Positions 1-64,000 of a DNA stretch of 64,000 nt are shown here, piece by piece (within the stretch, counting starts at the first letter, position 1; each line of letters opens with the position of its first letter). The notes under the pieces were generated by a model. That model was given only the letters and a program-made list of their open reading frames with translations, was not told the DNA's origin and made no database searches. Source of the stretch: Sinohyriopsis cumingii (Eukaryota; Mollusca; Bivalvia; Unionida; Unionidae); contig CM068830.1 in NCBI GenBank assembly GCA_028554795.2, forward strand, positions 49,238,355 through 49,302,354, read 5' to 3'. A program made the position numbers and the translations under genes.

Positions 1-1
1 G

Positions 2-1209
2 GTAAAATGTAATGATAGACTTAAATATTTTATATTCGGGGCACTTTTGCCATCAACTAATTTTCCTATTGCAAGTTACTCCGAAACAATAGAAGAACTA
101 AAAGATCAGTTTGATATTTTCTGCAAAGAAGGCATTCCCGTACTTGCCGGAGACTTCAATGGTCAGCTAAGTTCACTGTTTAGCTCCAAAGCAAATTGTT
201 TAACATCAAACGCTAGAGGCACTATTCTGGAAAAGTTTCTGAGCGATAGACATTTAATATCTGTTAATAGTCAATCCATTTGTGAAGGGCCAGATTTTAC
301 TTTTTTCTCAACCGATGGCAAATCAAAATCTTTGATAGACCATATACTATTGCAAAAACGTAAATTCGATTTAGTGGTTAAGGCAGAAATAATAGATGAT
401 CATCCTTTGAACATTTCAGATCATCTTCCTGTAAAAATAGAGTTGGTCACACCTTTAGTACATAAGGCAACAATGGCTGACGAGCATATCATTCATTCCA
501 TAAATTGGAAGAAAGCCTCAGCAGAACAAATGAATAGATATAAGGAAGCAACACGCAACGAATTGTTAGCGCAAATGCATAAAGCAGAATTAGCGACGAA
601 TGTCGATATTGAAATTATTATTCAAGACACAGTAAAGATTTTACATGAAGCAGCATCTAGGTTTCTCCCCATAAAGAGGTTTTGCCCATACGCTAACCCC
701 TATTGGAAATTATTAAACGTAAAAAAGTTTCACACGGAAATGCGGCTGAAACGCAGGGTATGGATTTCTAATGGTAGGCCAAGAGGTTGGGAATATATAT
801 CATATGCGAACTATAAGAAAGCGAAGAAATTGTTTGCAAAAGAATTATTGAAAGCTAAAGAAATATACGATAGAGAACAATTTAGTGAGCTTGAAAAGGC
901 TGCAGAGCTCGATATTTCTACTTTCTATAAGTTTATACGGAATAAAAGAAATAAACGCGATTACATTCACGAAATCGAATCAAACGGAAAAATTGTACGC
1001 GATCACGACTCTATTAGAGAGTTATGGGCAAATCATTTCTCCAGTTTATCACTGCCTGACAATACTTATCTGTACGATGAAAATCATTACCAGATGGTCT
1101 TAGCAGAGGTCAGAAAACAAACTAAAGAAACCTATTCACACTTTGATGAACTTGTTGATAAAATCCCCACTAGAGACGAAATCAGTAGTGCAATTAGCTC
1201 TCTCAATAA
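2..1209 (+). mobile_element. Non-LTR retrotransposon ORF2 fragment (endonuclease and start of RT region)
   Basis: The frame is open from the left edge to the N gap. It encodes the C-terminal half of an apurinic/apyrimidinic-type endonuclease (EEP fold), which nicks target DNA for target-primed reverse transcription. Visible motifs are LAGDFNG, SLIDHILL and SDHLPV, the last carrying the catalytic Asp-His. A Lys/Arg-rich linker of the kind that precedes the RT domain in CR1/Jockey-like LINEs follows. The frame reads SAISSLN just before the gap, a position where RT motif 0 usually starts. There is no RT core left of the gap and the frame does not resume recognisably after it. This is a partial copy truncated by the window edge and the gap. 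Family assignment to CR1/Jockey-like is an inference from domain order. Confidence 0.85.
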
Positions 1210-1309
1210 NNNNNNNNNNNNNNNNNNNNNNNNNNNNNNNNNNNNNNNNNNNNNNNNNNNNNNNNNNNNNNNNNNNNNNNNNNNNNNNNNNNNNNNNNNN
1301 NNNNNNNNN
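1210..1309. other. Assembly gap (100 N)
   Basis: Exactly 100 N bases, a common placeholder for a scaffold gap of unknown length. It cuts the LINE, so the true distance between the two sides is unknown. Confidence 0.98.
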
Positions 1310-4148
1310 CAACTAGATGTAAATAAACAACGTACCTCTTACACAATTAATCTATGAACGAAACCTATACAATATCGTTGAAAAGAATCAATCACGTATT
1401 ACCTTGAAGAAAGAACCTATTTTAATATTTTGGGGAAGAATATATAAAATTTTCTGTCATTATAAATTACTTTTGTATTCAAAACCGGCAGAACAATCCA
1501 AATGTGTTACCCTTAAAGATAGTAATATATATCATATGAAATAGAGACATTTTATTATTTGGCGCTAGATAAAATAGGAAATGGCTACGTTCAGAGTAAT
1601 AGTTTAATGAAAACAAAGCCAAGGCAAATTGAGAGAGCGTAGTTTGATAGCTAAACAGGTTAACGGCGACAAGAGGTGGTAGGGGGATGTATACATTATA
1701 GAACGTTGTACTGGAAGTGTCTGTAGACGTCAAAAGAAAACCCATTTCCTGTTGTCTTAATTGAAAATATTTTTATAATATTGTCCGGTGACTCAAAAAT
1801 GGTATTTAGAGAATATAATGAAAACCATATATTCATTGTTCAGAGATATCAGATGCCTATCTTTGTAACTGTCAATTATATCCAAAAAGAGATTATTTAA
1901 TGTGTTATCTTCCTTCATACGGGACAGTAACTGAGATCTTGGCAGCCATTGATTCATCACGTCCAAGAATTTCTTAGAGTCTAATACTTGAAAGTAATAA
2001 ATATAGTTTTAATGAGACAATAATAGTATTTTGAAACTTCTGTCCGTCTGACCATTTGTTTGTCGGTATTGTATCATGGTGAGAAGCTCGAGAGAAGAAG
2101 GAACTTCGAATTTTATCATACACGTGGGGGAAACTTTTTATTAACTCTCATTATGTTATACCTCTGGATTGCCACTGTTAAGATTGTTATTTAAAAAATA
2201 TTACTTCATGATGTCAGGATGTATATTTCAAATAGGCTATCTATTTATGAAAGATATGAACCTTTCGAAAGTGGATTTATTCAGATTTAATGTTAGAGAC
2301 ATAATGGTACCCCACCCACCCCTTTCCCTCTCTTGTGCACGCAATTGTTGCTCGTTACCATAAAAACAATATTTGAGCTAAATAGAGTCTACAATTGCAA
2401 AGTGCATGAATTGGAACCTTTTCCAACCGGCATCAACAGAGTAAATAAATGGAAATTCATCATGTCCAGAAGTATATTTAATGCCTATAACTTACTTGAA
2501 GAAGTAATTCTCATTAAAACGTAGACGACGGCTTCGACTCTTTCTGCATTATTATTATTATTATTATTCAAAGTACTCATCTAGAATGAAAAGTTACATC
2601 CATGTACTTACTTGTGACCAAGATTGATTGCATAACAAATTGAGATTACGTTTGCTTGAATTGAGTGAGACTCCACTAGTGAAAATACTTTTATTTCGCC
2701 CACGAGATGAAATATATAAGTTGGTCTGCTAGAGAAAACACATTTTCTTTGTTTTGTATGCCCAAAATTAGTGGCTAGCAATGTGTATAACAGTGTGAAG
2801 TATACCATATTTCTTATTGTATCCAATGCTACAATGTTAGCAGTTCACCTTTTATGTTTTCCTGTGTTTCTTTATATTCTCACACAAATATTCGTTGTAA
2901 CATAATTATTCTTCGAAGTTAAAGGTAAAACAACACGAAACAATTGAAGGAAAAGTATATGCACAAATGTTGTGTTTTGATCTTTTCTAATCTGTATTAG
3001 AGTGTGCTATACTTACTACCAGATCAAGAAAGTGTCTCAAATTAGCTGATATATCTCGGTCATAATTTCTTCGATGCCTCTTGAATGGGCAGTGAACAGT
3101 TTTTTTCGTATTCTAGTTTATTGAGCTATCAAAATTATTTGTCTTGGGATATCCAGTAATTCACTTGCAACATAAAATTAAAAGCTATTTTCAATTTTAG
3201 TGTGTAATTTTAGTGTGTTTTTATGGTAATCTTACATAATTACTTTGGGATATCCAATTTAAAAGCATCCTAAATATTAAATGTGGTGTCACCCTAAATT
3301 CTAATATACGGTGACTATATTATTTTTCAGTATCATTAAAATCGACATCAAGTAATTTATCCTTTATGTAAGTATGTCAGCTTTTATGGAAATTCGATGT
3401 TATCAAGTAAATAACTTTATAAGACCTCAATGATTCTTCTGCATGCTGCCCATTTCTGATAATACACTATTCAAATTTCAATGCGTATCATAAAGCGCTT
3501 TTGCATAATACTTAGGCATTTGGTCAACATCTGCTATTAAATCTGACTCTTTACTTCCTCACAAAATAAAGAACAAGCCACAAGAAAGAAAAAGTAAAAG
3601 TTCAACTGAAAGATGTTTTTCTTTCCAATTATAATGGATGTCATCGGTACAGCCGCATGTATTTTGCACTCTTATGTCAAAGTGACGTAGGTTTGGTTAC
3701 ATCGCTAAAAATAAACATTTCGCACCACTCATGCAGGTCCGAAGTTTGAAAAGTAAGCTACACCTTCCTTAAGGAATAAGGAATTTAATTTATAGCAATG
3801 TGGATATCCACTTACCCGACCGGCATGATGACACACGGGTCGTCGAACAGTACGCATTGTAATCCTGGCAGAAGTGATGCAATTAGGAGGAAGAAATATG
3901 AAGAGCAATGCATCCTTTCTCTTGTCCTTAAAACTAGACTAAGTAAGATAGTCTGTTTAGTTTCCTTTATACGGGAAACGATGTTCTCTTATCTTGAACT
4001 TGGAAACCTGGCATCTGGCAGGTGCCCGCATACTCACACAGTACTGAGTAGCCGTCAAAGTTAATAGAGATATGTTATGCATGCAATAATATAATAAATA
4101 ATAACGAAATCCAGAGAATATTAATGTATATTTTATGTTTGCTCCATT
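1310..4148. other. Host intergenic sequence, no gene seen
   Basis: A+T-rich sequence with only short, stop-broken frames of no recognisable family. It holds a short ATT run near 2,550-2,570. No exon with convincing splice sites, RNA gene or mobile element was recognised. Confidence 0.6.
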
Positions 4149-4150
4149 TG

Positions 4151-4181
4151 CACACACACACACACACACACACACGCACAA

Positions 4182-4271
<90 letters not shown>
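4151..4271. repeat. Compound microsatellite (CA)n-(TA)n
   Basis: A CA run of about 24 bases is followed within 10 bases by about 88 bases of uninterrupted TA. Apparent reading frames here are artefacts of the dinucleotides. Confidence 0.97.
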
Positions 4272-4274
<3 letters not shown>

Positions 4275-4513
4275 CAGATATATTTACTTTCATCGTGTGT
4301 GTATTTTCTTCAAGCAAGAAGTATATATAATCCGTACTCTTCAGAGATTCTAACCCGGGTCTGTGAGTAAAAGACACCCATCGCCTTGCCTTAAAGCACC
4401 GACCCCAAAACCAAGTCGACCATGAACGCATCACGATTTATTTTAATACAAAATCTGTGGTATAGGCGTCCGTGTGCAACAGACACACCTACGTGTCGAG
4501 CTACACTATAATT

Positions 4514-4562
4514 CTCGTCTGTACACAGTCTTAGAAATCCGGAACGACTGTGTACAGATGAG
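4514..4562. repeat. Perfect-to-near-perfect hairpin, 17-bp arms
   Basis: Arms at 4514-4530 and 4546-4562 are reverse complements at 16 of 17 positions and are separated by a 15-base loop. There is no gene context. It could be a relic of a foldback or MITE terminus. Confidence 0.7.
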
Positions 4563-5469
4563 ATTTAATTTGCATGCTGTTCAACACATCTTCTAGTGAC
4601 ACTGTATAAGTATACCAAATATCATCAATCGACCTTAAATACCCTTCAAGTTAGATGCATTAAAAGAGAAATAGCAAAATGTGACTGAAATCTAAACTGT
4701 TGCCTTGTGACTTCGATAGGTGATATATGTTTCGCTGTGAATATGGCCAATACCAATTTCTGTAGTTTTATTGTAGTTCTCACTCCTGGAATCGTCAAGA
4801 TTCATAGATATAGTCATTTTAATCATTCGTTATTACAAAGAAATGCATATTGTGGCTGTATGCTCCGTAAAGACACAGAATCCAGTTCTCCAGCTGTCCA
4901 GCTAGAAGAGAGCAGAAATAGCAAAATGTGACTGAACTCTAAACTATTGCCCTGTGAACTTGAACTTGAAGATATGACTTCGAGTGAGGTATGCTACACG
5001 TCTTGTGGTGATGATATACAATTACATCCCTTGATCTCGTATAACTCTCAAATTTTAGATTGGAATGGAAAGTGTGAAAGAAAATAAACATATAAAACCA
5101 TGGGATTGACCCGACGATAAGAGCCCCGTTATGGTACACACACGCACATCGTAAAAAAAGAGAGCTAAAGAAAACAAAATACTGAGCCATGCCATTGACT
5201 TTAAGACAGGACTCCAAAGCATTATGCGACACATTTACTGGTGATGATGCGTATGTATAACAAATGGTTTTAAGGTTATAGAATAGACGGCAAGCGTGCT
5301 GAATCTATTTGAATTTTTATGTTTGTTGCTTTTAACAGTACTTTTAACACAGAGGAGTACACTGAGAAATACAAGGATTAAATGTTCGTGGTTGGGTATT
5401 TATCGAAGTGTACACAGACACCTTCAGCAACACCAACCTGTGGCAATGAACCTCCCAGCTTGCGGCAGA

Positions 5470-5735
5470 AGATGAATTGAAGAAGAGACGGTGGGGTTGG
5501 ATAGGACACACCCAACGTAAGCCGCCAACCAACCTTACCAGATAGGCATTGAGGTGGAACCATCAAGGCAAGCGGAGAAGGGGCCGACCAAGAAACACCT
5601 AGCGACGCGACCTTGAGGCGGACATCATTAAGATGGGTCACACCTGGAGTCAGCTCGAGGGGAAAGGCACTAGACAAAAGCCTCTGGAGATCTTTTGTGG
5701 GCGGCCTATACCCCGGTAGGGTGACGGGAAAAACT
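5470..5735 (+). mobile_element. LINE ORF2 C-terminal fragment (RTE/L1-like), decayed
   Basis: In plus-strand frames the sequence encodes a typical end-of-ORF2 segment. It has a basic WIGH motif, a GRPRNTWRRDLE-like segment broken by stops, and then GKALDKSLWRSFVGGLYP near the end. These motifs mark the C-terminus of the RTE/L1-type LINE polyproteins common in invertebrate genomes. Several in-frame stops and the absence of upstream RT show a dead 5'-truncated copy. The minus-strand frame over the same interval is a shadow. Confidence 0.75.
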
Positions 5736-6320
5736 GACATTATATATTGGATAAATAAATTGTTTTGGGTTTATATCGATGTGTACATTATTATATAACC
5801 ACTCGCGAAGCTAACATAAAGTTCTTCAGACTCTATTAACGTTGTGAGTGATTAGGCCCAATGTCCAAATCGATAAATACCCAACCAATTTATTTATCTA
5901 ATGTAGTGTAAATTTCCTACAAATAAATTTATCCAGATGTAAGCGTTTTAGTACAATATTGTTCTAGCAAAACCTGAAATTACACTTTCCCACAAAATTG
6001 ACGATGTATTTTCCAGGAGTGGTAAACATTCTACTTGACAAGCTGTTGTCCACGCTGGCATTGTTTAAATCGGCTGTCACTTAGCTAGCTGTTTGCATGT
6101 AAGTACATACATATGAAGGAAGGAAAGTATTGTCATGTCTTGTCGCGAATAATCTTATAATACTGTAGTGGACAAGTTTGCTCATCATAATATAAAGTTT
6201 CAAAAACCTTCATAATGGCATTAACACCTGAATCCATGGAAGACGGCTAGGTAGGATTTGAAACTAATAAGTACGATATAGATATATGATTTTACACCAA
6301 ATATAATAGTTTATTCCTTT

Positions 6321-6322
<2 letters not shown>
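5736..6322. other. Host intergenic sequence, no gene seen
   Basis: A+T-rich unique-looking sequence following the LINE end. A short segment near 5,765-5,885 partly repeats words of the preceding LINE tail (gtgtacatt, cgataaatacccaacca), perhaps old duplicated debris. Nothing else is supported. Confidence 0.5.

Positions 6323-6358
<36 letters not shown>
6323..6358. repeat. (CA)n microsatellite
   Basis: About 18 CA units. Confidence 0.97.
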
Positions 6359-6359
<1 letters not shown>

Positions 6360-6419
6360 ACACATATATGTTGTCGAGATATTTGTGTGATACCACAGAG
6401 CAAATGTTCTATGTAACCG

Positions 6420-7167
6420 GTCATAGCAGTAATTGTAGTACCAGTGGCAGCGGCAATATTAATAGTAGTAGTAATAGCGGCAGTGTTAGTAGCAGAGGCA
6501 GTAATAGTAGTACCAGCGATAGCAGCAATATTAATAGTAGTAGTAGTAGTAGTACAGGCACTTGTAGTAGTAATAGCAGTAGTAGTAGTAGGAAGAGCTG
6601 AATCGGCAGTAGTAGTAGTAGTAGTAGTAGTAGCAGTAGCGGCAGTTGTGGTGTAGTGGTAGTAGTAGTAGGTAGTCGTATTAGTATTAGTGGCAGTAGT
6701 ATTAGCGTCAGTAATAGTACTTGTGGCAGAAGTAGTATAGTAGTAATAGTAACAGCAATAGTAGCGGTAGTAGTAGTAGTAGCGTAGTAGTAGTAGCCTT
6801 AGTACCAGTAGGAGTAATAGAAGTACTAGTGGCAGTAGTAATAGAAGCATCAAAAAGGAGCAGTTGAGGCAGAAGTAGTAATATCGGCAATAGTCGCAGT
6901 AGCTTCATTTGTGGTATAGTAGTATTATTAGTAGTAGTAGCGGCAGTATTAGTAATATTAATAACGGTAATACCACTAGTAGTATTAGTAACACACTACT
7001 AGTAGTAGTGACAGTTCGAACAGTAGAGGTAGTAGTAAATACATTTGTAGTAGTAGTAGAGGTAGTGGCGGCAGCATTAATATTAGTAGTAGCAGTAGTA
7101 ATGTCGGCAATACCAGTATTAGTAGTAGCGGCAATACTAGTAGTAAATGTAGCAGTAGCCCTAGTAA
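6420..7167. repeat. Imperfect AGT trinucleotide array (left part)
   Basis: About 750 bases dominated by AGT/GTA units with frequent GGC and ATT variants. Long frames on both strands (poly-Ser, poly-Thr/Ala, poly-Val) are artefacts of the period-3 repeat. The same array resumes at 7508-7615 beyond a SINE, so it was split by the insertion. Confidence 0.95.
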
Positions 7168-7507
7168 GAGTGTTTGTGTGTGTGTGCGTGTGTGTGTGAT
7201 TTGGATTTTTAACGTAGCTTTAACAATTTTTCAGTCATATCGCTACGATGTCTGCAATGTGGCAGTTTATAGTGATGTCTAGCACTGGGGCATCATGCCG
7301 CAGACATGTAACATGATGTCCCACCCAGTCACATTATCCTGACACCAGGCCGACCAGTCCTATCACTAACCTCTTAATGCTGAGCGCCAAGCGAGGCAGC
7401 TGTTAGTACCATTTTTGTAAGTCTTTAGTCTGACTCAGCTAGGGGTCGAACCCACGAACCCCCACATCCGAGGCGGACGCTCTAACCACTAGGCAACCGG
7501 ATTGGTC
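7168..7507 (-). mobile_element. tRNA-derived SINE inserted in the AGT array
   Basis: Read on the minus strand, it starts with a tRNA-like head containing an A-box-like stretch and a B box at the position of ggttcgaccc (plus strand gggtcgaaccc near 7444). A body shared with the second copy at 45,008-45,276 follows, ending in a GT-rich tail at the low-coordinate end. The 9-bp word ccctagtaa occurs at 7159-7167 and 7508-7516, directly flanking the element, and fits a target-site duplication. The flanks are both AGT array, which independently supports insertion. Confidence 0.82.
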
Positions 7508-7615
7508 CCCTAGTAATAGTAGCAGTTGGAGTATTAGTAACGGCAGTATAACTTAAGTTTAAGTCGTAGCGGCAGTAATAGTAGTTGTAGTAATAGCGTT
7601 AGCAGTAACCGCAGG
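7508..7615. repeat. Imperfect AGT trinucleotide array (right part)
   Basis: Continuation of the array seen at 6420-7167, displaced by the SINE. Confidence 0.85.
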
Positions 7616-8352
7616 GTTCATCTAAGGACTAGTAGACCTTGGATGTGTTTGTAAAATTTTGCGGTAATCCTCCCAGTTGTGTAGAAGGAGTAACGATAAT
7701 AAACGTGCTAATGGATGCTGGATGTCTGTCGGACATTGGACAAAAGGCCCTCACTCAAAAAGGGATTCAAGTTTACACTTGTATTTGAGTTAAACAAATA
7801 AAATATAATCGAACATTTTCCTTTCGTGATTCTGTATTTCTCTCTGTCAACGTTCTCCAAGTTGTTCACCCCTGACCAGAAACTTAAACATATTGTATGT
7901 CATCTCCGTTTATGTTAGCATGGTTCGCCGTATTCTTAATTCCAAACAGTTTATTTTGTGTCAAAACTGTCAAGGGAGCTGCTAACCTTCCACGCGAATG
8001 TTTGTTGAGTTATTAAACCACAAGCGAATTCGACTTGCAAAAACAATTGTGATTGGATTGATTATTTAAAGGCAATATTCCTCAGCAAACGTTAGCCAAC
8101 AGAAGCATCTGTCATATGCTCGACAGTGAACATCCATTTCTTTAAGAGACAATTGAAAAAGCTCAATACATGTAATTAATTAAGTACCTTGTATACTCTT
8201 GTATAAGTCGAAACAAACTGCATACTGCGTCATCAGAACATGGTCTATGCTTGTTTTTCTGCTGATTACCTCTAAAAGAATGCATAGGCCCAGATATAGA
8301 AAAATCACATCTTGGAATTTAATTATTTACATAAAATACGCACAAAATATAC
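7616..8352. other. Host intergenic sequence, no gene seen
   Basis: No frame of interest, no RNA gene and no repeat recognised. Confidence 0.55.
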
Positions 8353-8354
8353 TG

Positions 8355-8625
8355 GTGTAAGGTACTGTACAACAAAAATGTTCCAGGAATACTAATAAGG
8401 GTGTAGGGTACTGTACAACAAAAATGTTCCAGGAATACTAATAAGGGTGTAGGGTACTGTACAACAAAAATGTTCCAGGAATACTAATAAGGGTGTAAGG
8501 TACTGTACAACAAAAATGTTCCAGGAATACTAATAAGGGTGTAGGGTACTGTACAACAAAAATGTTCCAGGAATACTAATAAGGGTGCAAGGTACTGTAC
8601 AACAAAAATGTTCCAAGAATAATGC
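8355..8625. repeat. 46-bp minisatellite, about six copies
   Basis: The word ggtactgtac recurs at 8361, 8407, 8453, 8499, 8545 and 8591, exactly 46 bp apart. Copies are nearly identical, with g/a changes in the gtgtagg spacer, so expansion was recent. Confidence 0.97.
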
Positions 8626-8943
8626 ATTTTAATTCAGGTTATTAATTTCAAATGCAATTCTTGTTTTCTCCGGAGGAACTTATTTCATTTCTTTCTCAAA
8701 AAAGAGTAAATATATAAGAAAACATATGTAACAAATAAAATCAGTGTCATAAATTAATTAACTGTTCATTTACGTTCATTTACGTTTCATAATACAGATT
8801 ATACTATCATACCACCACGTTTAAGATGCGTCAACATTATTCATATTTCTTTTCCTTTATCCCTTTTGCCATTTTAATATAAAGCTAGTGACGTTTAATC
8901 AAATGTCAAAGGGAAGGGTATGCAATGTATAAAATAATGTAAC

Positions 8944-8980
<37 letters not shown>

Positions 8981-10700
8981 TGTTGCATTATTATTATTAT
9001 TATTATTATTACTATCCAAGAACTGTTGTTATCTATCATAAGGGGTGACACTTAAATCTCAACTCAGGGAATAAGAAATAGAAAAGTTTGTACAGCTCAG
9101 AATGGTCTCTGTAGAATAACAAATATATTTCAATTGCTTGCCAGTTGAAAGTTTATATTCTGGTCGTGTGAACTAATAAATGGTTGCCAAGCCCCAACAG
9201 TAAATAATCTTAAGAACAAGAATGGGTGAGGGGAGAAGAAGGGAGAGCAATAACGCTCACCACCATTTCAGCCGACATTGTATGTTTTATTACTGCACAG
9301 TCACCGATTCCGTTGACAACAAAAATTATATATTAGATACACGTTTCAAGTATATAAGGCTGTTGTTCCCAACCCATTCATAGCCAAGAGGGCAATATAC
9401 CCTTTTGACAATCATATATAAGAATTGTCTAACATGGACAAGGAAACGTAGGAACTGTATGAAGGCAGTACAGTTCAACGAATAAGCTAAAATTTTATAG
9501 GCTTGCTCTCGTATCTCTGAATGTATCAATCTTGAAATGATCTATTTAATTTATTGGGTAAAATTGTCTTTTTTCCTTGTTGTTTAATAATTTTATTTGG
9601 TGGCGATGACTTTGTCTTCTCTCCTCCCCCAAAGCTGGGCAAGCCATTATCCTGTAAAGTGTATTCAATTATTTTTTTAATGTATACACCATGTTTATTA
9701 CTTTCTTTATTAATAGGCATACGATTATTTTGTATGACAATCACCCAACGAGGTTGGTGCGTATACACCGGACCCATGCAAAAATATTAACAGTAGCGAA
9801 GATAATGATCGTTCCGTATTCTTCGTGCATATTTGAAGCAATTATTGTTCCTTTCAAACAATCTAGTTTTTATGCGTTCTTTATCCTGTATATGTTTGAT
9901 GAATTCTTCCTTAAGAAATTGACAGAAAATCTCAATTATTCATGGCAACGCCATTGATTTTTCTTTAACCATATTGCCATGTCCTCAATGCCATTAAGTC
10001 AAACTACTGAAGAAAATTTCGTTAAGGCAATAATTTGCAGTCATTATCAAACATAATTATTAACCCTGAAAGGTTATTATACGTAATTTAATTTTAGCAA
10101 AATTCAGCTGGCTTCAGTATTTGCTGTAATGATGTATGTCTCAATCACTTGAGATGTTGGCTTCCGATATGAGATCCAGAGCATATTGTCTATCTATTAG
10201 ACTCTGCCTATCATCAGACCAGATTTTATTATTTTGATTTTTCATTCGTTTTCGAAGGCTTTCCTCAAACTATTGGAGCTGAAAACACATGGTGTTTTCA
10301 AAATCCATCTGAAATACTGAATTGAATTAGTATTATTGTAAACACGATGAAAGAAGCCATTGAGCCTTGCTCTGGTTTCTAAGTCTTTAAGCAGACAAAC
10401 AAAAATTGGAAATTCAATGTAGAGCATTATATATATGTAAGATCTTTATAAAAGATAGTCCATGACAACACGTGATACAGAAAAATCTATAAAAGAATAT
10501 TACAATAACGCATAGATATTAAACCAAAAACATACATAGTATATGAATTCTATCTCAGCGTAAGTAACAACATAACAACACGTGTAAATCAATATGTTCA
10601 TTAAATGTGTGCATATTTTCTTGATGACATCCAGCCAGAGGATTTTATCCCATATTCTTGAGACAATTGTCTTAAATTCCACCATACCAATTTTCACTGC
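8626..10700. other. Host intergenic sequence with a self-complementary ATT/AAT microsatellite
   Basis: An (AAT)n run near 8,948-8,980 is followed by (ATT)n to about 9,011, which could form a hairpin. Other frames are short and not conserved-looking. The last ~200 bases lie downstream of the Ro60 stop and probably hold its 3' UTR. No clear AATAAA was assigned. Confidence 0.5.
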
Positions 10701-12173
10701 TTACGCTTGCTCAAGAATAAACCTGTTCATGACTTCAATAGCCCCCGAATCAAATCCAACGATATCCAACATGTTAGGGTCATCCGGATCAGCGATGCTG
10801 AATCCGTTTGAGGACATGCCCACCACGATCAACTTGGCATTGTAGATCTCGCTTTTTGTTCTGTAGTCCTGAATGGCCTTGAAGGGATGGACTTTCCCAT
10901 ACCACGTCTCATTGTCTGTGTAGACAATGAAAACATCAAATTTCTTTTTATTTTCCATTGCATACAGCATGGGCAGAGCACAGTCAGTACCACCAAAAGG
11001 TATCTTGGATGATTTCTCAATGACCTCATTAAGGGTGTCTTTCTTTGTAATTGGAATAGGACGAAGTTCATGTGAGAAGGCAACAACCTCGCAATGTTCT
11101 TCAGTTCGAAGGGTAACCATCATCATGGCTGATGCAGCATCGCGGCAGGTGAGGCTTTCCGTTCCCATGCATGGTACACTCATGGACCCACTAACATCTA
11201 TAGCCAGCAAATACCGCTTTCCAGTCGGTTTAACAGCTTTAAAGGCTAAGTAAAAAGCACTGTCAAGACCAGACAACACCTTTTCATTAGGAGTCCACTT
11301 CATGTGTCCCTTGTCACCATGTCCCTTTTTATATTGATTCAAAGCCACAAGAACATTGAAGGGATGGACTCTGGCGTTCTTCAGTGAATCTTCCTCATTC
11401 AGTTTTATTACAATTGGTTGTTCGTACTCCGATCCAGCATCAAGAAGACCCATGGATGTAATCTTTCCAAGATTACGGATCATTGCAGTCATTGGCATCC
11501 TCTTCAAAAGGGCTTCCCAAACCGCTTTAGACTTCAAGAGCGTGGTCGGAACATGCTCTCGGACAAGCTTGTACTGTTCAATCAGTTGTATCATCGTCGT
11601 CTCATCTGTACATTTTCTTGCTCTTTCCGTTGCTTCCAAGAATGCAAGGATTTGCTGCTGATTTTCATCATTCACAAGTTCACCCTGCAACTTCTTCGCT
11701 GCCTCAAGTCCTTTGATAACAAACCTGGTGATGAATTTCAAGCAATCATTTTTCGGTTTGATGTGTGACAGACGAAGCAAGTCTTTGTGTGACCACTTTT
11801 CACGTTTTTTGTACTTTGTGATGAGCAAGGCCAATACCATTGGTTTTTCTTCTGCAAGTTCTTCGTACCAGTTGCTGATGGCTCTTCTGTGTGCTCTTCC
11901 CCATCCGGTCCCATTGCTCTCACTTTCAGCATATTTGACGAACATAAAAAGATGGGTGGGAATTCTGCAGACTTCATTCAGGCATTCGTAAGCTGCTTTC
12001 TTGGTTTCCTGATCATTGGATCTTGCACATATGGCCAAGGCAAATAGGGTTGGTCCCTGCTTTGCAGCTCTTCCTTCAAAGCTTATTTCTCGTATCAATG
12101 TAACAATTTCTTTTCCTCTCCCCTCAGAAATCAACCTGAAGAACAAAAATAGTGAAATTAGAATTTCCAGAAC

Positions 12174-12250
<77 letters not shown>

Positions 12251-13627
12251 TCATATTATCGGATGTTTACTCCACTCCAAATTCATCTTTATTGTATACT
12301 GAGTAAGACAGATCTTGATTTCTATTTATATTTATATTTGGCGAAGTAAAAATGTTTCGTATCTTCTGTAACAGGATTTTTAAAATCTTGGGTATCTAGG
12401 TTGACTTGTGTTTAAAAACCAGTTTGGCTAAAATATGAGTTTTCATGTATTCTCAAACAGCTTCTACTGTCACCTGATGAACTCCCCATACAACTAAGTT
12501 GTCCATGCAAAATGTATGTCTGCTGAACAGCCAAAGATAGCTGACACTTCAATGTAGAGTTATAATTGGTTGGATGATCTTGGCAATGGCTCCAGTTTGA
12601 AATCCCTATTATTGGTACTAAAGATTATAATAAAGTATTTGTTGCGCTTCACTGAATCTCTTTAAACTGCTTAATTTTTAATCTGCCTGATGGAATATCC
12701 GATTAAATTATAAACTTGCCGTCTTCATCATTTTGACAACGAGAATGAACGCCATGATCCTGGGTTATCAAGTCGAATAATTATATAAGAATTACATGCT
12801 ACATAAATATTGCCATACAATTGTATTCGACATCTGATCTCTATTGTTTTGTGACTGCCTTTCCCGTGACGCAACAGTATGTGCAATAAGCTCTGTTTCT
12901 ACTTCTATGGTTCTTTGTTGGATTCGGTGGTTTCAGCACACACAGTGGTTTCTCATTATAACGTAGCTGATTAAACCGCTACGTCTCTTAAAAATACGGT
13001 CATGGTCATAAATCCCATATTATATTATTTTATTTTATCGTTGCTACGTAATCTGATTCAGTTCATTTTAATTGTGACAAAAGATAATGATCATAATATA
13101 AGATTATATCATTAAGTATACCCGGTTAAAATATTTTGTTGGAATATCTCGCAGTATAAGGTTCGTTAATTCCTAATACATGTCATTTTTCTGACTCCCA
13201 AGAACAACCTTATAAAGAGGAAGCACTCACCACGATACGCTAGTCTGAGTTCTCCTGTGGGTCATCAAATTATCTCTAACTCAAAGACAAACCACCTTAC
13301 TAAAACATTGACAAAGAGTCCCTTATATGGGTTATCTGAATGTATATAACTAAAATACAAGTACCGATCAAAGCACTTTGCATTTTCTCGCTTTAGCTGC
13401 TGGTCGGAAGCCGTATAGGTACCTCCTTCGCATCCCATGAACAGAAAGCGCCGGGCCCGCTGCATGTCATCAACCTGAAAAATCCAGCCTCCAAATGCAT
13501 TTTTAACTTGCTTGCGGTGAATCTGCAACTTTTGACTTTGTTCTGGACCACGCCTTCTTGTAGGCGGCCTGTACTGGTAGGCATCATCGTCCTCAGGTTC
13601 TATGTCTCTTGACAGTAAACTTCCCAT
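10701..13627 (-). CDS. RO60: Ro60-like TROVE/vWA RNA-binding protein, two coding exons
   Basis: Coding exon 1 is 13627-13365 and exon 2 is 12135-10701, giving 565 codons. The donor reads gatcg/gtacttg and the acceptor ttgttcttcag/gttga; the joined frame is continuous. Ro60 is a ring-shaped cytoplasmic/nuclear protein that binds Y RNAs and misfolded small RNAs. The TROVE region (about residues 45-390) shows GGWIFQVDDM, EGGTY, LFALAICAR, VCRIPTHLF and WSHKDLLRLSHIKP. The vWA domain has a complete MIDAS: DVSGSMS near residue 401, a GGTDC threonine and TDNE. The C-terminus has the family's IADPDDPNMLDIVGFD. An in-frame TAA lies directly before the ATG and a candidate 5' UTR acceptor near 13,647, so the start is well fixed. 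The N-terminus is longer than human Ro60, Arg-rich, and begins MGSLLS, an N-myristoylation-type motif. Confidence 0.95.
12174..12248. repeat. (TA)n microsatellite in the Ro60 intron
   Basis: About 37 TA units about 40 bases upstream (in transcript sense) of the Ro60 exon 2 acceptor. A branch-point-like ctaat lies between it and the polypyrimidine stretch. Reading through it gives a false Ile-Tyr N-terminus to exon 2. Confidence 0.97.
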
Positions 13628-15354
13628 TTAGAATTTCTGCTGGAAAGACATTATGATTCATTCTAAAATTGCTTTTGGCATTAATTATACTTTGCAAACA
13701 GATATGATGACAAGGGCAAGTACGTACTGTACATGTGTATATTGATCTTATTCCTTCTGAATTTTCTTCAACCTGCGAGGAAGAAATATTAGATGTATTT
13801 TGCTGGCAGAAATATAACAGTTCATTATTGAAATTAATACTATAATTAAAAGGGGTGTTATTTGATGATGACCGTTTTACAGAAAACAAATATAAAACTT
13901 TTTCTTTAATACATTAACCTCATTATAACATTAAAGTTTCATACAGGCCACTAACTATTCATTAAAATGAATCAAGAATAAAGCTTAAATAAATTAAAAA
14001 ATATCAATGTATAATATCCTTCCACTGATTTAAAAAAATTCTTAATGTACAGGTGAAAGTAAAGCAGCATTTGGAGAAATACTTCCCGTTGTACGTTTTA
14101 TAGATCTCGCATAAGGTTGTTATGTATCTGGAGCAAAACAAGCTGATCTTTCTCTACATGCAACAACATATCCTAATGAAGACACAACATTTTATGTTTG
14201 ATTGGTTGGTTCTGGAGTTTTTAACACAAGGTTAAGTTTTGTGCTAAAATACTTGAATGGTTTACTTGCCTCTATTCTAACGTTTCATGAAAATGCACAA
14301 AAGTACGATGTTTCATAAGGCAAGTAATACAATGTGTTATTTTCCCAGCAAATATTGTCCTGGACTGCAGGACATTAGATCTGGATATTACTAGGTTAGA
14401 TGGAAAATCTTTATTAGAATATTATTATTTCATTAACATATGAATGCAGTACAATTGACGCTGACCATCTTGCTCGTTGTACACAAGCTATCACTGCAAA
14501 TATCTATGTACAACATGAGTGAAACTGTCAATTTGCACATACAATTGGTTCAGAAGGCAGAAAAGCTTATGATCATGGCAAATGCAACAATGGCCTTCTC
14601 CTATTGAGTAAATTAACGGAACGCAACCTCCTTTTTACCGATTGTCTTTTACCTGCCAAATCGCAATAAAATGTCAAGGATGTAACCGCGCATCAATCAC
14701 TTACATCTCATGGACTAATTTAGCCTTAACACAATTATTTTAATAAAAAAAAAATATTTCAGCCAAAGGTAATACAATCAATTAAACTAGATATGCGATG
14801 GGTGATGACTAGAATTAGAGCGTAAAGAGCAAATGTAAATTCAGGGCTAGATCCAGAACGGAAAATTGCATAGTGCAGACCTTTTCTGGCAATCTGGTAA
14901 ACCAAATAATTAATCATATCAATAATTGTCATTGGACCATATCTAGTAACCAGCAGTACAATTCCAATGCCATCCTAGATATCCACACTCTGAGAAAAGA
15001 CCCTCAATTGTAACAATGTGAAAAGAAAATGAGTTCAAAACTTAATATGAAATGTCATAATGCGAGAAAGTTATACACGTATGGCTGATATTTATTTGCA
15101 GATCTCATTAAAAATTAAAACACTTTTGGTATATTCAATCTTTCTATTATTATTCGTATTGATTTTGTTGTTGTTCATAATACATGTCATCTATGTTCTT
15201 GAAGTGAAATGTCATATTGTGAAGAATAGAATCACTAAGATTTTTTTAATCATCGTCATCGATGCTACAAATAAATGCCTGCGTAAGAGTTTGATGAAGG
15301 GCAAGTCACTTGCAGCTTTGATGGCAAACGTCTCACTGCGAACTCTTTGTCTTA
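13628..15354. other. Host sequence 5' of Ro60, no further gene seen
   Basis: The first few hundred bases probably contain Ro60 5' UTR exon(s) and promoter. tgtctttccag near 13,647 on the minus strand could be an acceptor. I could not place a transcription start. The remainder is A+T-rich with no supported gene; a 116-codon frame at 15,060-15,410 is hydrophobic by composition and runs into repeat sequence. Confidence 0.45.
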
Positions 15355-15490
15355 ATGGTTGTTATTGTTGTTATGGGTTTAATGCTATATTTCAGCACTC
15401 GATAGGCTAGACATGGCGGCCAGCATAAGGAAGAACCAGGGAAAACCCAGATAAGAACCACCAACCCACACTAAGTTGCTAGAAAGCTTT
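15355..15490. mobile_element. Degenerate mollusc-type SINE/MITE-like fragment
   Basis: The words gggtttaatgctatatttcagcac, catggcggccagcataagg and agggaaaaccca follow in the order found in a dispersed repeat I remember as abundant in mollusc genomes. The copy is diverged and its ends are lost in the neighbouring minisatellite. Recognition is from memory of the repeat type, not a search. Confidence 0.4.
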
Positions 15491-15498
15491 ATTACGCA

Positions 15499-15722
15499 CC
15501 CACATTAGCCAAGCTAGATACTCTAACCCACATTAGCCAAGCTAGATACTCTAACCCACATTAGCCAGGCTAGATACTCTAACCCACATTAGTCAAGCTA
15601 GATACTCTAACCCACATTAGTTAAGCTAGATACTCTAACCCACATTAGCCAATCTAGATACTCTAATCCACATTAGCCAAGCTAGATACTCTAACCCACA
15701 TTAGTTAAGCTTGCTACTCTAA
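15499..15722. repeat. 28-bp minisatellite, about eight copies
   Basis: cccacattag starts recur every 28 bp from 15,499, with the body ccaagctagatactctaa. Single-base variants distinguish copies. Confidence 0.96.
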
Positions 15723-18700
15723 ACCACGCTGACAGAGGCGAGATCGCAGTGAGTGGGAATCTCCTTGTCTGAATTTTGACTCTTTTCTAAAAATTCGGGT
15801 CTCGTTTAATCTGTCACTGTTTTGTGCATTTCAGTTCATTTATTACTTGGACTAAATATCTATGCCAAGTGCAATTATGCTTAGACCACTATAACATTTC
15901 ATTGCTAAATAACGATTCATGATAGACCTGATTAAAGGATTGGGGCTACCATGGTGTGATTTTAGACTCCAACCTTTCTCATGCTGTGAGACTTAGACTA
16001 GAATTTTTTTATATATTGTATTTAGATCCCTGAAGAAGCAATTAATACAGGCAAAATTTTGGGAAATACTTAAGCTTACTAGTGACTATATAGCCACGAA
16101 TAGCAGATATTCCATTTAAACTCATTGTATAAATGTCATCGTCATGTATTTTTAAAACTCCAAATGGAAGTTTTTCTGTCTCAAAACATTTCGATGTAAT
16201 GTTTTCAACTGCAAAAATCAGTATTCTTTTCAATATCCACTAGTATATTTAAATAAAATTGAATTTTGACAAGAAAATATTGGCAGCGAGGAAATTGATT
16301 ATTTTTGTTGTTTCAGATAGCAGTAAAATAAATGTAACTTGTACAGTGTTAGCTTGTGAGCGTCAGTCTCAAGGCCTAACGTTTCTGTTATAATTTTCCC
16401 CTCCCCATTACACATATATACACAGGCGTCATCGCCTCTACTGGTTCTGCCTCCATGCCATAGACGACAATTCTGATGCTCACTTCAATAGACAGACTAT
16501 CCCCAATGAATTAAAAGCGCTATCTCAGAAAGTGTAGGTCGTGTTACACATTATTCACGAATACACGCAGATGGAAAAGATAACAGAATCCAAAATGTTT
16601 CTGACAGATGTGGCTATACAAATGCACGTTACAGACTTTAGGTTCCTGTTACTTTCTTACATAATTCCTGTTATAAATTGAAAATTTATTACTTTTTTTC
16701 ATGATATATGTTTTCGGTTCATATAATTCAGTTCCAGTTGAATATATATTTTATACAGGTGTCTTTTTCTTGGTGAAGTCAGGAACTAAATATTTCTTCT
16801 TGAGGTATCGATTTCTATCAGTCTGTGAAGCAAGATTTTGATAGAAAAGTTAACAGATTATACGTAATTAATCTAACTGTTGGTGTTCAAATTTATGAAG
16901 AAATGACCTCCAATAATATCTTTACAACAGTATTAAGCGTAAAATGAATTTGCTTAGTACTGAAAAATAAACTCCTAACTTGTCCCACGTTCTGTTGTGT
17001 AAAAAGTGGCCATAAACATGCAGTTTTACGCACTTTATAATTCCATTATTTTTACACAGTTCTTGAGATGTATCAGCAATGAAAATACGTTTTGTTTTCT
17101 ACTGTTATTTTTATTTTACTTCAAAGAAATTAGGTTTTCAGTTGAATACAATCTTTTAATATAGGTAGAGTTGTTCTTGGTGATGTCAAAAGCTATGTTT
17201 GTTATTTTCCCCATACATATTAAAACAATAGTGTTTTGTGACGTGGATGACTCAGTCTTTACCTGTATACGAACCAAGATTTTGACAGAAACATTAATTC
17301 CTTATACGTAGGTAATCTCCATGAGGGAATTGAATTTGTGAAGAAATGCCCTTCAATAACACCGTTATAACATTATTCAGGTATAGCATTTGCTTCGTAC
17401 TGCAAAATCAGGACATATGCTTGATAACTACATGAAAATAACGATCATGTTTTCAACTCGGTTGGAAAAAGGAACACTTTAACACCACGCAGATCAGTTT
17501 ACAAGAGCGTTTATCTGTTCAATGAGCAGCCAGTTCTTTTGTTCCTTCACTGGTTATATTAATACAGACAGTAAACCGGTCCCTACTAGCTAGCTTGGTA
17601 ATGGGTCAAATTTGCTTCTGACTGAACTAAAAATAACTGTTTCTAAATATAGACCGTAAAATTACCCAATGATTACTTTATATAGATACATCGCTCGATT
17701 ATAGATATGATGTCTCACTGTATTGTTTCATATGTTGACACCCATCTTAATCTTTATGATGCGAAGGCACAAAGCTGAAAAGCACGAACCTTGTGTTTAT
17801 AAATTCACACATAAATTAAATCTGAAAATTTGTTTACGTTTGCTATGAGTTAGGCTTGAAAGTTGGTTGGATAGGTTGGCGACTGCTTGTCACAGCTAGA
17901 CTATAGTATTCTCCGACCATCCCATTTGTTTGTAACCCCCCACCCCCACCCCCACCGATTTAAAAAACAAATAAACAGTACAGAAAGCATCAAAGATATT
18001 TAAAACAATGCACAAAAGTTAGCCATTTTATTTATCTGATTGTCGCCCGGGGGGTTGGGGGGACCTAAACACTGTCGACTTTCTGGCGTTCCGAATCAAA
18101 AGAGAGTTTCCTTAGCAACACGGTCGCCATATTTGATTCGGCCGGTCTATGTTTTCAAACAACAGATGTGATGTAGTTCACAGTCTTTGAAAATCTCAAT
18201 CATTCCGTAAATTTTAGAATTACGTCTCTTTGAACACACGCATACAAATGTTCCTCCTATTTATTTGTTCAATTTGTTTTAGAAATATTAAAATTAGACA
18301 TTGCAAATATTGGACGCAGACGACACAGGTTTTACTGAAACAGACTACTCTAGAAACAAGAAATGGACTACGAGCAGTCTATTTGTTTGTTTACACAAGG
18401 AACACTGACTTGAAACGACAATAATTCGAAACTGTTAGGGACCCTTTGGAGACAATCAGGTTAGAAATTAAAATTCAAGGAATGAAATGGCTAAGTTGTT
18501 TTTTGTTGCATTTTTCGTATCGTTGATACTTTTCGTTTTAATGAGCGATAGTGGGGACACAAACAAACGGGAGGGTAGGCGTGCACTATAGCACTGGAGA
18601 TCAAATGCGTCACGTGGGCTGCAAATGAACAGCCGCGTTGGTCTACGTATTTATTATGTACGTCTGCTACAGCCGTAAATACCTCAAAATCGAGATGCTT

Positions 18701-19499
18701 AAGATTGGATTAGAAGCATGCCATAAACTTTAAATATGCACGAGCTCCGTACCGATTGTTTGAGCCACCTTGTCACGGGCAAATATTCAAAACAGCTATT
18801 TACTGTTTAAAACGAACATAGCAAAGAGGGGTTGGGTGTAGTGTCGGCTTAGAGTATATGTTATCATTTGTACAAGGCATTAACCAGAATATCTGAATCA
18901 AAATCCGACAAGCATTTGCAAATAATTCATTGCCTAAGGTGTATTTGTATCTGGCTTAATCCGATGAAAATTCACCAAACAAACTGTCCAGTGCGAACAA
19001 ACGTTGCAGGCATAGACTGCTTTCCTACCTTGAATTTGTATATCTTAATGGAATATTTACTGAAATTTGTGAAACCGTCCAGTTATTTCTGAATGAACAT
19101 GCATTTTATGCAGGAAAGAAAAAAATTAATTCGTGTATTCTTATTCATACTATCTTTGGATAATATAAATATTCTACGACGAGATGAGGCAACAACTGTA
19201 TTGGAATTCGATATTTGGATTATATGCTCTTGCGGCTGGATCGCCACGGACGGCACTGATTTACAAAATTACCATATGTAATACCATAAATATATAGGTA
19301 TTATTATTATTATTATTCCGACTATTACACCTAATTTACACATACGGTGATGAAAATTAAAAGCAAATAGCGATTTTACAATTCATCAATATGTAGGGAT
19401 TCTCCGGAAGTTTACATGAGTACATATCAATAAATTTGTTCAGTTTTTTTTCGAATATTATAATGATTTATTGGTACTTTATATTATAAATCATGGCAT

Positions 19500-19509
<10 letters not shown>

Positions 19510-19552
<43 letters not shown>
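19510..19552. repeat. (TG)n microsatellite
   Basis: About 21 TG units, preceded by a short TA run. Confidence 0.96.
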
Positions 19553-19554
<2 letters not shown>

Positions 19555-20210
19555 TCCTGTAACGAAAAATTGTAACTTGTAAGAGAATTTGTTCTAAATG
19601 TAGTTTAGGGAAATTAATATGTTGGAATTTAAAAGTCTTAATCTTTCAATAACGGATTTATTAAATTATTTGATGACTGAAATTATGCACATATCAAACA
19701 GACGCAGTTAAATAAAAGGAGATATTATGTTATGTTCACAGTAATAACCACAAGAACAGAAGAAGAAAAGAAAAACGCATGTCTAAAACAATGAAGAAAT
19801 CAAACGATTTTGTACGAAAGTTGGCTCACTTTTTTCACAAGAGTAGATACCTCACTGAGTCAGGTGACGATCAAAGAATTTGTCCGTCGTTTTCGGCCAC
19901 TGTTTATACTTCGGTTCTATGTAGAAAATACAATACAACTTTACTGTTATAATACTGTTTAACGCTAATGATTAGTTGAATTAAAGTAACATGAAATAGG
20001 TTATAATTGAGCAAGAGTCATATTTACCCTTGAATTCAGTAAACTTAAAGCTCCTTTAACAATAACATATTTCTATCTACCATGCAACTTGTCTGTTGGG
20101 AACCCAGTATTGCACAACGATCAACTGACGTAGCACCAATTGGAATTAGATAACTAGATACGTGGTAATAAACTGTGTCCCATAAAGCTTATTGAAACTG
20201 ATCGACAAGC

Positions 20211-20327
<117 letters not shown>

Positions 20328-21317
20328 ATTTCACAACAGATTATTGTCTTTCAATGATGAAGGTTTCTACTTCAAGAAGTAATAATCTTTACCTACTCTT
20401 TTCCTTAGCAACTTCCCACATATAAAGACCAAATAATTATTTAAATATGAAATATATCAATTCATAAAGGTGAATCTACTCTTTGACCGTTTATATTATT
20501 ATTGTTATTATTATTATTATTATTATTATTAATGAATTCATATGGACACAAATGAAAGAAAAGTGCGGACAGTAAAATGTTAATCGCATTTAAATACATC
20601 ATGTAAGTGAAATATTGCATGTAATTTAAGTTGGAATATGTAGTAAATAATAAATACGCCCACTTTCCTTATATATACTTATTTTCTTTAAGGAAGAAGG
20701 AGACAAGAACAAACTATAATTTTCATACAACTATACAAAATATACATGAGCAGATTGCAGATGTGGAGTCTGGGGTCTGGGGCGACGCCTGCGGTTCCCA
20801 CCCCCGAAAAAAATTTCACATGAGGGCGAAACAAACGGGACGCTTCCTAGAGTAAGTATTTTTTTAATAGTGAAATATTAAAAATTATGCTCTGGGGACC
20901 CTTAGATGCAGGAGATTCACCATCATACGCCTTTTTGTGGAAGTGGGGGTAGGGGTTGCCTTTCACAGACTCCTGGCCTGCTGGTTTAACACACACACGC
21001 ACACCCACACGCAAGATATTTCAAAATCCACCCGTTAACATGTATCTTCACTGCAGAAGAAACAGCTCTCAATAACAAAAAGGTTTTAAAAAAGGAGAGA
21101 AAAAAAAACACTTGTCTTTTGTACAAATCTGTGAATTGCTATATTGCAGAAAAGCGGATTAGATTATATACACGTGCCTATATAATTTCATTTGTCTACT
21201 TCAAGTAGTTTTTGCTTAATAGTGCTAACAATATTTTCTTCGAAAATGTCTAAACCCAGAAGAAAAATGTTTATAAAATGTGTATTAAATACGTTAAAAG
21301 CTACTACGATTTTCTAG

Positions 21318-21369
21318 AACTCCAATGAGGTCATATACACACGCACACATATATGACCTCATTGGAGTT
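21318..21369. repeat. Perfect hairpin with 20-bp arms and a CA-rich loop
   Basis: aactccaatgaggtcatata at 21318-21337 is the exact reverse complement of 21350-21369. The loop is a short CA-rich stretch. It lies about 50 bp left of a hAT-like MITE and outside its ends. Confidence 0.8.
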
Positions 21370-21420
21370 TTAGTCATAATCTGCGCTGAGTGTTTTTGAT
21401 TTTAGAAATCTTGTTAGGAC

Positions 21421-21740
21421 CAGGGCCAGATTTAGGTTCATGATAAACAAGCTATAGCTTAGGGCCTCACATTCTGAAGGGGCCTCTCAAAATATCATAA
21501 TTATTTTTAGTTTGTTACAGTTTCATTATAAAATATATTTTAGTAATAATTTCACCCGTGATTTTTTGCATATGTACACTATTATCTATGCAATATATAT
21601 TATATTAAAATTACATAATTTACATTGATAGCAGTAGCAAACAATTGCCAAGTTCAGTTGTTACACAGCCTTTATTCTCTGTTAACACTTACCAGATATG
21701 GTCCCTACAGCTTCCTATAGCGTGTCTAAATTGGGCCCTG
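21421..21740. mobile_element. hAT-like MITE (320 bp)
   Basis: The left end cagggccagatttag and right end ctaaattgggccctg are inverted repeats matching at about 12 of 15 positions. The flanks are gttaggac on the left and cttaggac on the right, an 8-bp target duplication with one difference, the length made by hAT transposases. The interior has no coding capacity. The CAGGGCC terminus is typical of hAT elements. Confidence 0.72.
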
Positions 21741-22927
21741 CTTAGGACGGAAGGTCGGACAAAATAAAAATGCTAGCACTACAAGAAGGCATATCACTGC
21801 TTTATAATTATTCGAATTTGTGAGTTAAGCAAGCATTTAAGTTTTCTTTATGAACAGAATCCTTATTTTTGGCAGGCATCCAAATTATCCACCTCAGTCG
21901 GCTGTACATGTGACCATAAAAAATCCTAAGTACGCATATTTGCACAAAAATGTAAACTTTCGCATAGTTGTCTTGAGGTAAGAAGTTTCAAATTAATGGG
22001 GTGGGGGGACATGCCAGGAAGGAAGAATTAGTTTTCTTTACTTATTTGGTAAGATCAGGCTGGGGTTTTTGTTGGACCGCGCCTGTAACACATTACTGGC
22101 TATCGAATGCCAAGAAAATGAGTTTGATTGACTAATTCCCTCCCTACAGTCACGTATGAAAAGTAAAGAAGATGCAAACCTCAATAGCATTGTTAGGAAA
22201 AACTCAGCATCTGTAGTGCGAGTTGATTTTAACTATTTCCGTACCGGTACCAATCTGTGATGTGGCCTAAGGGAAAATGTGACCGGAAACAAAATATTGA
22301 GCCAACAACTCGGGCTTGAAGCAGCACCCGAAGTGTGGATGTGTAACACATCTAATGACTATGAATAATGTACAAGTAACCAGGTGATATATCACAGTCT
22401 CACATGGTTTCAAAGTTACAGAGCGGAAGGAAAGTAAGATGGTAATGTAAAATAGTCAGCAATGACCTTGCCATTGAATACAGGATTTCAAACGAGATAT
22501 GCAATACACGTTCTATTTATCTCAGACCATCTAGTAATCTCAAACGACTTTAAGTTATAGAGTGGGTGGAATGGAAAGTGTGACGGAAAGATGGAAGCGC
22601 GGATACTGAGCCCACCCCCGCTTTGCTTAGAAAAGGTCAAGGAAAAAGGAGAAAGAGTTAGAAAACAAGTAAAACTGTTTCGTGGTAACAAAAACATTAA
22701 ATGCTACTCTACGAGCAAATTATGCCAAATCAGTACAAAAAGAGACGGAGTCAATATTCACTTTAAATTGTCAAGAAAAGAAACAAACTGTAAATCAAAA
22801 CAAAGTGTAAAAATGTAGTCAAGTATTAACGTGTAAGTTTTCCAGAAACTTATTTTCTTTCCACGAAATCGGTTTTTACTTTAAATAAAATGGTTTCATC
22901 AATTGTAGTTACCTTATATTCATTTTA
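21741..22927. other. Host intergenic sequence, no gene seen
   Basis: No supported gene. A Lys-rich frame near 22,591-22,818 has no family motif and no splice context. Confidence 0.5.
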
Positions 22928-22929
22928 GA

Positions 22930-23350
22930 AGGTAGTCCACAATCGTCTAAAGATCAGATAACTAACATCTATCTAGTAGTCCACAACTGTCTACAAATCA
23001 TTAACAAATATCTATCTAATAGTCCACACTCGTCTACAGATCAAATAACAAACATCTATCTAGTAGTCCACAGCTGTCTACAGATCAGATAACATACATC
23101 TATCTATTAGTCGTATGTTATCTGATCTATCTATTAGCCGACAATCATCTACAGATCAAATAGCAAACATCTATCTAGTAGTCAACAACTGTATACAGAT
23201 CAAATAGCAAGCATCTATCTAGTAGTCCACAATCGTCTACAGATCAAATAACAGGCATTTATTTAGTAGTCCACAACTGTCTACAGATCAAGTAGCAATC
23301 ATCTAACTAGTAGTCCACAATCGTCTACAGATCAAATAACAGGCATTTAG
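22930..23350. repeat. ~44-bp minisatellite, about nine to ten copies
   Basis: agtccaca words recur at 43-46 bp spacing (22,934, 22,978, 23,021 and on) with cagatcaaataacaaacatctatct bodies. One internal segment near 23,105-23,130 is inverted relative to the rest (gtatgttatctgatct), so the array suffered a small inversion. Confidence 0.93.
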
Positions 23351-26300
23351 TAGCTCACAACTGTCGAATATCTCAAGTAAAGAACATTATATAAGAGATA
23401 AGACACAAATGTAGAGGGTAAAACGTTAATTTCCAGAATATTCGAAGTTGTGAACAAGACAGGTCTATTACTAAAATTATAATAAAGAACATGGGAAACA
23501 TCATGTACAACGGGTTTTTCATACGGGAATTCCAATGTCCTAGGCCCAGATAGAAATAAACATATTTATCTCCATTGATAATAATCCAAATATTTAACAC
23601 TCATTCATAGAGAAATATCAACTATGTATTATTTGTTTACAAAATAAAAGTTACTGGTCAGGTACACAATGAACTTGATTTTAGACAAGGTCAAGACCAA
23701 AATACACTTATATATAATATATGGATCATGGAGGAAAAACTAAAAAATACAATGGAAACATACATAACAACAGAAAATATGAAACATTTCCATGTTCTGA
23801 TCATTAAGCCAGTCTCAAGTGTTTTTAACGTATTCCGCTCGTAATCTGAGCATATTCCACTCATAGCCATTGAATACTCAGCAGTTACGGTTATCTCTCA
23901 CGACACTGTCAAATGAAACCCTTACAAATTTTGTAACATTTTATCATGCTCTTGAACGAAAACAAGGAATCTGAAGCGTACTGCTCTATGGTTCTGTCTT
24001 ACGAGAATTTACTATTTCATGCGTGATCCATGTTTTTTTTATATCCTACGTATCTACCTATCATGATCCTTTTACCTGTATTTGTACATAATTTACACGT
24101 TTATTTAATGTATACAAGTTCTGTACAGCGAACTTCATCTAATCAGCATCTGTAATATTGTTTTTACTTCAGTCAGCTCTTTCCCAACATATTATTCAAA
24201 AGATTCAAACTATGTTCCAGAATGTTACAGGTAAATGTCACGAATCGTAATTATCACCTTTACCTGTGGACTCGAAGTTTAAATTTTACAAATATTACAT
24301 TTTAGGTGACTAAGCGATGTTAGAAATGGTAATTTTCGAGGTTCAGTTTGAAACACCGCAATTGCGCTATCCACAAGTCCACTCACAAATACCAAGTTAA
24401 CCAAATGGAGGTCACACTTTTAGCTATCAGTCACCTGATTGTGACAGGAGAAATATGTACATCGCTAAAGAGTAAAAAGGTACAATATCATAGTTTCATT
24501 TAGCTAATTATTAACGATCAAGAAGATTTTAAAATTCAGTTTCAATTACAACAAACTGCATATTGTCAGCGGCATGCAGTCTTAAATTTTTCGAAATTTC
24601 AGCCACATAAAAATATTAATTTCCAGCAGAAAAAGTTATCCTAAAAACATTGTGTAGTGAACTACATGTTTAAGTATTATCATTATTATTATTAGTAGTA
24701 GTAGTAGTACTAGTAGTATTAGTAGTAGTAGAGGTAGTAGTGGTGTTGTTGACAGTGGCATTCAAAGGCATGTATATTCCGGCATTCGTGTCCAAATACC
24801 AATGTTAAGTTTTCAACTATACAACAATTTGTCTCACCAAATTATGGATTTCGTTTGTAGCTGCTTACGCCTATGGTAAATGTTTCATTTTTTCAGTAAC
24901 ACTCAGTCGATTAATCTCTAATAACATTTTTTTCTCATATTGATCTTTACACAGTTTGTAATCTTTTTACCCAATCAGTGCGTATTTTGACGACTGTAAA
25001 TATGATGAATAGGTATTGTGTATCAGTGTCCATTTTACATTAAATTACGTTATGGGTATTTTGTTATTCATGAACAACCTCCTTTTGTTTTTGCCTTTAC
25101 GGATGGCTGGCTAGATGAACATAGAGTCTTGGTAAAAACAACTGAGCCATAGAGGAAACCATCTAGCCTCAAACTTGTCCGTGCACCAGGCAAGTGAAAA
25201 TTTGTGGACAAGTTTACTTCGGATATAATTTTTTTTATACAAAACCACCACAGTATCTGCTCTCTTGAAATATTGATTGAAATTTCGGACGGGTTCTACT
25301 TTTATAAAGTTATTTGTATTCAAAATTACAATTGAATATACACCAGTCAATTAGTTTTCGTTATCTGGATAATTTTCTTTTCAAGCGCAAGTTTTAGTAT
25401 TTCATGGAAGGGAAAATGGACAAAGAAAGCCAACGAACTGTCTTATACTGTTGTGTACCACTAAAATTTAAAGTTTTAATTCATTTGTTAAAAACTGCTT
25501 TCAGCTTTTAAAATTTCCAATGACCCATTTGCTGAATTTATAGCTCTTGTGTCATTTGGTGATCACAAACCGAAAGCTATTAATCACCAAACAACTTTAA
25601 AATCCCCTCGACTTTTCTGTTCCAAAAAATACAAACTACTTGTTATGCGAATATCATTACTACATGTAATTGGATAACTGGATTGTCAATGCGGCCACGG
25701 ATGTAACATACGTATATTATTAACTAGCAGAACATTGTCGAAGGTAAATATGGCATAATTCTTAAGAAGATTAATTCATAATTGTAGATTTCACGCACGG
25801 GGGACACGATATAATGTGGTTTAGTCATGCTATTCCTAACCACTATGTCTCTACCACGTGTTTACGAAGAATGTGACATTTTCAGTGAAGGCAATACTCT
25901 GACCTCCCAACATAAATTAGATCCACTGTCTGCCCATACCTTTATGCTTCAGTTTATTAACAGTTAATCTAAAGGAGAAAAAACACGTATCTGAATTTCT
26001 CACTAATTCCCCCAAAACAAACAAGCAAAGTCTGACAGAATTCAAACGAATCTTTTAGAATATTTTGACAAATATCTCAGTCTGATTTCCTAAAATTATC
26101 GCAGGTATTTAGCGCCCCTCCTTCGTTCCCAGTGAATCTGCTCCTGATTAATCTAAAACAAATGACGGCAAGAAAAATCCAAGAATTGCAAGTTTATTTT
26201 GAAATTGAATAGTGTTTATGAAATTTTTATGGTTAAACACAATGTTCTAGAGAATTTAAATTTATGGTAATTTCAAGAATGTATCAACTAATTATATTGC

Positions 26301-28019
26301 GTGTTTTGATGCATAAAGTAAACACATTTCAGCATGATTATTTAAATAATTTAGGAAACTTTATTGAAAATAATTACCATGACCAACACCACGCGTGTAC
26401 CGGAAGTCAAATCTAAATGATGAATTTAGTGAGAAGGTCTAAATGAATAGTACTAGGAGCTCGCACTTAATTCATTCTAGGCAAGGTTTACGTGCCTTTA
26501 ACCGTAGGCTCAGTTGTCACCTACATTTCCAACGCATGTTTTTTTCGCATCAAACATCCGCTAGGATTCCAATTCCTACATCTAAACATCATTTCAAATA
26601 AATCACTGCAGATATTAAGTGGAAATAAAAGTGCAAACTCTTCTAAAACGTATGAAAATTTCATCATAAGCTTTGGTAATATCACAAAAAGAAACCCTTT
26701 GCAGCCCATCAATTGTAAAATATACAGAAACGATATTTTCTCAATTCTCACAAATGTTTAATTCTGCGAGACATTTGCGGAAAACGATTATGTAGTTTAA
26801 AGGTTAGATGCATGACATATAAGTCAAGTATTACACGGCACATGCAGCTCTGAAAATTCCTTGAAATTGAGAGGTTGTCTTAAAAGTTTCAAGTAATTTA
26901 TTTAAAACTTGAAGAGTCCTTGAATTTTTTAAATAATTTCTTGATATTTTCCTAAAACTCATTTAATTTATTCAAGGAAATAAAACATAATAATGAAATA
27001 AGACGTACTACTTTAAAATCCGAATTCTTGTTCTTTACGTACAAAAATAATGAATAAATAAATACACATAAGAAATGGGATATAATTGGGTGGATCAGAC
27101 GATATACGACACGGTTAGTTATCACATGGAGTAGCATCCCTCTTGTGTCGGGCTAATTAACTATGTTTTCTCTTTTTCATTTGTTCAGATTTACGTAGTG
27201 ATAAACAAAGTACATATACAGATAGTTAAATTTCAAGAAGAAAAATCTTGTGTGAAAGTCCTTGAAAACGTCTTGAGAAGTTCTTCAGGCAATAACGTTC
27301 TAGGTCTGTTATCGGTTTATGAGGATATGGTGGATAAAGGGGCGGGAAAGATGTTGGTGTGAAATAAATTGTTTTAAAGTGAACTTCAGATATTGCCGCC
27401 ACCCGACTCGTATCCAAATTACTGCTATTAATCGATAGTTGTGTGATATTATTGTGAAGGATCAAGGTTTCGTATCTTGAGATAGCTGGGAGCTCTTTAT
27501 ACTTTTTTCCATTTTCTTTAGAAGCACGTTACAAGCTTTATTACTTCTACTTGTATTCGTTTTGCAAACTGTCTAAGTTACTTTTCATCAAGGGCATATT
27601 TTATTCGGTCTTATTAAACGGGCATAAATTATATATTTTGGCACAGAACAAATAACATTTTAACTGGATCATTCAGTCGCTGATCAGCAGTTTGTACATT
27701 CTAATGCTTCTAGATAAAAATAAGAGTGAACGTTTTAAAATAAAGAAGCGGAAAATAATTCTTTACAAACGCTTTAAGGACAGTAAAAAATATTTTTTGG
27801 CTCCATTCCTTTCCCGAAAAGACTATTCCTCACAGGCGTAGTAAGAATTTATCAAAATACATGCAGGATGATAGACGTGATAAGCAATCACTGTCTGAGA
27901 AACAAAAAAGTGAAATGACAGGAAAAAAGAGATATAGCGAATTAAAGAATGCATTTGAGCAGAGGCATATATCATACGCCATCTATCTGATTGGAGCGAT
28001 CAAATGGATCGTTTAATAC
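23351..28019. other. Host intergenic sequence, no gene seen
   Basis: A+T-rich with an AGT-rich microsatellite near 24,680-24,745. Frames are short and unrecognised. Nothing else is supported. Confidence 0.5.
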
Positions 28020-30610
28020 TCTAAAACTGAAGTCTGAGGCTGAATATAAGTCCCTTGATTAAATACTGTAAAAAAAAAAAAAGGTTGAGGATGAATAGAA
28101 TAATTCATTGATTTTATACTCTAAAAAATAAGAATAAGGCTGAATATACTAGTCCATTTATTTTATGCTCTAAAATATAAGACTGATATTGAATATAAAA
28201 GTCCATTGATTATATACGCTAAAATACAAGACTGAGAATGAATACCCGTATAGCATTCCATTGAGTATACTCCAAAACATAAGACCGAGGCTGAATATAC
28301 AAATCCAATGATTATATACTCTAAGAGAGAAGACTGCGGTTGAATATAGTAGTCCATTGATTATATACTCTAAAAGACATAACTGCGGTTGAATATGATA
28401 GTCCATTGATTATATACTCTAGACCTAAAATATGATACTGAGGATGAATAGAAAAGTCCATTGATTAATTACTCTAAAACAGAGGAATGAGGAGTCAAGT
28501 GATTACTACTCCAAAGGAGAAGACTGAGCTGAATATAAAAATCCATTGATTATATACTCTAAAAGAGAAGACAGCGGCTGAATATAAAAATCCATTAATT
28601 ATGTACTATAAAAGAGAAGACAGCGGCTGAATATAAAGTCCATTGATTATGTACTATGAAAGAGAAGACAGCGGCTGAATATAAAGTCCATTGATTATGT
28701 ACTCGAGGAATAAACTATAATACTGAGGATGAATACAACAGTCCACTGATGAATTACTCTAAAACAGAAGACTGGGGCTGAATATAATAGTTTAGTAACA
28801 GTTTAGTGATTACTACTCCAAAGGAGAAGACTGAGGCTGAATGTAATAGTTTAGTGATTACTACTCCAAAGGAGAAGACTGGGGATGAATATAAGAGTTA
28901 AGTTGTTACTACTCCAAAGGAGAAGACTGAAGACTGGGGCTGAAGATAATAGTGTAGTGATTACTATTCCAAAGGAGAAAACTGAGACTGAATATGACAG
29001 TTTAGTGATTACTACTCCATAAAGGGAAGACTGAGGCTGCATATAATAGTTTAGTGATTACTACTCCAAAGGAGAAGACTGTGGATGAATATAACAGCTA
29101 AGTTGTTACTACTCCAAAGGAGAAGACTGAAGACTGGGTCTGAATATAATAGGTTAGTAACAGTTTAGTGATTACTACTCCAAAGGAGAAGACGGAAGAC
29201 TGGGGGTGAATATAATAATGTAGTGATTACTACTTCAAAGGAGAAGACTGAATTCTGGGGTTCAATATAATAGGTCAGTAATAGTTTAGTGATTACTATT
29301 CCAAAGGAGAAGACGGAAGACTGGGGCTGAATATAAGACTGCAGTGATTACTACTCCAAAGGAGAAGACTGAAGACTGGGGCTGAGTATAATAGGTTAGT
29401 AACAGTTTAGTGATCATTACTCCAAAGGAGAAAACTGAGGCTGAATGTAATAGTTTAGTGATTACTACTCCAAAGGAGAAGACTGGGGATGAATAAAACA
29501 GTTAAGTTGTTACTACTCCAAAGGAGAAGACTGAAGACTGGGGCTGAATATAATAGTGTAGTGATTACTACTCCAAAGGAGAAGACAGAAGACTGGGGCT
29601 GAATATAATAGGTTAGTAGCATTTTAGTGATTACTACTCCAAAGGAGAAGACTGAGGCTGAATGTAATAGTTTAGTGATTACTACTCCAAAGTAGAAGAC
29701 TGAAGTCTGGGGCTGAATATAATAGGATAGTAACAGTTTAGTGATTACTACACCAAAGGAGAAGACTGGGGATGAATATAACAGTTAAGTTGTTACTACT
29801 CCAAAGGAGAAGACTGAAGCTGAATGTAATAGTTTAGTGATTACTACTCCAAAGGAGAAGACTGGGGATGAATATAACAGTTAAGTTGTTACTACTCCAA
29901 AGGAGAAGACTGAAGACTGGGGCTGAATACAATAGAGTAAGTAGTGATTCCTACTCCAAACAAGAAAACTAAAGACTGGGGATGAATCTAATAGGTTAGT
30001 AGCATTTTAGTGATTACTACTCCAAAGTAGAAGACTGAAGTCTGGGGCTGAATATAATAGTTTAGTAAGAGTTTAGTGATTACTACTCCAAAGGAGAAGA
30101 CGGAAGACTGGGGCTCAATATAATAGTGTAGTGATTACGACTCCAAAGGAGAAGACTGAAGACTGGGGCTGAATATAATAGGTTAGTAACAGTTTAGTGA
30201 TTACTACTCCAAAGGACAAGACTGAGGCTGAATGTAATAGTTTAGCGATTACTACTCCAAAGCAGAAGATTGAAGACTGGGGCTGAATATAATAGGTTAG
30301 TAGCAGCTTTGTGATTACTACTCCAAAGGAGAAGAATGAAGACCGGGGCTGAATATAATAGTTTAGTAAGAGTGTAGTGATTACTACTCCAAAGGAGAAG
30401 ACTGAGCCTGAATGTAACAGTTTAGTGACATACTACTCCAAAGCAGAAGACTGAATAATGGGGCTGAATATAATAGGTTAGTCACAGTTTAGTGATTACT
30501 ACTCCAAAGAAGAAGACTGAAGTCTGGGGCTGAATATAATAGTGTAGTAAGAGTTTAGTGATTACTACTCCAAAGGAGAAGACTGGGGCTGAATATAACA
30601 GTTCAATGAT
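28020..30610. repeat. 2.6-kb degenerate minisatellite array
   Basis: Built from units around gtttagtgattactactccaa, aggagaagactg and aggctgaatataatag. Unit length varies (roughly 40-60 bp) because short modules are added or lost. The left third (to about 28,700) uses a diverged tccattgattatatactcta version; the right two thirds use the ttagtgattactactcc version. No frame survives the array. Confidence 0.95.
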
Positions 30611-33600
30611 TAAATGCGTGTTCTAATTGTAGGTGTTTGCTAGGTCTACAGCTTCTACGTGCTTTTAACTGCACTTTAGTTCTAGTACCTACAACAACTG
30701 AAAAGCGATGAAGAGTTTGACAATGATAAACCGTCTACTCCTAATTGGTTCGAAATCAGCTTATTTTCTCAGGATTTGTGTGGACGTTTCATATTCTCTC
30801 TTAGTCCGTGTCTCAGGTGATATACATGTATTTCTTCTTGCGACCGAAGAGCATCAAAGTGGCCTGGCGCTTATAACACTGGTGGTGTTGGGGGTGGGGG
30901 TGGGTGGTAAGTCTAAAAGAACGGCAGAATTATATGTTACTAAAACGCATTTTCTGGATGCAAGAGAAACTGGACGAAGAGTGGACTGATAACCAACTAC
31001 ACTCGTCTCGACCATCAATAAAGAAGCATTTCCTATAGCGTCAATTCTGTCACCATACAATATTTCCGTTAAAATGGGCTGCATGTAATTCAGTTATTGC
31101 AATATATAATCTTTGCTGTTTATAGTACTTTTATGGAAGTTTATTATTACTGGGACATTGCTGTTGTAAAAAAAATAAAACTGTTAGAAGCCTCTAGTCC
31201 AAATTAAAGAAAAGTATTTGTGTAATAAACCGTTTAGGAGCCAATATTCCAAATAAAAAAATATATATTTTTGAATGTTATTATGGACTATGGATAAATT
31301 TACAGAGTCTAAAATACAATGCAAACCAAGAAATCATTATTTGACAGTGTTCACATCATTCCCCAACATAGTACCAGGGCTTGGGAAATAACAATATCGT
31401 TAATAACAGACAATAAAGCTTCAAAAAGAAAAACTGTTCAAAATACTCTTTCCAGTTCTGATGTACGTCCAAACAGCTATGTCAGTGACATATTTGGGTG
31501 TTTTACGTTAGAAATTTGTTTTAATTTTTTAAACTTAAGATCTTGCATAACCTCTGCTCATGAGTGTGGAAGTAATTTAGAAGACGTAAAACGTATTTAT
31601 GATAAATAACGGGTTTATCGGAGACCAAGGTGTATTTTAATGTTCTGTGAATAAAACAGTTTCTAGGAACTACAAAGCTGAATGAAGAAATGGCAAAACC
31701 TAACTTTGACGAGACTTAAACATGTGTACGGAATAAATTCCTCTCATAACTCGTTATGTCCGGTAAATAGTGTCGGTGATTTTTCTGTACGACATTTTCT
31801 TTGAAATAGTTATTAAGGTTTGACCCACCCGGCAAATAGATATGGAAGTATGAATCACAATTCTGTCGCATTAATCCATGCATGTCTGATGCATACACGG
31901 CAATATCTTCAAATGGACTTGACTACACCCCCCCCCCCACTGAAATACCCAAAAACCAGGTCGTCATTCTCTTTGTTTTTGTTCTTTTGTTGTATGGTTT
32001 TCAGGAGCGAATATAAAATAATATTATGAAAAAGAAACGATAATCACCTCAATATTTTTTTTTTAGTTTTGAATTTCTGTTATATTTGGTACGCGTTTAG
32101 CATGAAAAAAATAATAAGAAAATAATTGTAGGCTTGATTATAAAATTTACAAATGCAGCTAATGCCATTTAAAAAAAAATGATTTTAATGTAAACTTATT
32201 ATTTCACTCTATTTACTTATTAATCTCTTATAATTCATTGATACACCATAATCGGAGATATATCCAAATAAAGGCATTTTATAAATGAAAAACTAAATTA
32301 AATGAGATATAAAATCGGAGATTGAAAAATTCAGTGGACACTCTCGGTCCAAATGAAAAGAAGGCAATACACTTCGTACCTTTGAATCACTGGATTGTTG
32401 ATCAAAAATCTGAAAAGTAAATGTTCGATTTTTAAAAATTGTGATCAGATATCTTATCTTCTAAAATATGTAATTCCAAATTTTGACCAAAATCTAAAAC
32501 ATGAGCATTTAATTATTTAGATTTTGACCAAACTTCTACAAATCATTAAAACTAACTAAATTTATGAATAAGGGATCTCTACAGTTGATTACTTGCTGAC
32601 TGGTTTTGCACATAGCGTAGTCTGATGCCATTGTAAATAATGCGTCTCTGTGACTCATGATTGTGTGCGCGTTATATTTGGTAGCATGAAATATATCAAA
32701 TAACAAGAAAATAAGCACAGGCTTCAATTTCGTATAAAATGTAACTAATGCAGCTAATGCCATCGAAAAACTGTAAACTTTTTATCTAACTCTAGTTACT
32801 AATTGATCTATAATATTTCATTGATACGCCATAATAGGAGATATGACCAAACAAATGCATTTTGAAAATGCAAGAAAAACTATCAATGGGAATATCAAAT
32901 GAGAGATTGGAAATAGCCCATGGGCACTCGGTCCTAATGAAAAGAAGACAATATACTGCGTATCTTTTAATCACTGGGTTGTTAATTAAATCTCTAAAAA
33001 GTAAATGTTCGAATTTTTAAAAACATTTGATCAGATATTTAAACTTCTAAAATTTGAAATGCTAAATTTTACCCAAAATCTAAAAGAAGAACATTTAGTT
33101 ATTTAGATTTTTACCAAACCTCTACAAAGTATTTAAAAATAATTAAATATATACATATAGGGTCTCTAAGGGTGACAACTTGCTCACTGGTTTTACATAT
33201 ACACGTCTCCCAAAAGTTTCCGTTTTTTTTCCGGAGATTTTTTAGGCCTGCATATAATGTAGACTCATGCCACTGTAACTAATGCGTCTAGGATTGCGTG
33301 TGTGTTGACGAGAGAGAGAGAGAGAGAGAGAGTCTTACAGTGTTCTAAAATCTCAGTGAGATTCTTCTTTCATTGCAAATTAAAACATTCGATGGGTGAA
33401 AGGATCGACACTTCTTTGTGTACTGTAGTCATATTTTAATATTGAACACTTCGATGGTTTGTTGCCAGCTTAATCATTGTTTTGTGCGTTACTACGGGTG
33501 GGCGGAACATAGCCGATAGGCTGGTTATTGACATTATTGAAGACTTTTGGGAAAGCTATATTCCTGTACCCCAACAAACGTAAGAACCAGTTGACACTCC

Positions 33601-34185
33601 CACGTGATTCGGAAGTATCTGGACATAGATTCGTTCCATTGTATTGTTTCCACACATTTACGTGACAATTAAAAGCAATCTGTTTCAAAATAAATTTATC
33701 AGTACATTGAGAAAACGATTTAATGCATCATTCGTTTATATTTAGTCTGTTTTTCATCAATAACATTGCCGAAATTAAAATGCTAAATAATTGCAAGAGA
33801 TAGTTTTGCCTAGAATTATGAATGAAAGATAACTACAACAATACAATATCATCTTATTTTAAAATATAAATTTTAAGATTTATTGGACGCAACCACTGCA
33901 TTTAGAGTAGAAAATCGGACAGTTTGAAGGTTAATATGGTTTCTATGTTTAACGAAAATGCGATCAAAAGCTAGATTCTAGACGTCAAATGAACAGAGAT
34001 TTCAAATGTAATTTAAACGTATTGTCAATCTGTGTTCGTACTTGTATTCTTTATTGTTCTATCCAACTCAGTTCCAGTCTATCTTTCCTTTTGACATAGA
34101 GCCATTATTTCCGTATTTGTTAAATGTTTTGAACGGTCCTTGGAAACTTTTATCAAATTTCCTATTTTCATTTTAATTTTCTTCT
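30611..34185. other. Host intergenic sequence, no gene seen
   Basis: No gene is supported. Segments near 32,030-32,560 and 32,680-33,200 resemble each other (agcatgaaa..aataa..aaaataag, tgatacnccataatnggagatat, cactcggtcc, gaaaagaaggcaatac), which indicates an old tandem duplication of about 600-650 bp. A GA microsatellite lies at 33,311-33,332. Confidence 0.5.
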
Positions 34186-34189
34186 CACA

Positions 34190-34940
34190 TCGCATTAAAT
34201 AACTAGTATGCTGTTTTTCACATCGCATTAAATAACTAGTATGCTGTTTTACACATCGCATTAAATAACTAGTAAGCTGTTTTTCACATCGTATTAAATA
34301 ACTAGTCTCTAAAGTGCAATGTGACTAAAAGTTGAGCACTTTGAAAGAAATCTGAGGAATTTCTGAAATAACTAGTATGCTGTTTTTCACATCGCATTAA
34401 AAAAACTAGTATGCTGTTTTTCCACATCGCATTAAATAACTGGTATTATGTTTTTCACATCGCATTAAAAAACTAGTATGCTGTTTTTCACATCACATTA
34501 AATAACTAGCATGCTGTTTTACACATCGCATTAAATAACTAGTATGCTGTTTTTCACATCGCATTAAATAACTAGTATGCTGTTTTACGCATCGCATTAA
34601 ATCACTAGTATGCTGTTTTACACATCGCATTAAATAACCAGTATGCTGTTTTTCCACATTGCATTAAATAACTGGTATTATGTTTTTCACATCGCATTAA
34701 ATAATTAGTATGCTGTTTTACACATCGCATTAAATAACTAGTATGCTGTTTTTCACATCTTTATTAAATAACTAGTATGCTGTTTTTCCACGTCGCATTA
34801 AATAACTGGTATTATGTTTTTCACATCGCATTAAAAACTTGTATGCTGTTTTTCACATCGCATTAAATAACTAGTATGCTGTTTTTCACATTGGATTTAA
34901 AAACTAGTATGCTGTTTTTCACATCGTATTTTATAAAGTA
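34190..34940. repeat. 33-bp minisatellite, about 20 copies in two blocks
   Basis: Unit of about 33 bp: acatcgcattaaataact plus agtatgctgtttttc. The array is split near 34,306-34,365 by about 60 bp of unrelated sequence and then resumes. Confidence 0.95.
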
Positions 34941-35521
34941 ATATTTAATTGCGGTTGAAAATTCACATGAATCGTAAAGTTCGAATACATTTGACCAAGG
35001 TGATACAAAAACAGTTTATGACATAAAATGATAAATATAATAAGTAAAACAAGTAACATTTACCGTCTTCCTATCGATTTATATCTACTTCATGAAAAAA
35101 GGAAAAGATGGTAGAACGATGACAAAATACGAAGTATATTTTAAGGGAACTGGGTTTTTTGGTGAAATTTCACTAAACCGTATCTTGTGGTACGAGATCG
35201 CAAAATTTCTAGCACAATGCTTACAAGCTTTGGAATTTGTCATGGCAATTAAAGTTAATCAACGTTATATTTTTTTCAGATAGCTTATGTCTTTAATTAT
35301 ACAATAATGTCGTGCGGTTTATACGTGTCTGTTACTGTGCGTAAGAATTACGTCTTGACATACGAAAGAAGAAATGGAGCAGAGAAGGAAGAGAAAAACA
35401 AAAACTAAAATAAAGAAAGTGAAGAACATTTTGCTACATATCGAGACGGTTGTTTCATGATAGTAAGCAATCCGTGTGAAATTACGCGAACTCTTGTTAT
35501 ATTTTGGACTAAATTTAATGT

Positions 35522-35522
35522 A

Positions 35523-35564
<42 letters not shown>
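35522..35564. repeat. (ATT)n microsatellite
   Basis: About 14 ATT units. Confidence 0.95.
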
Positions 35565-36091
35565 TTATATTTTTTTGGTATGATGATTCAGGTAAGAAAG
35601 TCACAGGAAAAAGTCACAATTATTAACTACTAATTATACTAATTTTTATTTAATACAAGTTAAATTGAAATTAATTTTTGCTTATAATCTAATAGCTTTA
35701 TTATGAAAACCATTTTGTAATCTATGAACCTGTTGAAACACTTACTTTATCGTTAACCAAAGTTCATATAAATGATAAATTAAAACACAAAACAAAAAAA
35801 AAGTGTATTCAGGGCTGAACAAATCCTCAACACTATATTTTCTGCAAATTTTATACTCGGTACATTACGTATACCGGCATCTTTATGTAACTTTTATGTG
35901 TACCTCATGCCTTTACTACATCAGTTCATTCATGTATGAATCCTTAATATTGAATCCTGTACAACATTATTTTTTCATCTGAACTTACTGGTGACCTTTT
36001 TCCTTACGTAAAAGCGACTTTATACCAGAGACCTTTTTACCTGTGAAGTTTTGTCCGTTTCCCGGTATCATTGCATGTTACGTAAGGTATC

Positions 36092-36137
<46 letters not shown>
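36092..36137. repeat. (TG)n microsatellite
   Basis: About 23 TG units. Confidence 0.96.
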
Positions 36138-36140
<3 letters not shown>

Positions 36141-36754
36141 CTGCTCTGAAAAGATTGTTCCTTATCCCCAAAATATATATCACACTGATAACTGAATGCG
36201 GTATAAGACAACTATGAAGACACAGGAAATGGCTTTACTGACCTTGTATTTCCTTCTGCGATCTAAGCGGTCTCAATTTAAAAATAAAAATAAAGTTCAG
36301 AGGTGAAAGGCACTTAAAGAAATACTCTTTTCCCAAAGGTCAAATTAATCCGATTTCAAACGCAGACTTTCAATTCTGGACAACGATATCCTCGTATACT
36401 TTTTTTCAGAGCATAAAGCTATTTTTGGATCGTGAAAAATTCCCAGCACATTACCCAAAATAGATTAGAGTCCCGTATGCATACATATGTCAGTGATCGA
36501 GTTTTAATGGTAAACATTGGTCAGATTCACAGTTCACACTGCTGGGTTAATAGGCGTGAAAATTGCTGAGTGTCCCATTCACTCATTAGACATTAGATTA
36601 TGATACGGTACCATCAAACCTCCTTCTCATCCCAGTGTAAATGTGAAAATCCATGCTCTAAATCTTAATTTGCATCTTTATTGACTCTCTTCCTCACTGT
36701 GTAACAAATACATTGTACTTAATGTCTTAGTTGTTGTCATATCTACACACCCAT

Positions 36755-36757
<3 letters not shown>

Positions 36758-36840
<83 letters not shown>
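36758..36840. repeat. Compound microsatellite (TA)n-(GA)n
   Basis: About 22 TA units run directly into about 19 GA units. Confidence 0.96.
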
Positions 36841-36845
<5 letters not shown>

Positions 36846-37064
36846 AAGTCGCTGTGGAAAGTAACCTAAATTCAAACAGTCATCCAGGAAAGAATAACTA
36901 ATAAAGACTCGCTTTGTGTAGCATTGGGCGAAACTATGCTTCACTTGAAGATAAATTTGAAATGTAGTGAAAATCGAGGTTTTGCCTTTCTTTAAAAAAC
37001 CCACAAAACACTCTCTAAAACAAAGAGCAAACAGTACAACATTGAAATTTAATTTAATTCTAAA

Positions 37065-38835
37065 ATAGAGTGAAATGTTCACAGGGCAATATATGTAGGT
37101 ATTATCATCTATATACAGAGTGAAATGTTCAGAGGACAGTGCATGTGGGTATTATCATCTATATACAGAGTGAAATGTTCAAAGGACAAGGTATGTGGGT
37201 ATTATCATCTATACAAAGAGTGAAATGTTCACAGGACAAGGTATGTGACAATGCATGTGGGTATTATCATCTATACACAGAGTGAAATGTTCACAGGACA
37301 ATGTATGTTGGTATTATCATCTATACACAGAGTGAAATGTTCACAGAACAAGGTATGTGGGTATTATCATCTATACACAAAGTGAAATGTTCACATGACA
37401 ATGTATGTGGGTATTATCATCTATACACAGAGTGAAATGTTCACAGGACAATGTATGTGTGTATTATTATCTATACACAGAGTGAAATGTTCACAGAACA
37501 AGGTATGTGGGTATTATCATCTATACAAAGAGTGAAATGTTCACAGGACAAGGTATGTGACAATGTATGTGGGTACTATCATCTATATACAGAGTGAAAT
37601 GTTCACAGGACAAGGTATATGGGTATTATCATCTATACATGAAGTGAAATGTTCACAGGACAGTGCATGTGGGTATTATCATCTATACACAGAGTGAAAT
37701 GTTCACAGGACAATGTATGTGGGAATTATCATCTATACACAGAGTGAAATGTTCACAGGACAATGTATGTGTGTATTATTATCTATACACAGAGTGAAAT
37801 GTTTACAGGACAAGATATGTGGGTATTATCATCTCTACACAGAGTGAAATGTTCACAGGACAAGATATATGGGTATTATCATCTATATACAGAGTGAAAT
37901 GTTCACAGGACAAGGTATGCAGGTATTATCATCTATATATAGAGTGAAATGTTCACAGGACAAGGTATGTGGGTATTATCATCTATACACAGAGTGAAAT
38001 GTTCACAGGACAGTGTATGTGGGTATTTTCATCTATACACAGTGAAATGTTCACAGGACAAGGTATGTGGGTATTATCATCTATATACAGAGTGAAATGT
38101 TCACAGGACAAGGTATATGGGTATTATCATCTATATATAGAGTGAAATGTTCACAGGACAAGGTATGTGGGTATTATCATCTATACACAGAGTGAAATGT
38201 TCACAGGACAATGTATGTGTGTATTATTATCTATACACAGAGTGAAATGTTCACAGGACAAGGTATGTGGGTATTATCATCTCTACACAGAGTGAAATGT
38301 TCACAGGACAAAGTATATGGGTATTATCATCTATATACAGAGTGAAATGTTCACAGGACAAGGTATGCAGGTATTATCATCTATATATAGAGTGAAATGT
38401 TCACAGGACAATGTATGTGTGTATTATTATCTATACACAGAGTGAAATGTTCACAGGACAAGGTATGTGGGTATTATCATCTCTACACAGAGTGAAATGT
38501 TCACAGGACAAAGTATATGGGTATTATCATCTATATACAGAGTGAAATGTTCACAGGACAAGGTATGCAGGTATTATCATCTATATATAGAGTGAAATGT
38601 TCACAGGACAAGATATGTGGGTATTATCATCTATACACAGAGTGAAATGTTCACAGGACAATGTATGTGGGTATTATCATCTATACACAGTGAAATGTTC
38701 ACAGGACAAGGTATGTGGGTATTATCTTTTATACAAAGAGTGAAATGTTTCCTGTACAGCGTATGTATTTATAATCTTCGATATACAGAGTGAAACGTGT
38801 ACAGGAGAAGGTATGTAGGTATAATCTTTGATTTA
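37065..38835. repeat. 50-bp minisatellite, about 35 copies, with higher-order structure
   Basis: Monomer of 50 bp beginning agagtgaaatgttcacagga and ending gtattatcatctatacac. Bases 38201-38400 and 38401-38600 are identical four-monomer blocks. A related four-monomer block occurs around 37,741-37,950. Edge monomers near 38,730-38,830 are diverged, as expected for array margins. Confidence 0.97.
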
Positions 38836-38924
38836 CTTTTTATGCCACCGCTGCAATAACACGAGAATTTTGTCGTGGAAAGATAACACAAAATCTATTT
38901 AACTTAAAGCTATGCAATTTGACA

Positions 38925-39445
38925 GGCTATATCATAGACATAAGTGGATGACATACTATATCATGGTCATTAGAGGATGGCATGCTATATCATGGTCATT
39001 AGAGGATTGCATGCTATATCATGGTCATTAGAGGATGGAATGCTATATCATGGTCATTAGAGGATGGAATGCTATATAAAGGTTATTAGAGGATGACATA
39101 CAATATCATGGTTATACGAGGATCGCATGCGATATCATGGTCATTAGAGGATGGCGTGCTATATCATGGTCATTAGAGGATAGCATGCTATATCATGGTC
39201 ATTAGAGGATGGCATGCTATATCATTGTCCTTAGAGGATGGAATGCTAAATCATGGCCATTAGAGGATGACATACAATATCACGGTCATACGAGGATGAC
39301 GTGCTATGTCATGGTCATAAGTGGATGGCATCCTATATCATGGTAACAAGAAGATGTCATGTTATATCATGGTCATAAGTGGATGACATGCGATATCATG
39401 GTCATAAGTGGAGGACAAGCTATATCATGGTCGTATGTCGATGGC
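38925..39445. repeat. ~30-bp minisatellite, about 17 copies
   Basis: Unit catgctatatcatggtcat plus tagaggatgg, 29-30 bp, with diverged copies at both edges. It starts about 100 bp after the 50-bp array. Confidence 0.95.
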
Positions 39446-42400
39446 CATATTAAATTTTCAGAGTATTACAGTAGATTTTCGTATTCAGAAACAAGTTGTT
39501 GATGATTTTGGGCGTAAAGTCTGTTATAAAATAAAACATTTTAGCATGACTGAGTGAATATGGTATCCAACAATGAAGAGCTAGATCCGCGTGCGCGATA
39601 TCGAATTGGTTTTGATAAAAAAAATTTAATTGATAGCAGCAACGAGGGCGCTGTCTCGGCACCACAGTCACCACCGCGATCCTTTTTTGCGAGTTTGTTC
39701 ACCCTATCTCTCTGGCATTATTTGTTATAACTTTCGTCGCTAATGATCAATCGTTGGAAATTCATAACTGATTTAGAGAGTGTAGAAGCGAATCACAATT
39801 TGGTATGCCATCTATCTATCGATATATATAAGTGTGTGTGTGTGTGTCTCTTTGAGAGAGAGATAGAGAGAGAGAGAAAGAGAGATAATAATAATAATGA
39901 TGATCATCATGAAACAGAAACATGATCTTATCTCTTGCCCAGTAATACTGCAATCATACAAAATTATAACATTGTTAAATGTCTTTATTTTTTTAAAATC
40001 CAAGCTTTGGAAAAAATATTTTGCAAGACATGCGTATACAAATAATATGTTTAATAAAAATTATTGATTTATTTAAAGGTAAAAAAAATCAACTCTTCCT
40101 AAGTAAAGATCACATAAGCAAACAACAACAGAACTACGTCCATACATTTGCGTTGGCACGTGTCGGTCAGAAGTTACTACATTTGGGTGATCTGGAAAAC
40201 TAATATACTATTTTTAACTTTGTACTTGAAGAGAGGGATAATGGAATGGGGTAGGAGGAGGATGAAGTGGGGGGGTGTCATCATTAGGCACATGCGATGT
40301 TATATACGGCGATGAGAAATCGGGGAAGTGAAAAATAAATGAGGAACGACAGTGCAAAACTGGTATGAATCCAGCCCAAAACATTTGGACTCTACCAGTT
40401 CCGTTCTCAAGGTCGCAGATCAGCATATGTATGTGCCGATTTCACAAAAAGAACGAAGAGAAAACACAAAAACTTAATTACAGAATCTACCTGTTGTTTG
40501 ACTGTAGGCATTAAAAGAAACAATACAATGAAGAAATTATAAGAACAAGGTTGTACTGTGTTAAGTACTGTGATGCATATTAAGAGCTTAAAGACACTAT
40601 TACAAGACTGTTCAGTTTCTATCAAATTCTTATGCGAAATCCACATTCTCTCTAAATTTTAATAACAGCATTTCTTACAAAAGAATTGGAAATAATTCCT
40701 TTTTTTAACTACGACATTGGAAGTTATAATTCTATGTAAAAAAACATGTATTCATCCGACTCAGACTTTGAAATTTAAGAAGTTTATATTGAAGCAAAAA
40801 TAATTCCTGTCAATGTTTTACTTGTTTGTAAATTTCCAGTTCCAAATTAGCTTTCCTCTAGAAGATGGTATTTCTTTTTTTAAATCCGTTTATCATGCAT
40901 CTTCTTATATCCTTTTATAATTTTATATTTAATTAATTCCAAAGTCTCTCATTGCAGATAACAGACGAAGAAAACGCGTACAATTATTTGCAGATGAAAA
41001 TTTAATTTTCAAATCATCTAAACTTATCTACAAACCGTTTTCATTTACTATATCTTTTATATGCACGTTTAAAACCATTTTGGGGGCGAAAGAATAAATC
41101 ATTGCATATTAATTTTGGGGATGTGCCATAACAGAGTTTGCAAGAAAAACAATATCATTCAGCAATATGTGTTTCCATCTTATTGTGCTTATTAGAAACC
41201 AAGCAAAAAGAGTAGCAATCGTTTTCATTAAGAAATACGACAGCCCCGTGTGTTGGGGCATGACTGGAGTGTCCCATTTTGACAATAGATGGCGCTGGTT
41301 GTATTATTCTTACTTTCACTCTGCTAACATTTTACTCAGAATTTTCTTTGAGCGACATTGGAACTTCCGGGACGTGTTTTGTTTTTAAAATTTAATTTCC
41401 TTTAACTGTATAGTAATTGCCATATTTCATAAAAGCGCACAGAGTAAATATAAATTTGGAATAATTCAGTGTTGAATGTTGACGTGTGTAATTCTGAAAA
41501 TATGTAAAAGCATTAACATGAAATTGAAAGATTTGAAAGTGCAGTATTTCAATACTACGTATGCAAATATATTGTAAGAAATATTGTCAGAGGTAAAGCT
41601 GCAAATAAAAATGTACATCCTAGGAACATAGAGCATGCAAACACAAGGTACTGAGAATTAGAATATGTGAAGAATGAAGTATATTAATCAAAAAGTATAT
41701 GCATACAAGTATAGGTATGATTTGCCTTCATGAATGTTACCTCATATAAAGCCTTTGAACTTAGGTCATGGACTATAGCTAAATGGTTAAAAAAATATAT
41801 ATATAATGGAAATGTGAGTATGGGTATTGGAAAAAAAGAAAGGTCGTAACTATTTACTCACGGTATGCAGCGGCTTGTTTAATTACCTCTTGTTGAGCCC
41901 TTTGCAGGTATCAGCAGCTAGAATGCGGAAAAGATTGTATTTATACCGACAGTGACGTCAGCAAACACGCTCATGAAGAACACTCCATAGGATCGTGCAC
42001 GTTGCCAAAGCGGAGTAGCGAGCAAAGAGTAAATAGTGTATGGGCATCTTCAGGAGACTTCGTCTGTTAAATTAATTTAAGGTTTCAGTCACGTCTCAGT
42101 CATATTACACACTCCTATTTCCGTTCAACTGCCTCGGAAATAAATAACCTACCTGTATTGATGTGCTATTAAACATAAAACGAAACCAAACCGATTTTTG
42201 GGGATACCCAGAGAAAAAGCAGCCTCTGAAAGTAACATATCAAAACTCTTATGTCAAATATTGAAAAGGAAACATTACACAAGTTGTCACGTTATAAGTA
42301 AGGAACAATAGCCAGATTGCAACATGTATATGCTAGACCATGAGGCTAATTATTCGCTTCATAAATGTTGCGAATGTCAGCCTTGCGAACAATGAGTGTC

Positions 42401-44296
42401 AAAGCAATGTGTACACAGCTGGCCGTCCGGCTTATGTTACGATAGTGTAAGCCGACATCAAAAGGACGGGTGGGAAGCCAGTTGTATATAACATGGCCAT
42501 AGGAATTTGTTACTGGCGCCTTATTTGGCTGCGTGCGATTCACAGGTAAGTGGCATTAATTGCCGGTGTTGGGCTCAAAGGAACATCAAGTGGGGGTCGT
42601 AAATCCACCCTTGGCAGACTGCCGAGGAGGGGGCAATGTCTGCTAATTATGTAGACCATGGGTGAATCGACATCCACTCGGAATTGAGCAAGGCGTGGCC
42701 ACCATTGGAATCGCAAGTTTAAATCTAGTGTCTTGAAACTAAACGTCAGTAGTCGCTAAACCATCTTGTGGGAATTACATGAGGAAGTTATAAGCTACTC
42801 CGACGTCATTCGAAATTGGCGGGAAACATTGTTATTCTGGGAATTACAAAGGATCTTGGGACAGGAAGCTTTTAGGGACCGGAGGAGATGTAGGAGACCG
42901 AGAAAGGGAAATACCCTGGTACAGTTGGTCCCGAGTCTCTGGGAGACAAGAAAAGGAGAGAACGGAAGTGGAGATGTGGAAGGGTGAAGGATTTGCTTGT
43001 TGGACTGAAGGGGTACTGGGTGCCAGTCAAGAAATACTACAGATGAGTAAAAACACAGGACAGGAGGAAAATATATCACACTAAGACAGATGATGAAATA
43101 GGCCGTCAATTGGAAGAGTGAAAGACGAGTGATAGGGTTTTGAATGTTGAATATCATTTGAGGAAGGGCTATCTATTATTGAATGGCATCAAATTTGTTG
43201 TTTATTTGAACTTCACTTTTTGTGTATTCAGTTATCTCGATGCTTTTTGGCAAACCCCTAGGCCGGCGACATAACCGGGTTCAACTGTAATTTAACTGTC
43301 GGCATCGCTGACTGGGGGCTCTAAGCTTGCATCTCTATCACTACTTCAATTTCTAACAAAAACGAGCCAGGGTGGGTCTTTTGTAATAATTAAAGATAAT
43401 ACTGGGAGCACCCCACCCCAACCTAAGGTAGTCTACGAGACCTTTACACAAGTATTCATTTCAAATCAAGTTATTACTGATGTAATGTAACGATGTTCTC
43501 GATGGGATAAACTGTGTTGCGTTTTAACATGCCTGACGACGAGGGCTAATAAGGTATGAACCCCTAATTTACAAAGTGCGCTGTATAGAGAACTAAATTT
43601 AGGACTTTTGTTTTTACATAGCAAGGATCATGTAAGCGAGTCATCACAACTCACATTTGCATGTATCACCCTTCCGATTTCAGAAAAAATTAACTTTTAC
43701 TTTCAAGAAAAAAGATACATTGGCCGTAAAAGCTAGCTAAGTAGAACTGTTTACCAAAGATTACATATATATTTCATAGTAACATCGATTAGTTAGCATG
43801 ATTGTCTTTCTTCGAAACGTTAGACAAAAAGAATAACAGCAATAATAATAAATTACAAAGAATATCGTGAGCACATAGTGCATAGAGTTTGTACTTCCTT
43901 GAATGAACGTTTGAAGCGCATCTGTAAAATATATTTGGACGGAGACCTACAAAATAAAATTTGATCGTCAAAATTTACTCGTGACATCGTTTTGTGACCA
44001 TCATCATGGTCATCATCATCACCGTCGTCGTCATCCTTCCAAAGAAGATGAATTTCATAAATAATCAGAACAATGATCATTGGAATATCTTACAACAAGT
44101 GCAATTAAGTACTATAGTATCTACAAATATATTTTTTATTTATCTCAGACTGGGGGACAGGGCGTAGGGGAGTTAATTTGGTACGATTTAACGTATTACA
44201 ATCATGATATGTTCTAAGGAGACTAGAGGAATACGCAGTTCATACAATATGAAAATATTCTACTTAATATATGCCTATACAAGTTTTCTTTTTGCA

Positions 44297-44336
<40 letters not shown>

Positions 44337-45004
44337 AATCCTCTGACACATATATCGTAGCTATAGTTTAATCTGGTACTTTTGATCCATTGCTAAAAAT
44401 ATTTCATATTTATATTTTCTCATAAATTGTTCACGGTGAGTCCAAGGCACCAAAATATGGCATCATAATTTTTGTCTGGTGTAATAATACAATAAAGAAA
44501 ATATTAATTACTAAATTATTCTATGCTCATAGATAATTGTAGTAAAGTGCCTCAAATCCTTTTTTGTCTTTCCTCAATTAATGTTAATTATCAGACAATT
44601 AAAATTTATCGAATTATTTGAAACTAACCAGAGCACGAAAACCAGCTGAGATAAGTAGCTACAACTTCAGTGTATTACGTGAACCATATAACGCCCAACA
44701 AAGTACTTGCTCTTAGAAATATTAGTGGCTTAAAGTTGCCATGAAAATGAAGTGTTTCTGAGATAGCGGCGTCAGATTAGAACAAGATTGTATATATATC
44801 GTCCAGCTATAACGAATATATCCAGATTACAGAAAACCTCAAATTTTACATGTGCTCATGATTTTTAGTGGCAGCAGAGATGAACTATCGCTTACGAAAG
44901 CCAGTGATCGGATCATTCACAAATGCTCAATTCACGCTCTATGACACTGTAGTATAATGGGTAATCAATACAAGCATGTGATTAAGTAGATGTTGTTTTC
45001 ATCG
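39446..45004. other. Host intergenic sequence, no gene seen
   Basis: No supported gene. It contains TG and GA microsatellites near 39,833-39,885. The segment 42,540-43,140 is richer in G+C and could be an unrecognised dispersed repeat, but no family signature was seen. Confidence 0.45.
44300..44334. repeat. (CT)n microsatellite
   Basis: About 18 CT units. Confidence 0.95.
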
Positions 45005-45007
45005 ATA

Positions 45008-45276
45008 GAAAAGTCGCTACGATGTCTGCCGTGTTCAAGTTTATAGTGATGTTTAATACTAGTGCATCATGTCGCATGTATGTGGCATCAGTCCCATCCA
45101 GTCACATTCTCCTGATACCAGGCCGACCAGTCCTAACACTAACCTCTCAGTGCGGAGCGGCAAGCGAGGCAGCTGATAGTACCATTTTTATAAGTCTTTG
45201 GTATGACTCGGCCGGGGTTCGAACCCGGAACTCCGAGGTAGACGCTCTAGCCACTCAGGCTACCGGAGTGGTCGTC
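45008..45276 (-). mobile_element. tRNA-derived SINE, second copy
   Basis: On the minus strand the head reads as a tRNA-like sequence with gtggctagagcgtctacctcg (A-box side) and a B box ggttcgaacccc (plus strand near 45,216-45,226). The body (aggactggtcggcctggtatcagg, minus sense) is shared with the copy at 7168-7507. This copy is better preserved in the tRNA region. No target duplication was found by eye. Pol III-transcribed SINEs depend on a partner LINE for retrotransposition; the partner is not known here. Confidence 0.8.
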
Positions 45277-46884
45277 ATTATTAATAGAGAGGGGTTTGTT
45301 TCAAAAACTAAGATTTCATGTCTGAGTTTTAATTATGATATAGCAGTCATGAGATGGCATTCTCCCCATATTGAAGTTTGGCCATTATAGGGTAGAATGC
45401 AATCTCCTACATGATTTATGTAATAAATACTGTATAACACCTATTCTGCGCCAGTATGTAATCAGACAACAACATTTAGGCATATACCTAAAATAAAATT
45501 TGCATAGGTTCGCAAGAAAGTCAGCGTTCAACGGCGTCACTGAGAAAGAGGGATTTTGTTGCACAGACTCGAGGCATAGAAGAAACGTTGATGTTATGGA
45601 ATGAAAATTGTTATATTGGAGGGGTAACAGAAATAGACCTGGAAATACCCATATTTACACAATAGTGTCGGGACTTTACATTAGCTCCAGAAAGGAGGAT
45701 TCCTACCTTCGAGGGATTGTCACTGTTACAGAGAAAATGATAGATGAAATGGTTTGAAGCCATCCATACCCTATCTATTGTCTATCCGTTAAAACAGGCA
45801 AAGTTATGAAGTTCGCTACAGTAAACTTAAACCATATGTCCATTTAGGGATACAATTGAAGAAGACACATAGAGATATATACTATTCAATTAAAAACATT
45901 GTTTACGGAGATATATTGAACTCAATACTCATTTACGTACTAAAGCTGTGAACGAATTTCAAATCAATTAAAACTGAGAAATAATGCTGTTTCTGGCAAA
46001 CATATGGAAACTTTAAGAAACAAATTGAAGATATGGGTAGATGCGTAAAAGTTCTCAACTGACCAGAAATTCATACCCTGTGTCGTTTATATATTTATTT
46101 AGACGAGTCTGTATAGTGGAGTCGAGAAAATCACTGGTTTATGATTTCTACCACAAGAGGTTGTAGGTAATGTATGAGATTCGTTTCATACTAAATTACG
46201 CAGATACCGATTTGCTTTGTGCGACCATTCAGACTTGTAACTTATGTATCTATCTATTTCGGGGTTGAAAAGAATACAAAAGAGATATGGTAATAAAAAT
46301 GGAGGCCATAGTTCAACTAATTACATTGAGTAGAAAAGTAGTAGAAGTGCATTTTCACCATTTCACAAGAATTAGAAAATGTACCTAAATTTATTTCAGT
46401 TGGTCTTTTAGCGTCACCACAGTGGATAAAATATGTCACATCTTTCTGGAGAAGTCATTCAGTTTGTTTTTCATCTGTTTCTTCTCTGCCCCTTTCCATT
46501 GGAATGGAAATTATATCTTGGCACTTATGTCTTGATGGGAGCAGCGTTATGATGTGTATAATTAGAAAGGAAACTCTCGCGGGTAAATTCCGTATTAGGT
46601 GAACAGCTATGCGATATCGCTTGCAATAATAATAATAATAATAGTGCTTATTTTTAAGATTGGTCCATGATACATATCCATACATCATGCGGTACAAAAA
46701 GATGTTATAGTGCGTAACAAAAGAACATCGTATTAATAAGAAGTAATATACATGAAAGTAATCATTATTGCATTTTTCGAATTTGTGAGATACAAGAATA
46801 CACTGCACAGTAATCAAACAAACGGATTTAAGAGTAGCCCTAAAACTTGTGTGGAGCAAGATTTTGTGATATTGATCTAAAGTC
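45277..46884. other. Host intergenic sequence, no gene seen
   Basis: Probably includes the 3' untranslated part of the minus-strand LINE fragment to its right. A short AAT run lies at about 46,627-46,641. No other feature is supported. Confidence 0.45.
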
Positions 46885-47349
46885 TTATGTAACAGGAATA
46901 GTTGATAAAACAGTTTTTCTAACCTTTAAGGCTGTTATAGTAAACAAAGCTAAATTAGTCATCATAATTTTACTAGTATCATCGTGTATAAAGGACCTAA
47001 ATTTTTCTAAAGTTGGATTTTTATATACAAAGGTGAGTAAGAATTGTCTTCGTTTTTCTCCATATAGCGGACAAGCAGTAATAAAATGGAATTCATTTTC
47101 GATGTTAACGTTACAAATTTGACACAATCTTTCCTCATAGCAGATACGTTTATATCATCCGGTGTTACTTCTGTTTGGCAAGTTCCCCAGTCTAAGCATA
47201 GTGATAATGTAGCAAAGATCGTTATCTTCCAACAATTTTTGACAAGTAAATTCTACTTTCAATGATCGATAGAAGCACAGTCTTTCCATCGACTTAATGT
47301 CATCCTGCAGCTTTTGCCTAAAAATATCTTCACCTCTCAGGCTGAACAA
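46885..47349 (-). mobile_element. LINE ORF2 C-terminal fragment, one in-frame stop
   Basis: The minus-strand frame runs through RLGNLPNRSNTG, a TGA stop at 47,155-47,157, then YKRICYEERLCQIC and ENEFHFITACPLYGEKR. The C-x2-C ... H ... C pattern with EFHFI.CPLY is the conserved zinc-binding tail after the RT thumb in CR1/Jockey-like LINE ORF2 proteins. It is 5' truncated and lacks the RT core. It could belong to the same family as the fragment at the left edge of the window, but the two do not overlap, so this cannot be shown. Confidence 0.8.
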
Positions 47350-47430
47350 TCTAAAAAATATATTTTCATCATTTACGACCTGAGTGCACCAAACACTGCC
47401 AAATCCAAATGTAAATAGAAGCTTTTTAAC

Positions 47431-47519
<89 letters not shown>

Positions 47520-47529
47520 AATAATAATA
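47431..47529. repeat. Self-complementary (AAT)n-(ATT)n microsatellite
   Basis: About 45 bases of AAT units switch at about 47,475 to about 45 bases of ATT units, forming a large potential hairpin. ATG/ACA variants follow to about 47,560. Confidence 0.96.
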
Positions 47530-47559
47530 ATGATGACAACAATGATGATGATGATGACA

Positions 47560-48344
47560 TCAGTTTTCTTATTGCTGTAGTTTTTATTGTTTTTCTTTGT
47601 TCTTCCTGTTTCCACTTTGGCTAAGCAAACCCTGTGAATTAGTTAACATTTTGTTTACAAAATGAGTACTGTTTTATAAAAGTAGTAAACATATCAAAAA
47701 ACTTGAAATTGAAAACAGTCCCTGCTTTAATAAATAAATACCTCGAGGAATGTGAAGATATTAAATTTCCAGTTTTGTTTATAAACTACTTTAAAATTTA
47801 CCGGACCTTTAAACTTGATTAATTCTTAAAAATAAAAAAAATTCTACCAACCAGGCTACGAAGACAATCAGCGAGCACGAAATAATCGTTTGACATGTTT
47901 ACAAGTATACATAACCCTCCTGGTAATTTTACGGAGTGCTAAAATTTATTTCGGTATTAGGTTAGACTAACGGAGCAATTTTAAGCCACGGATTTCAAAT
48001 ATTGAACTGAATGCATTATAATGTCCTTACAAACTGGTGCGTACCAAGGTCCCATCAATTTGAACCTCCTGCGGTTTGAAAGATTGAATTGTGTATATAG
48101 GATATTTGATATGTTATTTACCTGTTTTCCAGAACATGTCTAAAGTCCATACGAAGCGTATCAGGAATTTGGTTTCGACTTCAAATTGTATGCAAAATTA
48201 GTCTTGCTTTTGGATATTTAACCAGATTTTGATCACCGTTTTGGATTTTTATGTTATTGAATGTGACAAAATGTTTTCAGTTGTTCTTTTTTGTTTGTAT
48301 TCATTATGCCTGTTGTTGACTAGGTATTTTTTTTACTAGAAATC
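47560..48344. other. Host intergenic sequence, no gene seen
   Basis: A+T-rich with no supported gene. It ends at the minisatellite bordering the viral element. Confidence 0.5.
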
Positions 48345-48540
48345 GAACTGACCTGTCGTAGATGAAAACGTTCGTAGCAAATCGGTCTGCCTTATACGGG
48401 TACTTTCATCACCTATCGGTCTGTCATAAGCGGACACTTTCATCACAAATAGTCCTGTCATAGACGGACACTTTCATCATAAATCGGTCTGTCATAAATG
48501 GACACTTTCATCACAAATCGGTCTGTCATAGACGGAAGTA
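48345..48540. repeat. ~34-bp minisatellite bordering the element
   Basis: Unit aaatcggtctgtcatagacg plus gacactttcatcac, about five copies, the first ones diverged. Unit length and sequence differ from the array starting at 48,554. I place the boundary between host and element close to the change, but it could also be part of the element's terminal repeat. Confidence 0.85.
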
Positions 48541-48553
48541 GTAAGTAGGGATA

Positions 48554-48730
48554 CATTACGTACAATGGAAATTAGCATTACAGAGACCCCTGGGTCAGAT
48601 TACGTACAATGGAAATTTAACATGGCGAAAAATCGTGGGTCAGATTACGTACAAGGGGAATTAACATGGGAATAAATCGTGGGTCATTTTACGTACAAGG
48701 GGAATTTAACATGGGATTTTTTTGTTAATA
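48554..48730. repeat. 44/45-bp subterminal repeats of the element
   Basis: tacgtacaa words recur at spacing 44, 45 and 44 (units starting 48,554, 48,598, 48,643 and 48,687) with aacatgg and cgtgggtca modules. They are followed by a T-rich and (AAATTT)n palindromic tract to about 48,770. Subterminal repeats of this kind are common inside Polinton terminal inverted repeats, but the partner repeat is outside the window. Confidence 0.8.
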
Positions 48731-48820
48731 TGGGTTTTTTTTTTTTTTTAAATTTAAATTTAAATTTAAAAAAGGGGTAGGCAATTGAAAAAAGTCATTC
48801 TCTTTTCGAGAAATATGGCT

Positions 48821-48836
48821 GGCCCTGAAAAGGGCC
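48821..48836 (-). terminator. Histone-type mRNA 3' stem-loop (minus-strand gene)
   Basis: On the minus strand: ggccct, loop tttc, agggcc, a perfect 6-bp stem with a 4-base loop. It is preceded by cccaaa and followed by agcca, one change from the canonical accca. A purine-rich gaaaagaga lies about 14 bases beyond the stem, where the histone downstream element that pairs with U7 snRNA is found. It begins 24 nt after the stop codon of the 77-codon gene. Confidence 0.88.
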
Positions 48837-48860
48837 TTTGGGTTTATGTTAATGTATCCA

Positions 48861-49094
48861 TTAACATAAAGGGAACCGCATTGGTCTTCTTCTTGTCCTT
48901 AGGCTGCGTCTCACTGTTGGCCCGTAAATCAGGACTCCTTTGAGGCACCCTTGTCTTTCTACGTAGATCCTACGTATCCACAGACTGGTGTTTGTCCTGT
49001 GGACAACGGTCCACTTGGATCGGACATACATGGGTATGTCCGTCCGGAACATCATTGAAGACACAAGCGTATAAGATTGCACATCGGTCCACAT
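48861..49094 (-). CDS. Small basic protein of unknown function, histone-type 3' end
   Basis: 77 codons, not recognised. The C-terminal third is Arg-rich (RRSLRTRRRPMRF), compatible with nucleic acid binding. The start at 49,094 is the first ATG after a TATA box at 49,139-49,146 (minus strand TATAAATA), at the same distance seen for other element genes. The stop lies 24 nt before a histone-type stem-loop. It is divergently arranged with the Gln/Glu-rich gene at 49,314 and shares its promoter region. Support comes from promoter and 3'-end signals rather than protein similarity; it is not a core histone by sequence. It could also be a decayed gene. Confidence 0.5.
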   Translation of the reverse strand: MWTDVQSYTLVSSMMFRTDIPMYVRSKWTVVHRTNTSLWIRRIYVERQGCLKGVLIYGPTVRRSLRTRRRPMRFPLC

Positions 49095-49138
49095 CTTGAA
49101 GCGACGAGAACAGGTGAATCAATGCAGTGAACTGCGCT

Positions 49139-49265
49139 TATTTATAGGTAGAGGAAGGACTGAAACGGATTGAGTTCATTCACCAATCCGAACACGCGTT
49201 ACAAAATTCAGTCAGTCCGCATCCAATCCGAAGAGAGCAGTCTGTGACGTCACGTGGTCTATATA
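49139..49265. promoter_or_regulatory. Divergent promoter with CCAAT, CRE, E-box and two TATA boxes
   Basis: The leftward TATA is at 49,139-49,146 and the rightward TATATA at 49,260-49,265. Between them lie two ccaatccgaa motifs (CCAAT at 49,183 and 49,223), an inverted cggattg at about 49,166, a perfect TGACGTCA (49,245-49,252) and an overlapping CACGTG (49,251-49,256). CCAAT plus TATA plus a histone-type 3' end is the layout of replication-dependent histone genes. Confidence 0.75.
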
Positions 49266-49313
49266 GATTCGTTAGCGCTTGTGTGCAGTCAATCTATGCG
49301 ACAGTGATTCAAC

Positions 49314-49896
49314 ATGACGGAAACTCAGAAAACGATCCATTGGGGTGCACCAGCAGGGGAGACCGCCCAAGGGAACCCGGACTTACTTTCAGAAGAGGTG
49401 AATTGGGATTTTGTGGATTTTCTTACCTCGCAAGAATTTGTTCCGGAACCTTCGTTACCTTCTTCATTACCGCAAGTGGAGAATTTTAGACAGAGACAGA
49501 AAGAAGAATTGGAGAAATTTATACAACGACAAGAGGAAGCGGAACAAGCTTTTCTCCTACAGCAACAGCAGCAAGAAGAAGAGGTAAGAAAAAAAAAAAC
49601 AGCAACAACAGCAAGAAGAGGATGCAGCAAAGAAACAAGAGGGTGAAAATCAAACGGTCACGGTACTGTTGGACATTTTAGCGGAGTTAAGAAGTCTGAA
49701 ACAAATGTATCAGACTTCTTTATTACGACCGAAGAGAATACGACCTTCCCGAGCTAAACACGTTAACCCTGTGACTAAGCCTACCGTACCACCCTTAGTG
49801 ATTTCAACCCAATCATCATCATCATCAACATTACGCAGTCCAGAAGTAGGTCTTGGCCGTGGCAAAGGCTTAAGGCAGTTAAAGTTGATTGCTTAA
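49314..49896 (+). pseudogene. Gln/Glu-rich early-type gene, interrupted by a frameshift
   Basis: Begins with MTETQKTIHWG, then an acidic/hydrophobic stretch (EEVNWDFVDFLTSQEF) resembling an activation-type segment. A Gln/Glu-rich coiled-coil-like region (about residues 60-95) follows. The frame changes at an 11-A run near 49,589-49,599: the first frame ends at 49,646, and the downstream frame, also Gln/Glu-rich and then containing a TVTVLLDILAELRSLKQMY helix and a basic RPKRIRPSRAKH, ends at 49,896. Continuity of composition on both sides argues for one gene with a 1-base slip in the A run, either a mutation, a sequencing error or programmed slippage. The stop is 25 nt before a histone-type stem-loop. 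Function unknown. Confidence 0.65.
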
Positions 49897-49921
49897 ACTC
49901 ACCCCTGCACCAAAATAAAAA

Positions 49922-49937
49922 GGCCCTTTTCAGGGCC
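49922..49937 (+). terminator. Histone-type mRNA 3' stem-loop (plus-strand gene)
   Basis: ggccct, loop tttc, agggcc, followed by the exact accca flank. A purine-rich gaaaagagat at 49,951-49,960 lies about 13 bases after the stem, where the U7-binding histone downstream element is expected. An AATAAA at 49,914-49,919 directly precedes the stem, so conventional polyadenylation may serve as a second route. The ~45 bp from stem to downstream element is nearly identical to the minus-strand copy at 48,793-48,836. Confidence 0.92.
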
Positions 49938-50099
49938 ACCCACATTTCTCGAAAAGAGATAGCCTTTCAATTTGCCAATAACTCAAAAAAAATAGTTAAC
50001 AGCCCATTTTACCCTATAGTACGTGTCTTTGTATGAGTGCGTGAGTGTACGTTCTTATTTTAAAATCAAAACTCAAAGACACTTACCTTATATCATTAA

Positions 50100-50105
50100 T
50101 TTATT
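50100..50105 (-). terminator. Poly(A) signal for the CCHC gene
   Basis: Minus-strand AATAAA about 85 nt after the stop of the zinc-knuckle gene. No histone-type stem-loop is present here, so this gene uses ordinary polyadenylation. Confidence 0.55.
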
Positions 50106-50189
50106 CTTTTATCCATTTTTACAATCCAATTCACAATTCACAACACAACACTTTAATAAAAAGTTCATTGACTTCTTCTTTCTCTTTGT

Positions 50190-50660
50190 TTAGTCTCTCT
50201 GTTTTTTGAATTTCTTCACCGTCACACTCTTTTCCTCTTCTTCCTCCTCACTTTCTTCCCTTCTTCTTTTCTTCTCCTGTTTCTTTTTCTTCACCTGTCT
50301 GCTTTCTTCCTCTGAAAAATCCCTCTCTTCTTCCGAAGAATCCCTCTCTTCTTCTGAAGAATTTCTCTTTTCTTCTGACTCCTCTTCTTTCTTTTTTGGG
50401 CAATCTGGAGACCAATGTCCTTTTTCTTTACAATAATAACAGGTATCTTGACTTTTGTCTTTTTTAGCCCCTGTTTTTGTTCTTTTTTGACGGTCTGGAC
50501 ACTCTGAAGACCAATGCCCTTTCTTCTGACAGATATAGCAAGTATCTTGACTTTTATCTCGAAAGGAAGGAGAGTAGTCCGTCGGCTGGTCTGAAGAGAA
50601 TTTTCTAATGACCCCTCGCAAAGCTCTGACGAAACGTTCGATTTGGTTAGTCTCTTCCAT
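50190..50660 (-). CDS. Two-CCHC zinc-knuckle protein with charged tail
   Basis: 156 codons from the ATG at 50,660. The upstream in-frame ATG at 50,708 lies only about 7 bp from the TATA box and is unlikely to be in the mRNA. Two CX2CX4HX4C knuckles (CYICQKKGHWSSEC and CYYCKEKGHWSPDC) are the retroviral nucleocapsid/CNBP type that binds single-stranded nucleic acid. The tail has three near-identical SSEEERD-type repeats (CK2-like Ser-Glu sites), then a Lys/Arg-rich stretch alternating with a Glu run. It is divergent from the polymerase gene with 134 bp between the starts, suggesting co-expression early. Role in genome replication or packaging is an inference. Confidence 0.85.
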   Translation of the reverse strand: MEETNQIERFVRALRGVIRKFSSDQPTDYSPSFRDKSQDTCYICQKKGHWSSECPDRQKRTKTGAKKDKSQDTCYYCKEKGHWSPDCPKKKEEESEEKRNSSEEERDSSEEERDFSEEESRQVKKKKQEKKRRREESEEEEEEKSVTVKKFKKQRD

Positions 50661-50714
50661 CGTTCTGCTCGGCTTGAGAGTGAAATGAATAGTGAAAGGA
50701 CAAGACACACACCC

Positions 50715-50747
50715 TTTTATATACGCTGGTCTGCCATGACTATAAAT
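50715..50747. promoter_or_regulatory. Back-to-back TATA boxes for the CCHC and polymerase genes
   Basis: Minus-strand TATATAAAA at 50,723-50,715 is about 61-63 bp before the CCHC start. Plus-strand TATAAAT at 50,741-50,747 is 54 bp before the polymerase start. Confidence 0.78.
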
Positions 50748-50794
50748 TAGTCTATGGTGTTTACACTTGAGTCATTTGACGTTTTTCACTCAAG

Positions 50795-53700
50795 ATGAAA
50801 CGATCCTATTCATTCGAGAAGAAAGAAGAAGAAGAAGAAAGTAAGAGGCAGAAACGTGATCTATCGCCTCGTACCAGAGCTGAAAACTTGGCACAAATTC
50901 ATGCCAGTGATTTTGAAGAGGACATGAGTGAACCAGAAACCGAACCCTCTAAACCAAGTTCGTCACCCTTAGTCAACCCTGAAAAATACTATTCCATTCG
51001 AGAGACGGAAAAGCGCTCCTCTAGAAAATTTAGAACCACGGCTTACACCTACACAGTGAATTTTAAAGATTTCAAGGCTGACGTACGATTGGAGAAAGCA
51101 GAAGGGTTTATCACCGAGATGTGGGATTCTTTACTCACCTCACTCAAGCGACAATGTCAACCCAAAGAAGACGATCGCTTGACACTATCCATAGATCACG
51201 ACAGCTTGAAATCCCCTGTTTGGATCGAGTTTAGCAGACCCGCAGAACTAACCCCTTCCAAAGTCATGGACAAGATTCAACACGTACAACAATCTAATGA
51301 TCAGTTTGACATCACCGATGGTAAAGCCACACTGAAAATGGCCCACGTCTATCCTCCTCAAGGGACTGGACGCAAAAGGATGTTATTGGTGGACGATCTT
51401 CGCAACACCAAAAAGAGTCTCGTCCGAATTAACAACCCTCATGACCAGATGTGTTTAGCCCGTGCCATTGTGGTGGGACGAACCTATGCCAACAAGAACG
51501 ACACGGTAGAATGGAAAAGAACCTGGAACACTATTCAACGTTCCTATCGAGCCAAACAACGAAACGAAGCAGAACTCCTGTTGCAACAAGCTGGCCTGTC
51601 CAAAGACACACCCTGTGGCATTCCTGAGATGCAAAAATTGCAAGATGTCCTAGCTCCACGATACACCTTGAAAGTGCACCCTCAAGAAATGCGCGGACCT
51701 CTGTTGTTTCGAGGCCAAGATTTTAAGGACGGAAAATACATTCATGTTTATTATCACGATGACCATTTCGATACCATTACCACCATCACCGGATTCCTGG
51801 GATACGGCTATTATTGTGAGAAATGTGATTATGGTTATAACAATCGAGAGCAACACAAGCATTGTGGATTGAAATGCTCAGGATGTTTGGCCTCTCCACC
51901 CTGTCTGAGCGAAGAACCAGTGCCTTGTTCAACTTGTCTGCGCACGTTTGTCAGCCCTACCTGCTACCAACAACATTTGAAAACACAAGGTTCACAGAAG
52001 AAATGTGCTTGTCAACTCCTGAGATTGTGCCCTACCTGTGGACAAGGTATATGTACCAATACTGCCAAGGCACACGTATGTCGAGGAAAGAAAAAATGTC
52101 ACATTTGTCACCACATCGTGGACTTGGAACATCAATGTTACGTGCAAAAATACCAACCCCCACCAGAGAAAGAGGACAGTTACAAGAAGAAAGGCAATTT
52201 CATCTTTTTCGATTTCGAATGCATGCAAGAGACCGGCATTCACATTCCTAATTTCTGCGTGGCTCATCGAGCGTGCGAGAAGTGCATTCAAGAACCTATC
52301 TTCAGTCATTGCCCTCACTGCAGCAAGATTCCTGGAGGACGTGAAAAAATCTTTCGGGGACCGAACACGCTAGCCGATTTCGCTCGATGGGTCTTAGACC
52401 CCATCGACAAGACGTGGAGCCAAGAGGACATCGAACGTTACGGAGATTGTCATCGTCATGCCACGGTGATGGCTCACAATTTCTCCGGATACGATGGACA
52501 GTTTCTTTTGAGGTACTATACGGAACATGGCACCGAGCGTCCTAAAGTGACTTTGAACGGAGCCAAAATCATTTTCATGCAAGTGGGACAAGTACAGTTT
52601 AAAGATTCGATGAGCTATTTGGCCATGCCTTTGAGTCGAATGCCTAAAACGTTTGGAATGACAGAAATGGCTAAAGGTTATTTTCCTCACTTTTTCAATA
52701 CGGAAGCCAATCAACACGCCGTTCTACCCCATTTGCCTGAGGCTCACTATTACGACCCCGACAACATGCGTACAGAACAACGAGAAGCTTTCTACGCTTG
52801 GTACCAGGCTCACGCCTCCGACCCTTTCGACTTTCAGGAAGAAATGCTAAAGTATTGTCGTTCTGACGTGGACATTTTACGGCGTTGCTGTGGAACATTT
52901 CGAGAACTGTTCATGGAACACGGAGGGGTCGATCCTTTGAAAGAAGCTTGCACCATTGCCAAAGCGTGTTCCTTAGTGTATCGACAACGATTCATGCCTG
53001 AAAACACCGTGGCTGTCATCAGTCCTCAAACGACCCACTATGTCAAACGTCAATACTCGGTCAAAGCCCTACGTTGGTTACATTACTTGTGCGACAAGGA
53101 AGAGAAATGGATTCAGCATGCCCGCAACGGAGGAGGCGAAAAGACCATCGGAACGTATTCGGTCGATGGCTGGGACTTAGAAAACCCCAAGATCGTGTAC
53201 GGGTTTAACGGTTGCTTATTTCACGGATGTCCCGTCTGTTACCCTGACCGTAGCACTAAAAATCAGTTTTTACAACGAACCATGGAAGACTTGTACCAGG
53301 ACACATGTCAGCGGCGTCTAAAGTTGGAACAGGAAGGATACCAAGTGGTGGAAATGTGGAAACACGAGTACGATCACCGTATGAAAACCGATCCCGAGTT
53401 TAAACGCCTCGTGGAAAGTTACCAGTTCATGGACCCGTTGAACCCGAGGGATAGTTTGTACGGAGGAAAGACCAATGCCACCTGTTTGCTGTACCAAGCC
53501 GACGAAGAGAAAGGAGAAGAAATCAAATACTTGGACGTGTGTTCGCTGTATCCCTACGTGTGCAAATATTGTCGCTTTCCTGTAGGGCACCCGCAATTGC
53601 TGACGGAACACATCGACCTGAAAAATATTCGACAATACGAAGGTTTGATCAAGTATAAAGTTTTGCCTCCCACGAACCTATACCATCCCGTGTTACCTCA

Positions 53701-54850
53701 CCATTGTCAAGGCAAACTGATGTTTCCCTTGTGCCGTACTTGTGCCGAAACGTGCAACCAAGACCAGCCTTGCCATCACACCCAGGAAGAACGTGCCTTG
53801 ACGGGAACCTGGGTCAGCGTAGAATTGTTCAAAGCTCTGGACATGGGATATCAACAGTTAGAAGTGTACGAAATTTGCCACTTTCCCAAGACACAACAAT
53901 ACCACAAGGGTGATCCCAGTCAGAAAGGCATTTTCGCTGACTACGTGGATGCCTTTTTGAAACTGAAGCAAGAAGCCAGCGGCTATCCGTCCTGGTGTCA
54001 CACTCCCGAAGACCAAATACAATTCAAAGAGAAATACTATGAACAAGAAGGAATCTCTTTAGACCACATCGAGAAAAACGAAGGCAGGCGATCGTTTGCC
54101 AAAGTGATGTTAAATTGCTTGTGGGGTAAAATGGCACAACGACCGTGTTTACCCAAGACGGAATATTTGACAGAACCTTCCCGCTACTTCCAGATGATTC
54201 ACGACAAAACCAAATACATGAAACACGTGGACGTCGTTCGAGAGGATTTGATCTTGGTCAATTACGAAGAAGATCTGGACTTTGTACAAGACGACCCTTT
54301 TGGAAATGTCATCATTGCGGCTTACGTGACAGCTCATGCTCGCTTAAAATTGTACGAAGCTTTAGAACTGTTAGAAGAACGCGTCCTGTACTTTGACACG
54401 GACAGTTGCATTTACATCCATCACCCGAGTCAACAGCACCCTGACATCGAAGGAGACCGTTTAGGAGCCTGGACAGACGAGCATCCCGACGACAAGATTC
54501 TAAGTTTCGTCAGTGGCGGTCCCAAAAATTACGGCTACGAATACCGTGACAAACAAGGAGAAGTGCACACGACGTGCAAAGTGAAAGGACTGACTCTGAA
54601 TTATCGTACCAGTCGAGTGGTCAACTTTGGGGTATTGAAAGAAGCCTTGCAATCGGGAGAGGATGGAAACTTTAAAGTGACCACTCACCAACCGAACAAG
54701 ATTGTACGTTTACCCACTCACCACATCGTCAGTCGGCCCTTGGAAAAAGTCTATCAAATCGTGTACCAGAAGCGAGTGCGACTTCCCAATCATTTCACCT
54801 TACCGGATGGACACGTCGGTATCGGTCTGTATATAAAAAAGGAACCCTAA
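50795..54850 (+). CDS. polB: Protein-primed family B DNA polymerase (Polinton/adintovirus type)
   Basis: 1351 codons, uninterrupted. It replicates the linear element with a protein primer. After a Lys/Glu-rich N-terminus, residues ~205-325 contain INNPHDQMCLARAIVVG and a downstream HDDHFDTI, a pattern like the Cys and His boxes of OTU-type cysteine proteases. A Cys/His-rich zinc region spans about 338-448. Exonuclease motifs are Exo I FFDFE (~470), Exo II HNFSGYDGQF (~560) and Exo III YCRSDVDIL (~686); an extra CX2C pair lies at about 494-509. Polymerase motifs are A DVCSLYP (~912), B KVMLNCLWGK (~1104) and C YFDTDS (~1199). The length fits metazoan Polinton polymerases. The ATG follows TATAAAT by 54 bp. 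Codon use matches the other element genes. Confidence 0.97.
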   Translation: MKRSYSFEKKEEEEESKRQKRDLSPRTRAENLAQIHASDFEEDMSEPETEPSKPSSSPLVNPEKYYSIRETEKRSSRKFRTTAYTYTVNFKDFKADVRLEKAEGFITEMWDSLLTSLKRQCQPKEDDRLTLSIDHDSLKSPVWIEFSRPAELTPSKVMDKIQHVQQSNDQFDITDGKATLKMAHVYPPQGTGRKRMLLVDDLRNTKKSLVRINNPHDQMCLARAIVVGRTYANKNDTVEWKRTWNTIQRSYRAKQRNEAELLLQQAGLSKDTPCGIPEMQKLQDVLAPRYTLKVHPQEMRGPLLFRGQDFKDGKYIHVYYHDDHFDTITTITGFLGYGYYCEKCDYGYNNREQHKHCGLKCSGCLASPPCLSEEPVPCSTCLRTFVSPTCYQQHLKTQGSQKKCACQLLRLCPTCGQGICTNTAKAHVCRGKKKCHICHHIVDLEHQCYVQKYQPPPEKEDSYKKKGNFIFFDFECMQETGIHIPNFCVAHRACEKCIQEPIFSHCPHCSKIPGGREKIFRGPNTLADFARWVLDPIDKTWSQEDIERYGDCHRHATVMAHNFSGYDGQFLLRYYTEHGTERPKVTLNGAKIIFMQVGQVQFKDSMSYLAMPLSRMPKTFGMTEMAKGYFPHFFNTEANQHAVLPHLPEAHYYDPDNMRTEQREAFYAWYQAHASDPFDFQEEMLKYCRSDVDILRRCCGTFRELFMEHGGVDPLKEACTIAKACSLVYRQRFMPENTVAVISPQTTHYVKRQYSVKALRWLHYLCDKEEKWIQHARNGGGEKTIGTYSVDGWDLENPKIVYGFNGCLFHGCPVCYPDRSTKNQFLQRTMEDLYQDTCQRRLKLEQEGYQVVEMWKHEYDHRMKTDPEFKRLVESYQFMDPLNPRDSLYGGKTNATCLLYQADEEKGEEIKYLDVCSLYPYVCKYCRFPVGHPQLLTEHIDLKNIRQYEGLIKYKVLPPTNLYHPVLPHHCQGKLMFPLCRTCAETCNQDQPCHHTQEERALTGTWVSVELFKALDMGYQQLEVYEICHFPKTQQYHKGDPSQKGIFADYVDAFLKLKQEASGYPSWCHTPEDQIQFKEKYYEQEGISLDHIEKNEGRRSFAKVMLNCLWGKMAQRPCLPKTEYLTEPSRYFQMIHDKTKYMKHVDVVREDLILVNYEEDLDFVQDDPFGNVIIAAYVTAHARLKLYEALELLEERVLYFDTDSCIYIHHPSQQHPDIEGDRLGAWTDEHPDDKILSFVSGGPKNYGYEYRDKQGEVHTTCKVKGLTLNYRTSRVVNFGVLKEALQSGEDGNFKVTTHQPNKIVRLPTHHIVSRPLEKVYQIVYQKRVRLPNHFTLPDGHVGIGLYIKKEP
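54832..54840 (+). promoter_or_regulatory. TATA box overlapping the polymerase 3' end
   Basis: TATAAAAAA just before the polymerase stop and 64 bp before the next ATG at 54,896, so the downstream gene appears to have its own promoter inside the polymerase gene. Confidence 0.65.
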
Positions 54851-54895
54851 GCAAGATCGATAGTTCATTGTGACTACCAAGACCGAGCGAACAAG

Positions 54896-55423
54896 ATGAA
54901 TACTTTCACAGAAACACAAAACAAGTTGTTTAGAAAGGCACAATTCAAGTGTGAGGCTTCTGAAGTGGAATGCGATTGTGAGCCTTGCGATGGGTACGAT
55001 GCTGTACGTTGTGACCTGAGCGATGCCGTAAAGCATCATGGGAACTTTGTTCTTACGACCCCTATCATGGAAAGTGATGCTGTGCGTGTCAAACCTGAGG
55101 GATGCGAAAGTGATGCCGCTCGTCCTCTTGGACACTTTACTGGGTTTAAAGGGGAATGTTCACCTTCACGTCTACCCCCCTACGGATGTCATCCAGCCCT
55201 GAGCAAATTCCTGCCCATGTCACTCAACCCTCATCGAAACGAACCTGTGAAAGACGAATATTCGTTTCCTGTGCGTTTGTCGGAATACTGTGACTTTGAA
55301 AATCGTCTTCAATCGTTCAAAGGAAAATGGCCTAAGTATCTGGGAGGACCGACCCCAAACGATTCCAAAAACAGTGTATATACTTATGGATACTTTACAA
55401 GAGAACATTTTGGGCTTGCCTGA
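54896..55423 (+). CDS. Cys-containing protein ending in a partial BIR-like segment
   Basis: 175 codons. The N-terminal half is Cys/Asp-rich with short repeated DAVR/SDA words and no recognised fold. Residues ~132-150 read CDFENRLQSFKGKWPKY, close to the start of a BIR domain (the RL.SF..WP signature of inhibitor-of-apoptosis proteins), but the CX2C and HX6C zinc ligands of a full BIR do not follow before the stop. It may be a truncated or frameshifted IAP relative, or a non-BIR protein with a chance match. BIR proteins bind caspases or adaptors; if genuine, an anti-apoptotic role would be expected, but that is inference. The 3' end overlaps the next gene by 38 bp in another frame. Confidence 0.6.
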   Translation: MNTFTETQNKLFRKAQFKCEASEVECDCEPCDGYDAVRCDLSDAVKHHGNFVLTTPIMESDAVRVKPEGCESDAARPLGHFTGFKGECSPSRLPPYGCHPALSKFLPMSLNPHRNEPVKDEYSFPVRLSEYCDFENRLQSFKGKWPKYLGGPTPNDSKNSVYTYGYFTREHFGLA

Positions 55424-55877
55424 GGAGTTGAGAGAAAGGATTTACCGAGAGCTGGTGAAAATACAAGTCAAACGTAAAGAACAATTGCATCCGTTACGTC
55501 ACCAGATCTTTAACCACTGGTACCTGAATGGTATAAGAAAACTGATTCGTCAGAAATTGTTTCAGTGGTCAGACATTGTTCAAAACTTTGAGGTCGCCAA
55601 TGATGTACATGTTCATAATTTTGGTTACTTCGACATTCACTTACTGCAATGTACTGAGGAAGACGAGTTAAAGGATTACCAACATTTGTTACGTGGAATC
55701 TGCTTAGCGGAAGACGAAACTTCTAAACGAACTCTGACGTTTCGGTTACAGTATGTAACATTTAAATTCCCTACTGGAGAACGAAGATCTCTGGCTAGAA
55801 AGTACGTGTATTGCATCCGAAAAAAAGAGAATATAAAAACAGGCTGCCATGCCACGACTTATGTCACATGTCATTGA
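55386..55877 (+). CDS. F-box-like small protein
   Basis: 163 codons from ATG 55,386. An in-frame ATG at 55,290 exists but would overlap the previous gene deeply. Residues ~10-25 read LGLPEELRERIYRELV, matching the start of an F-box (LP.EL...I...L), the helix that binds Skp1 in SCF ubiquitin ligases. The rest is a mixed alpha/beta sequence without a recognised substrate-binding domain. A TATATA lies immediately before the ATG, too close to serve it, so the promoter is unclear. Only one helix of the F-box is convincing, so the function is tentative. Confidence 0.55.
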   Translation: MDTLQENILGLPEELRERIYRELVKIQVKRKEQLHPLRHQIFNHWYLNGIRKLIRQKLFQWSDIVQNFEVANDVHVHNFGYFDIHLLQCTEEDELKDYQHLLRGICLAEDETSKRTLTFRLQYVTFKFPTGERRSLARKYVYCIRKKENIKTGCHATTYVTCH

Positions 55878-56073
55878 ACAGATTCCGTGGAAGGAACTCA
55901 ATGACCATATTCAAACCGTGGATCATTACCATCGATTATTACAAGAACTGTATCCATTCAATTTGGGACGACAAGTGGTGTGTGTCTTAGTGACTTGTTT
56001 TCTGGGATTTCGTTTACCAGCCGATTCTTTGTGGACTCTTTACGATCAGTACTTACCACCTCAATGGCCTTAA
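55849..56073 (+). CDS. Small unknown protein
   Basis: 74 codons from 55,849. The second ATG at 55,861 is a better distance (about 29 bp) from TATAAAAA at 55,832. Contents: an amphipathic N-terminal helix (EQIPWKELNDHIQ), then a hydrophobic VVCVLVTCFLGF segment and an LPADSLWTLYDQY end. No family recognised. Its start overlaps the F-box-like gene and its stop overlaps the next ATG. Confidence 0.45.
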   Translation: MPRLMSHVIEQIPWKELNDHIQTVDHYHRLLQELYPFNLGRQVVCVLVTCFLGFRLPADSLWTLYDQYLPPQWP

Positions 56074-56387
56074 ACGGTCACGAAAAACTCCTTTTGCTCA
56101 AAGCCTTGCGGTTTCATCTGGATACTTCTCGACCTCTACGGGAAAAAAAGATTCGTCAACTTTTAGCTACCCAAGACGTGTATGACGATGTGTGTGTAGC
56201 TTGTGACTTACATCCCCATTGGACAGATGTCCGTGCCTGGAAAGAATGGGATTTTGAGGCTTGGACCCAAGAAGTGGCCCAGTATGCACGAGAGTTGTTC
56301 AAGGAAAAAAGTTACTTTTCAACCCGTGTTAGTGACGGTGCCAGAAGAACCCGTCATCCAGGACGGGACTGTCGTGGACAGGCCTGA
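56064..56387 (+). CDS. Small unknown helical protein
   Basis: 107 codons; the ATG lies within the last codons of the preceding gene (an overlap of 10 bp including its stop). Predicted to be largely helical (EKLLLLKALRFHL, KKIRQLL, WTQEVAQYARELF) with Trp-rich WKEWDFEAW. The size and helix pattern are loosely like small death-fold or Bcl-2-like proteins, but no diagnostic motif is visible and I do not assign it. The C-terminus overlaps the next gene in another frame. Confidence 0.45.
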   Translation: MALNGHEKLLLLKALRFHLDTSRPLREKKIRQLLATQDVYDDVCVACDLHPHWTDVRAWKEWDFEAWTQEVAQYARELFKEKSYFSTRVSDGARRTRHPGRDCRGQA

Positions 56388-56571
56388 AAGACCCTTTCGG
56401 GAGGACACTTATGTGACCTTACCCCCTACTATAGAACTGGTTAGAACATTACCCAAAACATGTTGTACAGACACTTGTTTTTATTCCACGTTAATGGTTA
56501 TCATGTGCCTTTTATCCTTGTACTTAAGCCTTTGGCTTTTATGGATTTTTGTCTTTCGTATTCATGTTTGA
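56284..56571 (+). CDS. Small single-pass membrane protein
   Basis: 95 codons from ATG 56,284 in a frame different from the overlapping gene. A Pro-rich middle (PEEPVIQD, RPERPFRED, LPPTIEL) is followed by CCTDTC and one strongly hydrophobic C-terminal helix (STLMVIMCLLSLYLSLWLLW) ending in a short basic tail. This is the layout of a tail-anchored or type II viral membrane protein. An AATAAA follows at 56,582. Function unknown. Confidence 0.55.
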   Translation: MHESCSRKKVTFQPVLVTVPEEPVIQDGTVVDRPERPFREDTYVTLPPTIELVRTLPKTCCTDTCFYSTLMVIMCLLSLYLSLWLLWIFVFRIHV

Positions 56572-56581
56572 AAAAAACATT

Positions 56582-56613
56582 CAATAAACGTGTTCTGAAA
56601 AAAGTATATAAAA
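56582..56613 (+). promoter_or_regulatory. Poly(A) signal followed by TATA box
   Basis: AATAAA within 56,582-56,588 ends the accessory gene group. TATAAAA at 56,607-56,613 lies 52 bp before the packaging ATPase ATG. Confidence 0.7.
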
Positions 56614-56658
56614 ACTTGTCTTGTTTGTTTTCGTGTCACAAGTGACATTTCTCATACT

Positions 56659-57549
56659 ATGGCTAACTCTGCTGTCTCTGCTCCCTCTCCCTCTACTGTC
56701 AAAGTCATCGACGAACACTTAGATCGTGCCAGTTGGGAGGCTTTGTATCTTCGCCATCCCTTTAACATGCTCATTGCTGGACCTAGCGGTTCAGGCAAAA
56801 CCGAATTCGTCAAACGTTTGATCGAACATAAACATCATTTGATCGATTGACCACCTCAACGGATCGTGTGGTGTTACAAAGAGTGGCAATCGGCGTACAG
56901 CCTCTTGCGAGAAAGTCAAGGCGATTCCATCGTGTTTGTGGAAGGAATTCCTAAAGAAGACGACGGCATCGTCTCTGACTCCCGTCAAACCCATTTGGTC
57001 ATTTTCGACGACATGTTAGGAGAAGACGAAGAAGAAATTAAATTGTGGTTCACGCGCAAAGGGCATCACCGTAATGCCAGTGTCGTTTACATCACCCAAA
57101 ATTTGTTTCAACAAAGTAAAGCCCATCGCACCATCAGTCTCAATGCGCATTACGTGGTCTTGTTTAAAAGCCCTCGAGATAAATCGCAAGTGCAAGTCTT
57201 AGCCAAACAGTTAGGAACGCCTTGGCTGACTCAGGCGTACGACGATGCCACTCAAACTCCACACGCCTATTTACTCGTCGATTTGAAACCTACGACCCCC
57301 GAGGATTTACCCACTTGTTTCACCACTGGTGCCAAGACGGAGGGCCTGTCCTGTACACGTCTCCGTCCTCGACTTAATTTCACTCCCCATAAAAAAATCT
57401 GTAAAAACCTCAGACCCTTTTTCCTCTGTCTCACACAACGTCAACATGACGTCCCTTCAGTCGCATCTTCCCGTCAAATTGATTCGTGCCTTGTATGGCA
57501 TCAGTCGAGAAAAAAATCCACAAACACGAGCTCGTGTCTTAGAAGCTAG
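56659..57549 (+). pseudogene. A32/FtsK-type genome-packaging ATPase, broken
   Basis: Powers translocation of DNA into capsids. Walker A GPSGSGKT is at residues ~41-48, an in-frame TGA at codon 64 (56,848-56,850), then in the same frame VWCYKEWQ, Walker B LVIFDDM (~113), an arginine-containing KGHHRNASVVYITQNLF segment (sensor motif region) and LLVDLKPTTPEDL. Recognisable family sequence ends near 57,300; the continuing frame to 57,549 has an atypical tail that runs into the next gene, while an alternative frame ends at 57,377, so a second break near a C run is possible. The stop separates Walker A from Walker B, so no active enzyme is expected unless the stop is a sequence error. TATA at 56,607 supports the start. 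Confidence 0.88.
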
Positions 57550-57766
57550 TCTCAAAGAAGTCTTACGATGGTTCACGGTGACGGCACGTCAAATACTCCA
57601 AGGAATTATTCAGATTCCTCATCAAACCAAACGCTTTTTCGATCGAAACAAAGTCGCTTTGGTCCAACTGGCCGATCCCCACATCGACACTCAAACCAAA
57701 AAACAAATCATTTTGAAACGTGGAGGGAGCGGTACTCTAGGAGGGGTCATCATTCGCTCTCTCTAA
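57446..57766 (+). CDS. Small basic protein, paralogue of the gene at 58,451
   Basis: 106 codons. It aligns along most of its length with the protein at 58,451: L(I/L)..L, RARVLEASLKEV against RKKLIQSASKEV, ILQGIIQIPHQTK against VLKGTIPLSKHQK, then KKQIILKRGG against KKKMLVQRGG. This copy ends soon after the RGG, lacking the long Gly/Leu-rich tail. The family recurs in Polinton/adintovirus-like loci; its function is not established to my knowledge. cataaaaaaa near 57,389 lies about 57 bp before the ATG. It overlaps the unreliable tail of the ATPase frame. Confidence 0.75.
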   Translation: MTSLQSHLPVKLIRALYGISREKNPQTRARVLEASLKEVLRWFTVTARQILQGIIQIPHQTKRFFDRNKVALVQLADPHIDTQTKKQIILKRGGSGTLGGVIIRSL

Positions 57767-57768
57767 AG

Positions 57769-58392
57769 ATGGGATCCTAATGCCCCCAAAGTTATAGCCA
57801 AGAAAAAAGTCCAACGAAACCCAAGAAGAAAAGGACCAGGTCCCCAAGGAGAACTTCTCCAGTGGCGGGACCCTCCTCTGATCAGACACCACCACCCCGG
57901 AAAAAGAAAAGAAGCCCCCAGAAAAAGAAACAGAGAAAAAGTCCGCAGAAAAAGAAAAGTCCACAGAAGAAAACTAGTCGCAAGAGAGGCACTTCGGCCA
58001 GGACGCAACCTTACACTCGCAAACCACTACCTGCCACAGCAGTGACTGCGTCTCCGGCAGCCTCACGTTCATCCACTTCTCCGTTAATGACACCAAGAAC
58101 TGAAGAGTACTTGGAGACGATGATCACACCAAGAACTTCTCCGTTGATGACCCCCAAAAGAACTTCCCCAGTGGCAGGACCCTCCAATTTAGTGGCAGTG
58201 GCTGCTGCTCACAAAGTACCTTCTCCCAAAATCAAAGTTCAAGAAAGATCGGGCATGTTACAAAGTTTACTGGATTTGTCCAAGCAAGAACTGGCTCGAT
58301 TTAGTCCGTTACGTACCCCTGCACGACGTGTCATGCCTGTCCTGAAGTTGATACGACGTAAAGACAATCAGTGGCGACGCGTTCCAGTATAA
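57769..58392 (+). pseudogene. Lys-rich core-like protein, stop at codon 4
   Basis: The ATG at 57,769 is followed by an in-frame TAA at 57,778. The same frame is then open for about 200 codons to 58,392, with no other ATG until far downstream. The open part is extremely Lys/Arg/Ser/Pro-rich (repeated SPQKKK units), carries two TSPVAGPS copies and TSPLMT repeats (proline-directed kinase-like sites), and ends in a helical SGMLQSLLDLSKQELARF and basic tail. Composition suits a DNA-condensing virion core protein like adenovirus core proteins, but similarity is compositional. Either the start is non-ATG, or the early stop is inactivating. Confidence 0.7.
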
Positions 58393-58396
58393 AAAA
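58388..58396 (+). promoter_or_regulatory. TATA box overlapping the preceding stop codon
   Basis: TATAAAAAA at 58,388, where the TAA stop of the previous gene is part of the box; 63 bp before the next ATG. Confidence 0.65.
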
Positions 58397-58450
58397 GGTG
58401 TGTGACCAAGTAGGGTATCAGTGTTTTTTGGTGCTCCTGAAGACTCAAAG

Positions 58451-58837
58451 ATGTCACCCTCCAGAAAACCCCAAGGAAAGAAAAGGAAAGGACTACCACC
58501 ACGTTTAGTCAAACATGGGGACCTGTTATCTGTCCTGTCCAAAGCTTCTCCACGTCTACGAAAAAAACTCATTCAATCGGCCTCCAAAGAGGTCATCGAT
58601 ACCGTGTGCGAATGTTGTTTGAACGTCTTGAAAGGCACGATCCCTTTGTCCAAACACCAGAAACAATGCTTAGGCAAACATCGTCACGTTCTTCGCCAAA
58701 TGGTTCAAAAGAAAATTCCCATTCGTCAAAAGAAGAAGATGTTGGTCCAACGTGGAGGTATTTTACCTCTCTTGTTAGGCCCCTTACTGAAAGGAGTCTT
58801 GGGAACCATGTTGGGAGGACTGGTGGGAGCAAGATAA
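58451..58837 (+). CDS. Basic protein with Gly/Leu-rich membrane-active-like tail
   Basis: 128 codons from the first ATG. A Lys-rich start is followed by a helical domain (LLSVLSKASPRLRKKLIQ, KEVIDTVCECCLNVLKG), KKKMLVQRGG, and a Gly/Leu-rich hydrophobic tail (GILPLLLGPLLKGVLG, LGGLVGAR). I recognise the KKK.L.QRGG plus Gly/Leu tail as a recurrent small protein of metazoan Polinton/adintovirus-like loci. The tail resembles lytic or membrane-inserting peptides, so a role in membrane penetration is possible but unproven. Paralogue of the gene at 57,446. Confidence 0.8.
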   Translation: MSPSRKPQGKKRKGLPPRLVKHGDLLSVLSKASPRLRKKLIQSASKEVIDTVCECCLNVLKGTIPLSKHQKQCLGKHRHVLRQMVQKKIPIRQKKKMLVQRGGILPLLLGPLLKGVLGTMLGGLVGAR

Positions 58838-58886
58838 AAAGGCCCTCGGAAGTCCCAAGATCTAAGAATCGACCGCTGACAACCCC

Positions 58887-59549
58887 ATGGAGGGACGAAA
58901 ACTAGCTTTAGTGCCTTACAAACGATGGATGGAATACCATCGGTGGCAAGAACAACGCACCCCGCATTTACCTCCCAATCCCAACTTGAGCGAGATGTCC
59001 CAGTTACAACACGAATTGCAGTCCTTGATGGATCGCCAAGATTTGTCCGAAACAGAAAAATCGCAAAAGTACGGTCAACTCTTGCAACGACTGCAACTCT
59101 TTCACCAGAAAGCTTTAGACGAAACAGCTCTACCCACTCTGAAAGATTTTAAGAGCTTGATGAAAAGTCCAGCACCATCACCAGTACCAGTACCATCACT
59201 ACCAGTGACCAAGACAGAAAAAGGAGAAGAAGAAGAAGAAGGGTTTCAAACTCCACCAGAAAAAGTACGCAAGTTAACAACACCACCTACCTCCAGAATT
59301 GGATGGATTAAAAAGATGATGGCCACCCCTTCTTCATCACAAGAGAAAAAGAAAGTGAAGACAGAAGTGAAGACAGAAGTGAAACAAGAACCGATATCCC
59401 CCGCTCAGACATCCTCCTCTTCGACACCTATTGCCGGTCGCACACGCAAAGCATTGCAATCCAAGAAAATACCCCAAGAGAAAAAAGTAGCATCCTCCAA
59501 GAGTGGGTGCCTTATTAACACAAAAAATAACAAATGGAAACAGTCTTAG
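58887..59549 (+). CDS. Pro/Lys-rich protein with N-terminal LVPYKRW motif
   Basis: 220 codons. It starts KLALVPYKRWMEYHR, a short motif I associate with a conserved but uncharacterised gene next to the integrase in Polintons. A Gln/Leu-rich helical stretch (about residues 40-80, probable coiled coil) follows, then a low-complexity Pro-Val, Glu-run and Lys/Glu-Thr region with repeated KVKTEVKTEVK (SUMO-site-like). gataaaaa near 58,833 is a weak TATA. The last 16 bp overlap the integrase start. Function unknown. Confidence 0.75.
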   Translation: MEGRKLALVPYKRWMEYHRWQEQRTPHLPPNPNLSEMSQLQHELQSLMDRQDLSETEKSQKYGQLLQRLQLFHQKALDETALPTLKDFKSLMKSPAPSPVPVPSLPVTKTEKGEEEEEGFQTPPEKVRKLTTPPTSRIGWIKKMMATPSSSQEKKKVKTEVKTEVKQEPISPAQTSSSSTPIAGRTRKALQSKKIPQEKKVASSKSGCLINTKNNKWKQS

Positions 59550-60643
59550 CCAGCATTTACTACGATCCCTCGCATCCTGCAGGTTACGCAGGAGTTCAAA
59601 AATTGTATAGTGCTGCCAAAACTCGACTGAAAAGTCTCCGTTTACCTCAAGTGCAACGATGGTTACAAGAACAAGCTACCTACACTTTACACAAACCCAT
59701 TCCACGCAAGTTTGCCAGAAGTCGCACCCGAGTGGAAGGCATCGATCATCAATGGCAAGCCGATTTAGCCGATGTCTCTCATTTGGCCAGCTACAATCGT
59801 GGCTACAAATATTTGTTTTGTGTCATCGACGTCTTTTCCAAATTTGCCTGGGTCGTGCCCTTGACTTCCAAATCGAGCAGCGAGTTAGTGCGACCCCTGC
59901 AACGGGTGTTGAAACAATGCGGTCGTCACCCTCTTCGATGGCAAACGGACAAAGGCACCGAATTTCTGAACCAAGCTTTCCAAAAAGAATTAAAGAAACG
60001 TGACATTCATTTTTTTACCACTGAGAATCCCGAAACCAAAGCCAGCATCGTGGAACGTTTTCAACGCACTTTGAAAGAACGCATGTGGAAATATTTTACG
60101 CATCACCACACTCTGAAGTACATCGACATCTTACCGCATCTGGTGCAAGCGTAGAACCAATCTTACCATCGAAGCATCGGACGTGCCCCGCAAGACGTGA
60201 CTCCCGACAACGAAGTGTTGGTGTTTGAGCGCCTGTTTGGTACGTCCCCAACGAGGGCTGTCCCCAAGAAAAGTGGAGAGTTGGCCGTAGGAGATTGGGT
60301 GCGCATTGGCAAAACCAAACGCACTTTCGACAAAGGTTACTTACCTAACTGGACGACCGAATTGTTTCGCGTCACTGGACGAGTGCATGGCCGTCATCAT
60401 GCCGTCTATAAATTGGAAGACATGAACGGAGAAGTGCTCAAAGGAACGTTTTATTTGCCCGAGTTACAACGTGTCACCAAAAAAGAAGACGACGTGTACG
60501 ACATCGAAAGCATTCTCGAACGCAGAACCCGTAAAGTGAGCAAACGACGTGTCAAAGAAGTCAAAGTACGTTGGAAAGGATATCCACCCAGTTTTGATTC
60601 TTGGATCGACGCTTCGCAAGTCATCGACTATAAAAAGAAGTGA
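59534..60643 (+). pseudogene. Retrovirus-type integrase with chromodomain, broken by one stop
   Basis: Catalyses insertion of the linear element into host DNA. It starts with the Polinton-typical YYDPSHPAGYAGVQKLY and a YTLHKP segment. The RNase H-like core has Asp77 (ADLADV), Asp139 (QTDKGTEF) and Glu174 (IVERFQRTLKE), with 34 residues between the last two. An in-frame TAG lies at codon 207 (60,152-60,154), inside the core's C-terminal part. The same frame then continues through SYHRSIGRAP, an SH3-like region (AVGDWVRI) and a C-terminal chromodomain (VYDIESILERR ... VKVRWKGYPPSFDSWID). All catalytic residues are upstream of the stop. The chromodomain could target marked chromatin. One stop in an otherwise well-kept frame indicates recent loss or sequence error. 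Confidence 0.93.
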
Positions 60644-60648
60644 CCATC

Positions 60649-61065
60649 ATGCCCTTTCACACAGACGCAGCTACGTCGACCACTGCTTCACCTAGTTCTT
60701 CTGTGCAAGATTTACAAAAACAACCCTTGTGGGTGTGGTGTGGAGAACGTGTGCCTAAAACGCAAATCGTCTTTTTCTGCCAAATCTTCGTGGTGTATCG
60801 TGTCATCGGGGCAGCCATTGCCAATTTGAGTTTGCAACAAGGAGACAAACAATTGTGGACTATTTTATTGAGCAGTTGCATCGGTTACCTGCTTCCCAAT
60901 CCCTCCCTGAAATTCTCCTCGAACGGGAACCACGGGAACCTTGTGTCCAGTGCCAGTGTCAGTCACCACTCCAACAACAATCACAACCAGAACCTCATTT
61001 TGGGCGGAGACACGCATCTGACGTCCACTAACCCCTCGGACAGCCACAGAACTCTGGAATTATGA
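60649..61065 (+). CDS. Two-TM membrane protein of Polintons
   Basis: 138 codons from ATG 60,649. Two hydrophobic segments, IVFFCQIFVVYRVIGAAIAN and LWTILLSSCIGYLLP, flank a short loop, with the conserved-looking LSSCIGYLLPNPSLK ending. The C-terminal third is Ser/Asn/His-rich and hydrophilic. I recognise the two-helix LGYLLPNPS pattern as a small membrane protein common in metazoan Polinton/adintovirus loci; a viroporin-like or virion-membrane role is inference. A TATAAAAA at 60,629 is only about 20 bp upstream. The stop overlaps the penton gene ATG by 4 bp. Confidence 0.8.
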   Translation: MPFHTDAATSTTASPSSSVQDLQKQPLWVWCGERVPKTQIVFFCQIFVVYRVIGAAIANLSLQQGDKQLWTILLSSCIGYLLPNPSLKFSSNGNHGNLVSSASVSHHSNNNHNQNLILGGDTHLTSTNPSDSHRTLEL

Positions 61066-61982
61066 GTCACGAAAACCAATTTTACTTAACCTTACCCAGT
61101 GACAGTTCCATGGAGGTGTTTCCCCACAACAAGTTGTGCTGTTACACGGCCAAATTACCTCAAGCCATCCCGTTAGATCACGAAGCCCATTGGGAAGTGG
61201 CTTTGGTAGAAATGATTCACCCTACACAAATCCAAAACATCACTGAAACGCAAAACACTTTTGAGGTCGAAATCCTGAACGAACAATTACAAAACTAAAT
61301 GAATGACATCGGTGGGTTTTCAGGGATAACAAGACCAGCCAACAATCCAGCCTTCAAAATCTACACCTTGAAAATTCCGGCAGGGTTTTATTTTAGTGGC
61401 CAACATTTGGTGGACACTATTGCGGACAGGTTCGAGTTAGCCTTTGGCAAAGCCCTGAACAAACAAACTAACAAACGTGTCACCCTGGAGTACCATAAAG
61501 TGGCTCGTCGCTTACTGATGAAATTTCAGGATACCCAAACGTTGTCCATCAGTTTCAATCGTGACTTGTTTGATCTTTTAGGTGGAGACACAAAAATGGC
61601 TCCAAATTTTAATCCGAAGATCAACAGCAATACGGAATTTTACAAGTTTTTTCGATTCCCTGTAGAACTGAACCAAGGACTGAATTTGATGTTCGTGTGC
61701 TCCGATGTGGTGGAGTATAACGTGGTGGGACACACCTCTGTGCCGTTACTGCGTGTCATTCCTTTCAAAGTGGATAGTACCACGACCAGTGACCAGGAAG
61801 GTGGAAACACCTATCACGTTCACCGGGAATTTGTGCATCCTCATTATTTGCCTGTCAGCAAGTCGTATTTGGACACGGTCAACATTGCTATAAAAGGAGA
61901 TTTAGGACAAAATATTCCATTCACCAAAGGAAAAGTCACGGTGAATATCCATTTTCGAAAACGGTTCTCTCACGACTCGTAA
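61062..61982 (+). pseudogene. Penton (minor capsid) protein, one in-frame stop
   Basis: In Polintons the single jelly-roll minor capsid protein forms the pentameric vertices. The first part (FYLTLPSDSS, WEVALVEMIHP) is the family's conserved start. An in-frame TAA at 61,296-61,298 follows 78 codons. The same frame continues at once with ATG and about 227 codons containing the middle (YTLKIPAGFYFSG, RFELAF) and the C-terminal strands (PLLRVIPF, REFVHPHYLPV, TVNIAIKGDLGQ). Because an ATG follows the stop directly, re-initiation could give a C-terminal product, but the jelly-roll would lack its first strands. Order penton, small basic protein, major capsid protein is typical. Confidence 0.9.
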
Positions 61983-61985
61983 GTC

Positions 61986-62402
61986 ATGTATCCAGTGTAT
62001 CGAGGGGTTGCTCGACAGCGAGGACACGGTTTAGGAGATATGTTAAAATCGGCCTTTCGTTCGGTGACCCCGGTGTTGAAACCGATGGTGACACGCGGAT
62101 TACACGCCTTGAAAGATGCGGCACTGACGCAAGGCAAAGAATTTCTCCAAAATGTCATCATCGACAAACAAAACCCTAAAGAAGCTTTCATGAGGGCAGG
62201 TAAAAATGTCTTGCTGCAAACGGGCAAAGACCTTTTGGGCCGACGAGACACACCTATAAATGCCCTGCACGCTACCGAGTCAGGCATTCAGCAAGGACAA
62301 GGCAGAAAGAGACGACGAAGAAAACACCCTTTCACCAGACTTCAAGCTAGAAAGGCCAAGAAAAGAAGAACCGTTCGAGACTTAGACGTTTTCGATTATT
62401 GA
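61986..62402 (+). CDS. Basic virion protein with Gly-rich N-terminus (pVI/pX-like)
   Basis: 138 codons, starting 3 bp after the penton stop. It begins MYPVYRGVARQRGHGLGDML, the YRG..RQRG.GLG pattern of a small protein found between penton and major capsid genes in Polintons and adintoviruses. An amphipathic helix (LKSAFRSVTPVLKPMV) and a long helical middle follow, then a C-terminal RKRRRRKHPF and KAKKRR tail suited to DNA binding or nuclear entry. Comparison with adenovirus pVI/pX is by position and composition. Its end lies just before the capsid gene. Confidence 0.8.
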   Translation: MYPVYRGVARQRGHGLGDMLKSAFRSVTPVLKPMVTRGLHALKDAALTQGKEFLQNVIIDKQNPKEAFMRAGKNVLLQTGKDLLGRRDTPINALHATESGIQQGQGRKRRRRKHPFTRLQARKAKKRRTVRDLDVFDY

Positions 62403-62416
62403 AACACAGAAAAAAA

Positions 62417-63733
62417 ATGATGCACCGAGAATCTTGCGCTTGTTCCAAGACGGAACTGGATCTGTTTGCCATGCCCCCCACCATGATGACGATGCAAGAA
62501 TCCCAGTGGGTGGAATTTCAGCCCGTCTCCTCACTGACCGATTCCGCTCCCATCGAGTTTGAAATCAAAGGACAGCCCGAAGATTACATCGATCTGAATA
62601 GCAGTTACTTGTACTTGAAAGTCAAAGTTCAAGATAAGACTGGAGGTGATATAGACACTGAGCCAGTAGCTCCCGTCAACAATTTCATGCATTCCTTGTT
62701 CAGTGGAGTGGACTTGTACTTGAACAACAAACTGGTCAGTAGCAGCATGGATACTTACCCTTATCGAGCGTACCTGGAAAATCTCTTGACGTACGGAATA
62801 GACGCCAAGAACACTCATCTCAATGCCTGTGTGCTATGGGAAGCTGACGAAGCAGGCCAGTTTGAAAATTTAGAAGCTGATGAAAAGAAAGACAACAATG
62901 AGGGATTTGTAGAACGAAGAAAGAGAATCATAGGACCCAAGAAAAGTTTAGAACTGATGGATCGTTTGCATTTGGACATGTGGTTGCAGGAAAAGTATTT
63001 GCTGAACTTGGTAGATGTCCGCCTGAGACTGAATCGGAGCAGTACCGCTTTCCATTTATTGGCTGATACTGACGATAATTACAAAACCAAAATCGAAGAA
63101 GCCAGACTCTACGTACGCCGCGTGGAAGTGTTACCTAAAGTGGGTAACGACATCAGTCAGACGTTGAGCAGAACGACCGCCAAGTATCCCATACGACGCG
63201 TGGAAGTGAAAACCTTCACCATTCCCAAGGGACAGCGATCCATGATCGAAGATCATCTGTTCCAAGGACAGTTACCCAAACGTTTGATCGTTGGTATCGT
63301 CGAGAATGAAGCCTTCAACGGAGCTATCAATAAAAATCCTTTCTACTTTCAACACTTTGGCGTGTCCAAAATCGAAGTCAGTCGCGATATCAAGACCTTG
63401 TGTACCCGACCTTTCGAACCTGACTTTACCAAGAAGAATTACTTGAGATCGTACTTGTCCTTGTACGAAGCCACCGGACAGTTAGGAACCAACACCAATC
63501 GCGGCATTACGTACGACGATTATGTAGGAGGCTATGCTTTGTGGGCTTTTGATTTCACTCCAGACCAAGGCATCAACGAGGGACATTTCCACCCTATAAA
63601 ATCCGGCCAGATTCGTGTGGAAATTCAGTTTGCAAACCGAGTCCCTGATGAAACGGTGAACGTCATGCTGTATGCAGAATTTGATAATACCATAGAAATC
63701 AACAGTTTGAGAGAAGTCATTCTAGATTACTAG
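62417..63733 (+). CDS. Major capsid protein, double jelly-roll
   Basis: 438 codons from ATG 62,417 (a second ATG is adjacent); intact. It forms the hexon-like capsomers. Recognisable features are the N-terminal WVEFQPVSSLTDSAPIEFEI, YIDLNSSYLYLKVKV, PVNNFMHSLFSGVDLYLNN (a hallmark of this family), YPYRAYLENLLTYG, then FTIPKGQRSMIEDHLFQGQLPKR and LRSYLSLYEATG, with YALWAFDFTPD near the C-terminus. The length is slightly shorter than many Polinton capsid proteins but complete in motifs. The frame has no stops, in contrast to its neighbours. Confidence 0.95.
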   Translation: MMHRESCACSKTELDLFAMPPTMMTMQESQWVEFQPVSSLTDSAPIEFEIKGQPEDYIDLNSSYLYLKVKVQDKTGGDIDTEPVAPVNNFMHSLFSGVDLYLNNKLVSSSMDTYPYRAYLENLLTYGIDAKNTHLNACVLWEADEAGQFENLEADEKKDNNEGFVERRKRIIGPKKSLELMDRLHLDMWLQEKYLLNLVDVRLRLNRSSTAFHLLADTDDNYKTKIEEARLYVRRVEVLPKVGNDISQTLSRTTAKYPIRRVEVKTFTIPKGQRSMIEDHLFQGQLPKRLIVGIVENEAFNGAINKNPFYFQHFGVSKIEVSRDIKTLCTRPFEPDFTKKNYLRSYLSLYEATGQLGTNTNRGITYDDYVGGYALWAFDFTPDQGINEGHFHPIKSGQIRVEIQFANRVPDETVNVMLYAEFDNTIEINSLREVILDY

Positions 63734-63738
63734 AAGTC

Positions 63739-64000
63739 ATGGAAGACTGTTATCCCTCTTTACCTAGTGGAGAAACTTTGGACATGAAATGTGAGGAGAC
63801 TGTGGAAGAAGAAGTGATCATGATGAAGTCAAGATAGCCAGAACAAGAAGCCCATTTAGTCTGCTGTTTTGCCAAACACTTGGTCGAAAAAATGACGGAA
63901 TTGATCAAGAAAAATTGCTATGGATGTCAAAACGCTCATCCCAGTCAAATTCAACATGATAAATGCCTGATGTTGAGTCAAGAAGAAAAATTGGACGAGT
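63739..64000 (+). pseudogene. Cys/His protein next to the capsid gene, broken and cut by window edge
   Basis: The ATG at 63,739 starts an acidic N-terminus; an in-frame TAG follows at codon 33 (63,835-63,837). The same frame then continues to the window edge and includes NCYGCQNAHPSQIQHDKCLM. The C..C...HPSQ..H..C pattern looks like a zinc-binding module, and I recall similar GC..HPSQ..H..C proteins beside the capsid gene in other Polintons; function unknown. The 3' end is outside the window. Confidence 0.7.

Follow-up and report, generated by a model that had tools for sequence, protein, structure and literature searches.

Histone-type 3' end signals and histone promoter boxes on outer genes of a Maverick/Polinton family in Sinohyriopsis cumingii

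The outermost genes of a Maverick/Polinton element in the genome of Sinohyriopsis cumingii carry sequence signals typical of replication-dependent histone genes. An active lineage of this element very probably expressed its five outer genes as replication-dependent histone-type mRNAs, processed by SLBP and U7 and free of poly(A), with those at the right end driven through a histone promoter box. In general, 3' ends of this type are regarded as all but exclusive to histone genes of the replication-dependent kind. The analysis was centered on a 64-kb stretch of DNA (hereafter the window; C7:49238355-49302354 in the 2.90-Gb genome G000), for which a preliminary description had proposed histone-type 3' ends on two genes of a Polinton-like element. 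That proposal gained support from Rfam scores, from related copies, from likeness to the host's own histone genes, from three further genes at the right end (R1, R2, and R3) and from the promoter boxes. What the sequence establishes is which elements are present, in what order, sense orientation and spacing, how closely they resemble those of host histone genes, and that coding is constrained in most of the genes; from this we infer SLBP/U7 processing, the absence of poly(A), timing in S phase and the identity of the factors.

Since the element encodes a B-family DNA polymerase (PolB, PF03175), a chromodomain, and an integrase of the rve type, it was placed among the Mavericks/Polintons (and animal adintoviruses). 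A terminal inverted repeat (TIR) starting with AG was present together with PolB and RVE integrase. The element's length, about 18.9 kb, was taken from coordinates, the sequence read being the window, with the left end, and a neighboring locus (L029, C7:49303000-49306600), with the right end, which lie 645 bases apart. The left TIR (Table 1) was 86% identical to positions 2805-2478 of L029, in reverse orientation. GACGGA flanks both ends of the element (48531-48536 on the left and L029 2806-2811 on the right) as a candidate 6-bp target-site duplication, which is consistent but not proven, as the tandem repeat at the insertion site itself has GACGGA. This repeat, an array of ~34-bp units, lies on both sides of the element (window 48352-48536; L029 2806-2963) and marks the insertion site. 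For the capsid frames tested, neither Pfam nor NCBIfam gave a match and PDB sequences gave no convincing one, and frames homologous to the putative capsid block were found near the right ends of other copies. The frame at 56599-56850 contains a Walker-A-like AGPSGSGKTEF, and the ATPase frames tested had no convincing library match. At a distance from the element, the window also holds a Ro60-like gene (10701-12254, minus strand), a 517-amino acid ORF with TROVE and Ro60 vWA domains.

Table 1. Features of the left end and interior of the element (window positions).
Feature	Position	Strand	Remarks
Histone-type stem-loop GGCCCT-TTTC-AGGGCC, after plus gene	49922..49937	+	Flank ACCCA; RF00032 41.8 bits over 49917-49962
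Histone-type stem-loop GGCCCT-TTTC-AGGGCC, after minus-strand gene	48821..48836	-	Flank AGCCA; RF00032 33.9 bits over 48841-48796
Purine-rich, histone downstream element-like GAAAAGAGA	49951..49959	+	Begins 13 nt past stem
Purine-rich, histone downstream element-like GAAAAGAGA	48799..48807	-	Begins 13 nt past stem
minus77, small Arg-rich gene, 77 aa	48861..49094	-	Stop 24 nt upstream of stem
plus gene, about 190 aa in open-frame copies	49314..49896	+	Stop (49896) 25 nt upstream of stem
Bidirectional promoter region	49095..49313	.	TATA-type boxes in both directions, two CCAAT motifs and TGACGTCA at 49245; histone promoter box absent
Left TIR	48537..48845	.	Begins AGTAGTAAG; outward histone hairpin forms inner edge
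DNA polymerase B (PolB), organellar and viral type	50795..54850	+	PF03175, E 5e-40
Integrase core (rve)	59534..60154	+	PF00665, E 2e-13
Chromodomain frame after integrase	60155..60643	+	PF00385, E 1.8e-7
Putative capsid-gene block	61032..63733	+	Position and size only, from open frames
CCHC zinc-knuckle gene (contrast gene)	50190..50708	-	Lacks histone hairpin; past stop, ATTAAA at 32 nt and AATAAA at 84 nt

Probable relatives of the element in other species were seen at the protein level only. PolB had 480 relatives, and among the 120 listed the nearest named ones were in oysters, while one right-end protein had an 80% match over 64% of its length to a hypothetical protein of Sinanodonta woodiana. 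Short environmental contigs of 0.9-2.3 kb yielded 20 homologues of the plus gene, with identities of 58-95%. Queries of the viral_contigs collection with PolB alone, a PolB alignment, a plus-gene alignment, and two exact hairpin patterns returned no matches, nor did a query of the phage collection with the integrase.

At the left end, two hairpins had been reported beyond the stops of a divergent gene pair, 24-25 nt away, with flanks ACCCA and AGCCA and a purine-rich element ~13-14 nt further on; each of these details was recovered at the positions given in Table 1. The preliminary description had further likened them to the metazoan histone consensus. Searches with the Rfam model RF00032 (Histone3) bore this out on the plus strand (E 6e-9 for the 64-kb window) and very nearly so on the minus strand (E 1.4e-6), where the score fell 0.1 bit short of the gathering score of 34. 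All remaining Rfam matches in the 46-64 kb part of the window had E values of 3.8 or worse, and the other genes in the window showed neither a histone hairpin nor a histone promoter box. Since the two hairpins form an inverted pair of 49 nt, 90% complementary, they do not constitute two independent observations within the window alone. One other copy (L011, C6:10198200-10208199) is rearranged, such that PolB and CCHC pieces flank the divergent pair on both sides, an arrangement that recombination between the inverted hairpin repeats could have produced.

Neither protein had been taken for a histone, rightly so, as no Pfam match above cut-off, to histones or otherwise, was obtained for the plus gene (the piece at 49314-49646 and the L021 copy) or for minus77 (the L022 copy), and the same held for R1-R3. 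In the window copy, an A-run near 49588 (49588-49600) breaks the frame of the plus gene, which is open for 183-192 amino acids from a Met in five other copies (L011, L020, L021, L022, and L024). The structure predicted for one homologue of the plus protein (P0122) was a single 84-residue helix plus disorder, with a mean pLDDT of 66, a confidence too low to support a fold search.

At the right end, L029 holds three tandem genes, R1, R2, and R3, each followed by a histone-type hairpin (AGCCCTTTTCAGGGCT, AGCCCTTTTAAGGGCT, and GGCCCTTTTCAGGGCC, respectively), bringing the number of such genes on the element to five. Their stops precede the hairpins by 27, 26, and 22 nt, so that in all five genes the stop lies 22-27 nt before the stem and the hairpin is in sense orientation. 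The R3 hairpin scored 36.8 bits with RF00032; those of R1 and R2, in which an A-U basal pair replaces G-C, were below the Rfam cut-off in the RF00032 search of 10 loci. Two of the five hairpins (minus77 and R3) are held in the TIR and the other three lie outside it, while the 3' ends of R1 and R2 are near-identical duplicates (96% over 113 nt). The five hairpins are therefore not all independent, because minus77 and R3 share the TIR and R1 and R2 are duplicates.

Coding constraint was estimated from dN/dS, excluding pairs with very low or saturated dS. Ratios were 0.11 for minus77 (12 copies; 0.14 in a second estimate), 0.10 for R3B (three copies; 0.14 in a second estimate), 0.23 for R2, and 0.18 for R3A (one usable pair), and these values (0.10-0.23) indicate purifying selection on all four. 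Constraint was weak for R1 (0.55) and the plus gene (0.63-0.64).

Apart from the hairpins, the right-end genes have upstream sequences of histone type. Boxes like GATGTTTTCNNTCACGTCCGCGC, of the kind found in host histone promoters, occur upstream of R1, R2, and R3, and the sequence GATGTTTTCCTTCACGTCCGCGC upstream of R1 and R2 is one position off the box of host H2B and resembles that of H1. The 21-mer TTTCTTTTAGGTCCGCGCGTT upstream of R2 matches the host H4 promoter at every position; nine of 11 right ends have this exact 21-mer. With up to four mismatches allowed, the box occurred in three to six copies at every one of the 11 right ends, while none was found at 10 of 10 left-end loci or in the window, and 20 permuted boxes gave no hits in the four sequences tested. 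Box starts were 75-107 nt upstream of the ATG in R1, R2, R3, host H2B, and host H1 (taking the first ATG as the start of H1), with a further R3 copy at 144 nt. After the box, TATAAA follows in R2 and host H2B and TATA-like TTTAAG/TATAAG in R1/R3, and none was matched in host H1. The left pair has TATA, CCAAT, and TGACGTCA motifs instead of the box. Within L029 (401-2540), R1, R2, and R3 have promoter boxes in common yet encode differing proteins. The promoter box, which emerged when promoters were compared with those of the host unit, is a second, independent signal beside the hairpin. Its core, ACGTCCGC, resembles the HINFP motif.

The box also gives a measure of the size of the family. Exact matches numbered 31,228 genome-wide, host histone boxes included, with none for a reversed control. 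At three to four boxes per right end, this count would correspond, as a rough estimate, to ~8,000-10,000 right ends of this Polinton family. Boxes in the host histone arrays are estimated at about two hundred, from two in the one unit read and about 110 H4 matches.

Comparison with the host's histone 3' ends, as the preliminary description had suggested, showed agreement in stem, loop, spacing, and purine element. The host histone unit, read in one 8.4-kb stretch (L035) of a tandem array, contains H4, H2B, H2A, H1, and H3, and 114 H4 matches were found in the host genome. Each of the five genes had an RF00032 match of 35.0-39.4 bits, all over the cut-off. The element stem, GGCCCT/AGGGCC, is that of four of the five host histone genes, the host loop is TTTN, and GAAAAG lies 13-14 nt past the stem in five of five element genes and five of five host histone genes. 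Likeness between element and host 3' ends is limited to the 17-41 nt of the stem-loop and downstream element. The 3' flanks differ, being ACCC, AGCC, or ACGC in the element vs. ACAA, ATAC, ACAC, or ACTT in the host, a difference that speaks against recent copying from the array that the host has now. The canonical ACCCA, found on most element copies, has no counterpart in the host's own histone hairpins in L035. Searches for the host SLBP domain (PF15247, six frames) and U7 snRNA (RF00066) gave no matches, but the positive controls were equally silent, so that these negatives carry no weight.

The preliminary description had let its reading depend on related elements, and the hairpin proved to be present at the gene ends of all copies counted. 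When the host genome was searched with RF00032 (589,472 first-look candidates), the best 20 of 75 scored matches (L009-L028) were taken, and all 20 were ends of this element family as judged by protein, hairpin, or promoter-box content. No histone coding match was found in L001-L028, and contigs of host histone arrays were not among the 75 scored matches listed, although the single array unit read (L035) has five matches over the cut-off. In the count anchored on gene ends (L009-L029 and the window; after removal of two duplicate rows, and counting only matches that reached to within 25 residues of the protein end), 57 of 57 gene copies had the hairpin with at most two mismatches in 19 nt, 41 of them exact, 10 with one mismatch, and six with two; since the loci were picked as top RF00032 matches, this conservation is inflated. 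Eighteen of the 57 were the hairpins by which their own locus had been chosen, all exact, and the other 39 comprised 23 exact copies, 10 with one mismatch, and six with two. Among R1/R2 copies, which belong to the other hairpin class (n = 22), 15 were exact, three had one mismatch, and four had two. Conservation by hairpin class was discarded as evidence because the hairpin pattern was itself the criterion of selection. ORFs of at least 50 codons ended 13-36 nt before the hairpin in 43 of 50 cases, compared to 14-17% of random sites, the 50 being those hairpins with any stop 10-45 nt upstream (a slightly looser pattern gives 53).

Closely related copies were compared over the window and 16 of the 40 copies found by 1.2-kb DNA similarity, drawn from the 95-96% end. 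Across these 17 copies, the 32 stem-loop sites had no shared and three private changes, vs. 0.063 shared and 0.149 private changes per site between the hairpins. About two shared changes would be expected in the stem-loops where none was observed, which agrees, weakly, with conservation. When windows were ranked by conservation, the stem-loop came sixth of 141 for R1 and only 35th of 141 for R2. The flank varies among copies (ACCCA, AGCCA, or ACGCA). Pairing was intact in 66 of 66 cells of an alignment of the five element hairpins, one further copy (L017), and five host hairpins, with two pairs changed on both sides, one being the basal A-U change of R1/R2 and the other coming from host H1. 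Of 500 shuffles, seven reached the observed covariation score and 23 had as many pairs with changes on both sides; in further pair types the alignment was no better than shuffles, 236 of which reached its number.

These data bear on three other explanations. The hairpin could be a DNA element of the termini, serving recombination, replication, or packaging, its histone likeness being secondary. Its residence in the TIR at two of five genes would fit such a role, as would recombination between the inverted pair, to which the divergent pair of L011 with PolB pieces on either side may owe its arrangement. However, three of the five hairpins are outside the TIR, all five follow directly past a stop codon in sense orientation, a downstream element that would act at the RNA level is retained with its 13-14 nt spacing, and three of the genes have histone promoter boxes upstream; we consider this explanation very unlikely. 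It is slightly less probable still that pieces of host histone genes came in passively when genes were captured and are without function for the element. No histone coding was found in L001-L028, the proteins tested matched no histone family of Pfam, likeness stops at the edges of the functional core, and the element's flanks are not those of the host. The signals also recur on five genes, are retained in diverged copies, and include two base pairs with changes on both sides. In favor of passive capture are the identity of the 21-mer to the host H4 promoter, the near-identity of the H2B/H1 box, and the stem shared with four of five host histone genes.

The third explanation concerns the mRNA itself, and we give it the lowest probability of the three: transcripts might be mostly polyadenylated, with mixed 3' ends and a hairpin whose role is limited to stability or translation, or to that of a fallback. 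The AATAAA at 49,914, to which the preliminary description had drawn attention, does adjoin the plus hairpin, immediately 5' of the stem, in 14 of 17 closely related copies, so that use of poly(A) or mixed ends is possible on the plus gene; AATAAA also occurs 106 nt past the R2 stop and ATTAAA 206 nt past the R1 stop. Nevertheless, plus-gene copies L011, L020, L021, and L024 have no AATAAA in the 14 nt before the stem, and neither AATAAA nor ATTAAA is present within 260 nt past the stop of minus77 or R3. In the interior of the element, most genes other than the CCHC gene have neither signal within 260 nt of the stop.

If the outer set of two divergent left genes and three tandem right genes is expressed as histone-type mRNAs, as we favor, the stem-loop would be recognized by host SLBP and the purine element by U7 snRNP, and the pre-mRNA would be cut a few nucleotides past the stem, leaving an mRNA without poly(A). 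At the right end, a host histone promoter factor could bind the copied box and turn the genes on at G1/S. Transcription there would then follow the histone programme into S phase, when an element that replicates its DNA might benefit. Extending this, we lean, on balance, toward two classes of mRNA in the element, one of ordinary mRNAs, made from the genes for replication and particles, and one of histone-type mRNAs, made from the outer genes in S phase and not polyadenylated. The machinery of the histone locus body may be recruited through the copied boxes, which, at roughly a hundredfold the number of the host's own, would make the family a possible sink for histone-gene factors.

If this is true, a mobile virus-like element with both halves of the histone programme, box and 3' end, on non-histone genes would show how a virus can couple the expression of its genes to S phase while dispensing with poly(A) tails. 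The hairpins of the element, with their A-U basal pair and altered flank, would serve as natural, diverged test pieces for recognition by SLBP and U7. Since histone-type transcripts would escape poly(A)-selected RNA-seq, similar genes in other elements may have been overlooked. Among the papers listed in our literature search, none described 3' ends of histone type, or promoter boxes of histone genes, in Polintons/Mavericks.

Among systems already described, a bracovirus provides another gene of viral origin with an effect on how host histone genes are regulated. This viral histone H4 gene codes for a variant of the histone and suppresses the mRNA of host H4 (PMC12819152), whereas here histone control signals sit on non-histone genes. 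The right-end boxes have a possible parallel in the H4 promoter elements of mammals, at which HiNF-P recruits NPAT (PMC5706932); histone promoter elements there recruit S-phase activation, and the right-end boxes would do so too. In its PolB, integrase with adjoining chromodomain frame, AG-start TIR, candidate 6-bp target-site duplication, and ~18.9-kb length, the element is in common with Mavericks/Polintons and animal adintoviruses. With the 3' end of metazoan replication-dependent histone mRNAs (RF00032; SLBP/U7), its outer genes share the 6-bp stem, the UUUN loop, the purine element 13-14 nt on, and the short 3' UTR. They differ in that these features stand here on non-histone genes of a mobile element, that two of the five hairpins have A-U as their basal pair, and that the flanks are not those of the host.
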